From Lacipirellula parvula (GTDB lineage Bacteria; Planctomycetota; Planctomycetia; Pirellulales; Lacipirellulaceae), in assembly GCF_009177095.1 (NCBI RefSeq), contig NZ_AP021861.1, forward strand, positions 6,430,501-6,494,500: a DNA stretch of 64,000 nucleotides, in the 5' to 3' direction. The translations under genes were made by a program, and so were the position numbers. Positions 1 to 64,000 of the stretch are shown in pieces. How positions within the stretch are numbered: the stretch's first letter is position 1; each line of letters opens with the position of its first letter. Below the pieces are notes generated by a model, which did not search any database, was not told the origin of the DNA, and was given only the letters and a program-made list of their open reading frames with translations.

Positions 1-2766
1 TCGCATCTCTTTGATCTCTTGGGCGTCTTGCGAACGCCACGGCCGGCAGTAGATCGAATCGGTCACCGCGCTCATCGCCCGCTGCGCCGCTTCCGGCGAG
101 CCCACGATCACTCGCGACTTGCAAAGGGCGAGTCGCTCCCAGAGCTGCCCCTCTCCCTCACGGAAGTAACGGACGAACGACGACAGCGGCATCGCCAGGG
201 CGCCGCTTCGCCCCGTCGGCCGCAGTCGCGGGTCGACTTCGTACAGCCGGCCATGCGGGCCGAACTGCGTCGCCGCTTTGATAATCCGCTGGCCGAGTTC
301 GCTGAAGAAGTGACTGTTGCTCGTCGAGGCGCCGCGGCGGCCGGGGATCGTCGATCCTTCGCCGTCGTACAAAAACACGAGGTCGAGATCACTGTGGTAG
401 TTCGGTTCGCGACCGCCGAGTTTGCCGAGCGCGAGGACGACCAGCTCGCTGGGCTGGCCGACTTGCTCCGGCCGCGGCGACCACGCCGGGAACTCGCCCT
501 CAGCGTTTTCGATCCCGCTTAGCTGACCGATCGTCGGTTGACCGAGCTTGTCGATCAGCTTCACCGTCTCGGCGACGGCGATTTCTTGCAAGCAAGCCTC
601 GGCGACGTCGCTGAGCGCGGCGTGCGTGTCTTGCACATCGTCTTTGCCGACGATGTCGCGGACGCCGACGCGCAGATGCTGAGCGTGCTTGAAGCTGAGC
701 AGAATCGGCTCGAGATCTTCCGCCCCGCGGGTCAACTCGGCGAGCGATGCCTTGAGCCGCGCCAGGTCGGGAAGCCTCTCCACGATGAGGCTGTCCATCA
801 GCTCGTCGATCATGCCCGGGTTGCTGGTGAGGATGCTCGCCAGGTAGGGGCACGCCGCACAGAGCGTGACGTACAGATTGAGCGACGGGCGATTGCTGCT
901 GAACAGTTCCCACAACGCTGCCTTACCGCCGAGCGAATCGCTCACGCGGCTGAGCGTGATGAGCGTCGCATCGGGATCGGGCGTTGTTGCAATCGCCGCC
1001 AACAGTCGCGGCGCGATCGAGGCGAGAAACAACCGGCAGCGCCGCGTCGAGAGAAACGGAATGCTCTCGCTGGCAAGCGACATCAGGTTGTCGTACTCCG
1101 CGTGGACGTCGCGGAAATGATATCGCTCCAGCACGCGCTCGATCGTCTCCGGCGAAGGATCGGGATCGTTGACCAGATCGATCTCCGGCTCGGTCTCCGC
1201 GCGTTCAGGGAAGGCGTCGTGCAGCAGGTGATCGAGGATGCGGCGATTGACCGCGGTGCGATCGGCGTAGTCCTTCTTGAACGCCTCAAGCGCCGTCACG
1301 CCCCCCGCAGCGCGGTAGCCGAGGCGACGAGCGAGCTTGTGAATTTCAACGTCGGTGACCGGCAGCTCATGCGTTTGCAGGTCGAACATGATCTGCAGAC
1401 GATGCTCCACCTTGCGGAGGAAGCTGTAGTTGTCCTCCAGGATCGTCTGTTCCTGGTGAGTGAGACAACCAGCCTGCTCGAGCCGTTCGATCGCGGCGAG
1501 GGTGTTGCCGGTGCGCAGCGCCGGAATGGCGCCGCCGTTGAGCAGTTGCAAGAACTGGATGACGAATTCGATGTCGCGAATGCCGCCGCGGCCGGTCTTC
1601 ACATGCCGTTCGGCGACGCCTGCCTCCTCAGCGTGCTTCTCGATCTTTCGCTTCAGGCCCTTGATGCCGGTGATATCGGCGAGGCTGAGATAACGGCGGT
1701 AGATCCACGGCCGCAGGTGGTGGAGGTAGGTCTTCCCCAGTTCGATGTCGCCGGCGATCGCGCGGGCCTTCACGTAGGCCTGCCGTTCCCACGTGCGGCC
1801 ACGGGTATCGTAGTAGGCGAGCGCCTGGTCGATGCGGGTACAAAGCTGCCCCTGGCTGCCGTCGGGTCGCAATCGCATGTCGACGCGGTAAGCGAAACCG
1901 AGATCAGTCGATTCGGTAAGGAGTTTGATCACCTCGCGGGCGAGCCGTTGAGCGAACTCGCCGCCGTCGGTGTCGGGCGTGCCGCTCACTCCCTCGGCGT
2001 CTTGGTAGAGCATCACCAAGTCGATGTCGCTCGAATAGTTCAGTTCGCGACCGCCAAGCTTGCCGAGCGCCAGCACCACAAAGTGCGGCGGGCGAAGGTT
2101 GCGGCCGTTGCGCTTGAATTGTTTTTCCGTCACTTGGCGAGTAGCGAAGTCGACGGCCGCCTCGACGATCGCGTCGGCGACGTAAGAAATCTGCCGCGTC
2201 ACTTTGGCGACGGAATGCCCTTTCACAATGTCGCCGTAAGCAATGCGAAGCGTTTCACGCCGCTTGAACCGCCGCAGCGCCGCCATCACTTCGTCTTCGC
2301 TGCTGAGCGCGCGGACGTCGGCGACCAGTTCCTCGACCAGCATGTCGCGGGCGACGGCCCGGCCGCCCGTCATCCGCAAGAGATCGTAACTCTCCGGATC
2401 GGTGCAGAGCATGTCCGAAAGGTTCTGGCTCGCATTGAACAACAGCAGCAGCGGAGCGAGCGCCTGCCGATCGCGTTCAAAAAGCGCCGCCGCGGCTAGC
2501 GGGCTGCGCGAGGCGAGCAGGTAGCGCTCAAGGTTATTGAGCGCCATGTCGGGGTCGGCGAGCTTTGGCGCCACCGCAGCGAACTGCTCGCACAGCGTTC
2601 CCAGCAAATCGAGAGGCACCCCAGCCATGGCCAGCCGGGTGAGATTGTCGTGCCCCGTGCGGATATCGGCGAAGCCGAGCGGACGCAGCCAACCTTCGGC
2701 TTCAGCCGGGGCGTCGAGCATGGTCCGTAGGCGGTCGATCTGCATCGGAGATGTTTGCCCTGGCAT
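1..2766 (-). CDS. glnE: Glutamine synthetase adenylyltransferase/deadenylase, 3'-truncated by window edge
   Basis: GlnE adds and removes AMP on glutamine synthetase, tuning ammonia assimilation in the cytoplasm. About 922 codons are visible from an ATG at 2766; the C-terminal end lies beyond base 1. Reading the minus strand shows two copies of the nucleotidyltransferase signature. GKLGGRELNYSSDIDLV lies around residues 227-243 (deadenylylase half) and GKLGGREPNYHSDLDLVFLY around 777-796 (adenylyltransferase half). Both keep the D-x-D metal-binding pair, and each is followed by the typical Y-x-V-D-x-R-L-R-P stretch (YRVDMRLRP, YEVDPRLRP), so both activities look intact. No glnA or glnB gene is visible nearby. 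A long plus-strand open frame inside this gene is its antisense shadow. Confidence 0.95.
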   Translation of the reverse strand, partial: MPGQTSPMQIDRLRTMLDAPAEAEGWLRPLGFADIRTGHDNLTRLAMAGVPLDLLGTLCEQFAAVAPKLADPDMALNNLERYLLASRSPLAAAALFERDRQALAPLLLLFNASQNLSDMLCTDPESYDLLRMTGGRAVARDMLVEELVADVRALSSEDEVMAALRRFKRRETLRIAYGDIVKGHSVAKVTRQISYVADAIVEAAVDFATRQVTEKQFKRNGRNLRPPHFVVLALGKLGGRELNYSSDIDLVMLYQDAEGVSGTPDTDGGEFAQRLAREVIKLLTESTDLGFAYRVDMRLRPDGSQGQLCTRIDQALAYYDTRGRTWERQAYVKARAIAGDIELGKTYLHHLRPWIYRRYLSLADITGIKGLKRKIEKHAEEAGVAERHVKTGRGGIRDIEFVIQFLQLLNGGAIPALRTGNTLAAIERLEQAGCLTHQEQTILEDNYSFLRKVEHRLQIMFDLQTHELPVTDVEIHKLARRLGYRAAGGVTALEAFKKDYADRTAVNRRILDHLLHDAFPERAETEPEIDLVNDPDPSPETIERVLERYHFRDVHAEYDNLMSLASESIPFLSTRRCRLFLASIAPRLLAAIATTPDPDATLITLSRVSDSLGGKAALWELFSSNRPSLNLYVTLCAACPYLASILTSNPGMIDELMDSLIVERLPDLARLKASLAELTRGAEDLEPILLSFKHAQHLRVGVRDIVGKDDVQDTHAALSDVAEACLQEIAVAETVKLIDKLGQPTIGQLSGIENAEGEFPAWSPRPEQVGQPSELVVLALGKLGGREPNYHSDLDLVFLYDGEGSTIPGRRGASTSNSHFFSELGQRIIKAATQFGPHGRLYEVDPRLRPTGRSGALAMPLSSFVRYFREGEGQLWERLALCKSRVIVGSPEAAQRAMSAVTDSIYCRPWRSQDAQEIKEMR

Positions 2767-2940
2767 AGCGATGAGGAGTGAGCGCTCCCCCCTACCCTGG
2801 GCCGCCTACAAACTCAGTGCGAAGGTGGGTCGAAAGTGGGCCGTTGCCTCGGCCGCTCGCCGCTGCGGGGCGAGCCCATTCATTCTCTCAGCAGCGGGCC
2901 GCGGAAGCAACTGGAACGCGATTTCAGCGGGAAAATGCCG

Positions 2941-3022
2941 ACCCGCGAATTACGCGAATGAACGCGAATCAAGAACTGGCTGATTTAATTCCATTCGCGA
3001 AGATTCGCGTGATTCGCGGGCT
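2941..3022. repeat. Palindromic repeat, 'CGCGAATTACGCGAATG' family
   Basis: An imperfect inverted repeat built from CGCGAAT/ATTCGCG words. The left arm is CCGCGAATTACGCGAATG and the right arm ends GATTCGCGTGATTCGCGG. It lies just past the stop codon of the DUF4159 gene. A second copy lies at 29965-30052. Confidence 0.7.
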
Positions 3023-3025
3023 CTC

Positions 3026-5392
3026 CTACGGAACCTTCATCCCCGCTTCAGGACTCAGCGAGTAAAGCAGCACGTTGAGAGCGATCTTGGCGGCGTCTTC
3101 GCGAGTGTAGCCGCGGCATTGCAGCGCTTCGTGCTGTTCGAGCGCGCAGCTGATGTCGTAGGGTGAGAAAATGACCGCTAGCCGGCCGTCGAGTTCGATC
3201 CCCTCAAGTTCCGGCTGCACCTTTTGCACGCGCGAGCGAATCGGCTGCCCCGCCTGAGCGGCGGCGGGTTCGCGGCGGCTCACTTGCTGAATGTTGAAAC
3301 CGCCGGCCGCATCGGTGAAGAGCGGATTGTCGACGGGGATGCGCGTCAGCTTGGCGCCTTCGAGCACGATCTCGATCTCACGATGGAACGCGGCCGTGAA
3401 CTCTTTGCTCGCACAAATCGAGTCGGCGAACAGCAGGCCGCCATTCTCTAGGTAAGTGCGGAGCGACTTCCGCTCTTCCGGCGTGAAGCGGAAGTCGTGC
3501 CGCCCGTGCATGAACGCCATGTGGAACCGCGGGAGCGCCGGATCGCTGGCCGAGATTTCAAACGGCTGCTGGCTGATCTGCAGCTTTAGTTCGCCCTGCG
3601 ACGCCGAGCGGAGCAGATTCGCTAAGGCTCCGGGAGCGTCGTTGCAGCCGCCGCCATGCATTAACTTCGCGATGCGGATGACGCCGCGATCCGCATTGGC
3701 GTCGAGATCAGCCAAGTCGCTTGCCAGAAACGATTCTTCCTTCCCTTTCGGCTCGCGGTTGGTGGCGTACGCCATCACGTTGAGGCCAATAGTGTTGGCG
3801 TCTTCAATGCGCAGCATGGTCTGCTGCGGGATGTTATCAAGCCGGCCGCGACCGAAGACTTCCCAGTAGCATGAAAGGTCGACCTCGGAGAAGACGACGC
3901 ACGTGCGGCAGCCATATTCGATCGTCCAAATTCGGCCGATATACGGCGAGTCGGGCCGCACCAATCGGTCGATCCGCCAGATCGGATGCTCGGGGCCTGC
4001 TTGCCGCAGCTTGTATTCGCCTTCGGGAAAGATCTTGTCGAGGAACTTCTTCATTCCATCTTTGAACCCGCTGCCATCGATGCAGCAAGCTTCGGCAAAG
4101 ATGAAGCCGCCGCGATCGATGTAATCGCGGAACTTCGTCTCGAGGCCGCCGAGTTCCGGTGGCTGGCTGCCGCTGACGAATAGCACCGGCGCCTGGAGCA
4201 AGTCTTCGACGGTCGCCGCCTGTGGATCGAGGATTTGCCAAGTGAGGTTGAGATCCCACTCGCGTTCGACGTACGCGGTGAGATTCGCGACGTCGCTGGG
4301 GTGCCGATTCCAATCTTCGCCCGGCCCATGTTTTACTTTCGCCATCAGCACCGGCCGCCGGCCCTTCGAAAGGAAGAGCAGCGCGAGCGAAGTGGCAACA
4401 TGCGGATTGTCTTCAGAGTGTCCTTCGCCAAGCCACTGGTGATTGAATTGATCTTGGCGGCTGATGAGGTACTCGGCGCCGGCGCGGTACCAATCGTGAT
4501 CGCCGATGAACCGCCGAGCGGAAAGTCTACCCACCCGCTCCAAGCCGTACAAATAGTAGAACTGCCACTGACTGGCAGCGCCCGGCTGCCCCGGGTTGCG
4601 GCGAACGGAAAAGTTGCGGCCCAGCCAGACGAGCGCCCGCTCCAGCACGTCGTTCTGGTCAGGCGGCAGGCAACACTGGATGCCGTTGGCGTCGGCTTCG
4701 GCCGCCGCCGCGGCGACTTTGCCGGAGCAAATGATCCACGCGCCGACGCCGGCGCAGGTCATGCTGCCTGAGCCGGGCATATTTTCGGGCTGGTAGCCCC
4801 ACGAGCCGTCGGGGTTCTGGCACTCTTTCCAATAGGTGGCGGCCAACTTCCAAACAACGGGATCGACCTTGGCGCCGACGCGCTCGGCCTCGTGGAGCGC
4901 GAGTACGGCAAACTGCGAGTTGCTATTATCGCCGCCGACCCCCGGGCCGAGGGGGTACGACCAGCTACCAGTTCTGGGACCTTGGGTAATCTGAACCCGC
5001 GACAGCCAGAGTGCGTTCTTCTGAATAAGGGCCAGGTCCTTGGTTGGTTCTCCCTCGCACAGGGCCATCGTCTGTAAAGCGACGGTGTACGTCTTTTCCG
5101 GCTGCAACGTGCGAAGATAGGCGAGCGACTTTTGAATCTTCGGGTGGCTCGGCTCGACGCCGGCCGTCAACAGCGCCAGCGTGCAGAGCGCCGTGACGCC
5201 GCCCGGATATTCGGTCATATCATCCCAAGTCCCCTGCCCCGATTGTTCATTCAGCAGGTAGTCGACGCCTTGGGTAATTGACTGGCGGACTTGCTCAGCG
5301 GTGAGCGAGGGCTGTTGTGCCGATACACGGAGCATGGGCGCCAGCGCGACGACGGCGGCCAATGCCGAGATGAATAGCGATCGACAGCGCAT
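3026..5392 (-). CDS. Secreted toroid-repeat protein with two DUF4159 domains
   Basis: About 788 residues. The chosen ATG at 5392 has AAGGAG seven bases upstream and opens directly into a signal peptide (MRCRSLFISALAAVVALAP, cleavage near VSAQQ). The upstream in-frame ATG would add an arginine-rich stretch before it. Residues about 25-330 carry prenyltransferase/squalene-cyclase-type alpha-toroid repeats (for example NPDGSWGYQP and GTWDDMTEYPGGVTALCTLA). The rest holds two DUF4159 units, each with a class I amidotransferase-like look (FRDYIDRGGFIFAEACC; LRTYLENGGLLFADSIC). It diverges from the MoxR/DUF58/VWA series, an arrangement common in planctomycetes. An envelope or periplasmic role is inferred; the substrate is unknown. 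Confidence 0.85.
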   Translation of the reverse strand: MRCRSLFISALAAVVALAPMLRVSAQQPSLTAEQVRQSITQGVDYLLNEQSGQGTWDDMTEYPGGVTALCTLALLTAGVEPSHPKIQKSLAYLRTLQPEKTYTVALQTMALCEGEPTKDLALIQKNALWLSRVQITQGPRTGSWSYPLGPGVGGDNSNSQFAVLALHEAERVGAKVDPVVWKLAATYWKECQNPDGSWGYQPENMPGSGSMTCAGVGAWIICSGKVAAAAAEADANGIQCCLPPDQNDVLERALVWLGRNFSVRRNPGQPGAASQWQFYYLYGLERVGRLSARRFIGDHDWYRAGAEYLISRQDQFNHQWLGEGHSEDNPHVATSLALLFLSKGRRPVLMAKVKHGPGEDWNRHPSDVANLTAYVEREWDLNLTWQILDPQAATVEDLLQAPVLFVSGSQPPELGGLETKFRDYIDRGGFIFAEACCIDGSGFKDGMKKFLDKIFPEGEYKLRQAGPEHPIWRIDRLVRPDSPYIGRIWTIEYGCRTCVVFSEVDLSCYWEVFGRGRLDNIPQQTMLRIEDANTIGLNVMAYATNREPKGKEESFLASDLADLDANADRGVIRIAKLMHGGGCNDAPGALANLLRSASQGELKLQISQQPFEISASDPALPRFHMAFMHGRHDFRFTPEERKSLRTYLENGGLLFADSICASKEFTAAFHREIEIVLEGAKLTRIPVDNPLFTDAAGGFNIQQVSRREPAAAQAGQPIRSRVQKVQPELEGIELDGRLAVIFSPYDISCALEQHEALQCRGYTREDAAKIALNVLLYSLSPEAGMKVP

Positions 5393-5550
5393 CAGAGACT
5401 CCTTCCATGCGGCCCGGCGACGCTGCTTTCGCGGCAAGATCGCCTAGCTCACATCGTAGGTTGCGTCGACTGCGTAAACAATGAGCGGATGCGTAAGATG
5501 GAAACTGGAGCGTTGAATTGTCCCTCTTCTGGGGGAGCTATAGACTGGGA

Positions 5551-5639
5551 ATGAGCGAATGACGAAATCCGAATGACGAATGAAGGACGCAAGCGAATCT
5601 CGCATTTCATTCGTCATTCGGATTTCGTCATTTTGTCAT
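5551..5639. repeat. Palindromic repeat, 'CGAATGACGAAATCC' family (copy 1)
   Basis: Left arm GAATGACGAAATCCGAATG, right arm CATTCGGATTTCGTCATT, with a short loop containing AAGGACGCAAGCGA. Other copies are at 7637, 37938, 39020, 40724 and 59472. It occupies the divergent spacer between the DUF4159 and MoxR genes. Confidence 0.9.
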
Positions 5640-5700
5640 CGAGCGCGTTCCGCAGACCTCAATCGATAGATACTCACTTACCGCTTAAAGGGCTCGACCG

Positions 5701-6726
5701 TTGTCGACGACGCAACCATCACGCAACCTGGGGGACATCCTCCAAGAGTTTCGCCAGCATCGCGGCATCATGCAGCAAGAGTTGCAGAAGGTGATCGTCG
5801 GCCAGGACGAGGTCATCGAGCAAATCTTCGCGGCGATCTTCACCCGCGGCCACTGCTTGCTCGAAGGCGTGCCGGGGCTGGCGAAGACGCTCATGGTGAG
5901 CACGCTCGCGCGGATCCTCGACCTGGGCTTCAAGCGCATCCAGTTCACGCCTGATCTGATGCCGTCGGACATCACCGGTACCAACGTGCTCGAAGAAGAC
6001 GAGCATGGTCGCCGGAGCTTCCGATTCGTCGAGGGCCCGGTCTTCTCGAACATTCTGCTGGCGGACGAAATCAACCGGACGCCGCCGAAGACACAAGCCG
6101 CGCTGCTGCAAGCGATGCAGGAACGCGAAGTGACGGTCGGCCAAACGACCTACACGCTTCCCGAACCATTCTTCGTCATCGCGACGCAGAACCCGATCGA
6201 GCAAGAAGGAACCTACCCGCTGCCGGAAGCGCAGCTCGACCGGTTCATGTTCAACATCAAGGTCGGGTATCCCACCGCGAGCGAAGAGGAGCAGATCCTC
6301 ACGTCGACCACGCGGCAAGAGAAACCCGAGGTGCGGAAGATCCTCTCGTCGCGTGCGATTCTCAACCTGCAAAAGCTCGTCGGCTCGGTCGCTGTGAGCG
6401 AGTACATCATCAAGTACGTCGCCGCGCTCGTGCGGGCGACGCGGCCGAAGGATGAAAAGGCGCCAAAATTCGTCCGCGAATGGGTCGACTGGGGCGCCGG
6501 CCCGCGTGCCGGGCAGTTCCTCATCTACGGCGGCAAGGCGCTGGCGGCGATGGACGGTCGGTTTGCGGTGGCAGTGGAAGACATTCAGAAAGTGGCCGTG
6601 CCAGTGCTGCGGCATCGCGTGAGCACGAATTTTCAAGCGCAAGCTGAAGGGGTCACGAACGAGGATGTGATCGCGAAGCTGCTCAAGGAAATCCCGACGC
6701 CGGAAATTCCGAAGTACGGGAGTTAG
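5701..6726 (+). CDS. MoxR-family AAA+ ATPase
   Basis: A 341-residue MoxR ATPase. Walker A is GVPGLAKT (residues 56-63) and Walker B is ILLADE (118-123), followed by the family pattern [18 protein letters not shown] and sensor 1 ([20 protein letters not shown]). MoxR proteins act as chaperones with VWA-domain partners. Here the next three genes encode DUF58 and VWA proteins, which fits. The start is a TTG with AAAGGG about ten bases upstream; no better ATG precedes the conserved region. Six bases separate it from the next gene, so the two are probably co-transcribed. Confidence 0.93.
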
Positions 6727-6732
6727 CGCGAA

Positions 6733-7629
6733 GTGGCCGCCGTCGAAAAATATCTGAAGCCGGAAGTGATCCGCCAGATCTCGCGGCTCGACTTGCGCGC
6801 GCAGTTTATCGTGAAAGGCTTCATGCAGGGCCTGCATGCTAGTCCGTTTCATGGCTTCTCGGTCGAGTTCAGCGAGCATCGCAAATACACGCAGGGCGAT
6901 AACCCGCAGGATATCGATTGGCTCGTCTACGCCAAGACTGACAAGTATTACGTCAAAAAGTTTGAAGCCGAGACAAACATCACCGGCTACCTGGCGATGG
7001 ATCTCAGCGGGTCGATGGCGTACCGCTACCAGAAAGAGTTGTCGAAGTTCGAGTACGCCACCTGCATCGCTGCGGCGCTCTGTTACTTGATGGTCCACCA
7101 GCAAGACCCTGTCGGGCTGGTGACCTTCGGCGAGAAGATCATCGACGTGCTGCCGCCGAAGTCGAAGCGTCAGCAGATCGGCAACGTGCTGTCGCACCTT
7201 GCACGCCTCAAGCCGCGGGCGAAGACTGACATCGCCACCAGCCTCATCCAACTCGCGGCGATGCTGCGGCATAGCAGCCTGGTGATGATCTTCAGCGACC
7301 TGCTCGTCGATCCCGAACCGGTCCTCGCAGCGATGCGGCGCCTGAAACATGGCGGGCACGAAGTGATCGTGTTCCATGTGCTCGACCAAGCCGAGGTCGA
7401 TTTCCCGTTTGATGGACTCGTGGAACTCCGCGATCCCGAAACGCATGAGCGGATTCAAGTCGACGCCGACGGATTTCGGAAAGATTATTTGAAGGCGATC
7501 GGCGAATTCCGCGAAACGTACAAACGCGAATGCGCGAAAAGCCGCATCGACTACCTACCGCTCCACACCGGCATGCCGTTCGACAAGGCGCTGATGGAGT
7601 ATTTGTTGAGCCGACGGAATATGGGGTAA
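6733..7629 (+). CDS. DUF58 domain protein with VWA-type metal site
   Basis: 298 residues from a GTG six bases after the MoxR stop. The DUF58 signature EFSEHRKYTQGDNPQDIDW spans about residues 45-63, and a MIDAS-type D-L-S-G-S (90-94) follows in LAMDLSGSMAYR. DUF58 proteins pair with MoxR ATPases in many bacteria, and this one fits the standard length. No transmembrane segment is obvious, so it is probably cytoplasmic or peripheral. Confidence 0.92.
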   Translation: MAAVEKYLKPEVIRQISRLDLRAQFIVKGFMQGLHASPFHGFSVEFSEHRKYTQGDNPQDIDWLVYAKTDKYYVKKFEAETNITGYLAMDLSGSMAYRYQKELSKFEYATCIAAALCYLMVHQQDPVGLVTFGEKIIDVLPPKSKRQQIGNVLSHLARLKPRAKTDIATSLIQLAAMLRHSSLVMIFSDLLVDPEPVLAAMRRLKHGGHEVIVFHVLDQAEVDFPFDGLVELRDPETHERIQVDADGFRKDYLKAIGEFRETYKRECAKSRIDYLPLHTGMPFDKALMEYLLSRRNMG

Positions 7630-7636
7630 CAGGCAA

Positions 7637-7720
7637 AATGACGAATGACGAAGCCAGAATGACGAATGGGGGACGCATGCGATCACCGCGAATCATTCGT
7701 CATTCGTCATTCGTCATTTA
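7637..7720. repeat. Palindromic repeat, 'CGAATGACGAAATCC' family (copy 2)
   Basis: Arms ATGACGAATGACGAAG and CATTCGTCATTCGTCATT flank a GC-rich loop. This is a shorter variant of the family. It fills the gap between the DUF58 and BatA-type genes and ends 12 bases before the next start. Confidence 0.85.
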
Positions 7721-7732
7721 GGCATTGCAACC

Positions 7733-9874
7733 ATGGGTTTCCTCACGCCACTGCTGTTAGGAGGCATCGCGCTCGTCGCGATTCCCGTGGCGCTCCATCT
7801 CGTCATGCGGCAGAAGCCGCGTGAGATGACCTTTCCGGCGTTGCGGTTCGTCAAGCAGCGGCGCGATTCGAATCGGCGACGCATGAAGCTGCGGCATTGG
7901 CTGCTGCTGGCGCTTCGCTGCCTGCTGATCGCCGGGATCGCCGCCGCCCTCGCGCGACCGACGCTGCAGGGCTCTGGCTTGCGAGGCAAGGACAACGCCC
8001 CGCTCGCGGTGAACCTTGTCGTCGACAATTCGCTGCGGATGGAATACATCCATCAAAACGAGTCGCGGCTCGACAAGGCGACGCAGTTCGCGCTCGAACT
8101 CGTTGAAAAACTTCCCGAAGATGCAATCGTCGCTGTCACCGATCTCGGCCGCGCCGCGCACGGGTACGCCCCCGATCTTACCGCCGCCTCATCGCGACTA
8201 CAAAACCTGCGGCCGACCGCGGAAGCGAAGCCGCTCGTCGACGCCGTGCTCGAGTCGATTCAACTCGCCGCCGAGCAAGAAGATCGTCGCCAAGAAGTCT
8301 TCGTCTTCACCGACTTGTCGCAAGGCGCCTGGAACGACGACGGGGTGAAGGAAATCAACGAGGCGCTCGCCAAGGCGCCCGACGTGCGAATCTACGTCGT
8401 CGACTGCGGCGTCGCCGAACCGAAAAACGCCTCGCTTGGGGAACCTCAGCTGCGGCACAGCGTGCTGCGGCCGGGCGAAGCGCTCCACATCGAAACCGAC
8501 GTGACGAGCAACCTGAAAGGCTCGCCGCCGCTCGTGGAGTTCATGCTCACCGACGCCGACGGCAAGCCACAGAAGAAGGCCGAGCGGTTCGTCGAGTTCG
8601 ACGACCAAGGCCGCGGCCGGATGGTGTTCGAGATCCCAGAGTTGCCGCTGGGGACGCACCAGGGATCGCTTGTGCTCACGGCGAGCGATCCGCTGATGTT
8701 CGACAACGAACGTTATTTCACCGTCGAGGTGCGCCCGCCCGCGAAAACGCTGATCGTCGCCGAACAAAAAGACGACGCGATGTTCGTGGAGTACGCCCTT
8801 GGCGCCTCGCTGGGGGGCGCGAGTCGTTTTGACGTGACGGTGACGACGTTCGCCGACTTGGCGAAGACGCCGCTCGAAGGATTTAATTCCGTGGTGCTGC
8901 TCGATCCGGGCGCCCAGTCGACCGAGGTATGGAGCCAACTGTGGGACTTCGCATCAAACGGGGGCGGCGTGGGAATCTTCCTGGGGCACAACGCGATTGA
9001 CCACCTTGATTCGTTCAACGGCGATGCGGCCCAGCGGCTGCTGCCCGGGAAGCTGAAGCGTGTCGCGCACGCCGATACTTACTTGCGGCCGCAACGACTC
9101 GACCATCCAGCGCTCGCGGGGCTGAAAAACGAGGCCGAGGGCATTCAGTGGCAATTCAGCCGAGTCTTTAGCTATTGGACTTTTGATAAGCCTAGCAATC
9201 CCAGCTCAGACGCATACGTCATCGCCAACTTTGCGAACGACAAACCAGCCTTCATCGAACGCCCGGCCGGCCGTGGCCGCGTGCTCGTTTCGACGACGCC
9301 CTTCTCCGACTCGCTCGACCCCGTCGGCCGCGCTGCGTGGAACGTGTTGCCGGCGGAAGCGTGGCCCTTCATTGGCATCGTCGACCAACTTGTTGGCTAT
9401 CTCTCGCAAGAAGGCGATGAGCGACTCGACTACCTGGCGGGCGAAGCGGCTCGCCTTCACCTGACGCAGCAGCAGCAAGTCGGCAGCTACGTGCTGCGGC
9501 TCCCCGATGGCGAGGCCGGCTCGCGCGTCGCCGCGACCGGCGGAGATGAACTAGCCATCAGCGTGACCGACGAACTCGGCAACTATCGCCTCACTGCCGG
9601 CGGAAAGTCGCAACGTCTCGACCGCGGCTTCAGCGTGAACGCGAACGCCAAGCTGAGCGACCTCGCTCGCTTCGATCCCGAGAAACTGACGGCCGCATTG
9701 CCGAAAGATCGCTTCCGCCTCGCCGAGAACTTGGAGATGGTGGAAGAATACGTCGACGTCGGCCGCTCCGGCCGCGAACTATTCCCTTGGGCGATCTGCC
9801 TGGTGGCGGTCATTTGGGGAACGGAGCACTTGCTGGCAAATCGATTTTATGGCGAAGGGAAGGACAAAGATTGA
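7733..9874 (+). CDS. BatA-type membrane protein with degenerate VWA domain
   Basis: 713 residues. The N terminus (MGFLTPLLLGGIALVAIPVA) is a membrane segment opening a BatA domain, followed by HWLLLALRCLLIAGIAAALA as a second segment. The VWA core begins at NLVVDNSLRMEY. The metal site reads D-N-S-L-R rather than D-x-S-x-S, so the second serine is lost. A C-terminal segment (WAICLVAVIWGTEHLLA) returns it to the membrane. Most of the protein should lie outside the cytoplasm. Position four genes into the MoxR cluster supports the assignment; its partner or substrate is unknown. Confidence 0.85.
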   Translation: MGFLTPLLLGGIALVAIPVALHLVMRQKPREMTFPALRFVKQRRDSNRRRMKLRHWLLLALRCLLIAGIAAALARPTLQGSGLRGKDNAPLAVNLVVDNSLRMEYIHQNESRLDKATQFALELVEKLPEDAIVAVTDLGRAAHGYAPDLTAASSRLQNLRPTAEAKPLVDAVLESIQLAAEQEDRRQEVFVFTDLSQGAWNDDGVKEINEALAKAPDVRIYVVDCGVAEPKNASLGEPQLRHSVLRPGEALHIETDVTSNLKGSPPLVEFMLTDADGKPQKKAERFVEFDDQGRGRMVFEIPELPLGTHQGSLVLTASDPLMFDNERYFTVEVRPPAKTLIVAEQKDDAMFVEYALGASLGGASRFDVTVTTFADLAKTPLEGFNSVVLLDPGAQSTEVWSQLWDFASNGGGVGIFLGHNAIDHLDSFNGDAAQRLLPGKLKRVAHADTYLRPQRLDHPALAGLKNEAEGIQWQFSRVFSYWTFDKPSNPSSDAYVIANFANDKPAFIERPAGRGRVLVSTTPFSDSLDPVGRAAWNVLPAEAWPFIGIVDQLVGYLSQEGDERLDYLAGEAARLHLTQQQQVGSYVLRLPDGEAGSRVAATGGDELAISVTDELGNYRLTAGGKSQRLDRGFSVNANAKLSDLARFDPEKLTAALPKDRFRLAENLEMVEEYVDVGRSGRELFPWAICLVAVIWGTEHLLANRFYGEGKDKD

Positions 9875-9890
9875 ACCGCTAGACGCATTT

Positions 9891-9982
9891 TGTCAGTTGT
9901 CAGTGGTCCGTTGTCAGTTGCTTGCGATGGCGGCTCGCTCCAGGCGACAGCAGCAACTGACCACGGACAACGGACCACTGAC
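9891..9982. repeat. Palindromic repeat, 'TCAGTGGTCCGTTGTCAGTT' family
   Basis: Left arm GTCAGTGGTCCGTTGTCAGT; the right arm contains ACTGACCACGGACAACGG. The family recurs in two separated pieces at about 42109-42138 and 42544-42572. It lies between two VWA genes. Confidence 0.8.
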
Positions 9983-10025
9983 TCCCCCTAACCAACGCCT
10001 TTAGCAGTTCAGCATTCATTCAAAA

Positions 10026-12311
10026 ATGACCGGTTGGAGTTTCGATCCCGTTGGCAGCTGGTGGCTTGTGATGGCCGCGGCGTTGGCGCTTGCGCCGCTC
10101 TTGGCGATCGGGCCGTCGCAGCGGAAGCAATCGCTGCAGCGGCGGATGACGCTCACCGGCCTGCGGCTGTTGACGCTCATCCTGCTGCTGCTCGCCATGC
10201 TGCGGCCGGCGCTCGAAACTCGCACCACCCGCAAGCTCCCTGGCACGCTCGTCGTTCTTCCCGACTTGTCGCGGAGCATGTCGGTCGCCGACGCGACCGG
10301 CGGCAAGACGCGCTACGAGGCGATGCGCACGGCGCTTGCCGACTCCGCCAGCGAGTTCGCGGAGCTCGCCGAGTCGTGGGCCGTGCACGCCTACGGCTTC
10401 GGCCGCGATAGCGAGCCGCTGAAATTCGCCGCGGGCAAGTTCGACCTCCCCGCGGAACCAACCGGCCAGCAAACGGCGATTGGCGCCGCGATCGAAGACA
10501 TCCTCGCCCGCGAAGCCCAGCAGCGGATCGTCGCGGTGGTGCTGCTGAGCGACGGCGCCCAACGGGCGTTCGCCCCGCGCGACATGCCGCCGCAAACCGC
10601 CGCCCGGCAGCTAGCCGGCGACGGCATCCCGCTCTACACGCTCGCCTTCGGCCAACCGTCGCTCGGCGAATCGAACGACCTGCGACTCAGCGATATGCTA
10701 GCGAGCGATGCGGTCTTCGCCGAAACGCCGACCACCGTCGAAGGCGTCGTCACCGCCGCCGGCTACAAGAATCAAACCGTGAAGGTGCAACTTCTGTGGG
10801 AGAACGCCGACCGCAAGCAGGAGCCGGTCGACGCCCAAACGATTCGCATCGAGCCGGGCAAAACGCGTTACCCTGTGCGGCTTAGCTACACGCCCAAGGC
10901 GCCGGGCGAGTACAAGGTAACGCTGCAGGTCGAATCGCCCGAAGGGGAATTGATCACCACGAACAACCAGCAGAGCACATTCATCACGGTCCTCAAAGGC
11001 GGCGTGCGGATTCTCTACCTCGCCGGCGCCGGGCGCGTCGGCGGCATGCCAGGCATCGAGCCCCGCTTCGTGCGCTCCGCCCTGGCCGCCAACCCCGACA
11101 TGCATGTCGACTACGAGGCGATCAAGTACCAGCCGAATGAACTCGACATCCGCGATCAGCTCCGCGAAGAGAAGTACGACGTCATCTTGCTCGGCGACGT
11201 CGACGCCAGCGGCCTCAGCGCCCGCAGTTGGAGCGAAATGGCCAAGCAAGTGGAGCAAGGGATGGGCCTCGCCATGCTCGGAGGATTCCACAGCTTCGGC
11301 CCCGGCGGCTTCGCGAGCACGCCGCTGCAAGATGTGCTGCCGATTGAGATGAGCCGTACCGAACGACAGAGTTTCGGCGAACCGCCGCGAAAAGACGTCC
11401 ATGTCCCCGGACCGATCAAGATGCTGCCGGTCCCGCTAAGCGGCGAGATCCATCCGATCCTCCGCATGCGCGACGGCGACCTCCAGCAGAACGAAGCGAT
11501 TTGGCGCGAGCTGCCGGGGCTCGACGGCGCCAACAAGCTCGACCGCATCAATAAGAAGACCATCGCCAGCGTCATCGCCGAGGGGAACGACGGCAGCCGC
11601 TCGCCGCTACTGATCGTCTCACCCTACGGCGACGGTCGCTCGGCCGCGCTGGCCGTCGACTCGACCTGGCACTGGCAGATGGAAGGCTTCGGCGAAGTCC
11701 ACCGCCGCTTCTGGCGGCAACTGGTGCTGTGGCTCGCCAAGAAAGACGACACCGGCGGCGAGCGGGTGTGGGTACGACTCGACCAACGGCGGTTCCAACA
11801 AGGAAGCCGCGTCGAGTTCAAAGTCGGCGCCGAGGATGCCCAAGGGGGCGTGCTCGACGGCGCCGACTTCAACGTCCAAGTCGAGAAGCCGGACGGCACG
11901 AGCGAAACGGTGCGGACGACCTCGCGCAACGGCGGCGCCATCGGTAACTTCACCGCCACCGAAAAGCCGGGCGACTACCGCATCGTCGTTGCCGCTCGCG
12001 ACCAGGGCGAAACCGTCGGCAACGCGGCCGCGAGGTTCACGATCTCGGACCAGGACGTCGAACTCGACCAGCCCGCCGCGGAGCCGCTGCTGCTGGCCTC
12101 GCTCGCCCGCATCACCGCCGACGCCGGCGGCGCCGGACTCGCCCCCGAAGAACTGCCCGACCTGCTCGAAAAGCTGAAAGAGCGAGCCGACGAGTTCGAG
12201 GAAGAGATTGTCGAAACGCTCACCTTGTGGGACAGCTGGCCGGTGTTGGTCTCGTTCGTCGGGCTGCTGTCGGCGGAGTGGTTTTTGCGGAAGCGGTGGG
12301 GGTTGGTGTAA
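10026..12311 (+). CDS. Membrane VWA protein with glutamine-amidotransferase-like domain
   Basis: 761 residues. Two N-terminal membrane segments (residues about 10-30 and 45-65) precede a VWA domain whose metal site DLSRS in VVLPDLSRSMSVADA is intact, unlike that of its upstream neighbour. After Ig-like strands comes a class I amidotransferase-like Rossmann region (VRILYLAGAGRVGGMPG, then MAKQVEQGMGLAMLGGFHSF), with no catalytic Cys seen. A final membrane helix ends SAEWFLRKRWGLV. It closes the MoxR/DUF58/BatA series. The layout resembles planctomycete envelope-stress or polysaccharide-associated VWA proteins, but the function is not known. Confidence 0.85.
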   Translation: MTGWSFDPVGSWWLVMAAALALAPLLAIGPSQRKQSLQRRMTLTGLRLLTLILLLLAMLRPALETRTTRKLPGTLVVLPDLSRSMSVADATGGKTRYEAMRTALADSASEFAELAESWAVHAYGFGRDSEPLKFAAGKFDLPAEPTGQQTAIGAAIEDILAREAQQRIVAVVLLSDGAQRAFAPRDMPPQTAARQLAGDGIPLYTLAFGQPSLGESNDLRLSDMLASDAVFAETPTTVEGVVTAAGYKNQTVKVQLLWENADRKQEPVDAQTIRIEPGKTRYPVRLSYTPKAPGEYKVTLQVESPEGELITTNNQQSTFITVLKGGVRILYLAGAGRVGGMPGIEPRFVRSALAANPDMHVDYEAIKYQPNELDIRDQLREEKYDVILLGDVDASGLSARSWSEMAKQVEQGMGLAMLGGFHSFGPGGFASTPLQDVLPIEMSRTERQSFGEPPRKDVHVPGPIKMLPVPLSGEIHPILRMRDGDLQQNEAIWRELPGLDGANKLDRINKKTIASVIAEGNDGSRSPLLIVSPYGDGRSAALAVDSTWHWQMEGFGEVHRRFWRQLVLWLAKKDDTGGERVWVRLDQRRFQQGSRVEFKVGAEDAQGGVLDGADFNVQVEKPDGTSETVRTTSRNGGAIGNFTATEKPGDYRIVVAARDQGETVGNAAARFTISDQDVELDQPAAEPLLLASLARITADAGGAGLAPEELPDLLEKLKERADEFEEEIVETLTLWDSWPVLVSFVGLLSAEWFLRKRWGLV

Positions 12312-12320
12312 CGATTTTAG

Positions 12321-12405
12321 CTCCCGGCTCTGCCGGGCGGTGGCACTGCTCAGGACGAAGCGTACTGGAATGGCGACCGCCCCCCTGGCGGAGCCAGGGG
12401 CTGAA
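12321..12405. repeat. Palindromic repeat, 'CCCGGCTCTGCCGGG' family
   Basis: Two small palindromes, CCCGGCTCTGCCGGG and CCCCTGGCGGAGCCAGGGG, bracket about 45 bases between two convergent stop codons. Relatives lie at 28370-28450, 42686-42768 and 53122-53240. Confidence 0.75.
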
Positions 12406-12406
12406 A

Positions 12407-13390
12407 TCACATCTTCACCACCAGCTTGCCGCGAATCGCTCCGCTGTCGCTCGCTTCTTGCAGGCGATGCAACTCCGCCGCGTCATCGAGCAATGCCACA
12501 CGATCGATCTTCGCGTGCAGTTTGCCCGCTTCGAGCCACTCGCTGATCTGCTCCGCGGCCTGCCGTTGCACTTCGGCCGACGCCAGGAACATCGCGAAGC
12601 CGTGAAGGCTCAGGCACTTCGTGTAAAACGCGCCGACGGGGAACTCGACGCGTGACGCACGCCCGGCGATGAGGATGACTCGGCCGCGGAGCTTCATCGC
12701 GGCGAAGATCGCGTCGAAGTTCGGCATCCGCGACGTTTCCCACCAGACGTCGACGCCACCGGTGAGCTCGGCGACGCGCTTTGGCACGTCGTCGTGACGG
12801 TAGTCGAGCACATGGTTGGCGCCGAGCGTGCGGCAGTATTCCATCTTCTCGGCGCCGCTGGTCGTGGCGATCACTGTGGCGCCAATCGCGCGGGCCATTT
12901 GGATGACCGTCGAACCGACGCCGCCGCTGCCGCCGTTCACGAGCACCGTCTCGCCCGGTTGCAGCTGGGCGTGCTCCACCAAGCCGAGGTGCGACGTGAT
13001 GCCGACGAGCGCGAGCGCCGCGGCTTGTTCGTCGCTCACATGCTCGGGCGTGGCGTAGAGCCGCTGCTCGTCGACTGCCGCCAATTCTGAAAACGTTCCC
13101 TGCCGGCCAAGCTTCCCCTCGTTGGCCCCCCACACGCGGTCGCCCACTCTGAACCGCTTCGCGTCGGGCCCGACTGCCGTGACGACGCCCGCCAAATCGC
13201 TGCCGATGACAAATGGAAACGGCATGTTCGGCATCGGCGCCAGGCCGCTGCGAATGTAGGTGTCGATCGGGTTGACGCTCGCCGCGCCAACGTGGACGAG
13301 CACTTGGCTGCCGGTGGGCGTCGGAGCGGGGAGTTCGCCGACGACGATGTTCTCGGCGGGGCCGGTCTGGTTGATGTAGGCGGCTTTCAT
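12407..13390 (-). CDS. Zinc-independent MDR-family NADPH:quinone oxidoreductase
   Basis: 327 residues from an ATG at 13390 (MKAAYINQTGPAENIVVGEL). An upstream in-frame ATG exists but adds an unrelated 154-residue stretch. The GroES-like fold (ASVNPIDTYIRSGL, VIGSDLAGVVTAVG) is followed by a Rossmann NADPH site, VNGGSGGVGSTVIQMA (residues about 145-160). The structural and catalytic zinc ligands of alcohol dehydrogenases are absent, as in the quinone oxidoreductase branch. It is a cytoplasmic reductase of unknown natural substrate, facing away from the GTPase genes. Confidence 0.92.
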   Translation of the reverse strand: MKAAYINQTGPAENIVVGELPAPTPTGSQVLVHVGAASVNPIDTYIRSGLAPMPNMPFPFVIGSDLAGVVTAVGPDAKRFRVGDRVWGANEGKLGRQGTFSELAAVDEQRLYATPEHVSDEQAAALALVGITSHLGLVEHAQLQPGETVLVNGGSGGVGSTVIQMARAIGATVIATTSGAEKMEYCRTLGANHVLDYRHDDVPKRVAELTGGVDVWWETSRMPNFDAIFAAMKLRGRVILIAGRASRVEFPVGAFYTKCLSLHGFAMFLASAEVQRQAAEQISEWLEAGKLHAKIDRVALLDDAAELHRLQEASDSGAIRGKLVVKM

Positions 13391-13528
13391 GGCGGAGCGA
13401 TCCAAGGGAGAAGTTTCGTCAGCGAATGACAGAATAGCGGCCCTACCGACCAGCAGGCAACGCGGCCTACAGCAGGCACAATCCGCCCGCCTGCTACAAT
13501 GCGGCCGTTGACCTATACTTGTGAACCC

Positions 13529-15103
13529 ATGAACTGGCGACCGCGCAATCTCGGCTTCCTGCTGCTGCTCTACGCAGTCGCGCTCGGCTATGCGCTCGTC
13601 GCCTGGGTTCCCGATCTCGTCGAAGGGTACGAAAAGATCGCCGAGCGGCATCCGTGGCTCGGTTACGCCTACCTCGCCGCGGTCGCTGCGGGAGTGCTCG
13701 TCCTCGGCGGCACGTCGGCCTACTTCTTCTATCGCGTCTGGAAGAACTCGCGCGCCAAACGACAGCGACGTTCGCAGCGGCTCGCGAATCCCAGCGAACT
13801 CTCCGCCGGCCAACGACGTTCGGAGTTCGCCGACAACCTCGCCCACAGCCACGAGCTCGTCGACGACGAGATCGCCTCCGAAGAACTGCGAGAAGAACTA
13901 AAGCGCCAGCTACTCGCCCTGCAAGAAAAGCAATCGAAAGAGCGGCTCGAGATCGTTGCCTTCGGGACGATCAGCAGCGGCAAGTCGACGCTGATGAACG
14001 CGCTCGCCGGGCGCGACATTTTTTCGTCGAACGTCATCGGCGGCACGACGATGGCCCGCTGCGAAGTCCCCTGGCCGGGGGCCGATCGCGTGATCCTCGT
14101 CGACACGCCCGGCCTTGCCGAGGTCCGCGGCGAAAGTCGCGCCGCGATCGCCGCCGCTTCGGCCCAGCATGCCGACCTCGTGCTGCTAGTGGTCGACGGG
14201 CCGCTCAAGTCGTACGAAGTGGAACTCGTTGAGACGCTCCGCGAGATGGAAAAGCGAGTGCTCGTCTGCCTCAACAAAATCGACTGGTACGACAAACGGC
14301 AAGAGCAGGAGCTAGTGGGCCAAATCGCCGAGCAGTTGCCGTCGATCGACGCCGCCGACGTGGTGGCGGTGCAAGCCGGCGTCGGCGAGCGTCCCCGCGT
14401 CCGAGTGTTAGCCGATGGCCGCGAGGAGCGCGACTTCGTCGAAACGCCCCCCGACGTGCGGCCCCTCGCGCGGCGAATGCTGGAAGTGGTGAAGCGCGAC
14501 GGCTCCGACTTGCTGCTTGCCAACCTGCTGCTGCAATCGCGCGGGCTCGTCGACGATGCGAAGGAGCAAGTCCGTAAGCATCTCGACGAACGGGCCGACC
14601 AGATCATCAACCGCTACATGTGGGCCGCCGGCGGCGCCGCGGGGATCAACCCGCTGCCGCTGCTAGACATCGCCGGCTCGACGGCGATTACGCTGAAGAT
14701 GGTGCTCGATCTGGCGCGGGTCTACAAGCAACCGCTCGACGCCGACATGGCGGTAAAGATCCTCGCGCAGCTCTCCAAGAACTTGCTCGCGATGGTCGGC
14801 GCCACCGCCGCGGCGCCGGTCGCGGGAACGATGATCGCCTCGCTGCTGAAAACGGTCCCCGGCGTTGGCACCGTCGCCGGTGGGCTGCTGCAGGGCCTAG
14901 TGCAGGCGCTCGTCACCCGCTGGGTCGGCAACGTGTTTGTGAAGTACCTGCAGAACGAAATGCAACCGCCGCCCGGCGGCCTGGCCGAAGTCGCCCGCAG
15001 CGAATGGAAACTGCTGACGCGCCCCGAGTCGCTGCGGCGGCTGATCTCGCTCGGCCGCGAACAACTCAACCTTGCCGCCTCGACAGAAGACAAAGAAGAT
15101 TGA
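13529..15103 (+). CDS. Membrane-anchored GTPase with DUF697-like C-terminal domain
   Basis: 524 residues from the ATG at 13529 (MNWRPRNLGFLLLLYAVALG); an in-frame ATG 30 bases upstream is less likely. Two N-terminal membrane helices are followed by a charged linker. The GTPase domain has G1 GTISSGKST (about 146-154), G3 DTPG (about 191) and G4 NKID (about 248). The C-terminal half is glycine- and alanine-rich and hydrophobic (LPLLDIAGSTAITLKMVLDL; VPGVGTVAGGLLQGL), typical of DUF697. Another GTPase of the same design follows 37 bases later, so the two probably work together at the membrane. Confidence 0.88.
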   Translation: MNWRPRNLGFLLLLYAVALGYALVAWVPDLVEGYEKIAERHPWLGYAYLAAVAAGVLVLGGTSAYFFYRVWKNSRAKRQRRSQRLANPSELSAGQRRSEFADNLAHSHELVDDEIASEELREELKRQLLALQEKQSKERLEIVAFGTISSGKSTLMNALAGRDIFSSNVIGGTTMARCEVPWPGADRVILVDTPGLAEVRGESRAAIAAASAQHADLVLLVVDGPLKSYEVELVETLREMEKRVLVCLNKIDWYDKRQEQELVGQIAEQLPSIDAADVVAVQAGVGERPRVRVLADGREERDFVETPPDVRPLARRMLEVVKRDGSDLLLANLLLQSRGLVDDAKEQVRKHLDERADQIINRYMWAAGGAAGINPLPLLDIAGSTAITLKMVLDLARVYKQPLDADMAVKILAQLSKNLLAMVGATAAAPVAGTMIASLLKTVPGVGTVAGGLLQGLVQALVTRWVGNVFVKYLQNEMQPPPGGLAEVARSEWKLLTRPESLRRLISLGREQLNLAASTEDKED

Positions 15104-15140
15104 ACCGCCAAGGAATACGAAACAAGTTGAATCCTAAAAC

Positions 15141-16520
15141 ATGAGCAACGTCCCGCAATCGCCGACCGCCGCCCAGCCTGATGCTGACTACCAGGCGTCG
15201 ATGCGCGCGCTACAGTCGGCGATCGCTCACTTCCAGGGGTGCAACGAGGCCGAACTCCGCGAGCTTGCCGACGACATGAGCCAGCTCGGCCGTATGGCCG
15301 AGAAGCTGCAGTCGGGCCGCGTCGACATTGCCGTCTTCGGCGAGATCAGCACCGGCAAAAGCGCCCTCATCAACGCCCTCTGCGGCGAGCAGCGGGCGGC
15401 GGTGAACGTTCGCGGCGGCTGGACGAAGGACGTATGGCATGTGCCGTGGGAATCGGCCGGCTACTGCGTCCCGGGTTTCGCCGATTCGCAGGTGGTGCTC
15501 GTCGACACGCCGGGTCTCAACGAAGTCGACGGCGCCAAGCGCGGCGAGATGGCCCGCGAGGCGGCGGCCCGCGTCGATCTGGTGCTGTTCGTCGTCGACT
15601 CGGATCTCAACGACACCGAGTACCGTGCCCTCGTCGATCTCGCCGCGACTGACAAGCCACTCATTTTGGTACTCAATAAAACCGATCTCTACCGGCCTGA
15701 TCAGTTGAACGACCTGCTCACGGTACTGAACGGTCCGCGCTACGCGGGGATCATTCGGCCCGAGAATATCGTCCTCGCGCAAGCCGATCCGCGCGAGGTC
15801 GAATACGTCATTGAAGCCGCCGACGGATCGACGCGCAGTGAGTACCGCAAGCAGCCGCCGCAAGTGGAAGAAGTGAAGGCGCGGATCATTGAACTTCTCG
15901 CTGCCGATGGCAAGGCGCTCATCGCGCTCAACGCCGCGATCTTCGCCGCCGACAAAAGCGACCGGATGGCGGCCCTCCGCGTGCGCTTCCGCGAGGAAGA
16001 GGCGGCCCGCACAATTTGGAGCTTCGCCGTCACGAAGTCGCTCGCCGTGGCGCTCAACCCCGTCGGAGTGGTCGACGTCCTCGGCGGCGTCGCCGTCGAC
16101 GCGGCGATGGTGGTGACGCTCGGCCGCATCTACGGCATCTCGATCACCACCGCCAACGCCCAATCGCTCGCGATGTCGATCGGCAAATCGGCGGGCCTCG
16201 TCACACTCCTCGAAGCATCGGTCAGCTGGGCCTCGTCGGCGTTCAAGTCGCTCACCGTCGGCTTCGGCACGGTGCTCACCGCCGTCCCACAAGGCGCCGC
16301 GGCGGGCTTCGGCTCGTTCATCGTCGGCCAGGCGGCGCGGTTCTACTTCCAACATGGCGCCAGCTGGGGCGAGCAGTCGCCAAAGGCCGTCGTCGCGCAG
16401 ATTTTGGAAAACACCGACAAGCGGTCGGTGCTGGAACAACTGAAAACAGAGATCCTCAAAAAGCTCGCCACCAATCGCCATGCGGATGAACCGGGGCAAT
16501 CCTGGTTTGGGAAGAAGTAG
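15141..16520 (+). CDS. GTPase with DUF697-like C-terminal domain, paralogue of the upstream gene
   Basis: 459 residues. It lacks the N-terminal membrane helices of its neighbour. G1 is GEISTGKSA (about 67-75), G3 DTPGL (about 122) and G4 NKTDL (about 179). The C-terminal region (ALNPVGVVDVLGGVAVDAAM; LTAVPQGAAAGFGSFIVGQA) is hydrophobic and could dip into the membrane. Tandem placement with the membrane-anchored paralogue suggests heterotypic assembly, as in other paired GTPase systems; that is inference. Confidence 0.87.
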   Translation: MSNVPQSPTAAQPDADYQASMRALQSAIAHFQGCNEAELRELADDMSQLGRMAEKLQSGRVDIAVFGEISTGKSALINALCGEQRAAVNVRGGWTKDVWHVPWESAGYCVPGFADSQVVLVDTPGLNEVDGAKRGEMAREAAARVDLVLFVVDSDLNDTEYRALVDLAATDKPLILVLNKTDLYRPDQLNDLLTVLNGPRYAGIIRPENIVLAQADPREVEYVIEAADGSTRSEYRKQPPQVEEVKARIIELLAADGKALIALNAAIFAADKSDRMAALRVRFREEEAARTIWSFAVTKSLAVALNPVGVVDVLGGVAVDAAMVVTLGRIYGISITTANAQSLAMSIGKSAGLVTLLEASVSWASSAFKSLTVGFGTVLTAVPQGAAAGFGSFIVGQAARFYFQHGASWGEQSPKAVVAQILENTDKRSVLEQLKTEILKKLATNRHADEPGQSWFGKK

Positions 16521-16532
16521 GAAAAGAAGATG

Positions 16533-16750
16533 AACCGCCAAGGACGCCAAGGTTTGCCAAGGAAATGCGGAGAAGAACTAACCACGACGACACAACGAAC
16601 ACGACGAATGCAATTAACTCTCAATGCATTTCTTCCTTTGCGCCTCTGCGCCTTTGCGTGAGATCTTTTTCAAGAAATAGCAGATCTCACGCAGAGGCGC
16701 AAAAAGCAATTAAGAAGAAAACTGTATTTACTTGGCGTCCTTGGCGGTTG
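16533..16750. repeat. Nested modular palindrome, 'GCGCCTCTGCGCC' family (copy 1)
   Basis: Concentric arms. The outer arm is AACCGCCAAGGACGCCAAGG with partner TTGGCGTCCTTGGCGGTT. A CACGACGACACAACGAACAC module comes next. The inner arm is GCGCCTCTGCGCCTTTGCG with partner CTCACGCAGAGGCGC. This element fills the gap before the methyltransferase gene. Ten other copies or partial copies occur in the window. Confidence 0.9.
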
Positions 16751-16781
16751 CCTTTCCCCGATCTCACAACTTGGCTAACAC

Positions 16782-17564
16782 ATGCTCGAAACAATCAACG
16801 GCAACCTCTATGACTTCCCCAAGTACTACGACCTCGTCTACGGCTCCGACTGGAAAGCGGAGGTCGACTTCCTCGAAGCCTGCTTTGCCAAGCATGTCCG
16901 CGGCAAAGTGAAGCGGCTGTTCGAACCTGCTTGCGGCACCGGGCGGTTGATGTTCCGCATGGCGCAGGCCGGGTACGACGTCGCGGGGCTCGACCTCAAT
17001 GAGAAAGCGGTCAAGTTCTGCAACCAGCGACTGGAGAAGCACGCCCTGAAGCCGACCGCGTTCGTCGGCGACATGTGCGACTTCACGCTGAAACGCCCTG
17101 CCGACGCCGCGTTCAACACGATCAACAGCTTCCGCCATCTCGGCAGCGAAGCGCAGGCGCTCGCCCACCTGCAGTGCGTCGCCCGGTCGCTCCGCAAAGA
17201 CGGCATTTACGCCCTCGGCCTCCATCTCACGCCCACCAAGGGCGAACCGCTTGAAACCGAAAGTTGGGCGGCCCGTCGCGGCCACCTTTCGGTCCTCTCG
17301 CGGCTGTGGGTCATCGAACGCAACCGCCGCCGCCGACAGGAACGGGTCGGCATGAGCTTCGACGTCTACACGCCGACGCGGCAGTTCCGCATCAACGACG
17401 AATCGAGCTTCCGCATGTACTCGGCCGCCCAGATGGCGACGCTGCTGGACGAGGTCGGCGAGTTCGAACTCCTCGAAACCTACGATTTCGGCTACGAGAT
17501 TGACGAACCGATCGAAATTGACGGTTCTACCGAGGATGTCGTTTACATCCTCAGACGGCGGTAA
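16782..17564 (+). CDS. Class I SAM-dependent methyltransferase
   Basis: 260 residues. Motif I is LFEPACGTGRL (about 47-57), with the acidic residue of motif II in VAGLDLNEKAV and a further match at INSFRHLGS. The opening YDFPKYYDLVYGSDW is typical of a subgroup of small-molecule methyltransferases. The C terminus has a DVVYILRRR tail. The substrate cannot be read from the sequence. Confidence 0.88.
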   Translation: MLETINGNLYDFPKYYDLVYGSDWKAEVDFLEACFAKHVRGKVKRLFEPACGTGRLMFRMAQAGYDVAGLDLNEKAVKFCNQRLEKHALKPTAFVGDMCDFTLKRPADAAFNTINSFRHLGSEAQALAHLQCVARSLRKDGIYALGLHLTPTKGEPLETESWAARRGHLSVLSRLWVIERNRRRRQERVGMSFDVYTPTRQFRINDESSFRMYSAAQMATLLDEVGEFELLETYDFGYEIDEPIEIDGSTEDVVYILRRR

Positions 17565-17657
17565 TGTCGGCCCAGGCTGAATTCCTTTACCGCCAAGCGG
17601 CTACGGAACGAAGAAAGGCGAAGAGCAGAGTCCTAAACCGACTTCTGCACCGATTCA

Positions 17658-17784
17658 CTTTGCGCCTTAGCGCCTTTGCGTGAGACAATTCTTTCTTCAG
17701 AAGATCTCACGCAAAGGCGCTAAGGCGCAAAGAGGAACGGGGAACAGTGGATTGCCTTGGCGTCCTTGGCGTCCTTGGCGGTTA
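17658..17784. repeat. Nested modular palindrome, 'GCGCCTTAGCGCC' variant (copy 2)
   Basis: The inner hairpin arms read GCGCCTTAGCGCCTTTGCG and GGCGCTAAGGCGC. The CTTAG/CTAAG change relative to copy 1 is matched on both arms. The right outer arm repeats GGCGTCCTT twice, and the left outer arm is eroded. Confidence 0.88.
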
Positions 17785-17828
17785 AAATTCTTTCGTAGAG
17801 CTCCGTTACCAAACCAACTTGCAAAGCC

Positions 17829-19151
17829 GTGAGTTCGTCTGCTTCGCCAACGTTGACGCCGATTGTGCCGGATTCGGTCCATCGGGAGTCGGCTGCGCAC
17901 TTCGCGGCTTGGGCGCTGGCTGAACTGCAAATCCCCGCGGAATTGGCCGGCGACGAACTGATCGTCCAACTCCCGCCCAGCGAGCGGAGCGCGTTCGACG
18001 GCAAAGCGACGCTCCGCCTCGCGGATCACGACCACGCCACTCCTGAGCACGAACCACTCGCCTGGGACAGCCGTTTTGGTCGCTGGCTGCGGGAACGCTT
18101 GGCGTCGCACGGCCCCGTCGTACATGCCCGCCCCGCCCGGCAGCCGATGGCCGTCAATGATGTGACCGCCAAGCTCTTCGGCGCCTATGCAATCGAAGGG
18201 GGCCAAATCCGCCTCGCGGGCTGCCAACTCACCGATCATCCGTTCTTGCGGTTGTCATATGTTGCGGAAGGCGACGACGCCGAAGTCCGTCACCTCTTCG
18301 TCGCTCCCGATGGTTCCGCGGTGAGCGACGAACTGACGCCGCAGCTCAGCCTCGATGAACTCGAGCCGATCGTGAAGCATCCGCCGCGGATCGACGACGC
18401 TGCCATCCGCTCGCTCATCGCCGCCGGCCGTCGGATCGCCGCGAAGCAATCGACGGACCGCGATCCTGCCGTCGCGATCGCCGAGCCACTGGCCGCCGCC
18501 GTGCTGTGGGTCCGGCACGCCGAGGGGCGGCTCCAATTCACCATCGGCGCCGTCACCGTCGACCACCCCTTCAGCGGCTGGGCCTCGCTGCTGCGGCCGC
18601 AGCCGTACGTCGGCAAGGAATCGGGCGTCGCCTCGTTCTCGCTTGGCGTGACCGACGAAGGGGAAATCGAACCTGTCGAAGAGATCGCCGTCTGCCAGAA
18701 GTCGGGCCGCCGCGTCCTCCGCCGCGAGTTGGTCGACTGCAGCGTCACCGGGCTGCGAGTTCTGCCGGAGTTCACGGAACCCTGCCCCGTCTCGGGCCGC
18801 CCTGCCCTCCGTGGCGAATTCGTCAACTGCAAGCGTTGCCGGCAGCGGGTGAGCAAGGCCGTGCTCCGCGAGGGGGTCTGCTCGGCGTGCCAATCGCTCG
18901 CCAAAGTTTCGAAGGATGACCCGCGCCTGGTCTGGATCTTTGGCGAACACCCCGGCCTCGACCGCTGGAAAAGCTGGCGCCTCGCCGAGACCAGTACGGC
19001 ATACATCGCCCAGGCGTCGTCGCTGCTGAAACAGTTGCTGGTGGTGATCGACAAGGAATCACTCACCATTAAACGAATCGCCCAGCGGAGCCGGCTGAGC
19101 AACACTTGGCTTGATCTCGACGAAGCCTCCCGCGAAGACATGTTGCGTTAG
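17829..19151 (+). CDS. Uncharacterised protein with periodic cysteine repeats and a zinc-ribbon-like end
   Basis: 440 residues from a GTG (MSSSASPTLTPIVPDSVHRE). No known family is recognised for residues 1-280. From residue 289 it contains consecutive units of about 15 residues, each opening with Cys: CQKSGRRVLRRELVD, CSVTGLRVLPEFTEP and CPVSGRPALRGEFVN. These follow the pattern C-x2-[ST]-G-x2-x-L. They run into CKRCRQRV (C334, C337) and CSACQ (C351, C354), which together look like a CxxC-x13-CxxC zinc ribbon. No signal peptide or membrane segment is evident, so a cytoplasmic metal-binding protein is likely. It follows the methyltransferase gene but is separated from it by a repeat. Confidence 0.75.
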   Translation: MSSSASPTLTPIVPDSVHRESAAHFAAWALAELQIPAELAGDELIVQLPPSERSAFDGKATLRLADHDHATPEHEPLAWDSRFGRWLRERLASHGPVVHARPARQPMAVNDVTAKLFGAYAIEGGQIRLAGCQLTDHPFLRLSYVAEGDDAEVRHLFVAPDGSAVSDELTPQLSLDELEPIVKHPPRIDDAAIRSLIAAGRRIAAKQSTDRDPAVAIAEPLAAAVLWVRHAEGRLQFTIGAVTVDHPFSGWASLLRPQPYVGKESGVASFSLGVTDEGEIEPVEEIAVCQKSGRRVLRRELVDCSVTGLRVLPEFTEPCPVSGRPALRGEFVNCKRCRQRVSKAVLREGVCSACQSLAKVSKDDPRLVWIFGEHPGLDRWKSWRLAETSTAYIAQASSLLKQLLVVIDKESLTIKRIAQRSRLSNTWLDLDEASREDMLR

Positions 19152-19178
19152 AGACGCCCCTCCCGGCTCAAAATCGTC

Positions 19179-19270
19179 TGTGGGAGGCGTCTCCGACGCC
19201 GATAACGGTCACCACCACAGACGGCACTGGCAACTGATCGCGGCATCGGGGTCGGAGACCCCTCCCACAA
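19179..19270. repeat. Palindromic repeat, 'GGAGGCGTCTCCGACGCCGA' family
   Basis: Left arm TGTGGGAGGCGTCTCCGACG, right arm CGGAGACCCCTCCCACA. Each arm itself contains the mini-palindrome GGCGTCTCCGACGCC or its variant GGGGTCGGAGACCCC. A half copy is embedded in galT at about 38878-38902. Confidence 0.8.
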
Positions 19271-20485
19271 TTTTTGGAACCACCCCGTCGCGCAACCGTA
19301 AGCTAGTCTTAGGGATCGGCCCACGGGCCGCCTGTCGGACGCCCCGACGCGACCCTCTCCCCCACTTTCGGGTCGTCTTTTTCAATTCTTTTCTGCTAGT
19401 GCGTTCGACCGAAGCCTACCCAGGTGTCCATGAAGGTTCGCGCGGAAGGAGGGAGCTGGAGTTAGCAGGTCGGGAGACGAACTTCGTCCGCAAGAGCGCA
19501 ATGGGTAGGCGATTTCCCGCAACCCGGCGCGAATCGCAGACTTGGTGCGTCCGTTAGGGCTCCCGTTTGCGCATAGTGAATAGGGATGCAATGCAGCGGC
19601 CGGCTCGGGCCGGTAATTCCGATTTTTTGCTAGACTCCGATTCTGCGGTAGGTAAAATTATAAGGCTGGAATCGGCCAGGTTCCCTCCCCACCTCACACG
19701 CAGATCAAGCCAGACGCACGATAGCCAATCCGCGGTTTAGCCCCGGAATGCTCCGTTTCGGTAATTCTGACGTGCCCCCCACGCGTCACCCGACGAAGCA
19801 AGTCCGCCGGCGACCACGCCATTAACGGCACGCATTTGATCGCGTTTACCTTGGGTCCGGGGCAGCGAATCTCAGTTCACGGTCGTCGAGCGTCGGCAGG
19901 ATTTATCCTGACCTCGCGATGGCGACTGGCGGTGCGTCCTTAATAGTTAGCGGATTGCTGCTGAATTGAGCCGTTGCGGATGCCAATGATGGCGCGGCGA
20001 TATGTTCGTCGCCGTAGCGTTTGATTCAGCGGACGAATGACTTGGTCGTTCGATTCTCGCGCTAGTTGCGTCGACTCTCATGAGTCTTCGCGCCTCGCTC
20101 GAGTGGCAGAGACTGACAGTTGCAGCGAACATTTGCGTCGGCAAAAGCTTAATGCATCCCGGCGATGTTGCTGCAGTTGTAATCTCTTACCAAATGTCGA
20201 ACAGCCAACAACTTACGATCGATCGGTGTTAAAATTAGTTGTCTCTGTCGCAAACTCTTGGGGGAACATTCGGCGCGTTAGCGCGACTTTTGCCGCGTCG
20301 CTTGGCGGCAACAAGTGAACCGCGTGTCTTGCGAGCAGCGTCTTGATGATGAGATGAAGTCTTGGAGCATCGCCCGCGCCGGCAGCTCAGGCCATCCTGT
20401 CTTCGACCCGCTCGCGGCGGTTTTCAGCGAATATTCTGCGCCAGATGAGACGCCCTAAGAATCACGATTGCTGAGGAGTGTGAAG
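19271..20485 (+). other. Long non-coding stretch upstream of the sigma factor gene
   Basis: About 1.2 kb without a convincing reading frame; the short frames present show no family resemblance and no good start sites. It contains a terminator-like hairpin near its left end and a possible long-range pairing of CCTACCCA (about 19416) with TGGGTAGG (about 19502). A strong GAGGAG precedes the sigma start. I could not match it to 6S RNA, tmRNA, RNase P RNA or SRP RNA. A long regulated leader or an independent small RNA are both possible. Confidence 0.45.
19346..19382 (+). terminator. Candidate Rho-independent terminator
   Basis: GACG-ACCC (with a two-base bulge) at 19346-19355 pairs with GGGTCGTC at 19370-19377 and is followed by TTTTT. 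It could end transcription from the 17829-19151 gene or from an unidentified small RNA. Confidence 0.5.
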
Positions 20486-22045
<1,560 letters not shown>

Positions 22046-22091
22046 TAAAGCCGTGACCGCTGGTCGCGCAACGTCGTCACGACAACCACGA

Positions 22092-22125
22092 AGCCTCGGA
22101 GCGCCCGCAAGCGTTCCGAGGCTTT
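22092..22125 (+). terminator. Rho-independent terminator of rpoD
   Basis: AGCCTCGGA pairs perfectly with TCCGAGGCT and extends through three more pairs around an eight-base loop. TTTTT follows directly, about 45 bases past the rpoD stop. Confidence 0.9.
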
Positions 22126-22160
22126 TTCGTTTCCCGCCCCCCACCGATTGGCCCGCCTCG

Positions 22161-23532
22161 ATGTTGCATCCTCCCTCCAAGCACCGTCCCGCCTTCCAGT
22201 CCGCTCTAGCCGCAGCGATCCTGCTCATCGCATCGACCGCCCAAGCGGAGATCATCGATGCCCAGCCAGTCGATGGTTACCGCGGCATCTGGTACGCGAA
22301 CCAGGCGACGAACGACGAGTACGGTTACAAGTACAGCGGCGGACTAGGAACCTACCCGCAGCAACACGCACCAATTGCCATTTACTCCCCCGAGGCGAAT
22401 CGCACTTACTTCTGCTACGGCGGCTCAACCGGCAAGCCGAAGGAACTCGCCTGCATGATCTCGTACTTCGATCATGCGACCAACCAAGCGGCCCAACCGC
22501 GGATGGCGCTGCTGAAGCACATCGACGACGCTCACGAAAACCCCACGCTGCAAATCGACGCCGACGGTCACGTGTGGCTCTTCTGCAGCGCTCATGGCCC
22601 GCGAGAGGATGCGTACATCTTGCGGAGCGTCTCACCCCATTCGATCGAACGATTCGAAGTCATCGCCAAGACGAATTTCTCGTACAGCCAACCATGGTAC
22701 ATCCCCGGCGAGGGCTTCCTCTTCCTCCACACGCGGTACGAAAACGGCAAGCGGATGCTCTTCTGGAAGACGAGCCGCGATGGCCGCGAGTGGTCCGAAC
22801 AACAGCCGCTGGCTCGCGCCGCGTCGGGCCACTACCAGATCAGCCAGCCGCTGCCGCGCGGAGCGGCGACCGCGTTCAAACGTTCATCCCAACAAAGGAG
22901 GCCTAAACGCCCGCACCAATCTCTACTACCTCGCGACGGAAGACATGGGCGCCACCTGGCGGACCGCCGCCGGTCACGAGGTCGAACTGCCGATCACTTC
23001 GATCGACAACGACGCGCTCATCTACGACTACCAAGCGGAAGGCAAACTGGTCTACCTGAAGGATCTCAACTTCGACGCCGCGGGCCGACCGGTAATCGTC
23101 TACCTCACCACCGACGGCTACGCCCCCGGCCCCGCCAACGGCGAGCGGCAGTGGTGGACCGCCCACTGGACCGGCGAGGAGTGGCGCCGCCGGCCGATCA
23201 CCGTGAGCGACCACAACTACGACTTCGGTTCGCTCTACGTCGAAGGCGACGAGTGGCGACTGCTGGCGCCGACCGATCCCGGGCCGCAGCCGTTTAACAC
23301 CGGCGGCGAGATGGTGCTGTGGACCAGCCGCGACGAAGGGGCGACGTGGCAGCGCACCCGGCAAGTCACGCAAGGGAGCCAGGTCAACCAGACCTACGCG
23401 CGGCGTCCGGTAAACGCCCACCCCGATTTCTACGCCATTTGGGCCGACGGCAATCCGCTGGAACGATCGACGTCGGCGCTCTACTACACGAATCGCGCGG
23501 GGGATGTTGTTCGTCCGTTGGTTGCGCCGTAA
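22161..23532 (+). pseudogene. BNR-4 repeat protein, interrupted by a single-base frameshift
   Basis: The N-terminal part starts at ATG 22161 with a signal peptide (AAAILLIASTAQA) and carries the BNR-4 opening DGYRGIWYANQATNDEYGY. It reads in one frame to about 22880. From there the family sequence continues in the +1-shifted frame (NVHPNKGGLNARTNLYYLAT) to the stop at 23530-23532 (RAGDVVRPLVAP). The break sits at an AAA run (22878-22880): with AA the join would read AATAFNVHPNKGG. BNR-4 proteins are secreted beta-propellers often linked to glycan degradation. It is either a recent pseudogene or a sequencing error; everything else about the gene looks intact. Confidence 0.85.
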
Positions 23533-23549
23533 ACCGTAACCAACGGACG
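23512..23549. repeat. Perfect 12-bp inverted repeat over the BNR-4 stop codon
   Basis: CGTCCGTTGGTT (23512-23523) and AACCAACGGACG (23538-23549) flank a 14-base loop that contains the stop codon. There is no T-run, so it is not a standard terminator. Confidence 0.7.
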
Positions 23550-23807
23550 CGGCTTTGCGTAACGGCCGCAGGGCGAAATGCGTCATGCACCCTGGCGATT
23601 TGCGATCTGAAGCGTGGACTTCAATCGCACAATCGATGCTAGCACGCGAACGCACAAAACCGCCCCGATGCAATCGATCGCCCTGAAGCGCATGATGCAC
23701 AAAGCTTCTCACATTGCCTAAGCTCCGTCTTCTAACGCCGTCGATCTTCTTGGTGTTAACACCCCCTATACCCGCCCCGTCGCCCGTTGCTCGAAGGGAA
23801 TCGAGGA

Positions 23808-25268
23808 ATGAAGCGTCCCGCCTGGGGTCTCTGGCCCCACTGCGCTTCGACGTTGGTCGCGCTTGCACTGCAAGCGCCCGTCGGCGCCCAATCGTTCGAA
23901 CAAGCGCTCGTTTCGCTGCCGCCTGTCGACAGCGAAACAGAGCTGTCGTTCGTCCCCACGACGCCGCTCGCCGAGACCGTGGACGGTGCGGCCTCCGCCG
24001 CACCGGCTGAGCCCGCGGCGGCGAACTCGTCGATTGCCGATGGCCTGCGGCTCGACAACGGCGTCGTGCCAATTGCGAGCTTCATCCAACTCGGCGAGTG
24101 CCCGACCTGCCCGCCAGGGTTGGCGCCGCCCGCCGAGAAGCCGAAGTACCCGCTGATCATCGTGTCGGGCGCCGCGCAGATCGACGGCATTTGGTTCGAT
24201 CAGCCGGCCGACAACCAAGCCGTCGTCGGCGACGCCCGCGACGTCGCCGGCTTCCGCCGCGCTCGTCTCGGCGCCAACGGCTTCCTCGCCGAGAACGTGA
24301 AGTACCGCATGGAGTACGATTTCGCGTTCCCCGGCCGCCCGAACTTCACCGACGTGTGGGTCGACGTCGCCGACCTGCCCGGCGTCGGCCACTTCAAAGT
24401 CGGCCAATGGAAACAGCCGTTCAGCATGGAACCAGCGACGAGCTTTCGCGAACTGCTGTTCATGGAACGGTCGCTCGCCTTCGCGCTGGTGCCGTTCCGC
24501 CAAGTCGGCGTTGGCTTCTTCAACACCGCCTTCGAAGAACAAGCGACTTGGGCCTGGTCGGGCTACCGCTTCCCCACCGACCAGTACGGTAACGTCGCCG
24601 GCGACAACGGCTACGGCATGTCGACTCGCGAAACGATGCTGCTCTACAACGACGAGTGCAACAACGTCGTGCACGTCGGCGGCAGCTACACCTACAACGA
24701 ACCGGCCGGCAACACGCTGCGGCTGCGGTCGACGCCTGAAGTCGGCTTCACGCAACTCGACGCCAACAACGTGACTGACTTCCCGATTCCGTTCTATGTG
24801 AACACCGGCTTCCTGCCGACACAAAGCTACCAGGTCGTCGGCGGCGAACTAGCGGCGGGCTTCGGCTCGCTCGTGTTCCAATCGGAATACATGTACGCAA
24901 TGCTCAACGAACCGACGGGCCCGCAATTGCAGTTCCCCGCCGGTTACGCCCAGGTCGGTTACGTCCTCACCGGCGAACGTCGCAACTACGATCACAAAAC
25001 AGCGGCCTTCACTCGCGTTGTCCCCGACGTCAACTTCGGCAACGGCAGCTGGGGCGCGTGGGAAATCGCTGGCCGTTACTCGACGCTCGACCTCAACGAC
25101 AAGTTCGTCCAAGGCGGTCACTTACAGGATCTCACGTTCGGCTTGAACTGGTACCTCAATCGATTCACGCGGTTCGAGTTCAACTACATCCACAACTTCC
25201 TCGACCGTCCGGTGGGGAACGACACCGAGTCTGACATCTTCGGTACGCGGGCTCAGTTTGACTTCTAA
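23808..25268 (+). CDS. Outer-membrane porin, OprP/OprO-like
   Basis: 486 residues from ATG 23808, preceded by CGAGGA; a TTG 21 bases upstream is rejected because the ATG opens directly into a signal peptide (MKRPAWGLWPHCASTLVALA). The mature protein has the alternating pattern of a beta-barrel. It carries phosphate-selective-porin-like stretches: RDVAGFRRARLGANGFLAEN, VKYRMEYDFAF, GHFKVGQWKQPFSME and SFRELLFMERSLAFAL. The C terminus ends in aromatic IFGTRAQFDF, as expected of a barrel. Substrate specificity is unknown. Confidence 0.88.
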   Translation: MKRPAWGLWPHCASTLVALALQAPVGAQSFEQALVSLPPVDSETELSFVPTTPLAETVDGAASAAPAEPAAANSSIADGLRLDNGVVPIASFIQLGECPTCPPGLAPPAEKPKYPLIIVSGAAQIDGIWFDQPADNQAVVGDARDVAGFRRARLGANGFLAENVKYRMEYDFAFPGRPNFTDVWVDVADLPGVGHFKVGQWKQPFSMEPATSFRELLFMERSLAFALVPFRQVGVGFFNTAFEEQATWAWSGYRFPTDQYGNVAGDNGYGMSTRETMLLYNDECNNVVHVGGSYTYNEPAGNTLRLRSTPEVGFTQLDANNVTDFPIPFYVNTGFLPTQSYQVVGGELAAGFGSLVFQSEYMYAMLNEPTGPQLQFPAGYAQVGYVLTGERRNYDHKTAAFTRVVPDVNFGNGSWGAWEIAGRYSTLDLNDKFVQGGHLQDLTFGLNWYLNRFTRFEFNYIHNFLDRPVGNDTESDIFGTRAQFDF

Positions 25269-25430
25269 GGGAAGAAGGCGAACCCAAGAGCACGACGGAG
25301 GACACGAAGCAGTCGAAGCAATAAGTAGGTAGAATGCTGCCGTTAGACGCGGGTGGATGCTCACGCTGCATTCATCTGCGTCTTTCGGCGTTGATCGGCG
25401 GTTCCAATTCTCTTGAAGGTTCACGTAACC

Positions 25431-25835
25431 ATGGCTGAAGCTGACGATCCGCGGATTTACTTTGCCGCCGAGCGGACGCTGCTCGCGTGGGTTCGCACCG
25501 GGCTGACGCTCGTCGGCATGGGGTTCGTCGTCGCGCGGTTCGGGTTGTTTCTGCGGATCGTCCGCAACGCTCCCGACGCGCCGACGCATGCCGGGTCGAC
25601 ATGGATCGGCGTCGGACTCGTGGTGCTTGGCTCGGTCGCCATCGGCGTCGCGGCCTGGCAGCACGCGAAGTTCTGGCACGGCCTCGCCAAGTCGCAGCGG
25701 ACGCAACCGGGCGTGATGCGATGGTCGGTGATCTTCGCACTCCTCATTTCGCTCATTGGCCTCGCCCTCGGCGGGTATTTGGTCGTCAGCGCAAACAGCG
25801 CCGAAACGGGCCGGGCCGCGGCCGTCGCCCGCTGA
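25431..25835 (+). CDS. DUF202 small membrane protein
   Basis: 134 residues from ATG 25431. The DUF202 signature AAERTLLAWVRTGLTLVGMG leads into the first of three membrane helices; the others lie at about residues 60-80 and 98-120. Family members are inner-membrane proteins of unclear role. It lies directly upstream of the cobalamin riboswitch but is transcribed separately from what the riboswitch controls. Confidence 0.88.
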   Translation: MAEADDPRIYFAAERTLLAWVRTGLTLVGMGFVVARFGLFLRIVRNAPDAPTHAGSTWIGVGLVVLGSVAIGVAAWQHAKFWHGLAKSQRTQPGVMRWSVIFALLISLIGLALGGYLVVSANSAETGRAAAVAR

Positions 25836-25928
25836 CCGGATCGCCTAAACCACTCCCTTCGCAGCACTTGCGCCCCCTGCTTTACGCCCCCCGAAGGGGC
25901 GCGTTAAACTCGATCCCTTGAGTTTGGT

Positions 25929-26185
25929 TCACCATGCGTTGGTGGTCGGCTGGGCACGTGTCGCTCGGCCGACGCAACAGGGAACTCCGGTGCGATTCCG
26001 GGACGGCCCCGCCGCTGTGACCAGGCGCGATTCGACGAACGCATCTTCAGCCATTGCCGCTGGACTGGTCGCTTAAGCAACCAGTCCGAACCCTGAGAGG
26101 GCTCAAAGCCTCGACAGGGTTTACATGCGGCGAGAAGGCGAGTTTCGTCGAGCCTGGGAGTCAGAAGACCTACCACTGCATGCAG
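25929..26185 (+). promoter_or_regulatory. Cobalamin (B12) riboswitch
   Basis: Contains the conserved core AACAGGGAACTCCGGTGCGA followed by CCGGGACGGCCCCGCCGCTG (about 25976-26017). The downstream GAGAAGGCG and GAGTCAGAAGACC (about 26132-26170) match the 3' part of the B12 aptamer. Order, spacing and strand fit the class. A small hairpin CGAGC-CACG-GCTCG at about 26296-26309, just before the next start codon, could be part of the expression platform. It precedes a four-gene co-directional run ending at 29332. Confidence 0.9.
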
Positions 26186-26314
26186 CAATGCGATTCGCTC
26201 CTGCGAGGGACGGGCGGATGGCGAGATAGTTTCATCGTTGCCGCCGATTGTCTGGGCGATCTTCGTTGGCGCCCACGCAGGGTCGGCGATTGATCGAGCC
26301 ACGGCTCGCCCACG

Positions 26315-27229
26315 ATGAGACGGACGCAAGTGCTCATGCCCTGCCCGCCAGCCACCCGCCGCGAGTCGCACGCGCCGTCGCGCGGCTTCACGCTGGTGGA
26401 ACTGCTGGTGGTGATCGCGATCATCGGGGTGCTCGTCTCGCTGCTGCTGCCGGCGGTGCAAGCGGCCCGTGAAGCGTCGCGGCGAAGTCGCTGTGCGAAC
26501 AATCTCAAACAGCAGGGCCTCGCGGCGATCAACTACGAGGGGCAGCGTCGCACGTTGCCCCCCGGCTGCATTGGCTGCCTGCCGCCGCAAGAGGGGGTGC
26601 AACTCTTCCTGTCGTGGAACGCCCAACTGCTGCCGTGGCTGGAGCAGACGGCACTGCACGCCCGGCTTGACTTCACGAAGCCGTCGGACGAGGCGCCGAA
26701 CCTTCCCGCCGCCTCGCAACAGGTCGACGTCTTCCTCTGCCCGAGCACGCTGCAACCGGAAACGGCGAGCGATTCGAACCTGTGGCGCGGCGCGGCGTTC
26801 ACCGACTACGGCGGCATCTACGGCGTCGAAGGCGCCGGTCGCGATGCGCCATTCAGTATCGATCCGAGTGAGTGGTTCAGCGGCCAAGTGTTGGAGCCGG
26901 GTTCGCTCGGCGTGTTCGTCTACGACGAGCCAGTTGCCTACCGCGACATCGTCGACGGCTTGTCGCAAACGGTCGCCATCGCCGAGTCGCTCCTCCGCCG
27001 CCGCGTCGAATGCGAGTGGATCAACGGCCAAAACGTCTTTGCTCAAGAGCAGTCGACGCCAATCAATTCGACCGAAGGACTGGAGAACGAAATCGGCTCG
27101 CCCCATCCCGGCGGCGCGCAAGCCGTCTTCTGCGACGGGCACGTCGCCTTCTTGAGCGAGCAGCTCGACCAACGCGTGTTGAACGCCATGCTGACCCGCG
27201 CGGGCGAGGAGGCGGCTCATGCTCCGTAG
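26315..27229 (+). CDS. DUF1559 pseudopilin-like protein under B12 riboswitch
   Basis: 304 residues. The prepilin-type cleavage site and helix are [20 protein letters not shown] (about residues 24-43), followed by [14 protein letters not shown]. The planctomycete H-x9-DG motif is present as HPGGAQAVFCDG near the C terminus. Such proteins are exported and processed like type II pseudopilins. It is the first gene after the riboswitch and overlaps the next gene by 11 bases. No Shine-Dalgarno is obvious at the ATG, which suggests control at translation. Its connection with B12 is inferred from position only. Confidence 0.87.
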   Translation: MRRTQVLMPCPPATRRESHAPSRGFTLVELLVVIAIIGVLVSLLLPAVQAAREASRRSRCANNLKQQGLAAINYEGQRRTLPPGCIGCLPPQEGVQLFLSWNAQLLPWLEQTALHARLDFTKPSDEAPNLPAASQQVDVFLCPSTLQPETASDSNLWRGAAFTDYGGIYGVEGAGRDAPFSIDPSEWFSGQVLEPGSLGVFVYDEPVAYRDIVDGLSQTVAIAESLLRRRVECEWINGQNVFAQEQSTPINSTEGLENEIGSPHPGGAQAVFCDGHVAFLSEQLDQRVLNAMLTRAGEEAAHAP

Positions 27230-28211
27230 TGGTCGGCAACAGTTCATCGTAGCGCTCGCATGGTGGTCGCTCTGTTCAGCGATGTTGATCGGCGTCGGCA
27301 CGCAGCCGGCGGCCGCGGGACCGGTCGCGTCGTTCGACGACGTCGAGTTCTGGGTCGGCACAGGAAGCAACCGCGCCGTCGTGGCGATCGAGTGGCTCAC
27401 CGGGACGACCGAGCGGACGACGCTCGCGTGGGGGTTTCGTTGGGATGGAGCAGCGACGGGGCAGACGCTGCTCAATGCCGTGGTGACGGCCGACCCTCGG
27501 TTGTTCGCCAAGTCGGGCGGCTTTGGCGGCGGGCTTGGTTCGTCGCTCTATGGCCTCGGCTATGACGACGGCGACGGCGCGTTCGCGCTCGACGACGGCA
27601 CGACGTTCAATGAAGCGGGGATCGCGCAAGTGAGCGGCCCGGCCGATCGTGCGCAGGCGGTCGACCCCGCAGACTACTACAACGAAGGTTGGTTCCGCGG
27701 TTTTTGGAACTATGGCTACTCGCACACCAATCCGTTCGCCGGCGGGTCGTGGACCGCTTCGCAAGTCGGCATGAGCAGTCGCGTGCTGCAAGATGGCGAC
27801 TGGGAGAGCTGGGCCTATCACCCCGCGGTGAACCAGGCCGGCTTTCAGCAGTTTGCCGACAATCCGTTCGCCGCTCCCGCGCCGGCGATCGTCGGCAGCG
27901 CCGACTTCAATGGCGACGGCGGCGTCGATGGCGCCGACTTCCTCGCGTGGCAACGGGGCTACGGCATCACGACTGGGGCTGAGCTGAACCAAGGCGACGC
28001 CAACGGCGACGGCGGGGTCGATGCCGCCGATTTGCAGTGGTGGCGCGACGCCTTCAGCCAAGCGACCACGCCGCCGGCAGCCATCAGCGCCGCAGCGGTC
28101 CCCGAGCCGACGAGCCTGGGACTCGCGCTGATGGCGTTCGCAGCTGCGGCGGTTCGGCGGCGGATCAATCGAATTCATGGAACCCTCGCATGGAAGCACC
28201 CGACACGATGA
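27219..28211 (+). CDS. PEP-CTERM surface protein with dockerin-like repeats, B12-riboswitch operon
   Basis: 330 residues. A signal peptide ends near QPAAAGPVAS. The N-terminal domain (VASFDDVEFWVGTGSNRAVV, IEWLTGTTERTTLAWGFRWD) is not one I can name with certainty. Two calcium-loop repeats follow: ADFNGDGGVDGADFLAWQRG and DANGDGGVDAADLQWWRDAF. A PEP-CTERM sorting signal, VPEPTSLGLALMAFAAAAVR plus basic residues, comes next. About 20 further residues after the sorting signal overlap the next gene, which is unusual. It probably sits on the cell surface. Position after the riboswitch suggests a role tied to corrinoids. Confidence 0.85.
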   Translation: MLRSGRQQFIVALAWWSLCSAMLIGVGTQPAAAGPVASFDDVEFWVGTGSNRAVVAIEWLTGTTERTTLAWGFRWDGAATGQTLLNAVVTADPRLFAKSGGFGGGLGSSLYGLGYDDGDGAFALDDGTTFNEAGIAQVSGPADRAQAVDPADYYNEGWFRGFWNYGYSHTNPFAGGSWTASQVGMSSRVLQDGDWESWAYHPAVNQAGFQQFADNPFAAPAPAIVGSADFNGDGGVDGADFLAWQRGYGITTGAELNQGDANGDGGVDAADLQWWRDAFSQATTPPAAISAAAVPEPTSLGLALMAFAAAAVRRRINRIHGTLAWKHPTR

Positions 28212-28450
28212 CCGCGCCGCCCGCGGCAGCAGCGAGTTCCTCGCCGCTCGTGGCCGGGCGCGATTTTTATTTTGAGCGGGGCCGATTCGTCCTCACCGAG
28301 GCGTATCTGCTCCGCCGCGGAACGTGCTGCGGCAACGGTTGCCGGCACTGCCCGTATCGCAAAGCATCCAAGCCACCGGCTCCGCCGGTGGACGTAGCAA
28401 GAACAGAACTGACTAGCACTTCGTCCACCGGCAGAGCCGGGGGCTTTTAA
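28208..28450 (+). CDS. DUF5522 small cysteine-rich protein
   Basis: 80 residues from an ATG overlapping the previous stop as ATGA; an in-frame ATG at 28190 is an alternative. The DUF5522 core is RDFYFERGRFVLTEAYLL followed by RRGTCCGNGCRHCPYRK, so four cysteines occur as CC-x3-C-x2-C, suggesting metal or cofactor binding. The last about 27 residues are encoded by a palindromic repeat (CCACCGGCTCCGCCGGTGG and CCACCGGCAGAGCCGG), so the native C terminus was probably shorter. It is cytoplasmic, translationally coupled to the PEP-CTERM gene. Confidence 0.82.
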   Translation: MTAPPAAAASSSPLVAGRDFYFERGRFVLTEAYLLRRGTCCGNGCRHCPYRKASKPPAPPVDVARTELTSTSSTGRAGGF

Positions 28451-28486
28451 GACCACACCACTGAACTTTCACCAAGGAGAGATCTC

Positions 28487-29332
28487 ATGAAGTTGAACTT
28501 GAAGTTGACCGCCGCCGCGCTCAGCCTGCTCGCGGCTTGCCCGGCGGCGCCCGCTTTCGCCGCGGATCCGTGGGCCGACAAAATGGTCGAGTACATCCAA
28601 GGAACCGGCGTCGGCAACGACTTCGTCACCGGTAATCCGATCAACAACCCGCAGACGGCCCTCGGCGAGCCGACCCGCTTCGCCAGCGATCCGGCGAACT
28701 TCGGCGGCCCGACGACTCCCTTCTCTTCCGCTTACCGCGACCACGAAATCGTCTCGATCGGCATCGGCGGTTCGCTGACGTTGCAGTTCGACGAGCCGGT
28801 GCAAAACCATCCGCTCAACCCGTACGGCATCGACCTGCTGATCTTCGGCAACTCGTTCTATGAGCTCGTCTTCGGCCCGAACACCGCGACCGGCAGCGCC
28901 TCGATCGGCGGCGGCCAGATCGAAGTGAGCGCCAACGGCGTCGACTTCGTCCCAGTCTCCGGCGTCGCCGACGGGTTGTTCCCGACGGTTGGTTATCTCG
29001 ACGTCACCGAAGCGTTCCCCTCGCAACATGGCCAAGTCCTCAGCGATTTCACGAAGCCAGTGAATCCTGCCGCGCTCACGAACGTCGCCGGGATGACGAC
29101 CGCTCAAATCATTGCGGCGTACGACGGTTCGGGCGGCGGCGTCGGCGTCGACATCGCCTCGACCGGTCTGGCGAGCATTTCTTACGTGCGGATCACGAAC
29201 CCGCTCACCGCGACGAACACCGTGGAGATCGACGCGATGGCCGACGTCCGCGCGGTGCCGGAGCCGGCGACGATTGCGCTTGGCGCCCTTGCGGCGTGCG
29301 CGTTGTGGAGCGTCCGTCGTCGCCAGCGCTAA
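28487..29332 (+). CDS. PEP-CTERM cell-surface protein, last gene of the B12-riboswitch operon
   Basis: 281 residues with AAGGAGAGATCTC ahead of the ATG. A signal peptide ends near PAAPAFAADP. The central domain has GEPTRFASDPANFGGPTTPF, SIGIGGSLTLQFDEPVQNHP and NPYGIDLLIFGNSFYE, a pattern I associate with surface proteins found in corrinoid-uptake loci; this is recollection, not a search result. The C terminus is a PEP-CTERM signal, VPEPATIALGALAACALW followed by SVRRRQR. It lies 36 bases after the DUF5522 gene. A role in binding or scavenging cobalamins at the surface is a reasonable hypothesis. Confidence 0.82.
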   Translation: MKLNLKLTAAALSLLAACPAAPAFAADPWADKMVEYIQGTGVGNDFVTGNPINNPQTALGEPTRFASDPANFGGPTTPFSSAYRDHEIVSIGIGGSLTLQFDEPVQNHPLNPYGIDLLIFGNSFYELVFGPNTATGSASIGGGQIEVSANGVDFVPVSGVADGLFPTVGYLDVTEAFPSQHGQVLSDFTKPVNPAALTNVAGMTTAQIIAAYDGSGGGVGVDIASTGLASISYVRITNPLTATNTVEIDAMADVRAVPEPATIALGALAACALWSVRRRQR

Positions 29333-29370
29333 CCGGCAATAACTGGCTGCTATCTCCGCAAGTCGAATTG

Positions 29371-29604
29371 GAACGCCAACGGCGTTCAATCATCCAGCCC
29401 AGGGTTGGTCGCGCAAGCGACCTACCCTGGGTCATCATCGCCGTCAACATCTCGCAACCCTGTAAGGGTTGAATCGGCCGAGGCTAACTCGATTGATTCA
29501 ACCCTTACAGGGTTGTGGACTTTTTGGACGCTTACCCAGGGTAGATCGCCGAGGCGATCAACCCTGGGCTGGATGATGGAACGCTTTCAGCGTTCGCGTC
29601 ATGC
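29371..29604. repeat. Composite nested palindrome, 'CAGCCCAGGGTTG' family (copy 1)
   Basis: About 235 bases folding as one long hairpin, with outer words CAGCCCAGGGTT and AACCCTGGGCTGG. At least six self-complementary sub-hairpins sit along it, including AACGCCAACGGCGTT, GGTCGCGCAAGCGACC, AACCCTGTAAGGGTT, GATCGCCGAGGCGATC and AACGCTTTCAGCGTT. The only other copy seen is at 42203-42450. Confidence 0.9.
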
Positions 29605-29964
29605 ATAGCGCAGATCCTTTGCGCTGCGTTGTCGTATTGTGCGTCGCGGTCTCAAGCTCAAGGTCGCGTCATTCCGTGTCGCCTCGTTTTGATGTCGTGT
29701 CGTGTCGCTTGTGACGTGGAATGCGATTTTTGGCGACATTAAGCGACGGCGGTAACTCGTTGCGGCCGGATGATTTACGCCAATGACTGTCGTCTTTGTG
29801 TCGCATTTGCCCCTCGCATGGGGGGCGGTTAGGTTTTTTGACAGGATCGCAGGATTGCGCGGATCGACTGGATCGAAGTCGGTGGATCCGGAGGCGAATT
29901 TGCGCGCAATTGCACCAGTGGCCAAACGATCAGTATCTCAAATTGAGTGGCCGAAAGCAATCAA

Positions 29965-30052
29965 AAAGCAGGCCCGCGAATGGCGCGAATGTTCGCGAAT
30001 AACTTGTGGTCAATTTTTCCTCATTCGCGCGTATTCGCGTGATTCGCGGATC
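29965..30052. repeat. Palindromic repeat, 'CGCGAATTACGCGAATG' family (copy 2)
   Basis: Arms CCGCGAATGGCGCGAATG and ATTCGCGTGATTCGCGG resemble the 2941-3022 element. The two copies differ mainly in the loop. Confidence 0.7.
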
Positions 30053-30174
30053 CTTCGTCAAACGCTGGCAATGCAGGCGAAACATCGTTGAACCAATTTC
30101 TTGGCAAAACCGTATGGGGCGGTACTGTGGGTTGAAGAGACGCACCGGTGACTCGCATCACTGGGTGACAAACT

Positions 30175-30241
30175 GCCCGCGGGATGGTTCAATCGATGGG
30201 GCACCTGGAGTTATCTTTCCGAATCATCTCGCGGGCTTTTT
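30175..30241 (+). terminator. Long-loop terminator-like hairpin
   Basis: GCCCGCGGGATGGTTC (30175-30190) pairs with GAATCATCTCGCGGGC (30221-30236) in 14 of 16 positions and is followed by TTTTT. No gene ends immediately upstream, so it may terminate an unannotated transcript. Confidence 0.5.
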
Positions 30242-30275
30242 CTGTTGGAACGTGTTGCAGTAAGTTCCACCCATC

Positions 30276-30484
30276 GGGTGCCACTGGCGTGCCGCCAGTG
30301 CGAACTGCCAACCAAGCCTCCCTACCGACAGACGTGCAAGCCCGCCTGAAAAGCAAAGTCTGAAGCCTAGTCTGTCTGAATCTGGCTTCGCACGTAGCCC
30401 TCAAGGCAGCTGACGTCGTGTCGACCCCCAACGATCAGGAGCGCGAGTCTCCGCTGCAGCACTGGCGACACGCCAGTGGCACCC
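30276..30484. repeat. Inverted pair of 'CACTGGCGTGCCGCCAGTG' repeats, right half inside a CDS
   Basis: Left half GGTGCCACTGGCGTGCCGCC at 30276 onward; right half CACTGGCGACACGCCAGTGG at 30460-30479. Each half is itself a palindrome. The right half is translated within the following methyltransferase gene as HWRHASGT. Similar pairs lie at 33230-33301 and 56329-56479. Confidence 0.85.
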
Positions 30485-31284
30485 AGCAAGCTGGTGTTTC
30501 TCACAACGCGCGGGCGTGGAACGCACTCGCGCGTGACGGCGTCCCGCTCGCTCAACCAGCGCGTGACGACGAACTTGCCAACCCGCTCGCGACGGTTGAT
30601 CCCGCCGGCTGGCTCGGCCCCGACATTCGCGGCTGGCGCGTCCTCTGCCTCGCGGCCGGCGGCGGTCGGCATAGTTCGCTCTATGCGGCAGCCGGGGCGC
30701 AGATCACGGTCGTCGACATCAGCGACGAAATGCTCGCGCTCGATCGCGTCGTCGCCCGCGAGCGGGGTTTCGATGCCCGGCTGGTGCAGACGTCGATGGA
30801 CGAGTTGTCGATGTTTGCGGCGGGCGAGTTCGATCTCGTCATCCACCCGGTGAGCACCTGCTACATCGCCGACGTGGCGCCGGTGTTCGCAGCGGTCGCG
30901 CGAGTGACGCGGCCGGGCGGGCTGTACGTGAGCCAGCACAAGTCGCCGACGAGCTTGCAAACGACGCTACGGCCCGAACGCTCTGGCGGCAACTACGCTC
31001 TCGCCGAGCGTTACTATCGCGAAGGGCCGCTCCCCGCTGCCGAACCAAGTCGGCTGCGCGAGCGGGGGACGCTTGAGTATCTCCACCGCTGGGAGCAACT
31101 GTTGGGCGGCATCTGCCGTGCGGGGTTTGCGATTGAGGACCTGCTCGAACCGATGCATGCCGAGCGCGACGCCGAGCAGGGGAGCTTTGCCCATCGGGCG
31201 CAGTTTGTGGCGCCTTATGTGCGGATCAAGGCGCGACGCGGGACTAGCTCTACAGAGGCCAAGCCTTCAATCGTGCTCGCTTAG
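30418..31284 (+). CDS. Class I SAM-dependent methyltransferase with repeat-encoded N terminus
   Basis: 288 residues from a GTG. The catalytic fold begins near residue 28 (SHNARAWNALARDG). Motif I is VLCLAAGGGRHSSLYAAAG and motif II ITVVDISDEML, with a further match at FDLVIHPVSTCYI. No start codon exists between the repeat and the conserved region, so residues about 14-21 (HWRHASGT) come from the palindromic repeat. The C-terminal 18 bases overlap the convergent membrane-protein gene. The substrate is unknown. Confidence 0.85.
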   Translation: MSTPNDQERESPLQHWRHASGTQQAGVSHNARAWNALARDGVPLAQPARDDELANPLATVDPAGWLGPDIRGWRVLCLAAGGGRHSSLYAAAGAQITVVDISDEMLALDRVVARERGFDARLVQTSMDELSMFAAGEFDLVIHPVSTCYIADVAPVFAAVARVTRPGGLYVSQHKSPTSLQTTLRPERSGGNYALAERYYREGPLPAAEPSRLRERGTLEYLHRWEQLLGGICRAGFAIEDLLEPMHAERDAEQGSFAHRAQFVAPYVRIKARRGTSSTEAKPSIVLA

Positions 31285-32061
31285 GGCGAGTGATTGTTGC
31301 ACGCGACGGCTAGCCTCTAGTCGTCGGCTGAAGCTGCGATCGTCATAGCCTCTCAAGATGAACGCAATCACCAAGTACAACCCGCCGCCGACCGCTCCCC
31401 ACAGGAAATTGTTCGGCGGCTTGATGGAGCCGATCTTCAAGCAACAACCGACCGCCACGAGGGCTAAAGCGACGGAAGCTACTTTGAAGGAGAGTGGAAT
31501 AGCGTCGCGGTGGCAGACCGCCCCAGCGACGCCAGCCGCCACTCCCGCCGCGAGCAAAAGCCTAAACGTCGGCGGCGAGTGCTCGAGCAAACCAAAATCG
31601 CCAGCATTCAACAACCAACTCGCTGCCGCAACGACGGTCATCCAGCCGAGCAGTTCCTTCAACGGGAAACGCATTTGCTCAGTCGAACCAACTTTTTTCC
31701 AATCAAGAACAATCTTCGTTAGCAACGCTGGGACGAAAACGGGCGAAACGACGAGCAGCATTGGGCCAAGTCCTTCGCGAAAGCGCTCCATCGATTGTTC
31801 TCCATCCAAACGACAGACAATCGCTGAACCAACGAGCATCCCAAGCAACAGCCCCATGGCGCGAATCAGTCGCGGCGCACGGCCAACAGCGGCCCAGATC
31901 GCGACTAGCCAGAGTTGGCCGAAGAGAAAACCCGCCATTACTGTGGCTTGAAACCCGACTGGCGGAAGCTCTGGCTTAGCGACCGCGAGGCTGGCGATTG
32001 CCGCCAGAATCAAATAAGTCCACATCGCAGGGCGAGCAACGACCGACAGCATGACGAGCAT
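31267..32061 (-). CDS. Multi-pass membrane protein of unknown function
   Basis: 264 residues with about seven hydrophobic segments, for example WTYLILAAIASLAVA, GMLVGSAIVC and LLLAAGVAAGVAGAV. A central LKELLGWMTVVAAASWLL stretch resembles LLGWMTLLALSTTCVRLADF in the next minus-strand gene, so the two are probably distant paralogues. I do not recognise a family. The start may be at 32061 or at the in-frame ATG nine bases downstream. Confidence 0.65.
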   Translation of the reverse strand: MLVMLSVVARPAMWTYLILAAIASLAVAKPELPPVGFQATVMAGFLFGQLWLVAIWAAVGRAPRLIRAMGLLLGMLVGSAIVCRLDGEQSMERFREGLGPMLLVVSPVFVPALLTKIVLDWKKVGSTEQMRFPLKELLGWMTVVAAASWLLNAGDFGLLEHSPPTFRLLLAAGVAAGVAGAVCHRDAIPLSFKVASVALALVAVGCCLKIGSIKPPNNFLWGAVGGGLYLVIAFILRGYDDRSFSRRLEASRRVQQSLALSEHD

Positions 32062-32202
32062 GTCCCGACGACAGGTTTAGGGAGTTTCGCCGTCGGATTG
32101 TATCAGAATTCGTCGCGCGTTTGAGCACGCGGCGGCGAGGGTTCGCCCGGACCGCGTGGCGGTCCGGCTGAGAGCGGACGCTACAAGAAAAATTCAACCT
32201 TG

Positions 32203-32303
32203 AGGTCCCCTCCCCTTGAGGGGGAGGGTTAGGGAGGGGTGATTAAAGCGGGTACCAGGGCTCTTCCCCCCTCCCCAGCCCTCCCCTCCAGGGGGAGGGA
32301 GCC
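32203..32303. repeat. Purine/pyrimidine-biased palindrome, 'CCCCTCCCCTTGAGGGG' family
   Basis: Left part CCCCTCCCCTTGAGGGGGAG, right part CTCCCCTCCAGGGGGAGGGA, separated by about 40 bases. Only one copy was seen in this window. It lies between two related membrane-protein genes. Confidence 0.65.
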
Positions 32304-32382
32304 AGAACGTTCGTTGACATAGAGACGCAATCGAACTGCCGACGAGCCCCAATGCTGCAAGTTGCTGTCGCAGGATTTCGCT

Positions 32383-33201
32383 TCACGCTTCGTTCTTGAA
32401 GACGCGGAGTTGTGGAGCGAGAGTTGCCACAGCGTCTGGTGGCGTTGGAGATGATGCAAGCTCGGCGACGGGAGCTTGGGCACGAACGCGGTCGATTCTG
32501 CTCACGATCGTCCACGCGACGACGAACGCGAGTGCGCCGGTGGCGACGGCGGCGGCTTCGGGCGGGACGCCGGCGGCAGCCATCACGCCGATGGAGACAA
32601 TGAAGCCGATTGCGGAGAGGAGGCGGGCGAGCCAGCTCTCGCGGTGGGGGCCGATGCTGGCGGCGATGAAGATCGCGGCGGCGCCGGCGAGGCCGCTGCC
32701 GCTGACGAGGTCGCGGGGAGTTTCGTTCAAGAGCGAGAAATCGGCGAGGCGGACGCAGGTGGTGCTTAGCGCCAATAGCGTCATCCAACCGAGCAGCGCG
32801 GCGATCGAGTATTGCGGCTTGCGCGGCGGCTGCGGTGCGGGAGTGGAAACGCTCCAGAGGAACGTGGCCCAGGCGGCGGTGGCGAATGCGGTGAAGGCGC
32901 CGGCTGCGGTCATGAGCGCGAGGACGTGGGGCCAGACGACGTCTTGGTGCATCGACGAACGCCAGCGCGGGATGCCGTAGTCGGGCGCGACGAGCAAGAT
33001 CAGCATCGCCACGAACCACGACGCCCGTGCGAGCGGGTGACTGCGGCCGAGTACGAGCCAGCCGCTGACGACGAAGAGTTGCCCGAGGCCGAGTGCGGAG
33101 GCGAAGGGGCCTTCGTAGTTGATCGACAACGCCACCGCATCGAGGCAGAGGGCCGCGATCCAGAAGAGCCAGGTCAGGGGGCGGTGGTAGAAGTTGGGCA
33201 C
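32383..33201 (-). CDS. Multi-pass membrane protein, likely paralogue of the 31267-32061 product
   Basis: 272 residues with several hydrophobic helices: TWLFWIAALCLDAVALSI, FVAMLILLVAPD and IGFIVSIGVMAAAGV. It shares the LLGWMT-containing segment with its neighbour. The C terminus is cytoplasm-like and polar. No catalytic motif is visible. An alternative antisense frame over the same bases lacks membrane character and is rejected. Confidence 0.65.
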   Translation of the reverse strand: MPNFYHRPLTWLFWIAALCLDAVALSINYEGPFASALGLGQLFVVSGWLVLGRSHPLARASWFVAMLILLVAPDYGIPRWRSSMHQDVVWPHVLALMTAAGAFTAFATAAWATFLWSVSTPAPQPPRKPQYSIAALLGWMTLLALSTTCVRLADFSLLNETPRDLVSGSGLAGAAAIFIAASIGPHRESWLARLLSAIGFIVSIGVMAAAGVPPEAAAVATGALAFVVAWTIVSRIDRVRAQAPVAELASSPTPPDAVATLAPQLRVFKNEA

Positions 33202-33229
33202 GGAGGCAGTAAGGCGATGTTGAGGGTAT

Positions 33230-33301
33230 CACTGGCGTGCCGCCAGTGTTGATGTGGGAACTTGCTCGGCACTTCGCACTGGCGACACGCCAGTGGCACC
33301 C
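33230..33301. repeat. Inverted pair of 'CACTGGCGTGCCGCCAGTG' repeats
   Basis: TCACTGGCGTGCCGCCAGTG at 33229-33248 faces CACTGGCGACACGCCAGTGG at 33278-33297. It lies in the divergent spacer between a membrane-protein gene and the AroE-like gene. Confidence 0.85.
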
Positions 33302-33527
33302 AAATAAATTCAGCTCCGCGGATCGCGGCGCTCGTCCTTTATTCTAGTCAGCCGAGCCGAAATCCCCTGCGAGCGGCGTTGCAGGCCGGTCGACTCAGCG
33401 GTTGAAAATACCGCTCTGGCGGGGGAGAATGGGGCGATCGTAGCAGTCGCACGGCCGCCGGGTTCGCTGGCAGTGCCGGGGTCGACCGCGACTCTCCGTC
33501 CCTTCGCCTTCTCTCGATCGCTGCCGC

Positions 33528-34391
33528 ATGTCGACTCATCCTCAGCAAGACGTCTGTTGCTTGATGGGCGACCCCGTGGCCGGCAACCCGACGCAGTACA
33601 TGCTCGAGAAGGCGTTCGCGGTGGCGAATCTCGACTGGCGGTTCCTCACCTTCGAGGTGTCGGCCGTCGATTTCGAGATGGCCCTCAAGGGCGCCCGCAT
33701 TTTTGAGTTCCGCGGCATCATGCTCGCCCCGCCCCATCGCGGCGAGGTGCATCGCTACCTTGAATCGGTGAGCGACTCGGCACGGCTCAGCGGGCAGGTG
33801 AACTGCCTGCAGCAACTCAACGACGGCCTGCGCGGCGTGAACACCGAGGGGATCGCGATGCGGCGGCTCGCTGAGCCGTATGTGGCGACCAAGGGGCTGC
33901 ACGCGATGATCCTCGGCGCCGGACGGACGGCGAAGTCGATCGCGGCGGAGCTCGCGCTCGCCGGGGCCACGTCGCTCGAACTCGTGTGCGTCGAACCGAC
34001 GCAAGCCGTGCCGCTAGTCGAATCGTTGAAGAGCGATCCGCACACCGCAGCGGTCGACTGCCGCGTGACGCCGTGGCCGAAGAATGGCGAGATCGCCGTC
34101 GGCAACGACGTGCGGCTGCTGCTCAACGCGACGCCGGTCGGCCGGTACGACGGCAAGGCGGCGTTGCCGCTGAACATCGACGCGCTGCCAGCGGAGCTGC
34201 TGGTGTGCGACATGACGTTCAATCCGCCGACGACGCGGCTGATGCGCGATGCTCGGAAGCGAGCGCTGCCGACAGTCGACGGACTGACGCTGCTGGTGGA
34301 GCAAGCATCAGTGGCGTTCGAACTGTGGACCGGCGAGAAGCCCGACCGCGAAGCGATGCGCGAAGCGGTGGAAGAGTTTCTTGTTCTTTAG
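33528..34391 (+). CDS. Shikimate dehydrogenase-like protein with substituted active-site residues
   Basis: 287 residues with the AroE fold order: an N-terminal substrate domain (CLMGDPVAGNPTQYMLEKAF), VNCLQQLNDGLRGVNTEG, then a Rossmann NADP site (MILGAGRTAKSIAAELALAG, about 127-146). Usual catalytic residues differ. The lysine of the N-V-T-x-P-x-K motif reads IMLAPPHR (R71), and the aspartate of N-T-D-G is glutamate (N-T-E-G, E107). The shikimate-binding serines of the H-S-x-S-P motif are also changed. It may act on another substrate, or be a divergent aroE. bioD follows 93 bases later. Confidence 0.8.
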   Translation: MSTHPQQDVCCLMGDPVAGNPTQYMLEKAFAVANLDWRFLTFEVSAVDFEMALKGARIFEFRGIMLAPPHRGEVHRYLESVSDSARLSGQVNCLQQLNDGLRGVNTEGIAMRRLAEPYVATKGLHAMILGAGRTAKSIAAELALAGATSLELVCVEPTQAVPLVESLKSDPHTAAVDCRVTPWPKNGEIAVGNDVRLLLNATPVGRYDGKAALPLNIDALPAELLVCDMTFNPPTTRLMRDARKRALPTVDGLTLLVEQASVAFELWTGEKPDREAMREAVEEFLVL

Positions 34392-34484
34392 CCGCAAAAA
34401 AGCACAAGGGACGCGAAAAGAAATCTCTGGTCCGCCTTCTTAATTTTTTGCGTCGTTTGCGACTCTTCGCGGTAAAAGTATTTC

Positions 34485-35180
34485 ATGGCAACACGCGGTC
34501 TGTTCATCGCCGGCACGAACACTGAAGTCGGCAAGACGCACGTGGCGGCGATGATTGCGCGAGCGCTCGCGACGAGCGGGCGGCGCGTCGGTGTTTACAA
34601 ACCCGTGGCAAGCGGTTGCCAAGCGACGGCCGACGGGTTGATCGCCGAGGATGCGGCGGCGATGTGGGAAGCGGCGGGGCGGCCGCTCACGCTGGAGCAG
34701 GTTTGCCCACAGCGATTTCTGGCGCCACTGGCTCCGCCGCGGGCCGCGCAGGCGGAAGGGCGTCGCATCGACGCGGCGCTGTTGCGGTCGGGACTCGAAC
34801 CTTGGCTCGCAGCGAGCGAGATCGTGATCGTCGAAGGCGCCGGCGGGCTGATGTCGCCGCTGAGCGATGTGGATTACAACATCGACCTCGCCGCGGAACT
34901 GGGCCTGCCGCTGGTGATCGTCGCGGCGAATGAACTCGGCGTGATCAACGCAACGCTGCAAACGCTCATCACCGCCCAAGCAAGGGCGCCGCACTTGCCG
35001 ATCGCGGGCGTCGTGCTGAACCAGGCGATGCAGCGGCCCGATGATGCGAGCTTGGCGTCAAATGCGGAAGAACTCGCCGCCCGCTGCGATGCACCGCTGC
35101 TAACCACGGTCTCACACCGTAGTGGGACGTTTGACCAGCCGGTTGATTGGTTCGCACTCGCCGCGATGAAATTTAATTGA
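34485..35180 (+). CDS. bioD: Dethiobiotin synthetase
   Basis: 231 residues, the normal length. The P-loop is GTNTEVGKT (residues 10-18), followed by GVYKPVASGC, and the switch-like EGAGGLMSPLSDVDYNIDLA carries the second catalytic motif. BioD closes the ureido ring of biotin from diaminopelargonate with CO2 and ATP in the cytoplasm. No other biotin gene is visible in the window. Confidence 0.95.
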   Translation: MATRGLFIAGTNTEVGKTHVAAMIARALATSGRRVGVYKPVASGCQATADGLIAEDAAAMWEAAGRPLTLEQVCPQRFLAPLAPPRAAQAEGRRIDAALLRSGLEPWLAASEIVIVEGAGGLMSPLSDVDYNIDLAAELGLPLVIVAANELGVINATLQTLITAQARAPHLPIAGVVLNQAMQRPDDASLASNAEELAARCDAPLLTTVSHRSGTFDQPVDWFALAAMKFN

Positions 35181-35413
35181 ACCACGACGGCACGACGAAC
35201 ACGACGAGAAGCGAACGAGTCGTCTCTATTCTTGTATTTCCTTTGCGCCTCTGCGCCTTTGCGTGAGATCTTCTTGGGAAAGAATTGTCTCACGCAAAGG
35301 CGCTGAGGCGCAAAGAATTTCGACAATAAAAAAAACGCGAACCACGCCCGTTAAGCGTGATTCGCGGTTAACTTGTTTCTTAGTGACTTCCTTCGTGCCT
35401 TAGCGACTTCGTG
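35179..35413. repeat. Modular palindrome, 'GCGCCTCTGCGCC' family (copy 3)
   Basis: CACGACGGCACGACGAACAC module, then arms CCTCTGCGCCTTTGCGTGAG and CTCACGCAAAGGCGCTGAGG. An additional palindromic word pair, CGCGAACCACGC and GCGTGATTCGCG, lies on its right. It occupies the whole gap between bioD and the GH57 gene. Confidence 0.85.
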
Positions 35414-35427
35414 GTGAATCCCCGCGA

Positions 35428-37611
35428 CTAAACAGCCGCCGCCTCAGCCCACTGCGGCATCCGCGATTCGGCCAGTTGCGTGTCGACGGTCATCCGCATC
35501 GTCATGCTCCAGCGGCCTTCGGCATCCGGAATGACTGTCCAGTGGGGCAACACGGCACACGATTGGTGTACTAGCTCGAAGCCCCCTTCCGACTGGCTCA
35601 CCGTCTCGACCGGGTAGGTCCAGATCGCGGCGGGCTGGTCGAACTTCAGGTGGACGCTGATGCCGAGCCATTCGTCGGTCAGGCTCAGCTGCGTCATGCC
35701 TTGCAGGTCGAGCTGATGGCCGAGCTGTCCCAGGCGATGTCCATGAGCGCCCGAGAAGTAACGGTCGTCGGCGCCCGAGGGCAGACCGGCGAAGTTGAAC
35801 TCCGGAGCAAAGTGCAGGCCGATGTCGGACGGCACGTTTTCGAGCAGGTAGGCAATCTCGAGCGTCGAGTCGCCGGCGTTGAGCGTGATGCCCTTCGTGA
35901 GCTTCACTTGCCGGCCTTGCACGAAGCCGGTTCGCGAGAGCTGCACTTGGACGCGGCCATCGTTGCGGCGGAGCTTCGCTTCGTACGGAGCGAGGACGAA
36001 ATCGCCCTGCTCTTCCGCACGCCCTTGCGAGACCGCAGCGAGATCGGCGTCGGCCGCGAAGAAGTGGTCGACCAGCGAATTTCGCTGCCAGCGGTCGTAA
36101 CCGAGGCGTTCGTTCAAACCTTCTTGCTTGAAGACGACGCGGTCGTGAATGCTGGAGACGTTCTCGCCATCGACCGACGGGCCGCGAAGCACCGCACGGT
36201 GATATGCTTCCTGGCGGCGAGCGAGCGTCGCGAGCAGATTGTGGCAAATCGACTTCACGTCGAGTTCGTACAGCTGGCCGCCCTCGGCCGGCGACACGAG
36301 GCCGAGCAACCGGTTGCTGGCGATCTTCACCTCGGGGCGACCGTCGAGGTTGTAGTCAGCCGAGCTGATTTCAACCCACGGCTGCTGGTCGGCTTGCCAA
36401 CCGCGGTTTTCGTATTGGTCGAGCAAGTTGTTCGCGGCGATCAGCTTCTGGTAGACGGCGTTCCGCAAGTGCGGCAGGTACACGCCGCCGAACGCGCCGT
36501 GCCAGTAGCTGCAGTTGCACTGGCCGCGGTAGAGCTCGAGGCGAGCTTGATCGATCAGGTCGCCCGCGGCGCCGTCATCGACCATCTCCTGCAGCCGGCG
36601 GCTCACCATCTGCATGCGGGCGTACATTTCGTTCGTTTCGGGGTACTTCACTTTGAAGTTCCGCCAGTAGCCGCCACGGACGAACGGCTTGATCAGGTCC
36701 CATTGGCCGTGGTGTTCGAGTTCGTGCTTCGAGTCTTCGAACTGGTTGATGCGCGAGGCCGGCAGCGCCCACTCGACCATTTCGCGGTAGCTGCCTTCGG
36801 GAATGTAGACCTTGCCCAGCGGGGCGACGTTGTCGAACGCTTCGCTCGGCGTGGTGAGCTTGATCCAGTCGGAGTTGTGCTGCAGCGCGTCGAAGAACTG
36901 CGTCAGCCAGCCGCGATCGTAAACATGTTCGCGGGTGCCGGGCCACGTGCCGAACTTCTCGCCGTCGTCGCCGAAGAAGACGACCGCGCCAGGACGCCGC
37001 TCGGCGACGCCGCGGAGGTACTCGATCGTGTCTTGCGGCGGTTGGAACGGAATCGTGTACCGAAGCTTCTCGCTGCCTGGCGCGACGCGCAATATGTGGC
37101 CATCCTCTTCGGTGACGTAGTAGCCGTCGAGCTGCTCTTCGCCGAGGCCGGCGTTCTTGAAGTGGAAGTCGTCGAGAATCGTGTACTCGATGCCGGCGCG
37201 AACGATGTCGCCGGTGAGCGATTGCTCCCACACGCGTTCCGGCATCCACATGCCGCGGACCTTGGCGCCCATGCGGCGTTGCAGCCAGTCGGTGTAGCTG
37301 GTGATCTGGCCGACGCGATCGCGCGAGGGGATCATCGTCATGATCGGTTCGAAGAACGGCCCGCCGACGATTTCGATGCGGCCGGCGGCGACCAGGTTCG
37401 CCAAGCGGTCAACGTACTCGGGATGGCGGGCGTCGAGCCACTCCATCAGCGAGCCGCTCGTGTGGAGACCAATCTTCAGCCCCTCGTAACGCTCAAAGAC
37501 GTTGAGGAACGGCAGATAGCTGTCTTGGTAGGACTGCTCGAAGACTCCGTCGAAGTTGCCGATTGGTTGGTGGTTGTGCAGGACGAGCACAAGGCGCAAA
37601 GGCTGATTCAT
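35428..37611 (-). CDS. GH57-family 4-alpha-glucanotransferase/alpha-amylase
   Basis: 727 residues. GH57 motifs are in order: HNHQP (12-16), GGPFFEP (83-89), WMPERVWE with the expected nucleophile E125, and FFGDDGEKFGTWPG with the acid D215. Spacing agrees closely with the Thermococcus litoralis enzyme (E123/D214). The rest is a DUF1925/DUF1926-like beta-rich C-terminal region. It rearranges or hydrolyses alpha-1,4-glucans in the cytoplasm. glgA and galT lie close by on the same strand, consistent with a glycogen metabolism cluster, although repeats separate the genes. Confidence 0.93.
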   Translation of the reverse strand: MNQPLRLVLVLHNHQPIGNFDGVFEQSYQDSYLPFLNVFERYEGLKIGLHTSGSLMEWLDARHPEYVDRLANLVAAGRIEIVGGPFFEPIMTMIPSRDRVGQITSYTDWLQRRMGAKVRGMWMPERVWEQSLTGDIVRAGIEYTILDDFHFKNAGLGEEQLDGYYVTEEDGHILRVAPGSEKLRYTIPFQPPQDTIEYLRGVAERRPGAVVFFGDDGEKFGTWPGTREHVYDRGWLTQFFDALQHNSDWIKLTTPSEAFDNVAPLGKVYIPEGSYREMVEWALPASRINQFEDSKHELEHHGQWDLIKPFVRGGYWRNFKVKYPETNEMYARMQMVSRRLQEMVDDGAAGDLIDQARLELYRGQCNCSYWHGAFGGVYLPHLRNAVYQKLIAANNLLDQYENRGWQADQQPWVEISSADYNLDGRPEVKIASNRLLGLVSPAEGGQLYELDVKSICHNLLATLARRQEAYHRAVLRGPSVDGENVSSIHDRVVFKQEGLNERLGYDRWQRNSLVDHFFAADADLAAVSQGRAEEQGDFVLAPYEAKLRRNDGRVQVQLSRTGFVQGRQVKLTKGITLNAGDSTLEIAYLLENVPSDIGLHFAPEFNFAGLPSGADDRYFSGAHGHRLGQLGHQLDLQGMTQLSLTDEWLGISVHLKFDQPAAIWTYPVETVSQSEGGFELVHQSCAVLPHWTVIPDAEGRWSMTMRMTVDTQLAESRMPQWAEAAAV

Positions 37612-37937
37612 GGCGGCGTAGAGTGGGGCTGGCGCGGCGGGGCTTCCCTGTTGAATCGCGCGGGGGTGGCGAGTCGTACTATATTTGCGGGTTTTGCGCG
37701 GCGAGGCTAGCGTTCTTGCTGCGGATTGTGCAAATCACGTTGACCTGACGCGGGCATTCGTCGGGTTAACTGGCACAGCCGCGAGCGGCAACCAAGTCAA
37801 CCCAGCTTACTGAATCGGCGCGTTTTGACACGACAGTTGATTTGATTCGGAAGATTCGTGATGCGAATCGCGAGCCAAGCGACTGGCTGGGGAGGTGGTT
37901 AGGGCTGTAAGGCGGAAGAGAATGCTCGGCGAGGCCA
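37612..37937. other. Intergenic region, no feature recognised
   Basis: About 325 bases between the GH57 start and a palindromic repeat. It should hold the GH57 promoter on the minus strand, but no confident -35/-10 pair was picked. Confidence 0.5.
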
Positions 37938-38031
37938 ATGAGCGAATGACGAAGCCCGAATGACGAATGAAGGACGCAAGCGATCCCCATTCGTCATTCG
38001 GGCTTCGTCATTCGTCATTCGTCATTCCGCC
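37938..38031. repeat. Palindromic repeat, 'CGAATGACGAAGCCC' variant (copy 3)
   Basis: Arms GAATGACGAAGCCCGAATG and CATTCGGGCTTCGTCATT. The GCCC/GGGC change relative to copy 1 (ATCC/GGAT) is present on both arms. Its right end provides the last codons and stop of galT. Confidence 0.9.
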
Positions 38032-39004
38032 GCAGGCGCCTTGCCGCGTTTTCTGGCGAGAGGGGACAGATGTGGACGCCGCCGCCCCATTCGAGGCCAG
38101 CCTCGTGGGCCAGGCGGGGGACGATCTCCCAGTGCCAGTGGTACGACGCGGCGTGTTCATCGTCGAACGGCGCCGTGTGGAGGAGCAGGTTGTAGGGGCA
38201 GCCGGGGGCGACCGCTTGCAGCCGCTCGAGAGCATCGAGCAGCATGGCGGCGAGCGGCTCGATCGCGTCGTCGGCGAGTTGGTCGAAGCGAGCGGCATGC
38301 GTCTTGGACAGCAGCCACATCTCGTACGGCTGCCGCGGGGCGTGGGGCGTGACGACCGCATAGGCGTCGTGGTTCGCGACGACGCGCTGCCCGGCGGCGA
38401 GCTCGCGCTGCAGCAAGTCGCAGAAAATGCACGTTCCCTGCGAGCCGTAAAACCGCTCCGCCGCTGCCAGTTCCCGCTCAACGACCGGCAACACGAACGG
38501 CACGGCCGTCACTTGGCTGTGGATATGCTCGAGCGACGCGCCGGCATCGCAGCCAGAGTTTTTGAACACGAGCCCGTGGCGGATGCCCGGCTGCGCGGCC
38601 CAGTGGCGGAGGCGATCGCGGTAGACGCGGACGATGGCCGCTAAGCGCTCCGGCCCGAGGCGGGTGACGTCGAGCAGGTGCTCTGGCGACTCGATGATCA
38701 CCTCATGGGCGCCAAACGCCCCCTCGATCGGCCGATCGATCCGCACCGCCGGGTACTTGTTCGGCACGACGCGGCACTGCCACTGCCCGCTGGCGTCGCT
38801 CACCGTCAACTCAGCAACCGGCGTGTGAATTTCATTCCCGGCACAGAACGGACAATTGCCCCTAACTGCAGGCGCTGTGGGAGGCGTCTCCGACGCCGAT
38901 GAACCACCGCTAACCGCCGCCCCATAATCACTCGGCCGCCCCGCGCGATCCTCGGCAATGTAAACTCGCCGGCCGATGATGGGATCGATGCGAAGTTCAG
39001 GCAT
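38015..39004 (-). CDS. galT: Galactose-1-phosphate uridylyltransferase
   Basis: 329 residues. Zinc-type Cys pairs CPFC and CIFC, NKYPAV, HEVIIESPEH, and the HIT-superfamily active site LEHIHSQ (about 158-164) identify the enzyme, which swaps UDP between glucose and galactose 1-phosphates. Two oddities are visible. A half copy of the GGCGTCTCCGACGCC repeat is translated near residues 34-43 (GGSSASETPPTAP). The last codons (RNDE, stop) fall in another repeat. Neither interrupts a motif. Confidence 0.92.
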   Translation of the reverse strand: MPELRIDPIIGRRVYIAEDRAGRPSDYGAAVSGGSSASETPPTAPAVRGNCPFCAGNEIHTPVAELTVSDASGQWQCRVVPNKYPAVRIDRPIEGAFGAHEVIIESPEHLLDVTRLGPERLAAIVRVYRDRLRHWAAQPGIRHGLVFKNSGCDAGASLEHIHSQVTAVPFVLPVVERELAAAERFYGSQGTCIFCDLLQRELAAGQRVVANHDAYAVVTPHAPRQPYEMWLLSKTHAARFDQLADDAIEPLAAMLLDALERLQAVAPGCPYNLLLHTAPFDDEHAASYHWHWEIVPRLAHEAGLEWGGGVHICPLSPENAARRLRRNDE

Positions 39005-39019
39005 GGCGAGCTAGCGCAA

Positions 39020-39190
39020 ATGACGAATGACGAAATCCGAATGACGAATGTAAAGGCGATGACCTTGTCATCCTGAGCCAAGCGAAGGATCTAGCGACAC
39101 ACGTGGACTTCCAGATTCCTCGCTTCGCTCGGAATGACGCCACGTGCGGTAGCACGCATTCGTCATTCGGATTTCGTCATTCGTCATTCA
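39020..39190. repeat. Palindromic repeat with a second element in its loop (copy 4)
   Basis: Outer arms are the GAATGACGAAATCCGAATG / CATTCGGATTTCGTCATT pair. The loop contains an unrelated palindrome beginning CTTGTCATCCTGAGCCAAGC and ending CGCTTCGCTCGGAATGAC, with CACGTGG/CCACGTG words inside. The right arm supplies the stop codon of glgA. Confidence 0.88.
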
Positions 39191-40671
39191 ATACCCAGCG
39201 GGCCGCGGGCGACGGTGCGTTCGTAGAGCTCGGCGTATTGCTGCGCGCTGTTGCCCCACGACCAGTCTTGCCGCATGCCCGCTTCGATCAGGCGGTTCCA
39301 GGCGGCCTTGTCGCCGAACGTGGCCAGGGCCCGCTCCAATGCTTCCGCGAGGGCGAGCGAGGTGTAATCCTCAAACTTAAAACCGGTCGCCGTGCCGTCG
39401 GCGAGGGTTTGTTCGCTGGCGTCGACCACCGTGTCGACCAGGCCGCCGGTTGCTCGCACCACCGGCACGGTGCCGTACTGCAGGCTGTAGAGTTGGTTCA
39501 GGCCGCACGGTTCGTACTGGCTCGGCATCACGAAGATGTCGGCGCCCGCTTCGATGCGGTGGGCCAACTCGTCGCTGAACTCCAGCCGCACGGCGATACG
39601 ATCGGGGAACTCGCGAGCCAGCTGCGTGAGCAGGTCGTGGTACTTCGGCTCGCCCGTGCCGAGGATAATCCACTGGGCGTCGACGCGCTCGGCCCAATGC
39701 CGCATCACGCGGGTGATCAGGTCAAAGCCCTTTTGATCGGCAAGGCGGCCGATCGCAGCGAGCAGCGGCACGTCGTTCCGCACCGGCAGGCCCGCCCGTT
39801 CTTGGATGTCGGCCTTGCAGCGGGCCTTACCGGCGGCGAAGTCGTGGACGCTGAACCGGTTCGGGCCGAGGTAGCGATCGATCGCCGGGTTCCACTGGTC
39901 GTAGTCGACGCCGTTGATGATGCCGCTGAGGTCGGCGATGCGATGCTGCAGCGTTCCCTCGAGCCCGCAACCGAGCGGCGCCGACAAGATCTCGCGCGAG
40001 TAGGTCGGGCTGACCGTGGTGACCGCGTCGGCGAAGACGATGCCCGTCTTCAGGAAGCTGAGGTTGCCGTAGAACTCCATCTGCCGCCAGTTGAAGTAAC
40101 GCCAGTCGAGCCCGGTAAGGGCCATGTCCCAGTGCCAGAAGTTGCCCTGGTAGGCGAGGTTGTGGATCGTCAGCAGGCTCGTGAGCCCGCGCCATGGCGC
40201 CCGGTCGGCGTAGAGGGTCTTCAGGTAAGCGGGAATGAGGCCCGCGCACCAATCGTGGCAGTGGATCGCATCGACCCGCAGTTCGAGCCGCTGGATCGCT
40301 TCGAGCGTCGCCCGGCAGTAGAAGGTAAACCGCTCGCAGTTGTCCTTGTAGTCTTCGCCATCTTCGCGATAAAGCTGCGGGCGGTCGTAGTAATCGTCCT
40401 GAGCGATCAGGAAGACCGGCACATCGGAGCCTGGCAGCCGCGTGCGGAGGTAGTGGCCGCGGACCATCTTCTGCCCGATCGGGATCTCGACCGAGACGCC
40501 GGTCGGCTCGATCGGGATGTCGGCGTTGCGCGCTTGGCGGAACGCCGGCAGGATGATGATCGGCTTGTGCCCCAGGCGCGCGAGCTCACGCGGCAAGGCG
40601 CCGCAGACATCGCCGAGCCCGCCAGTTTTCGAGAACGGAGCCGCCTCAGAGGTGGCGAACAGAATATTCAC
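39184..40671 (-). CDS. glgA: Glycogen synthase (ADP-glucose type)
   Basis: 495 residues from a GTG at 40671 with GGAG nine bases upstream. The longer open frame to 40776 runs through a repeat and is rejected. The N terminus [20 protein letters not shown] carries the ADP-glucose-binding K-x-[16 protein letters not shown] and [20 protein letters not shown] are the GT5 C-terminal motifs. It extends alpha-1,4-glucan chains in the cytoplasm. Its TGA lies at the very edge of a palindromic repeat. Confidence 0.95.
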
Positions 40672-40723
40672 AGAGGCGCTCCGCTTGAGATTTAACCTGG
40701 GGACGCCACACGACTTCGCAGCA

Positions 40724-40808
40724 AATGACGAATGACGAAATCCGAATGACGAATGAAGGACGCAAGCGATCCCCATTCGTCATTCGTCATTCGGATTTCG
40801 TCATTCGT
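40724..40808. repeat. Palindromic repeat, 'CGAATGACGAAATCC' family (copy 5)
   Basis: Arms ATGACGAAATCCGAATGACG and CATTCGGATTTCGTCATTCG with loop AAGGACGCAAGCGATCCC. It is almost identical to copies 1 and 3 in the loop. Confidence 0.9.
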
Positions 40809-40839
40809 CCGGTCCTTGGCGGTTGCCTTTTCTTCTGAA

Positions 40840-42048
40840 CTACTTCGCCGCCGGTTGCTCCACGACTTCGCCGATGCACTGGGCGACGCGGTCGATGTTA
40901 GCCGGGGTCAGACCTGCGACGTTGATGCGGCCTGATCCGACAATATAGATCGCGTACTCGGAGCGGAGCGTTTCGACCTGCTCTTTCGTGAGGCCCGAGA
41001 ACGAGAACATGCCGCGTTGGCGGGTCATGAAGGAATAATCGCCCGGGACGTCTTGGGCGGCGAGGGCCGCCACCAGGGCATGCCGCATGTCGTTGATCCG
41101 GTTCCGCATCGTGGTGACTTCGCCTTCCCACTGCTTGCGGAGGTCGGCGTCGCGGAGGATCGCCGCGACCACTTCGCCGCCGTGGGCCGGCGGGTTCGAG
41201 TAGTTCGAGCGGATCACCTTGTCGATCTGCGTCTGGACGCTGCTCGCCGCGGCCGCCGTGGGGGCGACGACGAAGAGGGCGCCGACGCGTTCGCGGTAGA
41301 GGCCGAAGTTCTTCGAGTAGGAGCTGCAGACCATCAGCTCGGCGCCCGGGCGGCAAAATTCTTTCAAACCGACGGCGTCTTCCTCCAGCCCGTCGCCAAA
41401 GCCTTGGTACGCGAAGTCGAGCAGCGGCATGACGCCGCGGGCGAACACCGCGTCGGCAATTTGCTTCCACTGGGCCGCGGTCGGATCGATGCCGGTCGGG
41501 TTGTGGCAACAGCCGTGGAGCAGAATGACGTCGCCCGGCGCCATCTTCTCGATCGGGGCCAACATGCCGGCGAGGTTGAGCGAGTTGTTCGGCGGGTCGA
41601 AGTAGGGGTAGGTCTTCGTCGCGATGCCGGCGGCGTTGAAGATTTGCGGATGGTTCGGCCAGGTCGGCTCGCTCATCCACACGGTGGCGCCCTTGAGGTT
41701 GCCCGCAATGAAGTCGGCCGAGACGCGAAGCGCCCCGGTGCCGCCGGGGGTCTGAGCCCACGCGACGCGCTTGCTCGCGAGCGGCTCGCTGCCGGCGCCG
41801 AAGGCGAGCTCGGCCGTCGCCTTGCAGTACTCGGCGAGGCCCGAGATTGGCAGGTACGACTTGGTGGTCGGGTTGGCGGCCAGGCGGCGTTCCGCCTCCT
41901 TCACGCATTCCAAGAGGGGCGTCTTGCCGTTCTCGTCTTGGTAGACGCCGACGCTGAGGTTGATCTTCTCGCTCCGCGGGTCGGCCTTGAACGCCTCGCC
42001 CAATCCCAAAATCGCGTCCTTAGGAGCCGCCTCAATTCGCTCTAGCAT
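40840..42048 (-). CDS. Aspartate/aromatic aminotransferase, class I PLP enzyme
   Basis: 402 residues from ATG 42048 (MLERIEAAPKDAILGLGEAF), the canonical start of the AspC/TyrB group; the 16-residue upstream extension is rejected. The pyridoxal lysine is in SSYSKNFGLYRERVG, with the substrate-binding arginine in GSGRINVAGL near the C terminus and HGCCHNPTGIDPT before it. It transfers amino groups between aspartate or aromatic amino acids and 2-oxoglutarate. AspC and TyrB cannot be separated by eye. Confidence 0.93.
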   Translation of the reverse strand: MLERIEAAPKDAILGLGEAFKADPRSEKINLSVGVYQDENGKTPLLECVKEAERRLAANPTTKSYLPISGLAEYCKATAELAFGAGSEPLASKRVAWAQTPGGTGALRVSADFIAGNLKGATVWMSEPTWPNHPQIFNAAGIATKTYPYFDPPNNSLNLAGMLAPIEKMAPGDVILLHGCCHNPTGIDPTAAQWKQIADAVFARGVMPLLDFAYQGFGDGLEEDAVGLKEFCRPGAELMVCSSYSKNFGLYRERVGALFVVAPTAAAASSVQTQIDKVIRSNYSNPPAHGGEVVAAILRDADLRKQWEGEVTTMRNRINDMRHALVAALAAQDVPGDYSFMTRQRGMFSFSGLTKEQVETLRSEYAIYIVGSGRINVAGLTPANIDRVAQCIGEVVEQPAAK

Positions 42049-42780
42049 TGAAATTCCGAATGGTGTGGTGTCGGGGTGACCGACGGGTGCCGCCAAGTGT
42101 TGGTGGGGATGTCAGTTGTTAGTGGTCCGTTGTCAGTTGCGAAGACCGGTGGGGTCACTTCGCTGTACGTCGCCTAGCGTCGCACTCCCTCTTGCTATCG
42201 ACGCATTCCAACGCTGCAGGCGTTGCATCTTCCAGCCCAGGGTTGATCGCGCTAGCGATCTACCCTGGGACCATCGTCGCCCATCGATCCGCAACCCTGA
42301 AGGGGTTGAATCAGCGCTGCATACGAACTGATTCAACCCCTGCAGGGTTGTGGTTACCATCACGCCGCTTTCCCAGGGTAGCCGGCTGCGCCGCCAACCC
42401 TGGGCTGGAGGATGTAACGCCGTTGGCGTATCAAACCAGCGCGTCATGCAGCAAGTCGCTGCCGACGACGCCCTCGGTCCAGACCTAGGAACTACTAACC
42501 TGATTCCAGGTTCGGAGCGCCAAAACGCAAGCGAATCGCCGCAACTGATCACTGACGACGGACAACTGACCAATCGCCGCCCGTTGACCCTCCCGCGCGG
42601 CGCATGCGACAATGATAAGTCCCGCGGCAGCCTGTTCCAAGGCGTCAGACGAGCCCCGGCGGCACTCCGTGCGGCTCTATTCCTAGCCCCCGGCTCCGCC
42701 GGGGGGTCGCACCGTCGCAACGCTCCGCCCACCGGCACTTCACCCCCTGGCAGAGCCAGGGGCTAGATACGGAATCATCG
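42049..42780. other. Repeat-filled intergenic region
   Basis: About 730 bases. From left it holds a CACTTGGCGG remnant, a piece of the TCAGTGGTCCGTTGTCAGTT family, the composite palindrome at 42203-42450, the partner piece of the TCAGTGG family (about 42544-42572), and a CCCCCGGCTCCGCCGGGGG / CCCCTGGCAGAGCCAGGGG pair at about 42686-42768. No supported gene. Confidence 0.7.
42203..42450. repeat. Composite nested palindrome, 'CAGCCCAGGGTTG' family (copy 2)
   Basis: Same architecture as 29371-29604, and both end CGCGTCATGCA. Sub-hairpins differ but remain palindromic: AACGCTGCAGGCGTT, GATCGCGCTAGCGATC, AACCCTGAAGGGGTT and AACGCCGTTGGCGT. Confidence 0.9.
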
Positions 42781-43992
42781 ATGGCAACGACTCAGCGTCT
42801 CGGTCTCTGGCTCATTGGCGCCCGCGGGGGCGTCGCCGTCACCGCCATTGCCGGGATCATCGCGCAGCGGCTCGGCCTCGCCGACGGCACCGCTCTGGTG
42901 AGCGAGTTGCCGCAATTCGCTCACCTGCCGCTCGCGAAGTGGGACGACATCGTCATCGGCGGCCACGAGATCCGCTCGGCCCCGCTGGCCGACGAGCTCG
43001 AACGACTCCACCGCGAGAGCCGCGTCCTCTCGCCGCAGCTGGTCGCCGCCTGCCGGCCGGAGCTCGAGAAGATCGACGCCGAGATCCGCCCCGGCACGCT
43101 CTGGAACGTGGGGGCGAAGATCACCGAGCTCGCCGACTTCCCGCCGCCGGCGAACCCCGCTGAGCAACTGCCGCGCGACATCCTCAAGCGGCTGCAGGCT
43201 GATCTCACCGACTTCCAGACGCGCCATAAACTCGACACGGTGGTGATTCTCAACGTCTCGTCGACCGAGCCGCTGCCGAATCAGGCCCTCTGGCCCGCCA
43301 CGTGGGCCGAGGCCGAGGCGTCGCTCGCGCGGCCCGACTGCCCGCTGCCGGCGAGCTCGCTCTACGCGATCGCAGCGCTCGATCTTGGACTGCCGTTCGT
43401 GAACTTCACCCCCTCTTTGGGGGCACTGCCCGCGGGCATCGACGAACTCGCGCGGCTTCGCAACACATGCCACGCCGGTCGCGACGGCAAGACTGGCGAA
43501 ACATTGATGAAGAGCGTGCTGGCGCCGATGTTCGCCGCGCGAAATCTCAACGTCATGAGCTGGGTCGGCCATAATATTTTTGGCAACCTCGATGGCAAGG
43601 TTCTCGATGACCCCGCCAACAAGCAGGCGAAGATTCAGAGCAAGGATCGGCTCATCACCGACATCCTCGGATACACTCCGCAGACGCTGATTTCGATCGA
43701 GCACATCGAGAGTCTCGGCGACTGGAAGACGGCGTGGGATCACATCCACTTCCAAGGGTTTCTCGGCACGCCGATGACGCTGCAGTTCACTTGGCAGGGA
43801 TGCGATTCGATCCTCGCGGCGCCACTGGCGATCGACCTCGTGCGGTTCACGGCGCTGGCGAAAAAACGCGGTGAAACAGGGGCTTTGCCGTGGCTGGCGA
43901 GCTTTTTCAAGAGCCCGCAAGGGAACCCGCCGCCGGCGTTCGCGGACCAATACCGCGCGCTCGAAGCGTGGGCTCAAGACGCCAAGAATTGA
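42781..43992 (+). CDS. Inositol-3-phosphate synthase family protein
   Basis: 403 residues. The N-terminal NAD site is LIGARGGVAVTAIAG (about 11-25). The catalytic core GRDGKTGETLMKSVLAPMFA (about 233-252) matches myo-inositol-1-phosphate synthase, as do SWVGHNIFGNLDG and DHIHFQGFLGTPM. The enzyme converts glucose 6-phosphate to inositol 3-phosphate in the cytoplasm. It stands alone, with a repeat-rich spacer on each side. Confidence 0.9.
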   Translation: MATTQRLGLWLIGARGGVAVTAIAGIIAQRLGLADGTALVSELPQFAHLPLAKWDDIVIGGHEIRSAPLADELERLHRESRVLSPQLVAACRPELEKIDAEIRPGTLWNVGAKITELADFPPPANPAEQLPRDILKRLQADLTDFQTRHKLDTVVILNVSSTEPLPNQALWPATWAEAEASLARPDCPLPASSLYAIAALDLGLPFVNFTPSLGALPAGIDELARLRNTCHAGRDGKTGETLMKSVLAPMFAARNLNVMSWVGHNIFGNLDGKVLDDPANKQAKIQSKDRLITDILGYTPQTLISIEHIESLGDWKTAWDHIHFQGFLGTPMTLQFTWQGCDSILAAPLAIDLVRFTALAKKRGETGALPWLASFFKSPQGNPPPAFADQYRALEAWAQDAKN

Positions 43993-44145
43993 ACCACGAC
44001 GGCACGACGAACACGACGGAAAAGTGGAACCGCCGATGGACGCCGATAGGCGCAAATGAATCACGATCTGCGTTCATCCGCGTGCATCGGCGGTTTCGCA
44101 TTGTTGTCTTCAATTCGTCGTGTTCGTTGTGTCGTCGTGGTTCGA
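43991..44145. repeat. Modular palindrome with a different core (copy 4 of the CACGACGG module)
   Basis: Outer modules CACGACGGCACGACGAACAC and GTGTTCGTTGTGTCGTCGTG enclose an unrelated inner palindrome, AACCGCCGATGGACGCC / GCGTGCATCGGCGGTT, in place of the usual GCGCCTCTGCGCC hairpin. Confidence 0.85.
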
Positions 44146-44588
44146 TCTGTTGATGGTCGCCAAAATAATCTCGCGCGAAATCGAGATTTTTCTACAACTC
44201 GCCTTGACTCGTTCCCGCGATAATTGCTTCAATGCGCGCAGTGTTAGCGGTCGCATGCCAGCGACAAGGCCATTTCGAGATTTCGACAACCACGACGAGA
44301 CGACTTCGACCGCCGCCGCACAGTAGGAATTCACGCGGCGTAACATCACTCTTTCACCCATCGCTTTAACAGCTTCAACACACGGACTGATCGCGACTGA
44401 CGAATCATCAATACATTGTTCGCCTCCTATTGATCGTCGCGACGCACCGTCTTTCGTTTCTGGGTTCGCAAGGATTGTTTCCCCACAGGACGTTTTAAAT
44501 TTCTAGGACATCTCGGAGCGTTTCCGCAAAGCCCGCGAGGGCCGAGTTGAACCGTTTCGCCTGATACCGGGTCTTGCCTCCTCATCTC
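44146..44588 (+). other. Upstream region of the histone H1-like gene
   Basis: About 440 bases without a gene. Probably holds the promoter of the following gene; AT-rich patches occur at about 44490-44505 (GTTTTAAATTTCTAGG), but no firm promoter is called. Confidence 0.4.
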
Positions 44589-44625
44589 AGCGCCCTAGGA
44601 GGGGACCTTTTAAACTCTGGGCGCT
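44589..44625 (+). promoter_or_regulatory. Leader hairpin before the histone H1-like gene
   Basis: AGCGCCC (44589-44595) pairs with GGGCGCT (44619-44625) eight bases before the GGAAGGAG ribosome-binding site. The loop holds a second AGGAGGGG that resembles a Shine-Dalgarno. It could modulate translation. Confidence 0.45.
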
Positions 44626-44648
44626 ACCAGGGAAGGAGCCGTAAGGCT

Positions 44649-44888
44649 ATGGCTACGAAGAAAGCTGCCCCGAAGAAGGCTGCAAAGAAGAGCCCCAAGA
44701 AGAAGGCTGCCAAGAAGGCCGCGACCGCCAAGAAGTCGCCGAAGAAGAAGGCCGCTGCGAAGAAGGCCCCCAAGGCCGCTAAGCCAGCGAAGAAGGCTGC
44801 CGCCAAGAAGTCGCCGAAGAAGAAGGCTGCTTCGAAGAAGGCCGCTCCGGCTGCCAAGCCAGCCACCAAGAAGCCGGCCGGCATGTAA
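44649..44888 (+). CDS. Lysine/alanine-rich histone H1-like protein
   Basis: 79 residues from an ATG with GGAAGGAG upstream. The sequence is almost entirely K, A and P in repeats (KKSPKKKAAAKKA and similar), resembling the C-terminal tail of histone H1 and bacterial Hc1-like proteins. It should bind DNA nonspecifically and help compact the nucleoid, as has been proposed for planctomycetes. A strong intrinsic terminator follows, so it is monocistronic and probably highly expressed. Confidence 0.9.
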   Translation: MATKKAAPKKAAKKSPKKKAAKKAATAKKSPKKKAAAKKAPKAAKPAKKAAAKKSPKKKAASKKAAPAAKPATKKPAGM

Positions 44889-44917
44889 GCCGCTTGCTTT
44901 GAAGTGCGATAGATCGC

Positions 44918-44955
44918 AGGCCGACCGCGCCCCCGGGCGCGGCCGGCCTTTTTTT
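44918..44955 (+). terminator. Rho-independent terminator of the histone H1-like gene
   Basis: GGCCGACCGCGCCC pairs with GGGCGCGGCCGGCC across a two-base loop with one mismatch, followed by seven T residues. Confidence 0.93.
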
Positions 44956-44969
44956 GTGCGCTAATCAGG

Positions 44970-45256
44970 GAACCACGACGGCACGGCGGACACGGCGAAA
45001 TGCAGGAGAATTGAACCGCCCAGGACGCCAAGGCTCGCCAAGGAAAGACATTATCTGCCCAATACTCTTTGCGCCTCTGCGCCTTTGCGTGAGACCTGCC
45101 TTTCCTAGAAAGATCTCACGCAAAGGCGCAGAGGCGCAAAGGAAAAGACAAGACGTAGGGGAATTAACTCTTTCCCCGTCGTGTCCGCCGTGCCGTCGTG
45201 GTTCAATTTCCTTCCCCGTATTTCCTTGGCGCACCTTGGCGTCCTTGGCGGTTGCC
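44970..45256. repeat. Full nested modular palindrome, 'GCGCCTCTGCGCC' family (copy 5)
   Basis: The most complete copy. In order it has a CACGACGGCAC module, an AACCGCC-CAGGACGCCAAGG module, an inner hairpin (GCGCCTCTGCGCCTTTGCG / GGCGCAGAGGCGC), and then the CACGACGG and CCAAGG modules again in inverse orientation. Confidence 0.93.
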
Positions 45257-45393
45257 TTTCTTCCCCCGCCGGAAAAGGGCCCAAGTTGACCCTCCCCCCT
45301 GCCCCATGTTAGGCTAACCCGATCAATTTCCGCGAAAACGCCGCGATCCTGGCCGCCTTCTCTCGGCAGCCCCTCTACGGAACCGTTCCCCCC

Positions 45394-46719
45394 TTGGCTG
45401 AAACTCTCGACCCCGCCGACGAAGCGACCGCTCCCGCTCCGACCGCCCGCTTCACCGAACTCGGCCTCTCCGACACGATGCTCGCTGCGCTTGAGCACGT
45501 CGGCTACGAAGTCCCCAGCCCCGTCCAGGCCGGCATCATCCCGCGAATTCTCGCCGGGGCTGACGTGCTCGGCCAGGCTCGCACCGGCACCGGCAAGACC
45601 GCCTCGTTCGGCATCCCGATCCTCGAGAAGCTCGATCAACCCGGCCGCAACCACCAGCCCCGCGCCTTGGTGATGGTTCCCACCCGCGAACTCGCCGTGC
45701 AGGTTCGCGACGAGATCGAACGCCTGTCGCATGGTCGCAAGGTCCGCGCCACCGCCATCTACGGCGGCAAGCCGCTCAAGACGCAGATCGCCCGCCTCCA
45801 GAAAGGCGCCGACATCGTCATCGGCACCCCGGGCCGCATCCTTGACCATCTCGGCCGCGGCACGCTGCTGCTCGATCAGCTCGAATTCGTCGTCCTCGAC
45901 GAAGCCGACCGCATGCTCGACATCGGCTTCCGCCCCGACATCGAAAAAATCCTCCGCCGCTGCCCGGCCAAACGGCAGACGTTGCTGCTGAGCGCCACGG
46001 TCGCCCCGGCGATCGAACGCCTCGCCCAGCGTTATATGATCGAGCCGGAGATCATGGACTTCTCCCCCAAGGGGAAGTCGGTCGACACGATCGAGCAGCG
46101 CTACTTCACCGTCGACGATTCGCGGAAGTTCGACCTGCTCATCCGCCTACTGAAGCGCGAGCAACCGCCGCAGACGATCATCTTCTGCCGCACGAAGCGC
46201 GGCTGCGACAAGGTCCACCGCAAGCTGTCGCAGAAGATCCACGGCGTCGAGTGCATGCACGGCGACATGGCCCAGAACGTCCGCGACCGCGTGATGAAGT
46301 CATTCCGCGCCGAGGAATGTTCGATCCTGGTGGCGACCGACGTCGTCGGCCGCGGCATCGACGTCAGCAGCGTCTCGCACATCATCAACTTCGACATGCC
46401 GCAGTCGTCGGACGATTACGTTCATCGCGTCGGCCGCACCGGCCGCATGGGCCGCGAAGGAATCGCGTTCACGTTCGTTACGCCTGAGCAAGGGATCGAA
46501 CTGACGCGGATCGAGATGCTGATCAACAAGCTGCTGAACCGCGACGAAATCGAAGGCTTCGTCACGGTCGCCCAGGCGGCCCCGCCGCAAGATGGCCACG
46601 CTAACGGCGCTGCCGGCTCCACGCCGGGCGCGCCCGCCGAACCGGAAGGTCCGCCGAAGCCAGCCTCCCCGCCGCCGCCAGGCAAGCGGGCGCCGCGCCG
46701 TCATCGTCGCGGGCTGTAA
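45394..46719 (+). CDS. DEAD-box RNA helicase
   Basis: 441 residues from a TTG. The Q motif is in FTELGLSDTMLAALEHVGYE...PSPVQ; motif I is ARTGTGKT, Ia PTRELAVQ, II VLDEADRMLD, III LLSAT and VI HRVGRTGRMG. The C terminus is a proline-rich, then basic tail (KRAPRRHRRGL) typical of RNA-binding extensions in the RhlE group. It unwinds structured RNA with ATP, in ribosome assembly or mRNA decay. The start lacks a strong Shine-Dalgarno. Confidence 0.94.
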   Translation: MAETLDPADEATAPAPTARFTELGLSDTMLAALEHVGYEVPSPVQAGIIPRILAGADVLGQARTGTGKTASFGIPILEKLDQPGRNHQPRALVMVPTRELAVQVRDEIERLSHGRKVRATAIYGGKPLKTQIARLQKGADIVIGTPGRILDHLGRGTLLLDQLEFVVLDEADRMLDIGFRPDIEKILRRCPAKRQTLLLSATVAPAIERLAQRYMIEPEIMDFSPKGKSVDTIEQRYFTVDDSRKFDLLIRLLKREQPPQTIIFCRTKRGCDKVHRKLSQKIHGVECMHGDMAQNVRDRVMKSFRAEECSILVATDVVGRGIDVSSVSHIINFDMPQSSDDYVHRVGRTGRMGREGIAFTFVTPEQGIELTRIEMLINKLLNRDEIEGFVTVAQAAPPQDGHANGAAGSTPGAPAEPEGPPKPASPPPPGKRAPRRHRRGL

Positions 46720-46784
46720 TCGCGCCGAGGAATTGAATGCAACGGCCCTTAGAACTTGCACGGCGGGTCGTAGCGCTGCGCGGA

Positions 46785-47099
46785 CTACCGTCGCCTCGTC
46801 CAGCGATCGATGCCGCGGTAGATGAGGTCGACAAGCGCCCGCGTCAAGAAGACGCCGACCGCCGTGGCGATCGACCCCACGGCCAGCGCTAAGAGAATCT
46901 GCTCCCAGACCTTTGCGCTCAACAAAAACGTCGGCGCCAGGAGCGTCATCGCGAGGAGCAACGTGCGGAGGCTGAAGCGAAGTCGCAGCGGCGACGCTTC
47001 GCGAACCGCTATCGAGACAGCGCGATGAGCGCCGCACTTACCGCAGGCGTCGAACTGAATTTCGATCGGCGTATCGCACTTCACGCATTGCCAGGTCAT
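46785..47099 (-). CDS. Small zinc-ribbon membrane protein
   Basis: 104 residues. CVKCDTPIEIQFDACGKCG gives a CxxC-x10-CxxC zinc ribbon at residues 5-20. It is followed by two hydrophobic helices (LRTLLLAMTLLAPTFLL; ILLALAVGSIATAVGVFL). The LRFSLRTLLLAMTLLA motif is common in planctomycete membrane proteins. Function unknown; it runs towards the helicase gene. Confidence 0.7.
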   Translation of the reverse strand: MTWQCVKCDTPIEIQFDACGKCGAHRAVSIAVREASPLRLRFSLRTLLLAMTLLAPTFLLSAKVWEQILLALAVGSIATAVGVFLTRALVDLIYRGIDRWTRRR

Positions 47100-47223
47100 C
47101 GTTGCAGCCTCAATCGTTGCTCACCGCCGTCCGCCGCAGCTCCCAGTCTACCAACAACCGCTTGGCTCCGTGCAACTCTCTTGCCGAAATCGCTAGCAGC
47201 CGCAACCGCCAGCGGCCGAATTG

Positions 47224-47484
47224 CACCACGACGGCACAACGGGCACGACGAAGGACAAGAATTGAACCGCCAAGGACGCCAAGGTGCGCCAAGAAAATGC
47301 GGCATCCCCAATTCTCTTTGCGCCTTCGCGCCTTTGCGTGACACAGTCTTTCTCTTAGAAATCTCACGCAAAGGCGCAGAGGCGCAAAGAAAAGACGAGT
47401 CAGAGCCAACTCCCCCGCCGTGCCGTCGTGGTTCAACCCTCTCCCTGCATTTCCTTGGCGAACCTTGGCGTCCTTGGCGGTTGC
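47224..47484. repeat. Nested modular palindrome (copy 6), arms partly mismatched
   Basis: Inner arms read GCGCCTTCGCGCC on the left and GGCGCAGAGGCGC on the right, so the centre no longer pairs perfectly. Outer CCAAGG and CACGACGG modules are present on both sides. Confidence 0.9.
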
Positions 47485-47608
47485 TTTTCCTTCTTCGCAA
47501 CTGCCTTTCACCTCGGGGCAGCGACAAATCCCCCCGTAGTGGTGGTTTCCCTTCCCCGCTTCTACAATGGCCCCATTGCCTTGCTCCCCCTCTGCCGATT
47601 CGTTCGAC

Positions 47609-48352
47609 ATGAAACTGCTGCTCCTCGGCACCACCGGTTATCACGCGAACGACCGTCGCCAGACGGCTTGCCTGATGCTGCCTGAGAGCGGGCTTGTTCT
47701 CGACGCCGGCACCGGCTTCTACCGCGTTGCCAAGCACGTGCAAACCGAGACGCTCGACGTGTTTCTGTCGCACGTTCATCTCGACCACTGCCAGGGGCTG
47801 ACCTACCTGTGGGATGTGCGGGCTGAGGCGCCGCAGCTCGGCCGCGTCACCGCCTATGCCGAGCCAGATAAGCTGACGGCCATCCGACAACATTTGCTGG
47901 CCGAGCTGATGTTCCCGGCGATGCCGCCGCTGGAGCTTCAAACGCTCCCGGCGGAGTTCACGCTGCGCGACGGCGGCCGGCTGACCCACTTCCCGCTGCG
48001 GCATCCCGGCGGCTCGGTCGGCTTCCGCATCGATTGGCCCGACCGCTCGCTGGCGTACGTGACCGACACGACGGCGCACGTCGACGCCGAGTACGTCGAA
48101 AAAATCCACGGCGTCGATCTGCTCATCCACGAGAGCTACTTCATCGACGACTGCCCGGAGCAAGCCGAACTCACGGGGCACAGCTGCCTGGGCGACGTCG
48201 TCGCCGTCGCCGCGAAAGCGAAGGTGGGTCGGCTGGTACTGGTGCACGTCAACCCGCTGATCGACGACGATGCGAGCATCGATCTCACGGCAGCGCGGCG
48301 CGTCTTCCCCAAGACGGAGCTCGGCGTCGACGGCATGGCAATCGACTTCTAG
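47609..48352 (+). CDS. MBL-fold metallohydrolase, ribonuclease Z-like
   Basis: 247 residues from ATG 47609 (MKLLLLGTTGYHANDRRQTA); a 14-residue upstream extension is rejected. The metal site is SHVHLDHCQG (H-x-H-x-D-H, about 58-67). Further ligands are likely in HPGGSVG, YVTDTT, HESYF and VLVHVNP. The fold and loop pattern resemble RNase Z-like and related phosphodiesterases, but the substrate is unclear. Confidence 0.87.
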   Translation: MKLLLLGTTGYHANDRRQTACLMLPESGLVLDAGTGFYRVAKHVQTETLDVFLSHVHLDHCQGLTYLWDVRAEAPQLGRVTAYAEPDKLTAIRQHLLAELMFPAMPPLELQTLPAEFTLRDGGRLTHFPLRHPGGSVGFRIDWPDRSLAYVTDTTAHVDAEYVEKIHGVDLLIHESYFIDDCPEQAELTGHSCLGDVVAVAAKAKVGRLVLVHVNPLIDDDASIDLTAARRVFPKTELGVDGMAIDF

Positions 48353-48368
48353 AATCGTGGAAGAATTT

Positions 48369-48541
48369 GAACCACGACGACACAACGAACACGACGGAAG
48401 CAAGCGAATTTCCCTCTGCCTTGCCTTCCCTTTGCGCCTCTGCGCATTTGCGTGAGATCTTCTGAGCAAGGAATTGTCTCACGCGAAGGCGCAAAGAATT
48501 CATCACGCTTCCGTCGTGTCCTTCGTGCCGTCGTGGTTCAA
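48369..48541. repeat. Modular palindrome (copy 7)
   Basis: CACGACGACACAACGAACAC outer module, GCGCCTCTGCGCATTTGCG inner arm, CTCACGCGAAGGCGC partner, and the inverse CACGACGG module. CCAAGG modules are missing. Confidence 0.88.
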
Positions 48542-48565
48542 TCCCACCGCCGCCGAGAGCTCGCC

Positions 48566-49168
48566 ATGAACCCGCTGAAACAGCCCCAAACCGACCACCC
48601 GATCCACCCCAATCTCGCCGCGCGGTGGAGCCCTTGCGCAATGGCGGATCGCGAGGTCTCCGACGCCGACTTGCTGTCGCTGCTCGAGGCGGCCCGCTGG
48701 GCGGCCTCGTCGCGCAACGAGCAGCCCTGGTCGTACATCGTCGCGAAGCGCTCGAACGCTGAAGAGTTCGGAAAGGTCCTCAGCTGCCTGGTCGATGCGA
48801 ATCAAGCTTGGGCTCGTCACGCCGGCGTCTTAGCCATCGGCTGCTACGCAACGACTCACGCTCGCAATGGAGAGCCAAACCTCGCCGCCCCGCACGATCT
48901 TGGCGCCGCCAGCGCCAGCCTCACCTTCGAGGCGACCTCGCGCGGGCTATTGGTCCACCAGATGATCGGCATCCATCCCGACCGCGCCCGCGAATTGTTC
49001 GCCATCCCTGCCGGCGTCGAACCGCTGACGGCGATCGCCATCGGCTACGAAGGCGACCCGAACTCGCTGCCGGAGCACCAACGCCAACGCGACCTCGCGC
49101 CACGGACGAGAAAACCGCTCAGCGAGTTCGTCTTCAGCGGCCGCTGGGGCGATAGCGCTCCGCTCTAG
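48566..49168 (+). CDS. Nitroreductase-family FMN protein
   Basis: 200 residues from ATG 48566. The N-terminal region DLLSLLEAARWAASSRNEQPW is the FMN-phosphate-binding signature (R, S-S-x-N-x-Q). The C-terminal IAIGYEGDPNSLPE is also family-typical. It uses NAD(P)H to reduce nitro or quinone-like compounds. The stop codon overlaps that of the convergent PEP-CTERM gene (shared CTAG). Confidence 0.9.
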   Translation: MNPLKQPQTDHPIHPNLAARWSPCAMADREVSDADLLSLLEAARWAASSRNEQPWSYIVAKRSNAEEFGKVLSCLVDANQAWARHAGVLAIGCYATTHARNGEPNLAAPHDLGAASASLTFEATSRGLLVHQMIGIHPDRARELFAIPAGVEPLTAIAIGYEGDPNSLPEHQRQRDLAPRTRKPLSEFVFSGRWGDSAPL

Positions 49169-50298
49169 GCTGCCAACCGTCGCCGAGAGGCGACGATCGA
49201 CAGCACGGCTGCACCCATTAGCAGCGCGGCCGTCGGCTCGGGAACGGCAGCGACTGCAGGCGTTGCGGCGCCGCCAAACTTCGTCTTCCAGACTTCCAGA
49301 TCAAGCGGGCCGACGACGCCGTCGCCGTCGGCATCGCCTTGCGCGAGCGTGGCGCCCGATGCAATTCCCGAACCGCGTTGCCAGATGAGGAAGTCGGCCC
49401 CGTCGACGGTGCTATCGCCATTGAAGTCGGCGTTCGCGACGCTGCCAGCCGTCGAAATGTCGTACGTCACGTCGTAATCCATCGCGATGCCTTTGATGCA
49501 GCCGGCCCCCTGTGTCACCATGAGCGTGTACGGACCGGTCTGCCGAGCGAAGACGCTGCTGCTGGCGCCTGAACCGCCAAAGTTATTGTCCATCACCAGA
49601 TTGCTCGCGACCGTTCCCGTCGCCGTGCCGAAGCCGATCGTGTTGGCCGGATCGTTGATGGGCGTCAACACCATGCCGTGATTCGCTTCTTGGAAAACGT
49701 TCGAACGGAACACCGTTGTGCCGAAGTTGGCAACGCCGCCCGGCGTGAACGTGAACCCCGTTTCGGTAGGCGTGCCGGTGAAGCTGACGTTCGAGACGGT
49801 CACCGCGCTGAATTCGAGCCCAGCGCTTAGGTTGATATCGTTGATGCCGGTCGGGCCAAAGGTCTGCGTCACGCCGATGCCGCGGCTAGAAGCGCCAACC
49901 GACGCGTTGGCGCCAGGCATGGTGAGGTAGCTTCCAGGAGCCGGCAACGCCTTGATGGTGAGCTCGGCGTCGAACGCTAGCGTGACGCCGGCGGGGATGC
50001 GATTGCCATCGATCCAATTCCCGACGGAAGTCGAGTCGCCGACAATGGAAAAACTCTTCTTGGTCGTGACGGAAGTCGCGACCGCCCCTTGCGTGGGCGC
50101 GGTGGGCGCCCAGCCGTCCTCGCCGGTGAAGGACGAGGTCCCATCGACGCTCAACGTGAAAAACGCCGAGGTGTTGGTGCTGTGATTGAGAGTGGTGCGT
50201 TTAGTAGCGAGAACGGGGGCGGCTTGAACCTTCGCAGCAGCGCAGGAAAGGACGAGTAGCGCGGCGCAGCAACGAACGCGGGAGATGGCGAACTTCAT
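49165..50298 (-). CDS. PEP-CTERM surface protein with dockerin-like repeats
   Basis: 377 residues from ATG 50298, followed by a signal peptide (RCCAALLVLSCAAAKVQA). The central region is beta-rich and unassigned. Near the C terminus are two calcium-loop repeats, ADFNGDSTVDGADFLIWQRG and DADGDGVVGPLDLEVWKTKF, then a PEP-CTERM signal VPEPTAALLMGAAVL with a basic tail. Same C-terminal design as the 27219-28211 product. Exported and probably surface-attached. Confidence 0.85.
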   Translation of the reverse strand: MKFAISRVRCCAALLVLSCAAAKVQAAPVLATKRTTLNHSTNTSAFFTLSVDGTSSFTGEDGWAPTAPTQGAVATSVTTKKSFSIVGDSTSVGNWIDGNRIPAGVTLAFDAELTIKALPAPGSYLTMPGANASVGASSRGIGVTQTFGPTGINDINLSAGLEFSAVTVSNVSFTGTPTETGFTFTPGGVANFGTTVFRSNVFQEANHGMVLTPINDPANTIGFGTATGTVASNLVMDNNFGGSGASSSVFARQTGPYTLMVTQGAGCIKGIAMDYDVTYDISTAGSVANADFNGDSTVDGADFLIWQRGSGIASGATLAQGDADGDGVVGPLDLEVWKTKFGGAATPAVAAVPEPTAALLMGAAVLSIVASRRRLAA

Positions 50299-50470
50299 CG
50301 GAAAACCTGCCTTGGGATCGGAGAAGTGCGTACAGCGAAAAGCGATGCGAAACAACACGACATAGCAACGCCCCCCTTATGACCGCGATCGACTAGCGAT
50401 TTCGCGGCAATGAGCTGGGAGGCGTGCTGAATGATCAGAAATGGGAACCGGCTCGTTCGAGACGGCGCAG

Positions 50471-51523
50471 TTATAGGCCGTTGCCTTCTGGAAGAATCAC
50501 AAACAGCGGCGGGTCGTCGCCCGCGACGGTACTTTGCGTCCGCCAGACGGTTAAGTCGACGCCATCACTCACAAACTCGGCTGAGCCGTCGCACTTCGAA
50601 GCGTTAACGCCGCCTGGATGCGCACTTCGCGCCGCGAGATTCATTTGCGGGATGCCAGCAGTGCCCGTCTTGCGTTCACACGGAGCAATCGCATCATTCA
50701 GATCGGTGCAAGCCGTGACGTCGGCAAAGCTTGAGTTCGGCGCCATTAGCGTCATCACCTGGTAAGCGCCTGGATTGTAAATCCAAATGCGTCCGCGTCG
50801 ATCTTGATCAACATCTGAGGGAACTTGCTTCATCTCCATTTGCAGGTAGGTATTGCTAAGCCCATCGGAGATGTTTTTATAACTGAACTGCTGCCCTGAA
50901 TTGTCGTCTAGAGTAGCCCCGGCGGCTTTGCTAAACCGCCAGTTTTCGTTTTTGTTTCCAGCGGCAGGAACTCCCGGATTGGCCCAGAATGGCCCGCGCC
51001 TTACCGGATCGCTGTACAGCTGGCTGTAATTCCCATATCCGTAATTGAAGCCGTATCTTCCTTTGCGGTCCCCCCCTGCGTCTTCCGCTGAATCGCTGCC
51101 GGAAACGGTCACCAAGTAGGAGTCGTCGCTAGGACACGCGAGCATCGGCTCCTCGCGCGACATTAACTGCTTGTTCTGCACATTATTCGCGGACTTGGTC
51201 GGATCATACGCATTCTTCAGTGCGGACCCTTCCATAAACGGCAGCATCTGCAGATACAGCATCTGCCGGTGCTTCGGATCGTTAGGCTGTTTGTTGACAT
51301 CGACCGGCAGATAGTTGTACGCCCCATGGAAGTTCTGCGCTGCCAATCCCAGCTGCTTGAAGTTGTTGAGGCACTGGTTCCGCCGCGCCGCTTCGCGGGC
51401 CGCCTGAACGGCCGGCAAGAGCAAGGCAACTAAGACGCCGATGATCGCGATCACGACCAGCAGCTCCACCAACGTGAAACCGAGGAACGCTTTCCGGCGA
51501 TTACTCGTTGCCCGAACCGCCAT
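50471..51523 (-). CDS. DUF1559 pseudopilin-like protein (copy A of a tandem pair)
   Basis: 350 residues. Prepilin signal [20 protein letters not shown], then [20 protein letters not shown]. It carries the DUF1559 body and the H-x9-DG motif [12 protein letters not shown]. It is about as long as copy B and shares long stretches with it ([46 protein letters not shown]). Exported by a type II-like pathway; the role is unknown. Confidence 0.9.
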
Positions 51524-51657
51524 GGCTCTGCTTCTTGATAGGCCGCTTACTGCGAGAACCGGCTAAGCTCCCTCGCAGATCGTTGCGAACGAGAGCAGTT
51601 CATTCACGTCAATTCGCAAGATTCGCGGTTGGTGGCTTTTGCGGTTGCTGACGGCGA

Positions 51658-52683
51658 CTACAGGCCGTTGCCTTCCGGATCGACCTCATAGAGCGGCGGA
51701 TCATCGCCCGCCATCGTGCTCTGCGAACGCCAAGCGGTCAGATCAATTCCATCGCTGACAAACTCCGCCGAGCCGTCGCACTTAGAAGCATTGACGCCGC
51801 CGCTATGCTGGCTGCGAGCTCCGACGACAAACACAGGAAAGTTGCCTGACTTATCAGCGCAAGGAGCAATGCTGTCGTTGTTCGTCGTGCAAGCCGTTGC
51901 ATCAGCCGCCGATGAGTTCGGCGCCATCCGAGTTGAAAGCTGGATCGAACCTGCGCCGTAGATCCATGCGCGGGCGCGTCGGTCGTTATTCTCTTTCTCT
52001 TCAGATGGAACTTGCTTCATCTCGAACTGCAAGTAGGTATTGCTGAGGCCGTCGGAAACCTGCTTGTAATTAACTCGCTGACCGCTGTGGTCGCCATAGC
52101 GGGGCCAAAACTCTGATTTCGCGGCATCGGCGTTGAGTCCGCCCGCTGCGATGCCCGGGTTCGCCCAGAAAGGGCCGCGGCGAGCCACGTTGGCAGCCAA
52201 CTGCCCGTAGTTGCCGTAGCCATAGTTAATGCCGTAGCTGGTTTTACGGTCGCCGCCTTTGTCATTTCCGCCAGCGACATGAATCTGCGACTCGTCGCTC
52301 GGGCAGCGCAGCATCGGCTCTTCGCGCGAAAGGAGCGCGAGATTGGCTTCATTGGTTGCAGCGACGGAAAAGTTGTACGCCGACCGAATCGTCGAACCTT
52401 CCATAAAGGGAAGGAGTTGCAGATACAAGACGCCGCGGGCGTACTTCTGTCCGTTCACGTCGACTGGTAAATACTTGAACGTGTCGTGGTGATTCTGCAT
52501 CGCCAACCCCAACTGCTTGAAGTTGTTGAGGCACTGGTTCCGCCGAGCCGCCTCGCGGGCCGCTTGGACTGCGGGCAGCAAGAGGGCCACCAAGACGCCG
52601 ATGATCGCGATGACCACCAGTAGTTCCACCAACGTAAAACCGAGGGACGCTCCCCCGCGACCGCTTCTCGTTCGCACAGCCAT
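51658..52683 (-). CDS. DUF1559 pseudopilin-like protein (copy B of a tandem pair)
   Basis: 341 residues from ATG 52683 ([20 protein letters not shown]), matching the start of copy A; the upstream extension is rejected. It has the same prepilin helix and an [12 protein letters not shown] version of the H-x9-DG motif. Divergence from copy A is concentrated in the middle. The 134-base spacer fits a tandem duplication. Confidence 0.9.
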
Positions 52684-53463
52684 CGTTCTGTTCCTTGATG
52701 AGTCGCTTGGGGCCAGACCGGCCAAGTTCTCAGTTGTTCCGAATCGGGAGCGAGAAAAGCCCAACGCTCAAGAGAGCCTGAATTCTAGGGTCTTGGCATT
52801 CTTGAGTTCGCAAAAGCCCGCGGCCGTCGTCGCTGCCGTGGCGTCGACCGTGGTGATTTCCCGGCGATTGCCAGCCACTTCCGCTGTAGATCTTTGAAGA
52901 GACCGGAACTGGACAAACCTTCGCCGGACCGCCATTGGTTCTTATCCAACGCTAACCGAAGGTTTCGGCAATTTTCGCTAGATCGTCCGAAGTTTGCGGG
53001 GGGCCGCAGGCCGATTCGAACAAACGGGGAAGGATCTTAACGACGGTGCAAAAGACCGCTAAAAACCCCGCATGCGGGCGTGCCTCACCTTCGTAGGCAG
53101 GAAGATCCCAGCCAGCGATTCTAGCCCCGGGCTCCGCCCGGGGGTCGGCCCCTACCTCGGTAGACGGCGCCCGCGTGATGCTCAGCCCCCGGAGGGGGGG
53201 GCATGATGTAGCCAGGGGCGTCAGCCCCTGGTTCGAAGCATCTCGATGATCCAGAGCCCCGCGAGGGGCGGCACTGTTCGCCATCACGATTGGGAGCTGT
53301 ATCGCCCCTCACGGGAGCAACACCGTTGCCAAGCCATGCGGCTAGTAACTGCATCATCCTCCTAGCAGTGCGGTAGGCGGAGCGGACGTCTCGGAGTACC
53401 TCGACGTGACAGGCAGGCGACGCGGCAAGAAGAGCGGAAGCAGCCGCAATATTCGCTCGCCGC
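52684..53463. other. Repeat-bearing intergenic region
   Basis: About 780 bases. The right half has CCCGGGCTCCGCCCGGG and AGGGGCGTCAGCCCCTGG palindromes around 53122-53240, relatives of the 12321 element. The left half should carry the DUF1559 promoter. No supported gene; short open frames are repeat-derived. Confidence 0.6.
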
Positions 53464-54852
53464 TTACCGAGACAACCGCTTGGCCAGCCGCTGCAGCCGT
53501 CGCCGGTAGCTATAGTGCTCGACCTCCAGCGTGTGGCGCGGCGAAGGGAGATACTGAACGCCGCTCCACAGGTCAGGCCGCTCGGTCGCCTTCAATCGCC
53601 GGAACTCCTCGGCTCGCTCGCTCCCGCGATCAATCGCCTGCACGTACCGGGCGACCAGCTGCGACTGGTAATCGACCAGTCCGAACTGCCCGCTGTCGGG
53701 CTGGATGAGGCCAATGCAAAACAGGTCGTCGCGTTCGGGATGGAAGACGTTCACGAACAGCCGCGGGGCGTCGCCTTGCCAGTTGAGTTGCTCGCGGGCG
53801 ATGAACGGCATGTTCACGCGGTAGCCAGTGGCGTAGACCACCAGATCGATCTCCGCCGCGCTGCCGTCGACGAACTCGACGCGGTGGCCGGCGAAGCGGG
53901 CGATGTCGGGCCGCAGCGCCAGCCGGCCATGCCCGACATGGTGATGGATCTGCGAGTTGAGAATCGGGTGGCTTTCGAAGAGCCGATGATCGGGCTTCGG
54001 CACGCCGGTACGCCACGCGGGGCCAAGCGCCACGTGGCTGACGACGGCGCCGGCAAGGCGGCGAGCCCACAGCGGCACGCGGAGCCATAGCAACAGTTCG
54101 TTCGCTTGGTCGACCGGCCGGCCGCGAATGAACTTCGGCAGAATGTGGTAGGCTCGCCGCGTGCTGAGGATCGCCTCGTCGGCATGGAGCGCTGCTTCGT
54201 TTGCGATGTCGCAACCGCTGTTGCCGCCGCCGACCACCAGCACCCGTTTGCCGCGCAGCACGTCGGCCGATTTGAAGGACGCCGAGTGGATCGCCTCGCC
54301 CGCAAACTCGCCCGGGTACTCGGGCCAGCGTGGATCCCAATTGTGTCCGTTGGCGATGACGACGCCGCGGTAGTGCCGCGACTCGCCGTTGGAAAGCCGA
54401 ACGATCCAGCCGCTTTTTCCGTTACTCCCTTGAACCTCGTCACCCCGAGGTACGCCGAGGGGTCCGCCCCGAGTACCGTCTTGCTGCAAGCCTTGCTCTG
54501 CTCCCGCAGGCTCAACGCTCTCCACGCCAACGCCAAACTCAATCCGCTCATACACGCCAAACTGGCGCGCATAATCGCGCAGATACGCGAGCGTCTGCCG
54601 ATGACTCGGATAGTCGGGCCATTTCTCCGGCATTGGGAAGTCGCTGTACTCAGTGAGCGGCTTCGACGAGACGAGATGCGTCGACGCATAGACTCGGCTG
54701 CAAGGCGCCCCGAAGTACCAATTGCCGCCGACATCGTCTTCGCGCTCCAGGCAATCGAACGGAATGCCGGCGGCGAGAAAATTCTTCGCTGCCGCAATCC
54801 CGGACGAGCCGGCGCCGATGATGCAAAATTTGTCTGGACGATCGATCATCAA
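53464..54852 (-). CDS. Flavin-containing monooxygenase with a repeat-encoded insertion
   Basis: 462 residues. The FAD site is FCIIGAGSSGIAAAKNFLAA (9-28), the FMO motif is FAGEAIHSASF and the NADPH site is VLVVGGGNSGCDIA. It oxidises a nucleophilic N, S or carbonyl substrate. Residues about 116-146 (AGAEQGLQQDGTRGGPLGVP and on) are encoded by palindromic DNA containing GTACTCGGGGCGGACCCC, in frame and between conserved segments. The family is usually shorter at this point, so this is a repeat-derived surface loop. Confidence 0.9.
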   Translation of the reverse strand: MMIDRPDKFCIIGAGSSGIAAAKNFLAAGIPFDCLEREDDVGGNWYFGAPCSRVYASTHLVSSKPLTEYSDFPMPEKWPDYPSHRQTLAYLRDYARQFGVYERIEFGVGVESVEPAGAEQGLQQDGTRGGPLGVPRGDEVQGSNGKSGWIVRLSNGESRHYRGVVIANGHNWDPRWPEYPGEFAGEAIHSASFKSADVLRGKRVLVVGGGNSGCDIANEAALHADEAILSTRRAYHILPKFIRGRPVDQANELLLWLRVPLWARRLAGAVVSHVALGPAWRTGVPKPDHRLFESHPILNSQIHHHVGHGRLALRPDIARFAGHRVEFVDGSAAEIDLVVYATGYRVNMPFIAREQLNWQGDAPRLFVNVFHPERDDLFCIGLIQPDSGQFGLVDYQSQLVARYVQAIDRGSERAEEFRRLKATERPDLWSGVQYLPSPRHTLEVEHYSYRRRLQRLAKRLSR

Positions 54853-54873
54853 ATGAGCTTATCTACAAAGCGT

Positions 54874-55142
54874 TGAACCACGACGACACGACGGGCACGA
54901 CGGGCACGACGGGCACGACGGGCACGACGGAAGAAACCAGTGTTCCTCTGCCCCGTCTTCCTTTGCGCCTCTGCGCCTTTGCGTGAGACATATCTTTTCT
55001 AAAAAGATCTCTCGCAAAGGCGCAGAGGCGCAAAGAAATACAAATCAGAGAAGAATTAACGCATAACACCTCGTACCCGCCGTGCCGTCGTGGTTCCATT
55101 CTCCCGTACTTCCTTGGCGCACCTTGGCGTCCTTGGCGGTTA
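54874..55142. repeat. Nested modular palindrome (copy 8) with a 9-bp tandem array
   Basis: The CACGACGG module has expanded into four tandem copies of ACGACGGGC at about 54890-54926. The inner arms are GCGCCTCTGCGCC and GGCGCAGAGGCGC. The right end carries inverse CACGACGG and CCAAGG modules. Confidence 0.9.
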
Positions 55143-55253
55143 AATCCCCAAAATTTCCGCCCCCGGAAATTGAGTTGACTACGCAGCCCAGGAAGTGTAC
55201 ACAAGTACACAACCGCCGAAACTCGCCATCCCTAGTTTCCCAGCCGACGGTCG

Positions 55254-55784
55254 ATGACTCAAGCACCCGCGATCGACGCCGCTCCGACGCCCCGCCGCAC
55301 GCTGCATGGCGAGAATGTCCGCCGCTGCATGGTGACGCAGGGGCTGACGCTGCTGCAGGTCGTCGAAGCGACCGGGCTCGACGAGCGGACGATCCGCAGC
55401 CTCCTCCGCGGTACGACGCAGCCCCATAGCCGGACGCTCCACAAGCTGGCGGCGGGGCTCGGCATCGATGCCGATGAGTTGTTCGTCGACCACCGCGAAG
55501 AGGCAGCCCGCTTCGATCGCCACGCCAACCCGGCGGCGGTGCAAATCGTGCGGCGCCACCCGGAACTATTCGCCGCCTGGTCGCCAGCCGACTTCGAAGA
55601 ATTCTTCAGCCGCGTCGCCGTCGGCGGCGAGTTGACCGAAGAAGGCGCCCTCGCCTACGCCGCCGCCGCCAACCACCGCCGGCAACTGATGACGCAAGTC
55701 GCGGTCATTCTTGAGAGCTCTGAGTCGCAACACCTGAGCGAAATCATCGCGTTGCTCTATCAGCGCGTGACGACGATTGAGTGA
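55254..55784 (+). CDS. XRE-type helix-turn-helix regulator
   Basis: 176 residues. The HTH lies at about residues 30-70 (LTLLQVVEATGLDERTIRSL, then TLHKLAAGLGIDADELF). The remainder is helical and unassigned (HPELFAAWSPADFEEFFSRV). It probably binds DNA as a dimer. It sits at the edge of the phage head module and could be a relic regulator of it, though repeats separate them. Confidence 0.85.
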   Translation: MTQAPAIDAAPTPRRTLHGENVRRCMVTQGLTLLQVVEATGLDERTIRSLLRGTTQPHSRTLHKLAAGLGIDADELFVDHREEAARFDRHANPAAVQIVRRHPELFAAWSPADFEEFFSRVAVGGELTEEGALAYAAAANHRRQLMTQVAVILESSESQHLSEIIALLYQRVTTIE

Positions 55785-55798
55785 AAGTCAAAAATACT

Positions 55799-56079
55799 TA
55801 ACCGCCAAGGACGCCAAGGTGCGCCAAGGAAATGTGAGGAGGGAGTTGAGCCACAACGGCACAACGCACACGACGGAAGCAAGCAAATTCATTCTTCTCT
55901 TTTTTGTATTTCCTTTGCGTCTCTGCGCCTTTGCGAGAGATCTTTAAAAGGAAAGACGTAGCTCACGCCAAGGCGCGAAGACGCAAAGAATCCAAAAGTA
56001 TCGCCAGCCTTCATCGTGCTCGTCGTGGTTCCATCCTTGCATTTCCTTGGCGCACCTTGGCGTCCTTGGCGGTTCAATT
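55799..56079. repeat. Full nested modular palindrome (copy 9)
   Basis: Order of modules is CCAAGG, CACAACGG, GCGTCTCTGCGCC hairpin, CACGACG inverse, CCAAGG inverse, which is a true concentric arrangement. The inner arms are diverged (CTCACGCCAAGGCGCGAAG). Confidence 0.88.
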
Positions 56080-56089
56080 CTTGGAACGC

Positions 56090-56299
56090 TCAAGTCTCGC
56101 CGACGGACCGCACTTCATACGGCATGTACTCGGCCAGTTTGCGGTCGCACCAATCCACCGTCCGTTCCAGCGCGGCGAGCAGCGGCGCCCAGGGAATCTC
56201 TTCGTCGTTCACCGTGATCGTCGGCCCGCTCGTGGCGAGCAAGCTTGCCATCTGGGCCAGCGCCTGCTCGCGCATCGCCGTGATTTGCTCTGCATTCAT
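56090..56299 (-). CDS. Small protein at the end of the phage head module
   Basis: 69 residues, mostly alpha-helical (EQITAMREQALAQMASLLAT; LLAALERTVDWCDRKLAEYM) with a short beta-like ITVNDEEIPW. No recognised domain. Codon phase is clean and the start follows GAATCGCG without a strong Shine-Dalgarno. It shares the direction of the phage genes but lies beyond a terminator. Confidence 0.6.
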   Translation of the reverse strand: MNAEQITAMREQALAQMASLLATSGPTITVNDEEIPWAPLLAALERTVDWCDRKLAEYMPYEVRSVGET

Positions 56300-56328
56300 C
56301 GCGATTCTCCCACAGAAAAATTACTTCG

Positions 56329-56479
56329 TGTGCCACTGGCGTGTCGCCAGTGAGAGGCGCCGAACGGACACGACGGCCGTTTGTCCCGCAAGCAGCCTGA
56401 AAATCAGGGCCGCCTGATCTCTGCAGTTCATGGAATGCGAGTACCCGCTTCGCACTGGCGACACGCCAGTGGCACCCAA
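56329..56479. repeat. Inverted pair of 'CACTGGCGTGTCGCCAGTG' repeats
   Basis: GTGCCACTGGCGTGTCGCCA on the left and CACTGGCGACACGCCAGTGG on the right, about 95 bases apart. Third example of the pair seen at 30276 and 33230. Confidence 0.85.
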
Positions 56480-56493
56480 GATTCGCAACTCAC

Positions 56494-56540
56494 AAAAAAA
56501 GGCCGGCAGCCCCGACGTTGCCCCAAACGTCGAGGCTGCC
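56494..56540 (-). terminator. Rho-independent terminator downstream of the major capsid gene
   Basis: On the minus strand GGCAGCCTCGACGTT pairs with AACGTCGGGGCTGCC (one mismatch) around a six-base loop. GGCC and seven T residues follow. Confidence 0.9.
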
Positions 56541-56681
56541 AAGCCAGCCGCCGGTCCCGAGCACCTGCCCTCGCCATTCGGCCAACCACCAAAATCGAAC
56601 GGCAAGCGACCAGCTCCAGGGACCGGCGGCGCCCCTCACTCTTCACCGATCACTGATCACCAGTAACCGATCTCCATTCCC

Positions 56682-57842
56682 CTACCCCGTGCACTTCACC
56701 ACATACCGCGGATTCAACACCGCCGCGGCGCCGCGCTCGCTCGCCTTGAACCGCAGCACGACGTCGTTGTTGAACTCCGCCTCGCTGCCAATCGGCGCCT
56801 GCGTTACCGTGATCGGCCAGTTCTCCATGTAGGCAAACGCCTTCTTGAAGTCGCCGATGAACCACCACTTCTTCGCGTCGGCCGCCGTGACGCCGGAGGC
56901 GACGATTCGCCGATAGGCCAGCCGGCTCTCATGCACGCGGTAGTTCCCCAGCGGGTTGGCCGCCGTCGTCGCCGTCGCGGCGCCGCTGCCGGTGTAGGTC
57001 ACCTCGGCCGCATTGAAGACTCGGTGAGCTGCATGCCGATACGCCGGCATCACCATCGCCGTCGTGCCGCGAACCAGCACCGGCTCGCCCGTGCCGGGAT
57101 CGATCATGTCGGCGAACAACTGCTCTGCCGCGTCGACGTCGGTCCAGTCGACCAATTCGTTCGACGTGATGACGTTCTTCCACGGCGTGCTCGTCTGGTA
57201 CGTGTTGTACGACGTACCGTTCGTCTTGTAGTTGTTCGTCACGCCGACGATTAGATCGAGCAGCCGCTTCTCTTTGTTGAGGCCCAAGATCTCGCCGACC
57301 TCGGCCGCCCGCGCAAGCACCAGGTGCGTCCGGTCAAAGAAGATCGTCTCCTTCGTCACCGGCACGATGAAGCCCCGCTTGAGCGTCGACGGCGTGTCGA
57401 TGTAATCCTCGCCGAACCCCAGATGCGGGTACGGCATCCCCGGCGCCACGACGTCGACGTCGTCGGCAATCCGCTTCATCCCCGGGATCCGTTCGCCATC
57501 AAGTCGCGTCGGCACAGTTTGGACGAGCCGTGAGGCGACGAACGCTTCTTGTGTGTAGGCATCCAGAATCTTCGCGTAAATCACCTGCCCTGCGACAGTT
57601 TGGAACGCCGTCACGTCAAGGCCGTCGGCAGCCTCAACAACGCTGACGCCGCCGCCATTGCGCGGATCAAGCATGCCGACCCATTGCCGTCCGTCCGGGA
57701 CCAGCGCCTCGGCCAAATCGCGAATGCTGAAGTCTTCGGGCGCCAGGTCGCGGTTCGCCAGCGCCTCAGTCAAATGCCGCGTCGTTCGCTCAGCGCCGTC
57801 GAGTTCGAACCGCCGCTTGAGTTCTCTGTAGTTGAGAGACAT
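56682..57842 (-). CDS. Phage major capsid protein
   Basis: 386 residues. The C-terminal half (WFIGDFKKAFAYMENWPITV, then SEAEFNNDVVLRFKASERGA and LNPRYVVKC) is typical of HK97-fold major capsid proteins. The middle holds a P-domain-like VTKETIFFDRTHLVLARAAE. The start follows GGGGGA. It forms the icosahedral shell. It sits in the expected last position of the head gene order and is followed by a strong terminator. Confidence 0.88.
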   Translation of the reverse strand: MSLNYRELKRRFELDGAERTTRHLTEALANRDLAPEDFSIRDLAEALVPDGRQWVGMLDPRNGGGVSVVEAADGLDVTAFQTVAGQVIYAKILDAYTQEAFVASRLVQTVPTRLDGERIPGMKRIADDVDVVAPGMPYPHLGFGEDYIDTPSTLKRGFIVPVTKETIFFDRTHLVLARAAEVGEILGLNKEKRLLDLIVGVTNNYKTNGTSYNTYQTSTPWKNVITSNELVDWTDVDAAEQLFADMIDPGTGEPVLVRGTTAMVMPAYRHAAHRVFNAAEVTYTGSGAATATTAANPLGNYRVHESRLAYRRIVASGVTAADAKKWWFIGDFKKAFAYMENWPITVTQAPIGSEAEFNNDVVLRFKASERGAAAVLNPRYVVKCTG

Positions 57843-57868
57843 GTGTGGAGTTCCCCCTGTGTTTGAAG

Positions 57869-57962
57869 TTGTTAGGGTTCAGGGTTCGGGGCTCAGAAAG
57901 GGACAGGAGGAGGCAGGCAACCCTGCATCTCTTCTGCTGACCCCTGAACCCCGACAACTGAC
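57869..57962. repeat. Palindromic repeat, 'GGGTTCAGGGTTCGGGG' family
   Basis: Left arm TTAGGGTTCAGGGTTCGGGG, right arm CCCCTGAACCCCGACAACTG. One copy in this window, sitting between two phage structural genes. Confidence 0.75.
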
Positions 57963-57967
57963 CCCTC

Positions 57968-58441
57968 CTAAGCCATCACCTGCGGTCCGCCGCGGAGCAC
58001 CGTGCTGACGACCTCGATCAGCACCCGCGACGCGGCCGGGTTGACGCGCTTGGCGCAACGGCCGATCGCCAGGTTCGCAGTCGCAACTTTGGCGACGACT
58101 TGCGACAACAACTCGGTGCCGGTGCCGTCTTCGTCGGAGCCGAACAGGTCGCCGACCTCGGCCGTCGCTGAGATGCAATCGAACTCGAAGACGCCGCTGG
58201 TCGCGACTCGAATCGGATTGGAGACGCCGCTCGGCGACGCCTGCATCGCGACGCCGACGAATATGTCATGGAACGCTTCTTGATTGCCGGCCTCGGTTCC
58301 CGCGTCGGCGAGTTCCGACGCAGGCAATGCGGCGCCGCTCGATTGATAGATCAGGTCGCCGATCTCGATCACTGTCAGTGCAGCGACCGGCAACACCACC
58401 GGATTCGTATCGCCGTACCGCCATCGCATTACGTTTGCCAT
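57968..58441 (-). CDS. Probable phage head decoration/capsid-cement protein
   Basis: 157 residues from ATG 58441 (MANVMRWRYGDTNPVVLPVA). The longer frame to 58678 runs through a repeat and is rejected. Beta-rich sequence with IEIGDLIYQSSG and VGVAMQASPSGVSNPIRVAT is characteristic of small decoration proteins that coat the capsid. Position between the protease and the major capsid gene supports this. Confidence 0.72.
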   Translation of the reverse strand: MANVMRWRYGDTNPVVLPVAALTVIEIGDLIYQSSGAALPASELADAGTEAGNQEAFHDIFVGVAMQASPSGVSNPIRVATSGVFEFDCISATAEVGDLFGSDEDGTGTELLSQVVAKVATANLAIGRCAKRVNPAASRVLIEVVSTVLRGGPQVMA

Positions 58442-58504
58442 TGCTCTTACCCCGTTAAAAACGAAAAATATCTTGTCTACAGTGCAGTCGAACCTCCCCT
58501 GTCT

Positions 58505-58581
58505 CCTTTGCGCCTTCGCGCCTTTGCGTGAGATCTGCTTCGAGAAGAAATGTCTCACGCAAAGGCGCGAAGGCGCAAAGA
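58505..58581. repeat. Simple hairpin of the modular family (copy 10)
   Basis: Only the inner hairpin is present: GCGCCTTCGCGCCTTTGCG pairs with GGCGCGAAGGCGC. The TTCG/CGAA change is matched on both arms relative to copy 1. Confidence 0.92.
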
Positions 58582-58595
58582 ATTCAGTGAAACAA

Positions 58596-59336
58596 CTAAG
58601 CCCGCACGCGAATCGCGCGGGCAAACTCTTCCGCCGTTTCGACGCGTACGCCGCGTTGGGCAAGCGCCCAGGGCTCACTTGATCGCGGTCGAGCCGCTTC
58701 GGTCGTTTCGCGGAGCGCTAGCTCTTGTCGCAGCGACGCTTCACGCGCGAGCGCCGCTTGTAGTTCAGTTTCCAAGCGATTGCCGCGAGCGATCGCTTGC
58801 TCAAGCACCGTCTGCTGCAAGCCGTCGTTCGTCGCGCCACTTGGCCGCTCTTCTTGCTCGAACAGGCCTCGCGTGGAAGCCGGATCGGCGACCAAATCGA
58901 CGCTTTGCACGTGGGTGATCGCCTCGACGAGCGAATGCGACCCGTCGCGCGTCAGCCGCGCAAGGACGTTGTGCGAGAAGCCGACGTTGCGCGGATTGTG
59001 CTGCGCATCCCACGCAAGTTGCTCGGCCACCGCGTGCTTCGGATTGAAGTGGAGATTGCCGAACAACCCCTCGTCGGGACGGAACTCAACCTGCCGAATG
59101 ACGCCAAGCCGATCGCGGTAGTCGCGCGGCGCAAGCGGCCCGCCTTGCGGGTGATTGACGTTCACCTTGGCGCCTTCGTACAGACCGACCGCCGCAGAAA
59201 GCGCCTCGGGCCGATACCGACGGCCGTTGAGCGATTCGAGCCCGATCAGCTTGACGCCCCGCAGGACGCCCGCCGCCCGATCGACCCGCAGCGTCACGCC
59301 GCGGGAATCGACGAACTCTTGTAGAACTTCTGTCAT
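58596..59336 (-). CDS. Phage prohead protease with C-terminal scaffold-like coiled coil
   Basis: 246 residues from ATG 59336 with AAAGGAG six bases upstream; an ATG 18 bases further upstream overlaps that site. VNVNHPQGGPLAPRDYRDRL, NVGFSHNVLARL and VQSVDLVADPASTRGLFE fit maturation proteases. The last 80 residues (QTVLEQAIARGNRLETELQA...LRQELALRE) form a coiled coil, as expected of a fused internal scaffold. It processes the capsid shell during assembly. A terminator-like hairpin stands just upstream. Confidence 0.8.
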   Translation of the reverse strand: MTEVLQEFVDSRGVTLRVDRAAGVLRGVKLIGLESLNGRRYRPEALSAAVGLYEGAKVNVNHPQGGPLAPRDYRDRLGVIRQVEFRPDEGLFGNLHFNPKHAVAEQLAWDAQHNPRNVGFSHNVLARLTRDGSHSLVEAITHVQSVDLVADPASTRGLFEQEERPSGATNDGLQQTVLEQAIARGNRLETELQAALAREASLRQELALRETTEAARPRSSEPWALAQRGVRVETAEEFARAIRVRA

Positions 59337-59364
59337 GTGATGCTCCTTTCCCATGGATGGAACG

Positions 59365-59419
59365 AAAAAAGCCTCGACGCCGACGCACGATTTTTAGATC
59401 GCACATCATCGTCGAGGCT
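59365..59419 (-). terminator. Terminator-like hairpin immediately upstream of the protease gene
   Basis: On the minus strand AGCCTCGACG (59419-59410) pairs with CGTCGAGGCT (59379-59370), followed by a run of T residues. Only about 25 bases remain to the start codon, so it could act as an attenuator rather than an operon end. Confidence 0.75.
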
Positions 59420-59471
59420 TGTCGTGATGCTCAGCCGCTCGCGGCTGGGCTCATTTCAATACCAGAACTAT

Positions 59472-59554
59472 GCAAATGACCAAATGACGAAACCCGAATG
59501 ACGAATGGCCAAACGCTTGCGTCCTCCCATTCGTCATTTATTCATTCGTCATTC
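59472..59554. repeat. Palindromic repeat, 'CGAATGACGAAACCC' variant (copy 6)
   Basis: Left arm AAATGACGAAACCCGAATG, right part CATTCGTCATTTATTCATTC. The right arm is degraded. The loop reads in the opposite orientation (CGCTTGCGTCCTC) to that of copies 1, 3 and 5. Confidence 0.8.
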
Positions 59555-59555
59555 C

Positions 59556-59738
59556 CTACCTCACCATCCGATCGACCGCCACTCGCAAATGTTGAATGTG
59601 GCCATCTTGCACGCTGAGCGTGATGCTGGCCGTGCCGTGGAACCCTTGCGTCTCGGCAGCGGCCAGCAACTTGGCGAACTCGGCCTGGGCCTGAGACCGC
59701 TTGTTCGTCTTCTCGGATAATTTTCTCGCTTGAATCAT
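59556..59738 (-). CDS. Small protein of the head module, DUF2292-like
   Basis: 60 residues: a basic N-terminal helix, then FHGTASITLSVQDGHIQHLR, a short beta pattern reminiscent of the DUF2292/YezD fold. The resemblance is weak. It lies between portal and protease genes in the same direction. Confidence 0.6.
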   Translation of the reverse strand: MIQARKLSEKTNKRSQAQAEFAKLLAAAETQGFHGTASITLSVQDGHIQHLRVAVDRMVR

Positions 59739-59849
59739 GCGTTCGATCCTAGCAAATTGAGTGGCCTAGTTTCGACACAAAAATTGGAAGAATTATTTGG
59801 TTGCGAGTATCGAGTTGCGAGCTTTGAGAAAGTGCGAAGCGGCCGAAAC

Positions 59850-61247
59850 TTACGGCTTGCTCTTCACTCTCGCCGCTCGCAACTCGTCGCTCGCTCCTTC
59901 CCAGTTCTTTTGCTCCTGGTCGTAATCGAGCCCCAGCCGCTGGCTCCACGTTTGCGGCGAGAGAATTCCCTTTTCAAACGCGATCTTCTCGACCTGCACT
60001 TCGCGCAGTTGGTCGCGCACATGCAGCGACGGCAGCGTGATTTGCACCTCGACGCGTTGTCGCACGTCGCGCGGCAGCCGCCCAGCTGCGGCGGCGTTCT
60101 CGATGACGCGCCACATCACCAGCAAGTCGTCGTTGCGAAGCGAAGCTTGCAGCCGCTCGAACATCTTCACCGCCGGCCCCTCGGCCACCAGCGTCGACGA
60201 GTAGTTCGCGTTCGACGCATCGGAAGTGAACATGAACTCCGGCATCACCAGCCGAGCGGCAATCGCACGCAATTCGGCCTGCAGCACCGTCACGAAGTTG
60301 CTCGCGTTCACTCCCGCCGCCGGGAAGTCGTACTCCAGCCCCGCCGGGGCATCGAGGATCGTCCCCGGCTCGTAGGTCGCCAGTCGGCGTGTGCGCCCCG
60401 TCGCGGGGCTAAAGCCTGAAGTACTGGAGCCGTCAGTGACAAACTGCTCGACGCCGTTACGCAGCGCGCTGCGATGCTTGCGAATCAGCGCGATCGCCGA
60501 CTGAATCTCCGCGACCGCGCTCATGTTCCGCAACAGTTTTTCCACTCGCCGCAAGTTCTTCCGCACCGGAAAATAGAGCGACAGCCCCCGCTTCACGTTG
60601 GCGTCGACATTTGCCTTACGATGCTGAATCTCGCCCGCCGCGATTGGTTCGCCGTCGACGTAGTAGCCGCGAACCGACTCGACGTCGTCACTTTCCGTGT
60701 GCACGCCGAACGACGCAGAGGGTTCTTGCGATAGCTCCTTCGGCGTCGAGACTTGCTCTGGCTCGATGAACCGCACCCGCGTCATGCCGTCGAGGCCGAC
60801 GAAAAACCGCAAAAAGGCTTCGCCGTCGCGATCCATCCGCCGCACGATCTCCTGCTGCCGCGCGTGCCAGGCATTGACGGACAGGAACTCGTTGAGCACC
60901 CCCTGCACTTCCGTCAGCAGCGCGGCCCCGGCTGCGGAGTCATCACGCAGCACCGCTCGGTAGACATGCCCGGAGCCCACGATGTAGCTGATGCGGTTCT
61001 CAACGCCGTTGATGGCGAACTCGTTCGTCGCGACGAGTCGTCGGCAATCGAGCCGCACCTCCGCCAACTGCGCCTCGTTAAGATACGGCAACCCCGCCCG
61101 CACAAAGCCGCCGCCGGCTTCGTTGAGATTGTTCCACCACATGCCGTCATCGTCGACATACGCCTCGCGCGGATCGACGAGCGCGTCCCACAGCGAGTCG
61201 ACCGCTTCGCTGACGCGCTGTTCGTACTGATCTAGATACTGTGTCAT
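59850..61247 (-). CDS. Phage portal protein
   Basis: 465 residues, with GGAGG nine bases before the ATG. DCRRLVATNEFAINGVENRI, IVRRMDRDGEAFLRFFVGLD and GYYVDGEPIAAGEIQH followed by the long helical NVDANVKRGLSLYFPVRKNL match portal proteins of the lambda/HK97 supergroup. PEFMFTSDASNANYSSTLVA is another portal-typical stretch. The dodecameric portal sits at one capsid vertex and passes DNA. Confidence 0.9.
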   Translation of the reverse strand: MTQYLDQYEQRVSEAVDSLWDALVDPREAYVDDDGMWWNNLNEAGGGFVRAGLPYLNEAQLAEVRLDCRRLVATNEFAINGVENRISYIVGSGHVYRAVLRDDSAAGAALLTEVQGVLNEFLSVNAWHARQQEIVRRMDRDGEAFLRFFVGLDGMTRVRFIEPEQVSTPKELSQEPSASFGVHTESDDVESVRGYYVDGEPIAAGEIQHRKANVDANVKRGLSLYFPVRKNLRRVEKLLRNMSAVAEIQSAIALIRKHRSALRNGVEQFVTDGSSTSGFSPATGRTRRLATYEPGTILDAPAGLEYDFPAAGVNASNFVTVLQAELRAIAARLVMPEFMFTSDASNANYSSTLVAEGPAVKMFERLQASLRNDDLLVMWRVIENAAAAGRLPRDVRQRVEVQITLPSLHVRDQLREVQVEKIAFEKGILSPQTWSQRLGLDYDQEQKNWEGASDELRAARVKSKP

Positions 61248-61292
61248 CGCGTACGCCTCCTCAACTTTGTCTCTGTTTCAATTCAAAAACTT

Positions 61293-61466
61293 GAACCGCC
61301 AAGGAAAGGCGATTTATTCTCCGTTCTCTTTGCGCCTTCGCGCCTTTGCGTGAGACCTGTCTTCTCCAAGAAGATCTCTCGCAAAGGCGCAGAGGCGCAA
61401 AGAAAACACAAAACCTGAAGGCAACTAGGTCGCTTTCGTCGTGCTCGTTGTGTCGTCGTGGTTCAA
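61293..61466. repeat. Modular palindrome (copy 11), arms mismatched
   Basis: GCGCCTTCGCGCC on the left but GGCGCAGAGGCGC on the right. Partial CCAAGG and inverse CACGACG modules are present. It lies between portal and terminase genes. Confidence 0.88.
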
Positions 61467-61481
61467 TTCCCCTTCGCTTGT

Positions 61482-63098
61482 TTAGTGGCTTAGCAAGTTG
61501 CTCCCGAGGCCGTCGTTGCAGCTGCCGGCCGTTGCTGCTCGCGCGAGGCGGATAGCCATTTCGAGGGCGTCGGGGCCGTCGTCGTGAGTTCCAAGCGGGA
61601 AGTCTCGCAGTTGATCGACCAGCAGCGTCGTCGAGGGGCTGGTGCCGCGAAATCGCAGTTGTCGCCGGGCGAGCCAGGGGCCGATGGTGCGGATGCGGAC
61701 GCGTTTGTTCGTGGTGTTGTGAATCTGCGAGGGTCGCCTGAAGCGCAGGGCGTACCCTACGAACGCTCGCTCGAATTCGTCGATCAGTAGTTCTTGATAT
61801 TGGTTCGCTTCGACCCCGAATGCGTCGAGTGGAAACTGATTCGCCAGCAGCACGCCCGCTTCGACCATCTCCGGCGTCGGCCGGCGGGCGAGGTCGGCCT
61901 CGACGAACATCACGCCGTGCGCGTCAATGCCGAGCACGACGAAGGCCGAGTAATCGCCATGCTGCGCGTCACTACCCTTGCTGGGATCGAGCGTCATCAC
62001 GAGTATCTGCAAGTTGTGCGGCCAGTCCTCGAACCAAATGTGCGCCCCGAAATAAGCCGCCGGCCATTCGCACTTCGACGGATCGATTGGCGAGTTTTGT
62101 TTCTCGCGCTCGAATGCGGCGGATCCCTCGTCGACGCCCATTTGCATGAGCGAGTACAAATCTTCATGCTCGGGCCAAAGCAGTTCGACCCCGGCGAGCA
62201 TCGCGTCACGACGCTCCTCGAAGAACGCGCGGGCGTTCGCCGTCGCCCACGGGTCGCGCGGATTCGCGTAGCGTTCCTCCCACGCGGCCCAGAGATCCAT
62301 CCGCTCCGGCCAACGCTCGATCGCGCGGAACAGCCGCGATCGCCAACCTGGCGAACGATCAAGCTCCATCGCGAGCGCGTCGCGATGGAGCGCTGTCGCA
62401 AAGTTCACGATGTTTGTCGAGCGGTCGCCCGCCTTCAGCAAGGCGCCGTGAAACCAATCGCGGCTCGCCTGCCGCTGCGACGCCGACGACATATGGGCGT
62501 CGTTTTGCAGGTCGTCGCAGATGATAAGCGTCGGTCGATGTTGCCGGAGCCGGCGACCGCGGAGATGCTGCCCGGTGCTGTAGGCTTCGATCACGACGCC
62601 GTTGGCGAGTTCGAGGCTCTCGGCACGCCAAACTCGCCCGCGGCCGATCGCGTGCGGATAATAGGCGGCGAGCAGGGCGTTGCTTTCGAGTTCCTTCCGC
62701 ACGTTGGCGAGATGAGTTCGCGCCTGACCGATGGTGTCGGAGACGATCCAAATATATGGCTCGCGTCCCTCGAGGGCGCACCGCAGCACGTAGGCAAGCG
62801 TGCCGAGCGTGCTCTTTGCACTGCCGCGCGGGCCGAGGACGTTGAGTTTGTTGCCGCGCGATGCGTCGCAGCGGTCGAGTTCGTCGCTCAGCCAACGATG
62901 CATCCGTGATGGCGGCAAGCGAAAGTGCGCGGGCAGTAGGCAACAGCCCCAATCGAGCAGCGGCAGCGATTGCCACTCCGCGGCAGTCGAGCGAATGACG
63001 CGCTGTACCAGGTCGTGCGACAAGGCGCGTAGGACGGCGCCCGTAAACGGCGACGATGGCGCCGAAGAAGTCTCTGCGATATGAGGTTCATGTTTCAT
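61482..63098 (-). CDS. Phage terminase large subunit
   Basis: 538 residues. The ATPase P-loop is GPRGSAKST (about 89-97) with Walker B TLIICDDLQND. The C-terminal nuclease has acidic residues in LVMTLDPSKGSDAQHGD, VFVEADLA and HDDGPDALEMA. It packages DNA into the head. Its ATG overlaps the stop of the upstream gene as ATGA, so the two are translationally coupled. Confidence 0.92.
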   Translation of the reverse strand: MKHEPHIAETSSAPSSPFTGAVLRALSHDLVQRVIRSTAAEWQSLPLLDWGCCLLPAHFRLPPSRMHRWLSDELDRCDASRGNKLNVLGPRGSAKSTLGTLAYVLRCALEGREPYIWIVSDTIGQARTHLANVRKELESNALLAAYYPHAIGRGRVWRAESLELANGVVIEAYSTGQHLRGRRLRQHRPTLIICDDLQNDAHMSSASQRQASRDWFHGALLKAGDRSTNIVNFATALHRDALAMELDRSPGWRSRLFRAIERWPERMDLWAAWEERYANPRDPWATANARAFFEERRDAMLAGVELLWPEHEDLYSLMQMGVDEGSAAFEREKQNSPIDPSKCEWPAAYFGAHIWFEDWPHNLQILVMTLDPSKGSDAQHGDYSAFVVLGIDAHGVMFVEADLARRPTPEMVEAGVLLANQFPLDAFGVEANQYQELLIDEFERAFVGYALRFRRPSQIHNTTNKRVRIRTIGPWLARRQLRFRGTSPSTTLLVDQLRDFPLGTHDDGPDALEMAIRLARAATAGSCNDGLGSNLLSH

Positions 63099-63586
63099 AA
63101 CGTTAAATCCTCCTCAGCAGTCGGCGCCGGCAAGGCGATGCGATCGCTGGAAGCTGCGGGCGGCGGCTCGCTCTTGCCGACGCATTCCGCCGCGATGTTG
63201 AGGAGTTGGGTCAATACCGCTTGCCGTCGCGCCGCGTCGGGAATCTCCGCGACGATGAGTTCGGCGATTCGCTGCAGCGCCTCGAACACCGCTGCCGGCA
63301 GACTCACGGCATCTTCCGGCCGTGCGCCGGTCCGCGCGTGTTGCTCAAGCCACCAAACGCTCGTTCGCCAGTTCTTCTCGTCGTTGGCGGCCTTGTGGAT
63401 GTTGCCCATGTGCCGGACGACCGCCTCGGCCTCCGATTGCAGCAGTTCCCGCGCGAGGGGCTCGTTCCGCTGCAGCTCTGCCTCGAGTTGCTCGGGAGTG
63501 CGGCCGACAAACTTCGCCGCCGTCGCGGGCGGGCAGCCGAGCCGGACGACGCCGCTGATTTTCGACTGTTCAGTTGGATCCAACAT
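63095..63586 (-). CDS. Probable phage terminase small subunit
   Basis: 163 residues. The N terminus EQSKISGVVRLGCPPATAAK plus FVGRTPEQLEAELQR resembles an HTH of small terminases, followed by helical oligomerisation regions. GGGGCGAC precedes the ATG. The assignment depends mainly on the ATGA overlap with the large subunit. Confidence 0.72.
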   Translation of the reverse strand: MLDPTEQSKISGVVRLGCPPATAAKFVGRTPEQLEAELQRNEPLARELLQSEAEAVVRHMGNIHKAANDEKNWRTSVWWLEQHARTGARPEDAVSLPAAVFEALQRIAELIVAEIPDAARRQAVLTQLLNIAAECVGKSEPPPAASSDRIALPAPTAEEDLTL

Positions 63587-63594
63587 GTCGCCCC

Positions 63595-64000
63595 TCAGTT
63601 CTCGGCGCCCACAAACTCAAATGACACCACCGCTCGCCCCGTCGAACTGCGATAACTTGGAAATCGCTTCGAACCGCTAGGGCTGGCGCCGCTCTTCTTC
63701 ACGTTCACCGTCCGCCACAGTGATGAGCGTTCGCAGTGGCGAATCAGCGCCGGGTGACTGCTGGTGACGTTGATGCGCAACCCCTCGACCCGATGGAGTT
63801 CCGCCACCGCCGCGACGACGCGCATGCCGATGCCCATCCCCTGATAATCAGGCAGCGTGACGATCCGCGTGAACCGCCGGTGATTACGCTTCGTGATCAC
63901 CGGCAGCGTCGCACAGAACGTCACCGGCTCGCCTTGCCAAGTCGCCAAGTAGCAGCGAGCGCCAGGCGTCAGCGAACCGCTCAGATAGTGATGACGCGCA
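63595..64000 (-). CDS. GNAT-family acetyltransferase, N terminus outside the window
   Basis: 135 codons are visible, open to the right edge; no start is seen. HHYLSGSLTPGARCYLATWQ precedes the beta-strand GEPVTFCATLPVI. The acetyl-CoA loop is in LPDYQGMGIGMRVVAAVAEL (Q-x3-G-x-G-M/A). A truncated reading from an internal TTG (63948) would lose the conserved N terminus. It lies eight bases from the next gene, so it is part of the head-module operon. The substrate is unknown. Confidence 0.82.
   Translation of the reverse strand, partial: ARHHYLSGSLTPGARCYLATWQGEPVTFCATLPVITKRNHRRFTRIVTLPDYQGMGIGMRVVAAVAELHRVEGLRINVTSSHPALIRHCERSSLWRTVNVKKSGASPSGSKRFPSYRSSTGRAVVSFEFVGAEN

Follow-up and report, generated by a model that had tools for sequence, protein, structure and literature searches.

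The two composite palindromes that genome G000 carries in the window (the whole stretch of 64,000 nucleotides analysed here) are probably small mobile DNA elements, REPIN-like and non-autonomous, made up of the inverted three-hairpin termini of a single-strand DNA transposon, since in relatives the half-units of which they consist lie on either side of genes for a little-studied HuH/Y1 transposase. Each copy would represent two transposon ends in inverted orientation, joined by a short linker at the place where relatives have the transposase gene. Copy 1 occupies positions 29371–29595 and copy 2 positions 42209–42431; the extents proposed in the earlier note (29371–29604 and 42203–42450) contain the copies but do not coincide with the elements proper. 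Within each half-unit an H1 mini-hairpin is followed by an H2 REP-like hairpin, whose mid-stem mismatch is fixed, and then by some 22 variable bases and an H3 mini-hairpin. A profile built on G000 only (R1) matches copy 1 at 29371–29477 on the plus strand (107.1 bits) and at 29493–29595 on the minus strand (103.4 bits). The left, plus-strand half-unit of this copy comprises H1 at 29371–29387 (columns 1–17 of alignment A1), a CCAG head at 29394–29397, which forms the 5' foot of the REP-like hairpin at the place of GTAG in canonical REPs, H2 at 29398–29431 (inverted repeat I4) with the conserved T·T mismatch, and H3 at 29455–29471, with a loop of GNA type (A1 and hairpin analysis), while the minus-strand half-unit has H3 at 29499–29515, H2 at 29535–29568 (inverted repeat I3) and H1 at 29579–29595, both mini-hairpins being placed by the R1 match. 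In copy 2, matched at 42209–42314 on the plus strand (103.1 bits) and 42328–42431 on the minus strand (94.3 bits), the left half-unit carries H1 at 42209–42225 (R1 match), H2 at 42236–42269 (inverted repeat I4) and H3 at 42292–42308, with a T·G closing pair in both mini-hairpins, and the right half-unit carries H3 at 42334–42350 (R1 match), H2 at 42372–42404 (inverted repeat I5) and H1 at 42415–42431, which has lost its outer pairs (R1 match and alignment row 42328–42431). Stretches slightly wider than the elements, folded as single-stranded DNA, gave -88.2 (z -15.3) and -84.9 kcal/mol (z -11.7), energies equalled by none of 200 shuffles. Copy 1 lies 38 bases past the stop codon of a gene.

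The existence of two composite palindromes whose sub-hairpins change and stay self-complementary, first described in the earlier note, was thus borne out, and all nine words quoted there were found at the copies to which they had been assigned. The description of the palindromes as perfect needs amendment: AACGCTGCAGGCGTT and AACCCTGAAGGGGTT contain one T·G pair apiece, copy 2 has lost the outer pairs of its right H1 and the REP-like hairpins retain the T·T mismatch. CGCGTCATGCA, which had been read as an anchor word, lies outside the half-units, is absent from the 16 further G000 stretches searched for it (covering the 16 other places plus one weak match) and is not an anchor of the element.

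The link with transposition comes from the relatives, where half-units directly flank a PF01797 open reading frame on both sides (L157/L184 and L166/L191), and where 8 of 30 transposase loci have matches at E<=1e-5 on both sides, upstream on the plus and downstream on the minus strand. A search for the hairpin–REP–hairpin triple that was independent of sequence found it at 25 of 52 transposase flanks (26 loci, leaving out L193, L195, L201 and L213), compared with 45 of 1040 shuffled flanks and 11 of 156 distant windows, and a search throughout the Planctomycetota found it at 36 of 58 flanks (29 loci, from the 29 of 39 transposase matches that were given new loci), compared with 52 of 1160 shuffled ones (4.5%); the remaining 27 and 22 flanks had no triple, and some of the positives look doubtful by eye. 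The type of end also tracks the protein tree, with 19 changes as against 35.0 in shuffles, a number as low being reached in none of 200 (63 proteins, including 24 typed as 'other'). Among 79 genomes of the phylum, the transposase was present in 9 of 12 with half-units and in 6 of 67 without (P=4e-6; 1.7e-5 when G000 is left out). A cognate Y1 transposase gene with these repeats on either side was found in relatives and not within G000, where only one of the four PF01797 matches (L030/L207, 41% identical) has an R1 match, a weak one on the downstream side, and its end sequences differ. As no intact transposase of matching end type was found among these four matches, the window copies may be orphans.

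Judged by motifs and length, the flanking proteins appear to belong to TnpA_Y1 subclass 1.2, for which Quentin et al. (2018; PMC6006769) give the motifs DH[IV]H, WQ and Y---Q--HH and a length of about 148 aa. Of 63 proteins, 57 have the first motif (counted as DH[VIL]H, with L also allowed), 62 have WQ, 60 have Y---Q--HH and 53 have all three, and the median length is 150. Three proteins scored 48.6, 55.6 and 79.9 bits against the NCBIfam IS200/IS605 model NF033573 (cut-off 55 bits), and the PDB held no sequence match to the transposase at E<=0.01.

G000 contains 32 strong half-units at 18 places, namely 14 composites of about 160–230 bp, each with two REP-type hairpins inverted about a short spacer as in REP doublets, and four single halves; the linker between inverted halves measures 9–36 bases in 21 of 22 composites measured. 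The copies are dispersed and, as expected of REPINs, their presence varies between relatives. Copy 2 is missing at the orthologous site of the related species G023, where 22 bp separate the flank matches. In total, G023 is without the element at all five sites where both flanks can be aligned and at one more where a single flank can. These absences speak against an unlikely alternative, in which the host has taken over the elements (e.g. as mRNA ends or for nucleoid or gyrase binding) and selection at each locus keeps the hairpins after loss of the transposase. Such host use would agree with hairpins that are intact (97.4% paired) though the spacers are near chance identity, with the failure to find an intact matching transposase in G000 and with the position of copy 1 behind a gene, yet the sites are not shared. 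An apparent case of sharing, between copy 1 and G015:C24, has matching flanks, three stem pairs that differ on both sides and a fourth mispaired in G015, but similarity outside the hairpins ranks only 13th of 231 and G023 has no copy, so that orthology is doubtful and the case is not proof of paired change in place. A terminator role is disfavoured by scans in which copy 1 had a single terminator-like match and copy 2 had none, about what shuffles give (means of 0.8 and 0.4). The similarity among G000 spacers barely exceeds that of shuffled ones (0.53 vs 0.51), and traces of recent copying are therefore limited to one or two pairs at most.

The earlier note had called for an alignment of all genomic copies and a statistical test of covariation. 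In 26 half-units from G000, aligned by MAFFT alone, 98.2% of stem cells are paired and the covariation score is 0.222 (0.104 in shuffles and at most 0.052 in slid registers); in 66 half-units from the genus (those at G000 6871044 and 6871166 being omitted), 97.4% are paired and the score is 0.273 (0.119 in shuffles, none of 500 as high, and at most 0.057 in slid registers), the latter alignment having been fitted to a model and so leaning towards structure, and the shuffles not preserving relatedness. Two-sided changes were seen at 16 of 28 pairs over the 66 half-units, against 7.9 in shuffles. The mid-stem T·T mismatch is nevertheless retained in 64 of 65 half-units with letters there, while the pairs around it covary, and three-base H3 loops are GNA in 61 of 62.

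The transposon-end reading would account for this pattern as follows. The end module, of H1, some 10–12 bases usually ending in AG, the REP-like hairpin (which in this family has a mid-stem mismatch), 20–25 free bases and H3, would fold on the strand that runs from outside to inside when the DNA is single-stranded, for instance during replication. The 150-aa HuH/Y1 transposase of subclass 1.2 type, whose gene such ends flank in related genomes, would read shape, foot and mismatch but few stem bases, and would bind, cleave and move the miniature copies in trans. With few stem bases recognized, the stems could drift provided that they stay paired, mispairs presumably arising singly and being mostly purged or compensated under selection.

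Of the two explanations offered in the earlier note, selection acting on the structure of the hairpins is supported, and a process regenerating perfect palindromes is not supported as the main cause: judging by the paired changes, folding seems to be under selection. The literature describes template switching able to build or restore stems (PMC8794818), and one-step templated repair associated with quasipalindromes could yield paired changes without selection, yet such a process should erase the T·T mismatch, and its persistence together with the frequency spectrum of stem states in the genus makes it very unlikely as the main cause. States found in a single half-unit of the genus are not Watson–Crick in 39 of 45 cases, whereas those found in three or more are Watson–Crick in 15 of 18 (P=2.5e-7). 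Genome G003, which has young copies, allows differences to be ordered from the most to the least similar spacers, and double (Watson–Crick to Watson–Crick) against single differences number 3:12, 8:26, 33:59, 103:118 and 1265:555, counts that omit the classes single_nonWC and double_other and come from non-independent comparisons to which no significance test was applied. A single unit, whose H1 is truncated, accounts for all three doubles in the youngest class, and when the H1 of two truncated units is left out the gradient becomes 0:12, 7:26, 26:59, 99:118 and 1222:555, with single changes alone among the youngest comparisons. The trend is present in right-type ends (0:7, 2:14, 10:32, 62:70, 237:140) and missing in left-type ends (0:5, 2:9, 14:27, 8:32, 2:9). 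The G003 alignment excludes the outer two H1 pairs, the count of state frequencies also excludes four inner H2 pairs, and spacers of fewer than 14 bases were dropped from the spacer-similarity and double:single comparisons. Besides the left-type series, which has no such gradient, repair can draw on two-sided Watson–Crick states that occur once, six in the genus and seven of 15 in G003 (one of these seven being a truncated H1 and five lying within three atypical units), and on two G003 units that are a double change away from units whose spacers are 0.85–0.91 alike. Occasional templated events may occur, and the data lean towards stepwise compensation under selection.

That the composite is a structured non-coding RNA folding at the RNA level is most improbable. 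Covariation is of the kind used to call RNAs, yet a search of five loci against Rfam at gathering score, both window copies included, gave no family at the element. The units of relatives stand on opposite strands on the two sides of a single-strand transposase. The element being symmetric, one transcript would read its halves in opposite senses, although the two loop-closing pairs show T·G 43 times and C·A never in units of both strands. At pair 7–11 C·A was seen 0 times against 7.5 expected (P=5e-6) and T·G in 19 of 66 half-units. As proof of a single-stranded DNA fold, the strand bias of wobble pairs was given little weight, being carried by the two loop-closing pairs only (16 vs 11 at the other 26 pairs, P=0.44); it could be an inherited state, and the two strands have the same, or almost the same, predicted folding energy.

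Both REPINs and the occurrence of compensatory changes within them were known before. In the REPIN/BIME systems with RAYT (TnpA_REP), inverted REP hairpins with a spacer are dispersed and thought to be mobilized in trans by a Y1 transposase (Bertels & Rainey, 2011; PMC3116915). The window elements share with the systems so described the two inverted REP-type hairpins, the spacer and the dispersal, and differ in the two extra mini-hairpins around the REP at each end, in the length of the G000 composites and in a transposase with the motifs of another subclass. The foot also departs from the GTAG (GT[AG]G) of canonical REPs, being mostly CCAG or TCAG in the 66 genus half-units (CCAG 39, TCAG 22, GTAG 3, CAAG 1, ACAG 1), and the G000 hairpins are accordingly REP-like and non-canonical; in G003, 33 of 38 units have GTAG. 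GTAG-tagged REPs with this head form dimers, including heterodimers with different stems, some dimers have structured spacers and the GTAG-23 elements of T. roseum lie inside small palindromes (Di Nocera et al., 2013; PMC3733652). Head, dimers and small palindromes are points of likeness, but the portion of that paper drawn on here mentions no hairpin–REP–hairpin unit at the side of a transposase. IS200/IS605 elements such as IS608 and ISDra2 have a HuH/Y1 transposase, and in the stems of their subterminal hairpins a base is unpaired or mismatched (PMC8266576). Transposase class and mismatched stem base are shared, whereas the ends of the window elements are mutually inverted with three hairpins each. 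In IS608 both hairpins lie on one strand.

Subclass 1.2 itself, in the account drawn on here, is tabulated as 'no' for REP, generally has no typical IS200 end structures, is described as without the properties of insertion sequences and is placed mostly in Cyanobacteria and Bacteroidetes (PMC6006769). The proteins described here share its three motifs and length but have REP-type ends, though not at every flank, and occur in Planctomycetota and on a Bacteroidota plasmid. A three-hairpin end on this subclass appears to be new, and it offers a candidate DNA substrate with proposed boundaries for a group of HuH transposases reported to have none, as well as a natural data set in which pairing kept by stepwise compensation can be set against templated repair. 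We cautiously favour the broader proposal that subclass 1.2 serves as transposase for a distinct and widespread class of single-strand transposons, which has inverted three-hairpin ends of fixed spacing, is present in at least Planctomycetota and Bacteroidota and seeds REPIN-like miniatures in both; its ends would be recognized by shape, so that stems turn over freely at constant spacing and shape. A scan of named genomes with an 18-base pattern was too unspecific, most matches being chance-like (Lacipirellula limnantheis and a Pirellula MAG were among the matches listed), and six genomes from its loci, cyanobacteria and Bacteroidetes by title, held no transposase homologue at E<=1e-10. The other Bacteroidota homologue, besides the one on the Persicobacter plasmid CP012861, had no R1 match. 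On this Persicobacter plasmid the homologous gene stands between two correctly oriented R1 matches (45.8 and 40.7 bits), so that the three-hairpin end is seen in two phyla despite differing stem sequences, and 12 of the 14 R1 matches on this plasmid form six plus/minus pairs near the gene.

The composite element that occurs twice in the window (contig C1, 6430501–6494500, of the 6.92 Mb Lacipirellula parvula genome; copy 1 at 29371–29595, copy 2 at 42209–42431) consists of two half-units inverted relative to each other. Each half-unit, from outside to inside, comprises a mini-hairpin, H1 (stem of 7 bp, loop of 3 bases), ten bases mostly ending in CCAG or TCAG, a REP-like hairpin, H2 (basal stem of 8 bp, a T·T mismatch, an upper stem of 6 bp and a short loop), a spacer measuring 16–23 bases in 29 of 30 L. 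parvula units, and a second mini-hairpin, H3 (stem of 7 bp, loop of 3 bases). A covariance model, R1, built from 26 half-units, identified 32 strong half-units (>50 bits) in this genome, arranged as 14 composites and 4 single halves, with matches in five of six genomes of the genus and in 27 of 40 genomes drawn from the family (E≤0.01; L. parvula counted). The young composites of the genome G003 (L254–L273) are heterodimers, with an H2 of the form AAGCGGC..GCCGCGCC at one end and CGCCGC..GCGGCG at the other. The assembly of the congener G015 seems to have been broken by the elements, since its contigs C1 and C37 start inside a half-unit and C20 starts at most 20 bases from one.

Among 26 half-units, 98.2% of stem cells were paired, two-sided changes occurred at 9 pairs (5.0 in shuffled data) and the covariation score was 0.222, compared with 0.104 in shuffled data and at most 0.052 in slid registers. 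The genus alignment of 66 half-units (30 from L. parvula, 26 from G015, 8 from G023 and one each from G028 and G032) gave two-sided changes at 16 of 28 pairs (7.9 shuffled) and in 148 cells (31.1 shuffled), with a score of 0.273 (0.119 shuffled; slid registers ≤0.057). Covariation between the arms, which an earlier note had suspected from the window copies and proposed testing on aligned copies, exceeded the shuffled level in both sets. The unit that stays paired is the local hairpin, as the left and right hairpins can differ within one element (CCCGGGG and CCCAGGG, respectively, at locus L007). Mean identity among L. parvula units was 0.76 for H1, 0.79 for H2 and 0.93 for H3, and that of the spacers was near chance (0.53 vs 0.51 shuffled).

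The same note had attributed the intact hairpins either to selection on structure or to a mechanism regenerating perfect palindromes. Taken together, the data fit stepwise mutation followed by purging or compensation better than one-step repair, in keeping with the former proposal. The strongest single argument against repair as the main origin of the paired changes, and against regeneration of perfect palindromes, is the T·T mismatch in H2, retained in 64 of 65 half-units. Across the genus, states seen in only one half-unit were not Watson–Crick in 39 of 45 cases and those in at least three half-units were Watson–Crick on both sides in 15 of 18 (P=2.5e-7; P=3.5e-6 with wobble scored as paired). 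One-step repair, which fits less well, draws support from G003, where 7 of 15 singleton states were two-sided Watson–Crick; one of these seven was a truncated H1 and five lay in three atypical units. In G003, where young copies have spacers in common, double-to-single differences ran 3:12, 8:26, 33:59, 103:118 and 1265:555 in order of decreasing spacer similarity. All three youngest doubles come from a single unit whose H1 is truncated; once H1 of the two truncated units was left out, the series became 0:12, 7:26, 26:59, 99:118 and 1222:555. Part of this trend is a product of comparing left-type with right-type ends; it was present among right-type ends alone (0:7, 2:14, 10:32, 62:70, 237:140) and absent among left-type ends alone (0:5, 2:9, 14:27, 8:32, 2:9).

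There is a hint that the outside-in strand is the one that folds: at the loop-closing pairs 7–11 and 93–110, T·G occurred 43 times and C·A never, and the three-base loop of H3 was GNA in 61 of 62 cases. Triloops of the GNA type have unusual stability in DNA. The T·G bias could be inherited; the remaining 26 pairs showed no wobble strand bias (16 vs 11, P=0.44), and the energies predicted by a folding program were equal or nearly equal for both strands.

In two relatives (L157 in G008, L166 in G024) a single ORF of about 150 aa with a Y1_Tnp domain (PF01797) lies between two half-units. This transposase was present in 30 of 40 family genomes (E≤1e-5), and R1 placed half-units on both sides, in the correct orientation, at 8 of the 30 transposase loci fetched (E≤1e-5). 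Because R1 covers one sequence type only, flanks were also searched for any mini-hairpin, REP-like hairpin and mini-hairpin at the right spacing, whatever their sequence. Such triples occurred in 25 of 52 transposase flanks, compared with 45 of 1040 shuffled flanks and 11 of 156 distant windows. In a phylum-wide draw of 79 genomes, which supplied 29 loci, they occurred in 36 of 58 flanks (52 of 1160 shuffled), with a triple on both sides at 14 of the 29. Stem sequences vary widely among these loci, the bases preceding the REP mostly end in AG (e.g. GTAG, CCAG, ATAG, ACAG, AAAG), and end type tracks the transposase tree (19 changes vs 35.0 in shuffles). Among the 79 genomes, the transposase was found in 9 of 12 with half-units and in 6 of 67 without (P=4e-6). 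Judged by sequence, the transposase carries the motifs that mark TnpA_Y1 subclass 1.2; 53 of 63 proteins have the full set of three.

When 72,556 plasmid records were searched by tblastn, two matches came from Bacteroidota (E≤1e-15). The Persicobacter plasmid CP012861 encodes a homologue (43.7% identity) flanked by R1 matches, on the plus strand upstream and the minus strand downstream, each end reading by sequence as H1, a TAG foot, a REP-like hairpin, a stretch of about 23 bases and H3. Thirteen of the plasmid's 14 R1 matches fall in a region of roughly 13 kb surrounding the gene; they are the gene-flanking pair, five more plus/minus pairs and one single. The Bernardetia plasmid had no R1 match. 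Repeated AGCTGC.. palindromes lie on both sides there (L371, 485–580 and 1095–1165), with a GTAG word upstream, and are possibly a weaker version of the three-hairpin ends beside a more distant homologue.

Compensatory changes in REPIN hairpins were already noted in 2011 (PMC3116915). According to PMC8266576, cleavage of Escherichia coli REPs appears to depend on unpaired bases in the stem but not on their identity, and mismatches placed in the stems of two other REP types harmed cleavage; these E. coli requirements fit the pattern of the half-units. Subclass 1.2 is entered as REP ‘no’ in PMC6006769, and among the papers listed by searches of the REP/RAYT and planctomycete-repeat literature, mostly non-subscription, no title or abstract opening described three-hairpin ends.

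In the congener G023 the element is missing from five sites where both flanks align (window copies 1 and 2, L240, L244 and L251) and from a sixth where one flank does (L252); at a seventh, L239, there is an element at a different place within the interval. Comparison of the ten remaining stretches with the parts of G023 covered yielded nothing, or a single short match that looks non-syntenic. The L. parvula genome has four PF01797 matches, and only one of these loci, that of the intact transposase (L030), carries an R1 match, weak and downstream; its ends are of other sequence, with the same plan on at least the downstream side. In G023 a half-unit of the window's type adjoins a decayed transposase. 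Copies 1 and 2 may reflect a local duplication, as they are the second most similar of 231 pairs by non-hairpin sequence and have in common a flank word that is absent from 16 other stretches.

Copy 1 follows by 38 bases the stop codon of a PEP-CTERM protein ORF (28487–29332), and beyond it lies a methyltransferase ORF (30418–31284), with several other dispersed repeats in the gap (about 29690–30490). A myo-inositol-1-phosphate synthase ORF (42781–43992) lies beyond copy 2. Positions 40724–40810 contain a different dispersed palindrome, ATGACGAATGACGAA... / ...TTCGTCATTCGTCAT, which recurs many times in L. parvula, G023 and G015, and positions 43984–44146 an additional dispersed inverted repeat, GAACCACGACG ... 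CGTCGTGGTTC, with numerous copies in the genus. At 53209–53228 there is a single REP-like hairpin, TAGCCAGGGGC...GCCCC, of the type flanking the intact transposase at L030 (mean 0.00 in 100 shuffles). An Acido-Lenti-1 RNA (RF01687, 42.8 bits; L012, 364–411) lies about 1.1 kb from one element.
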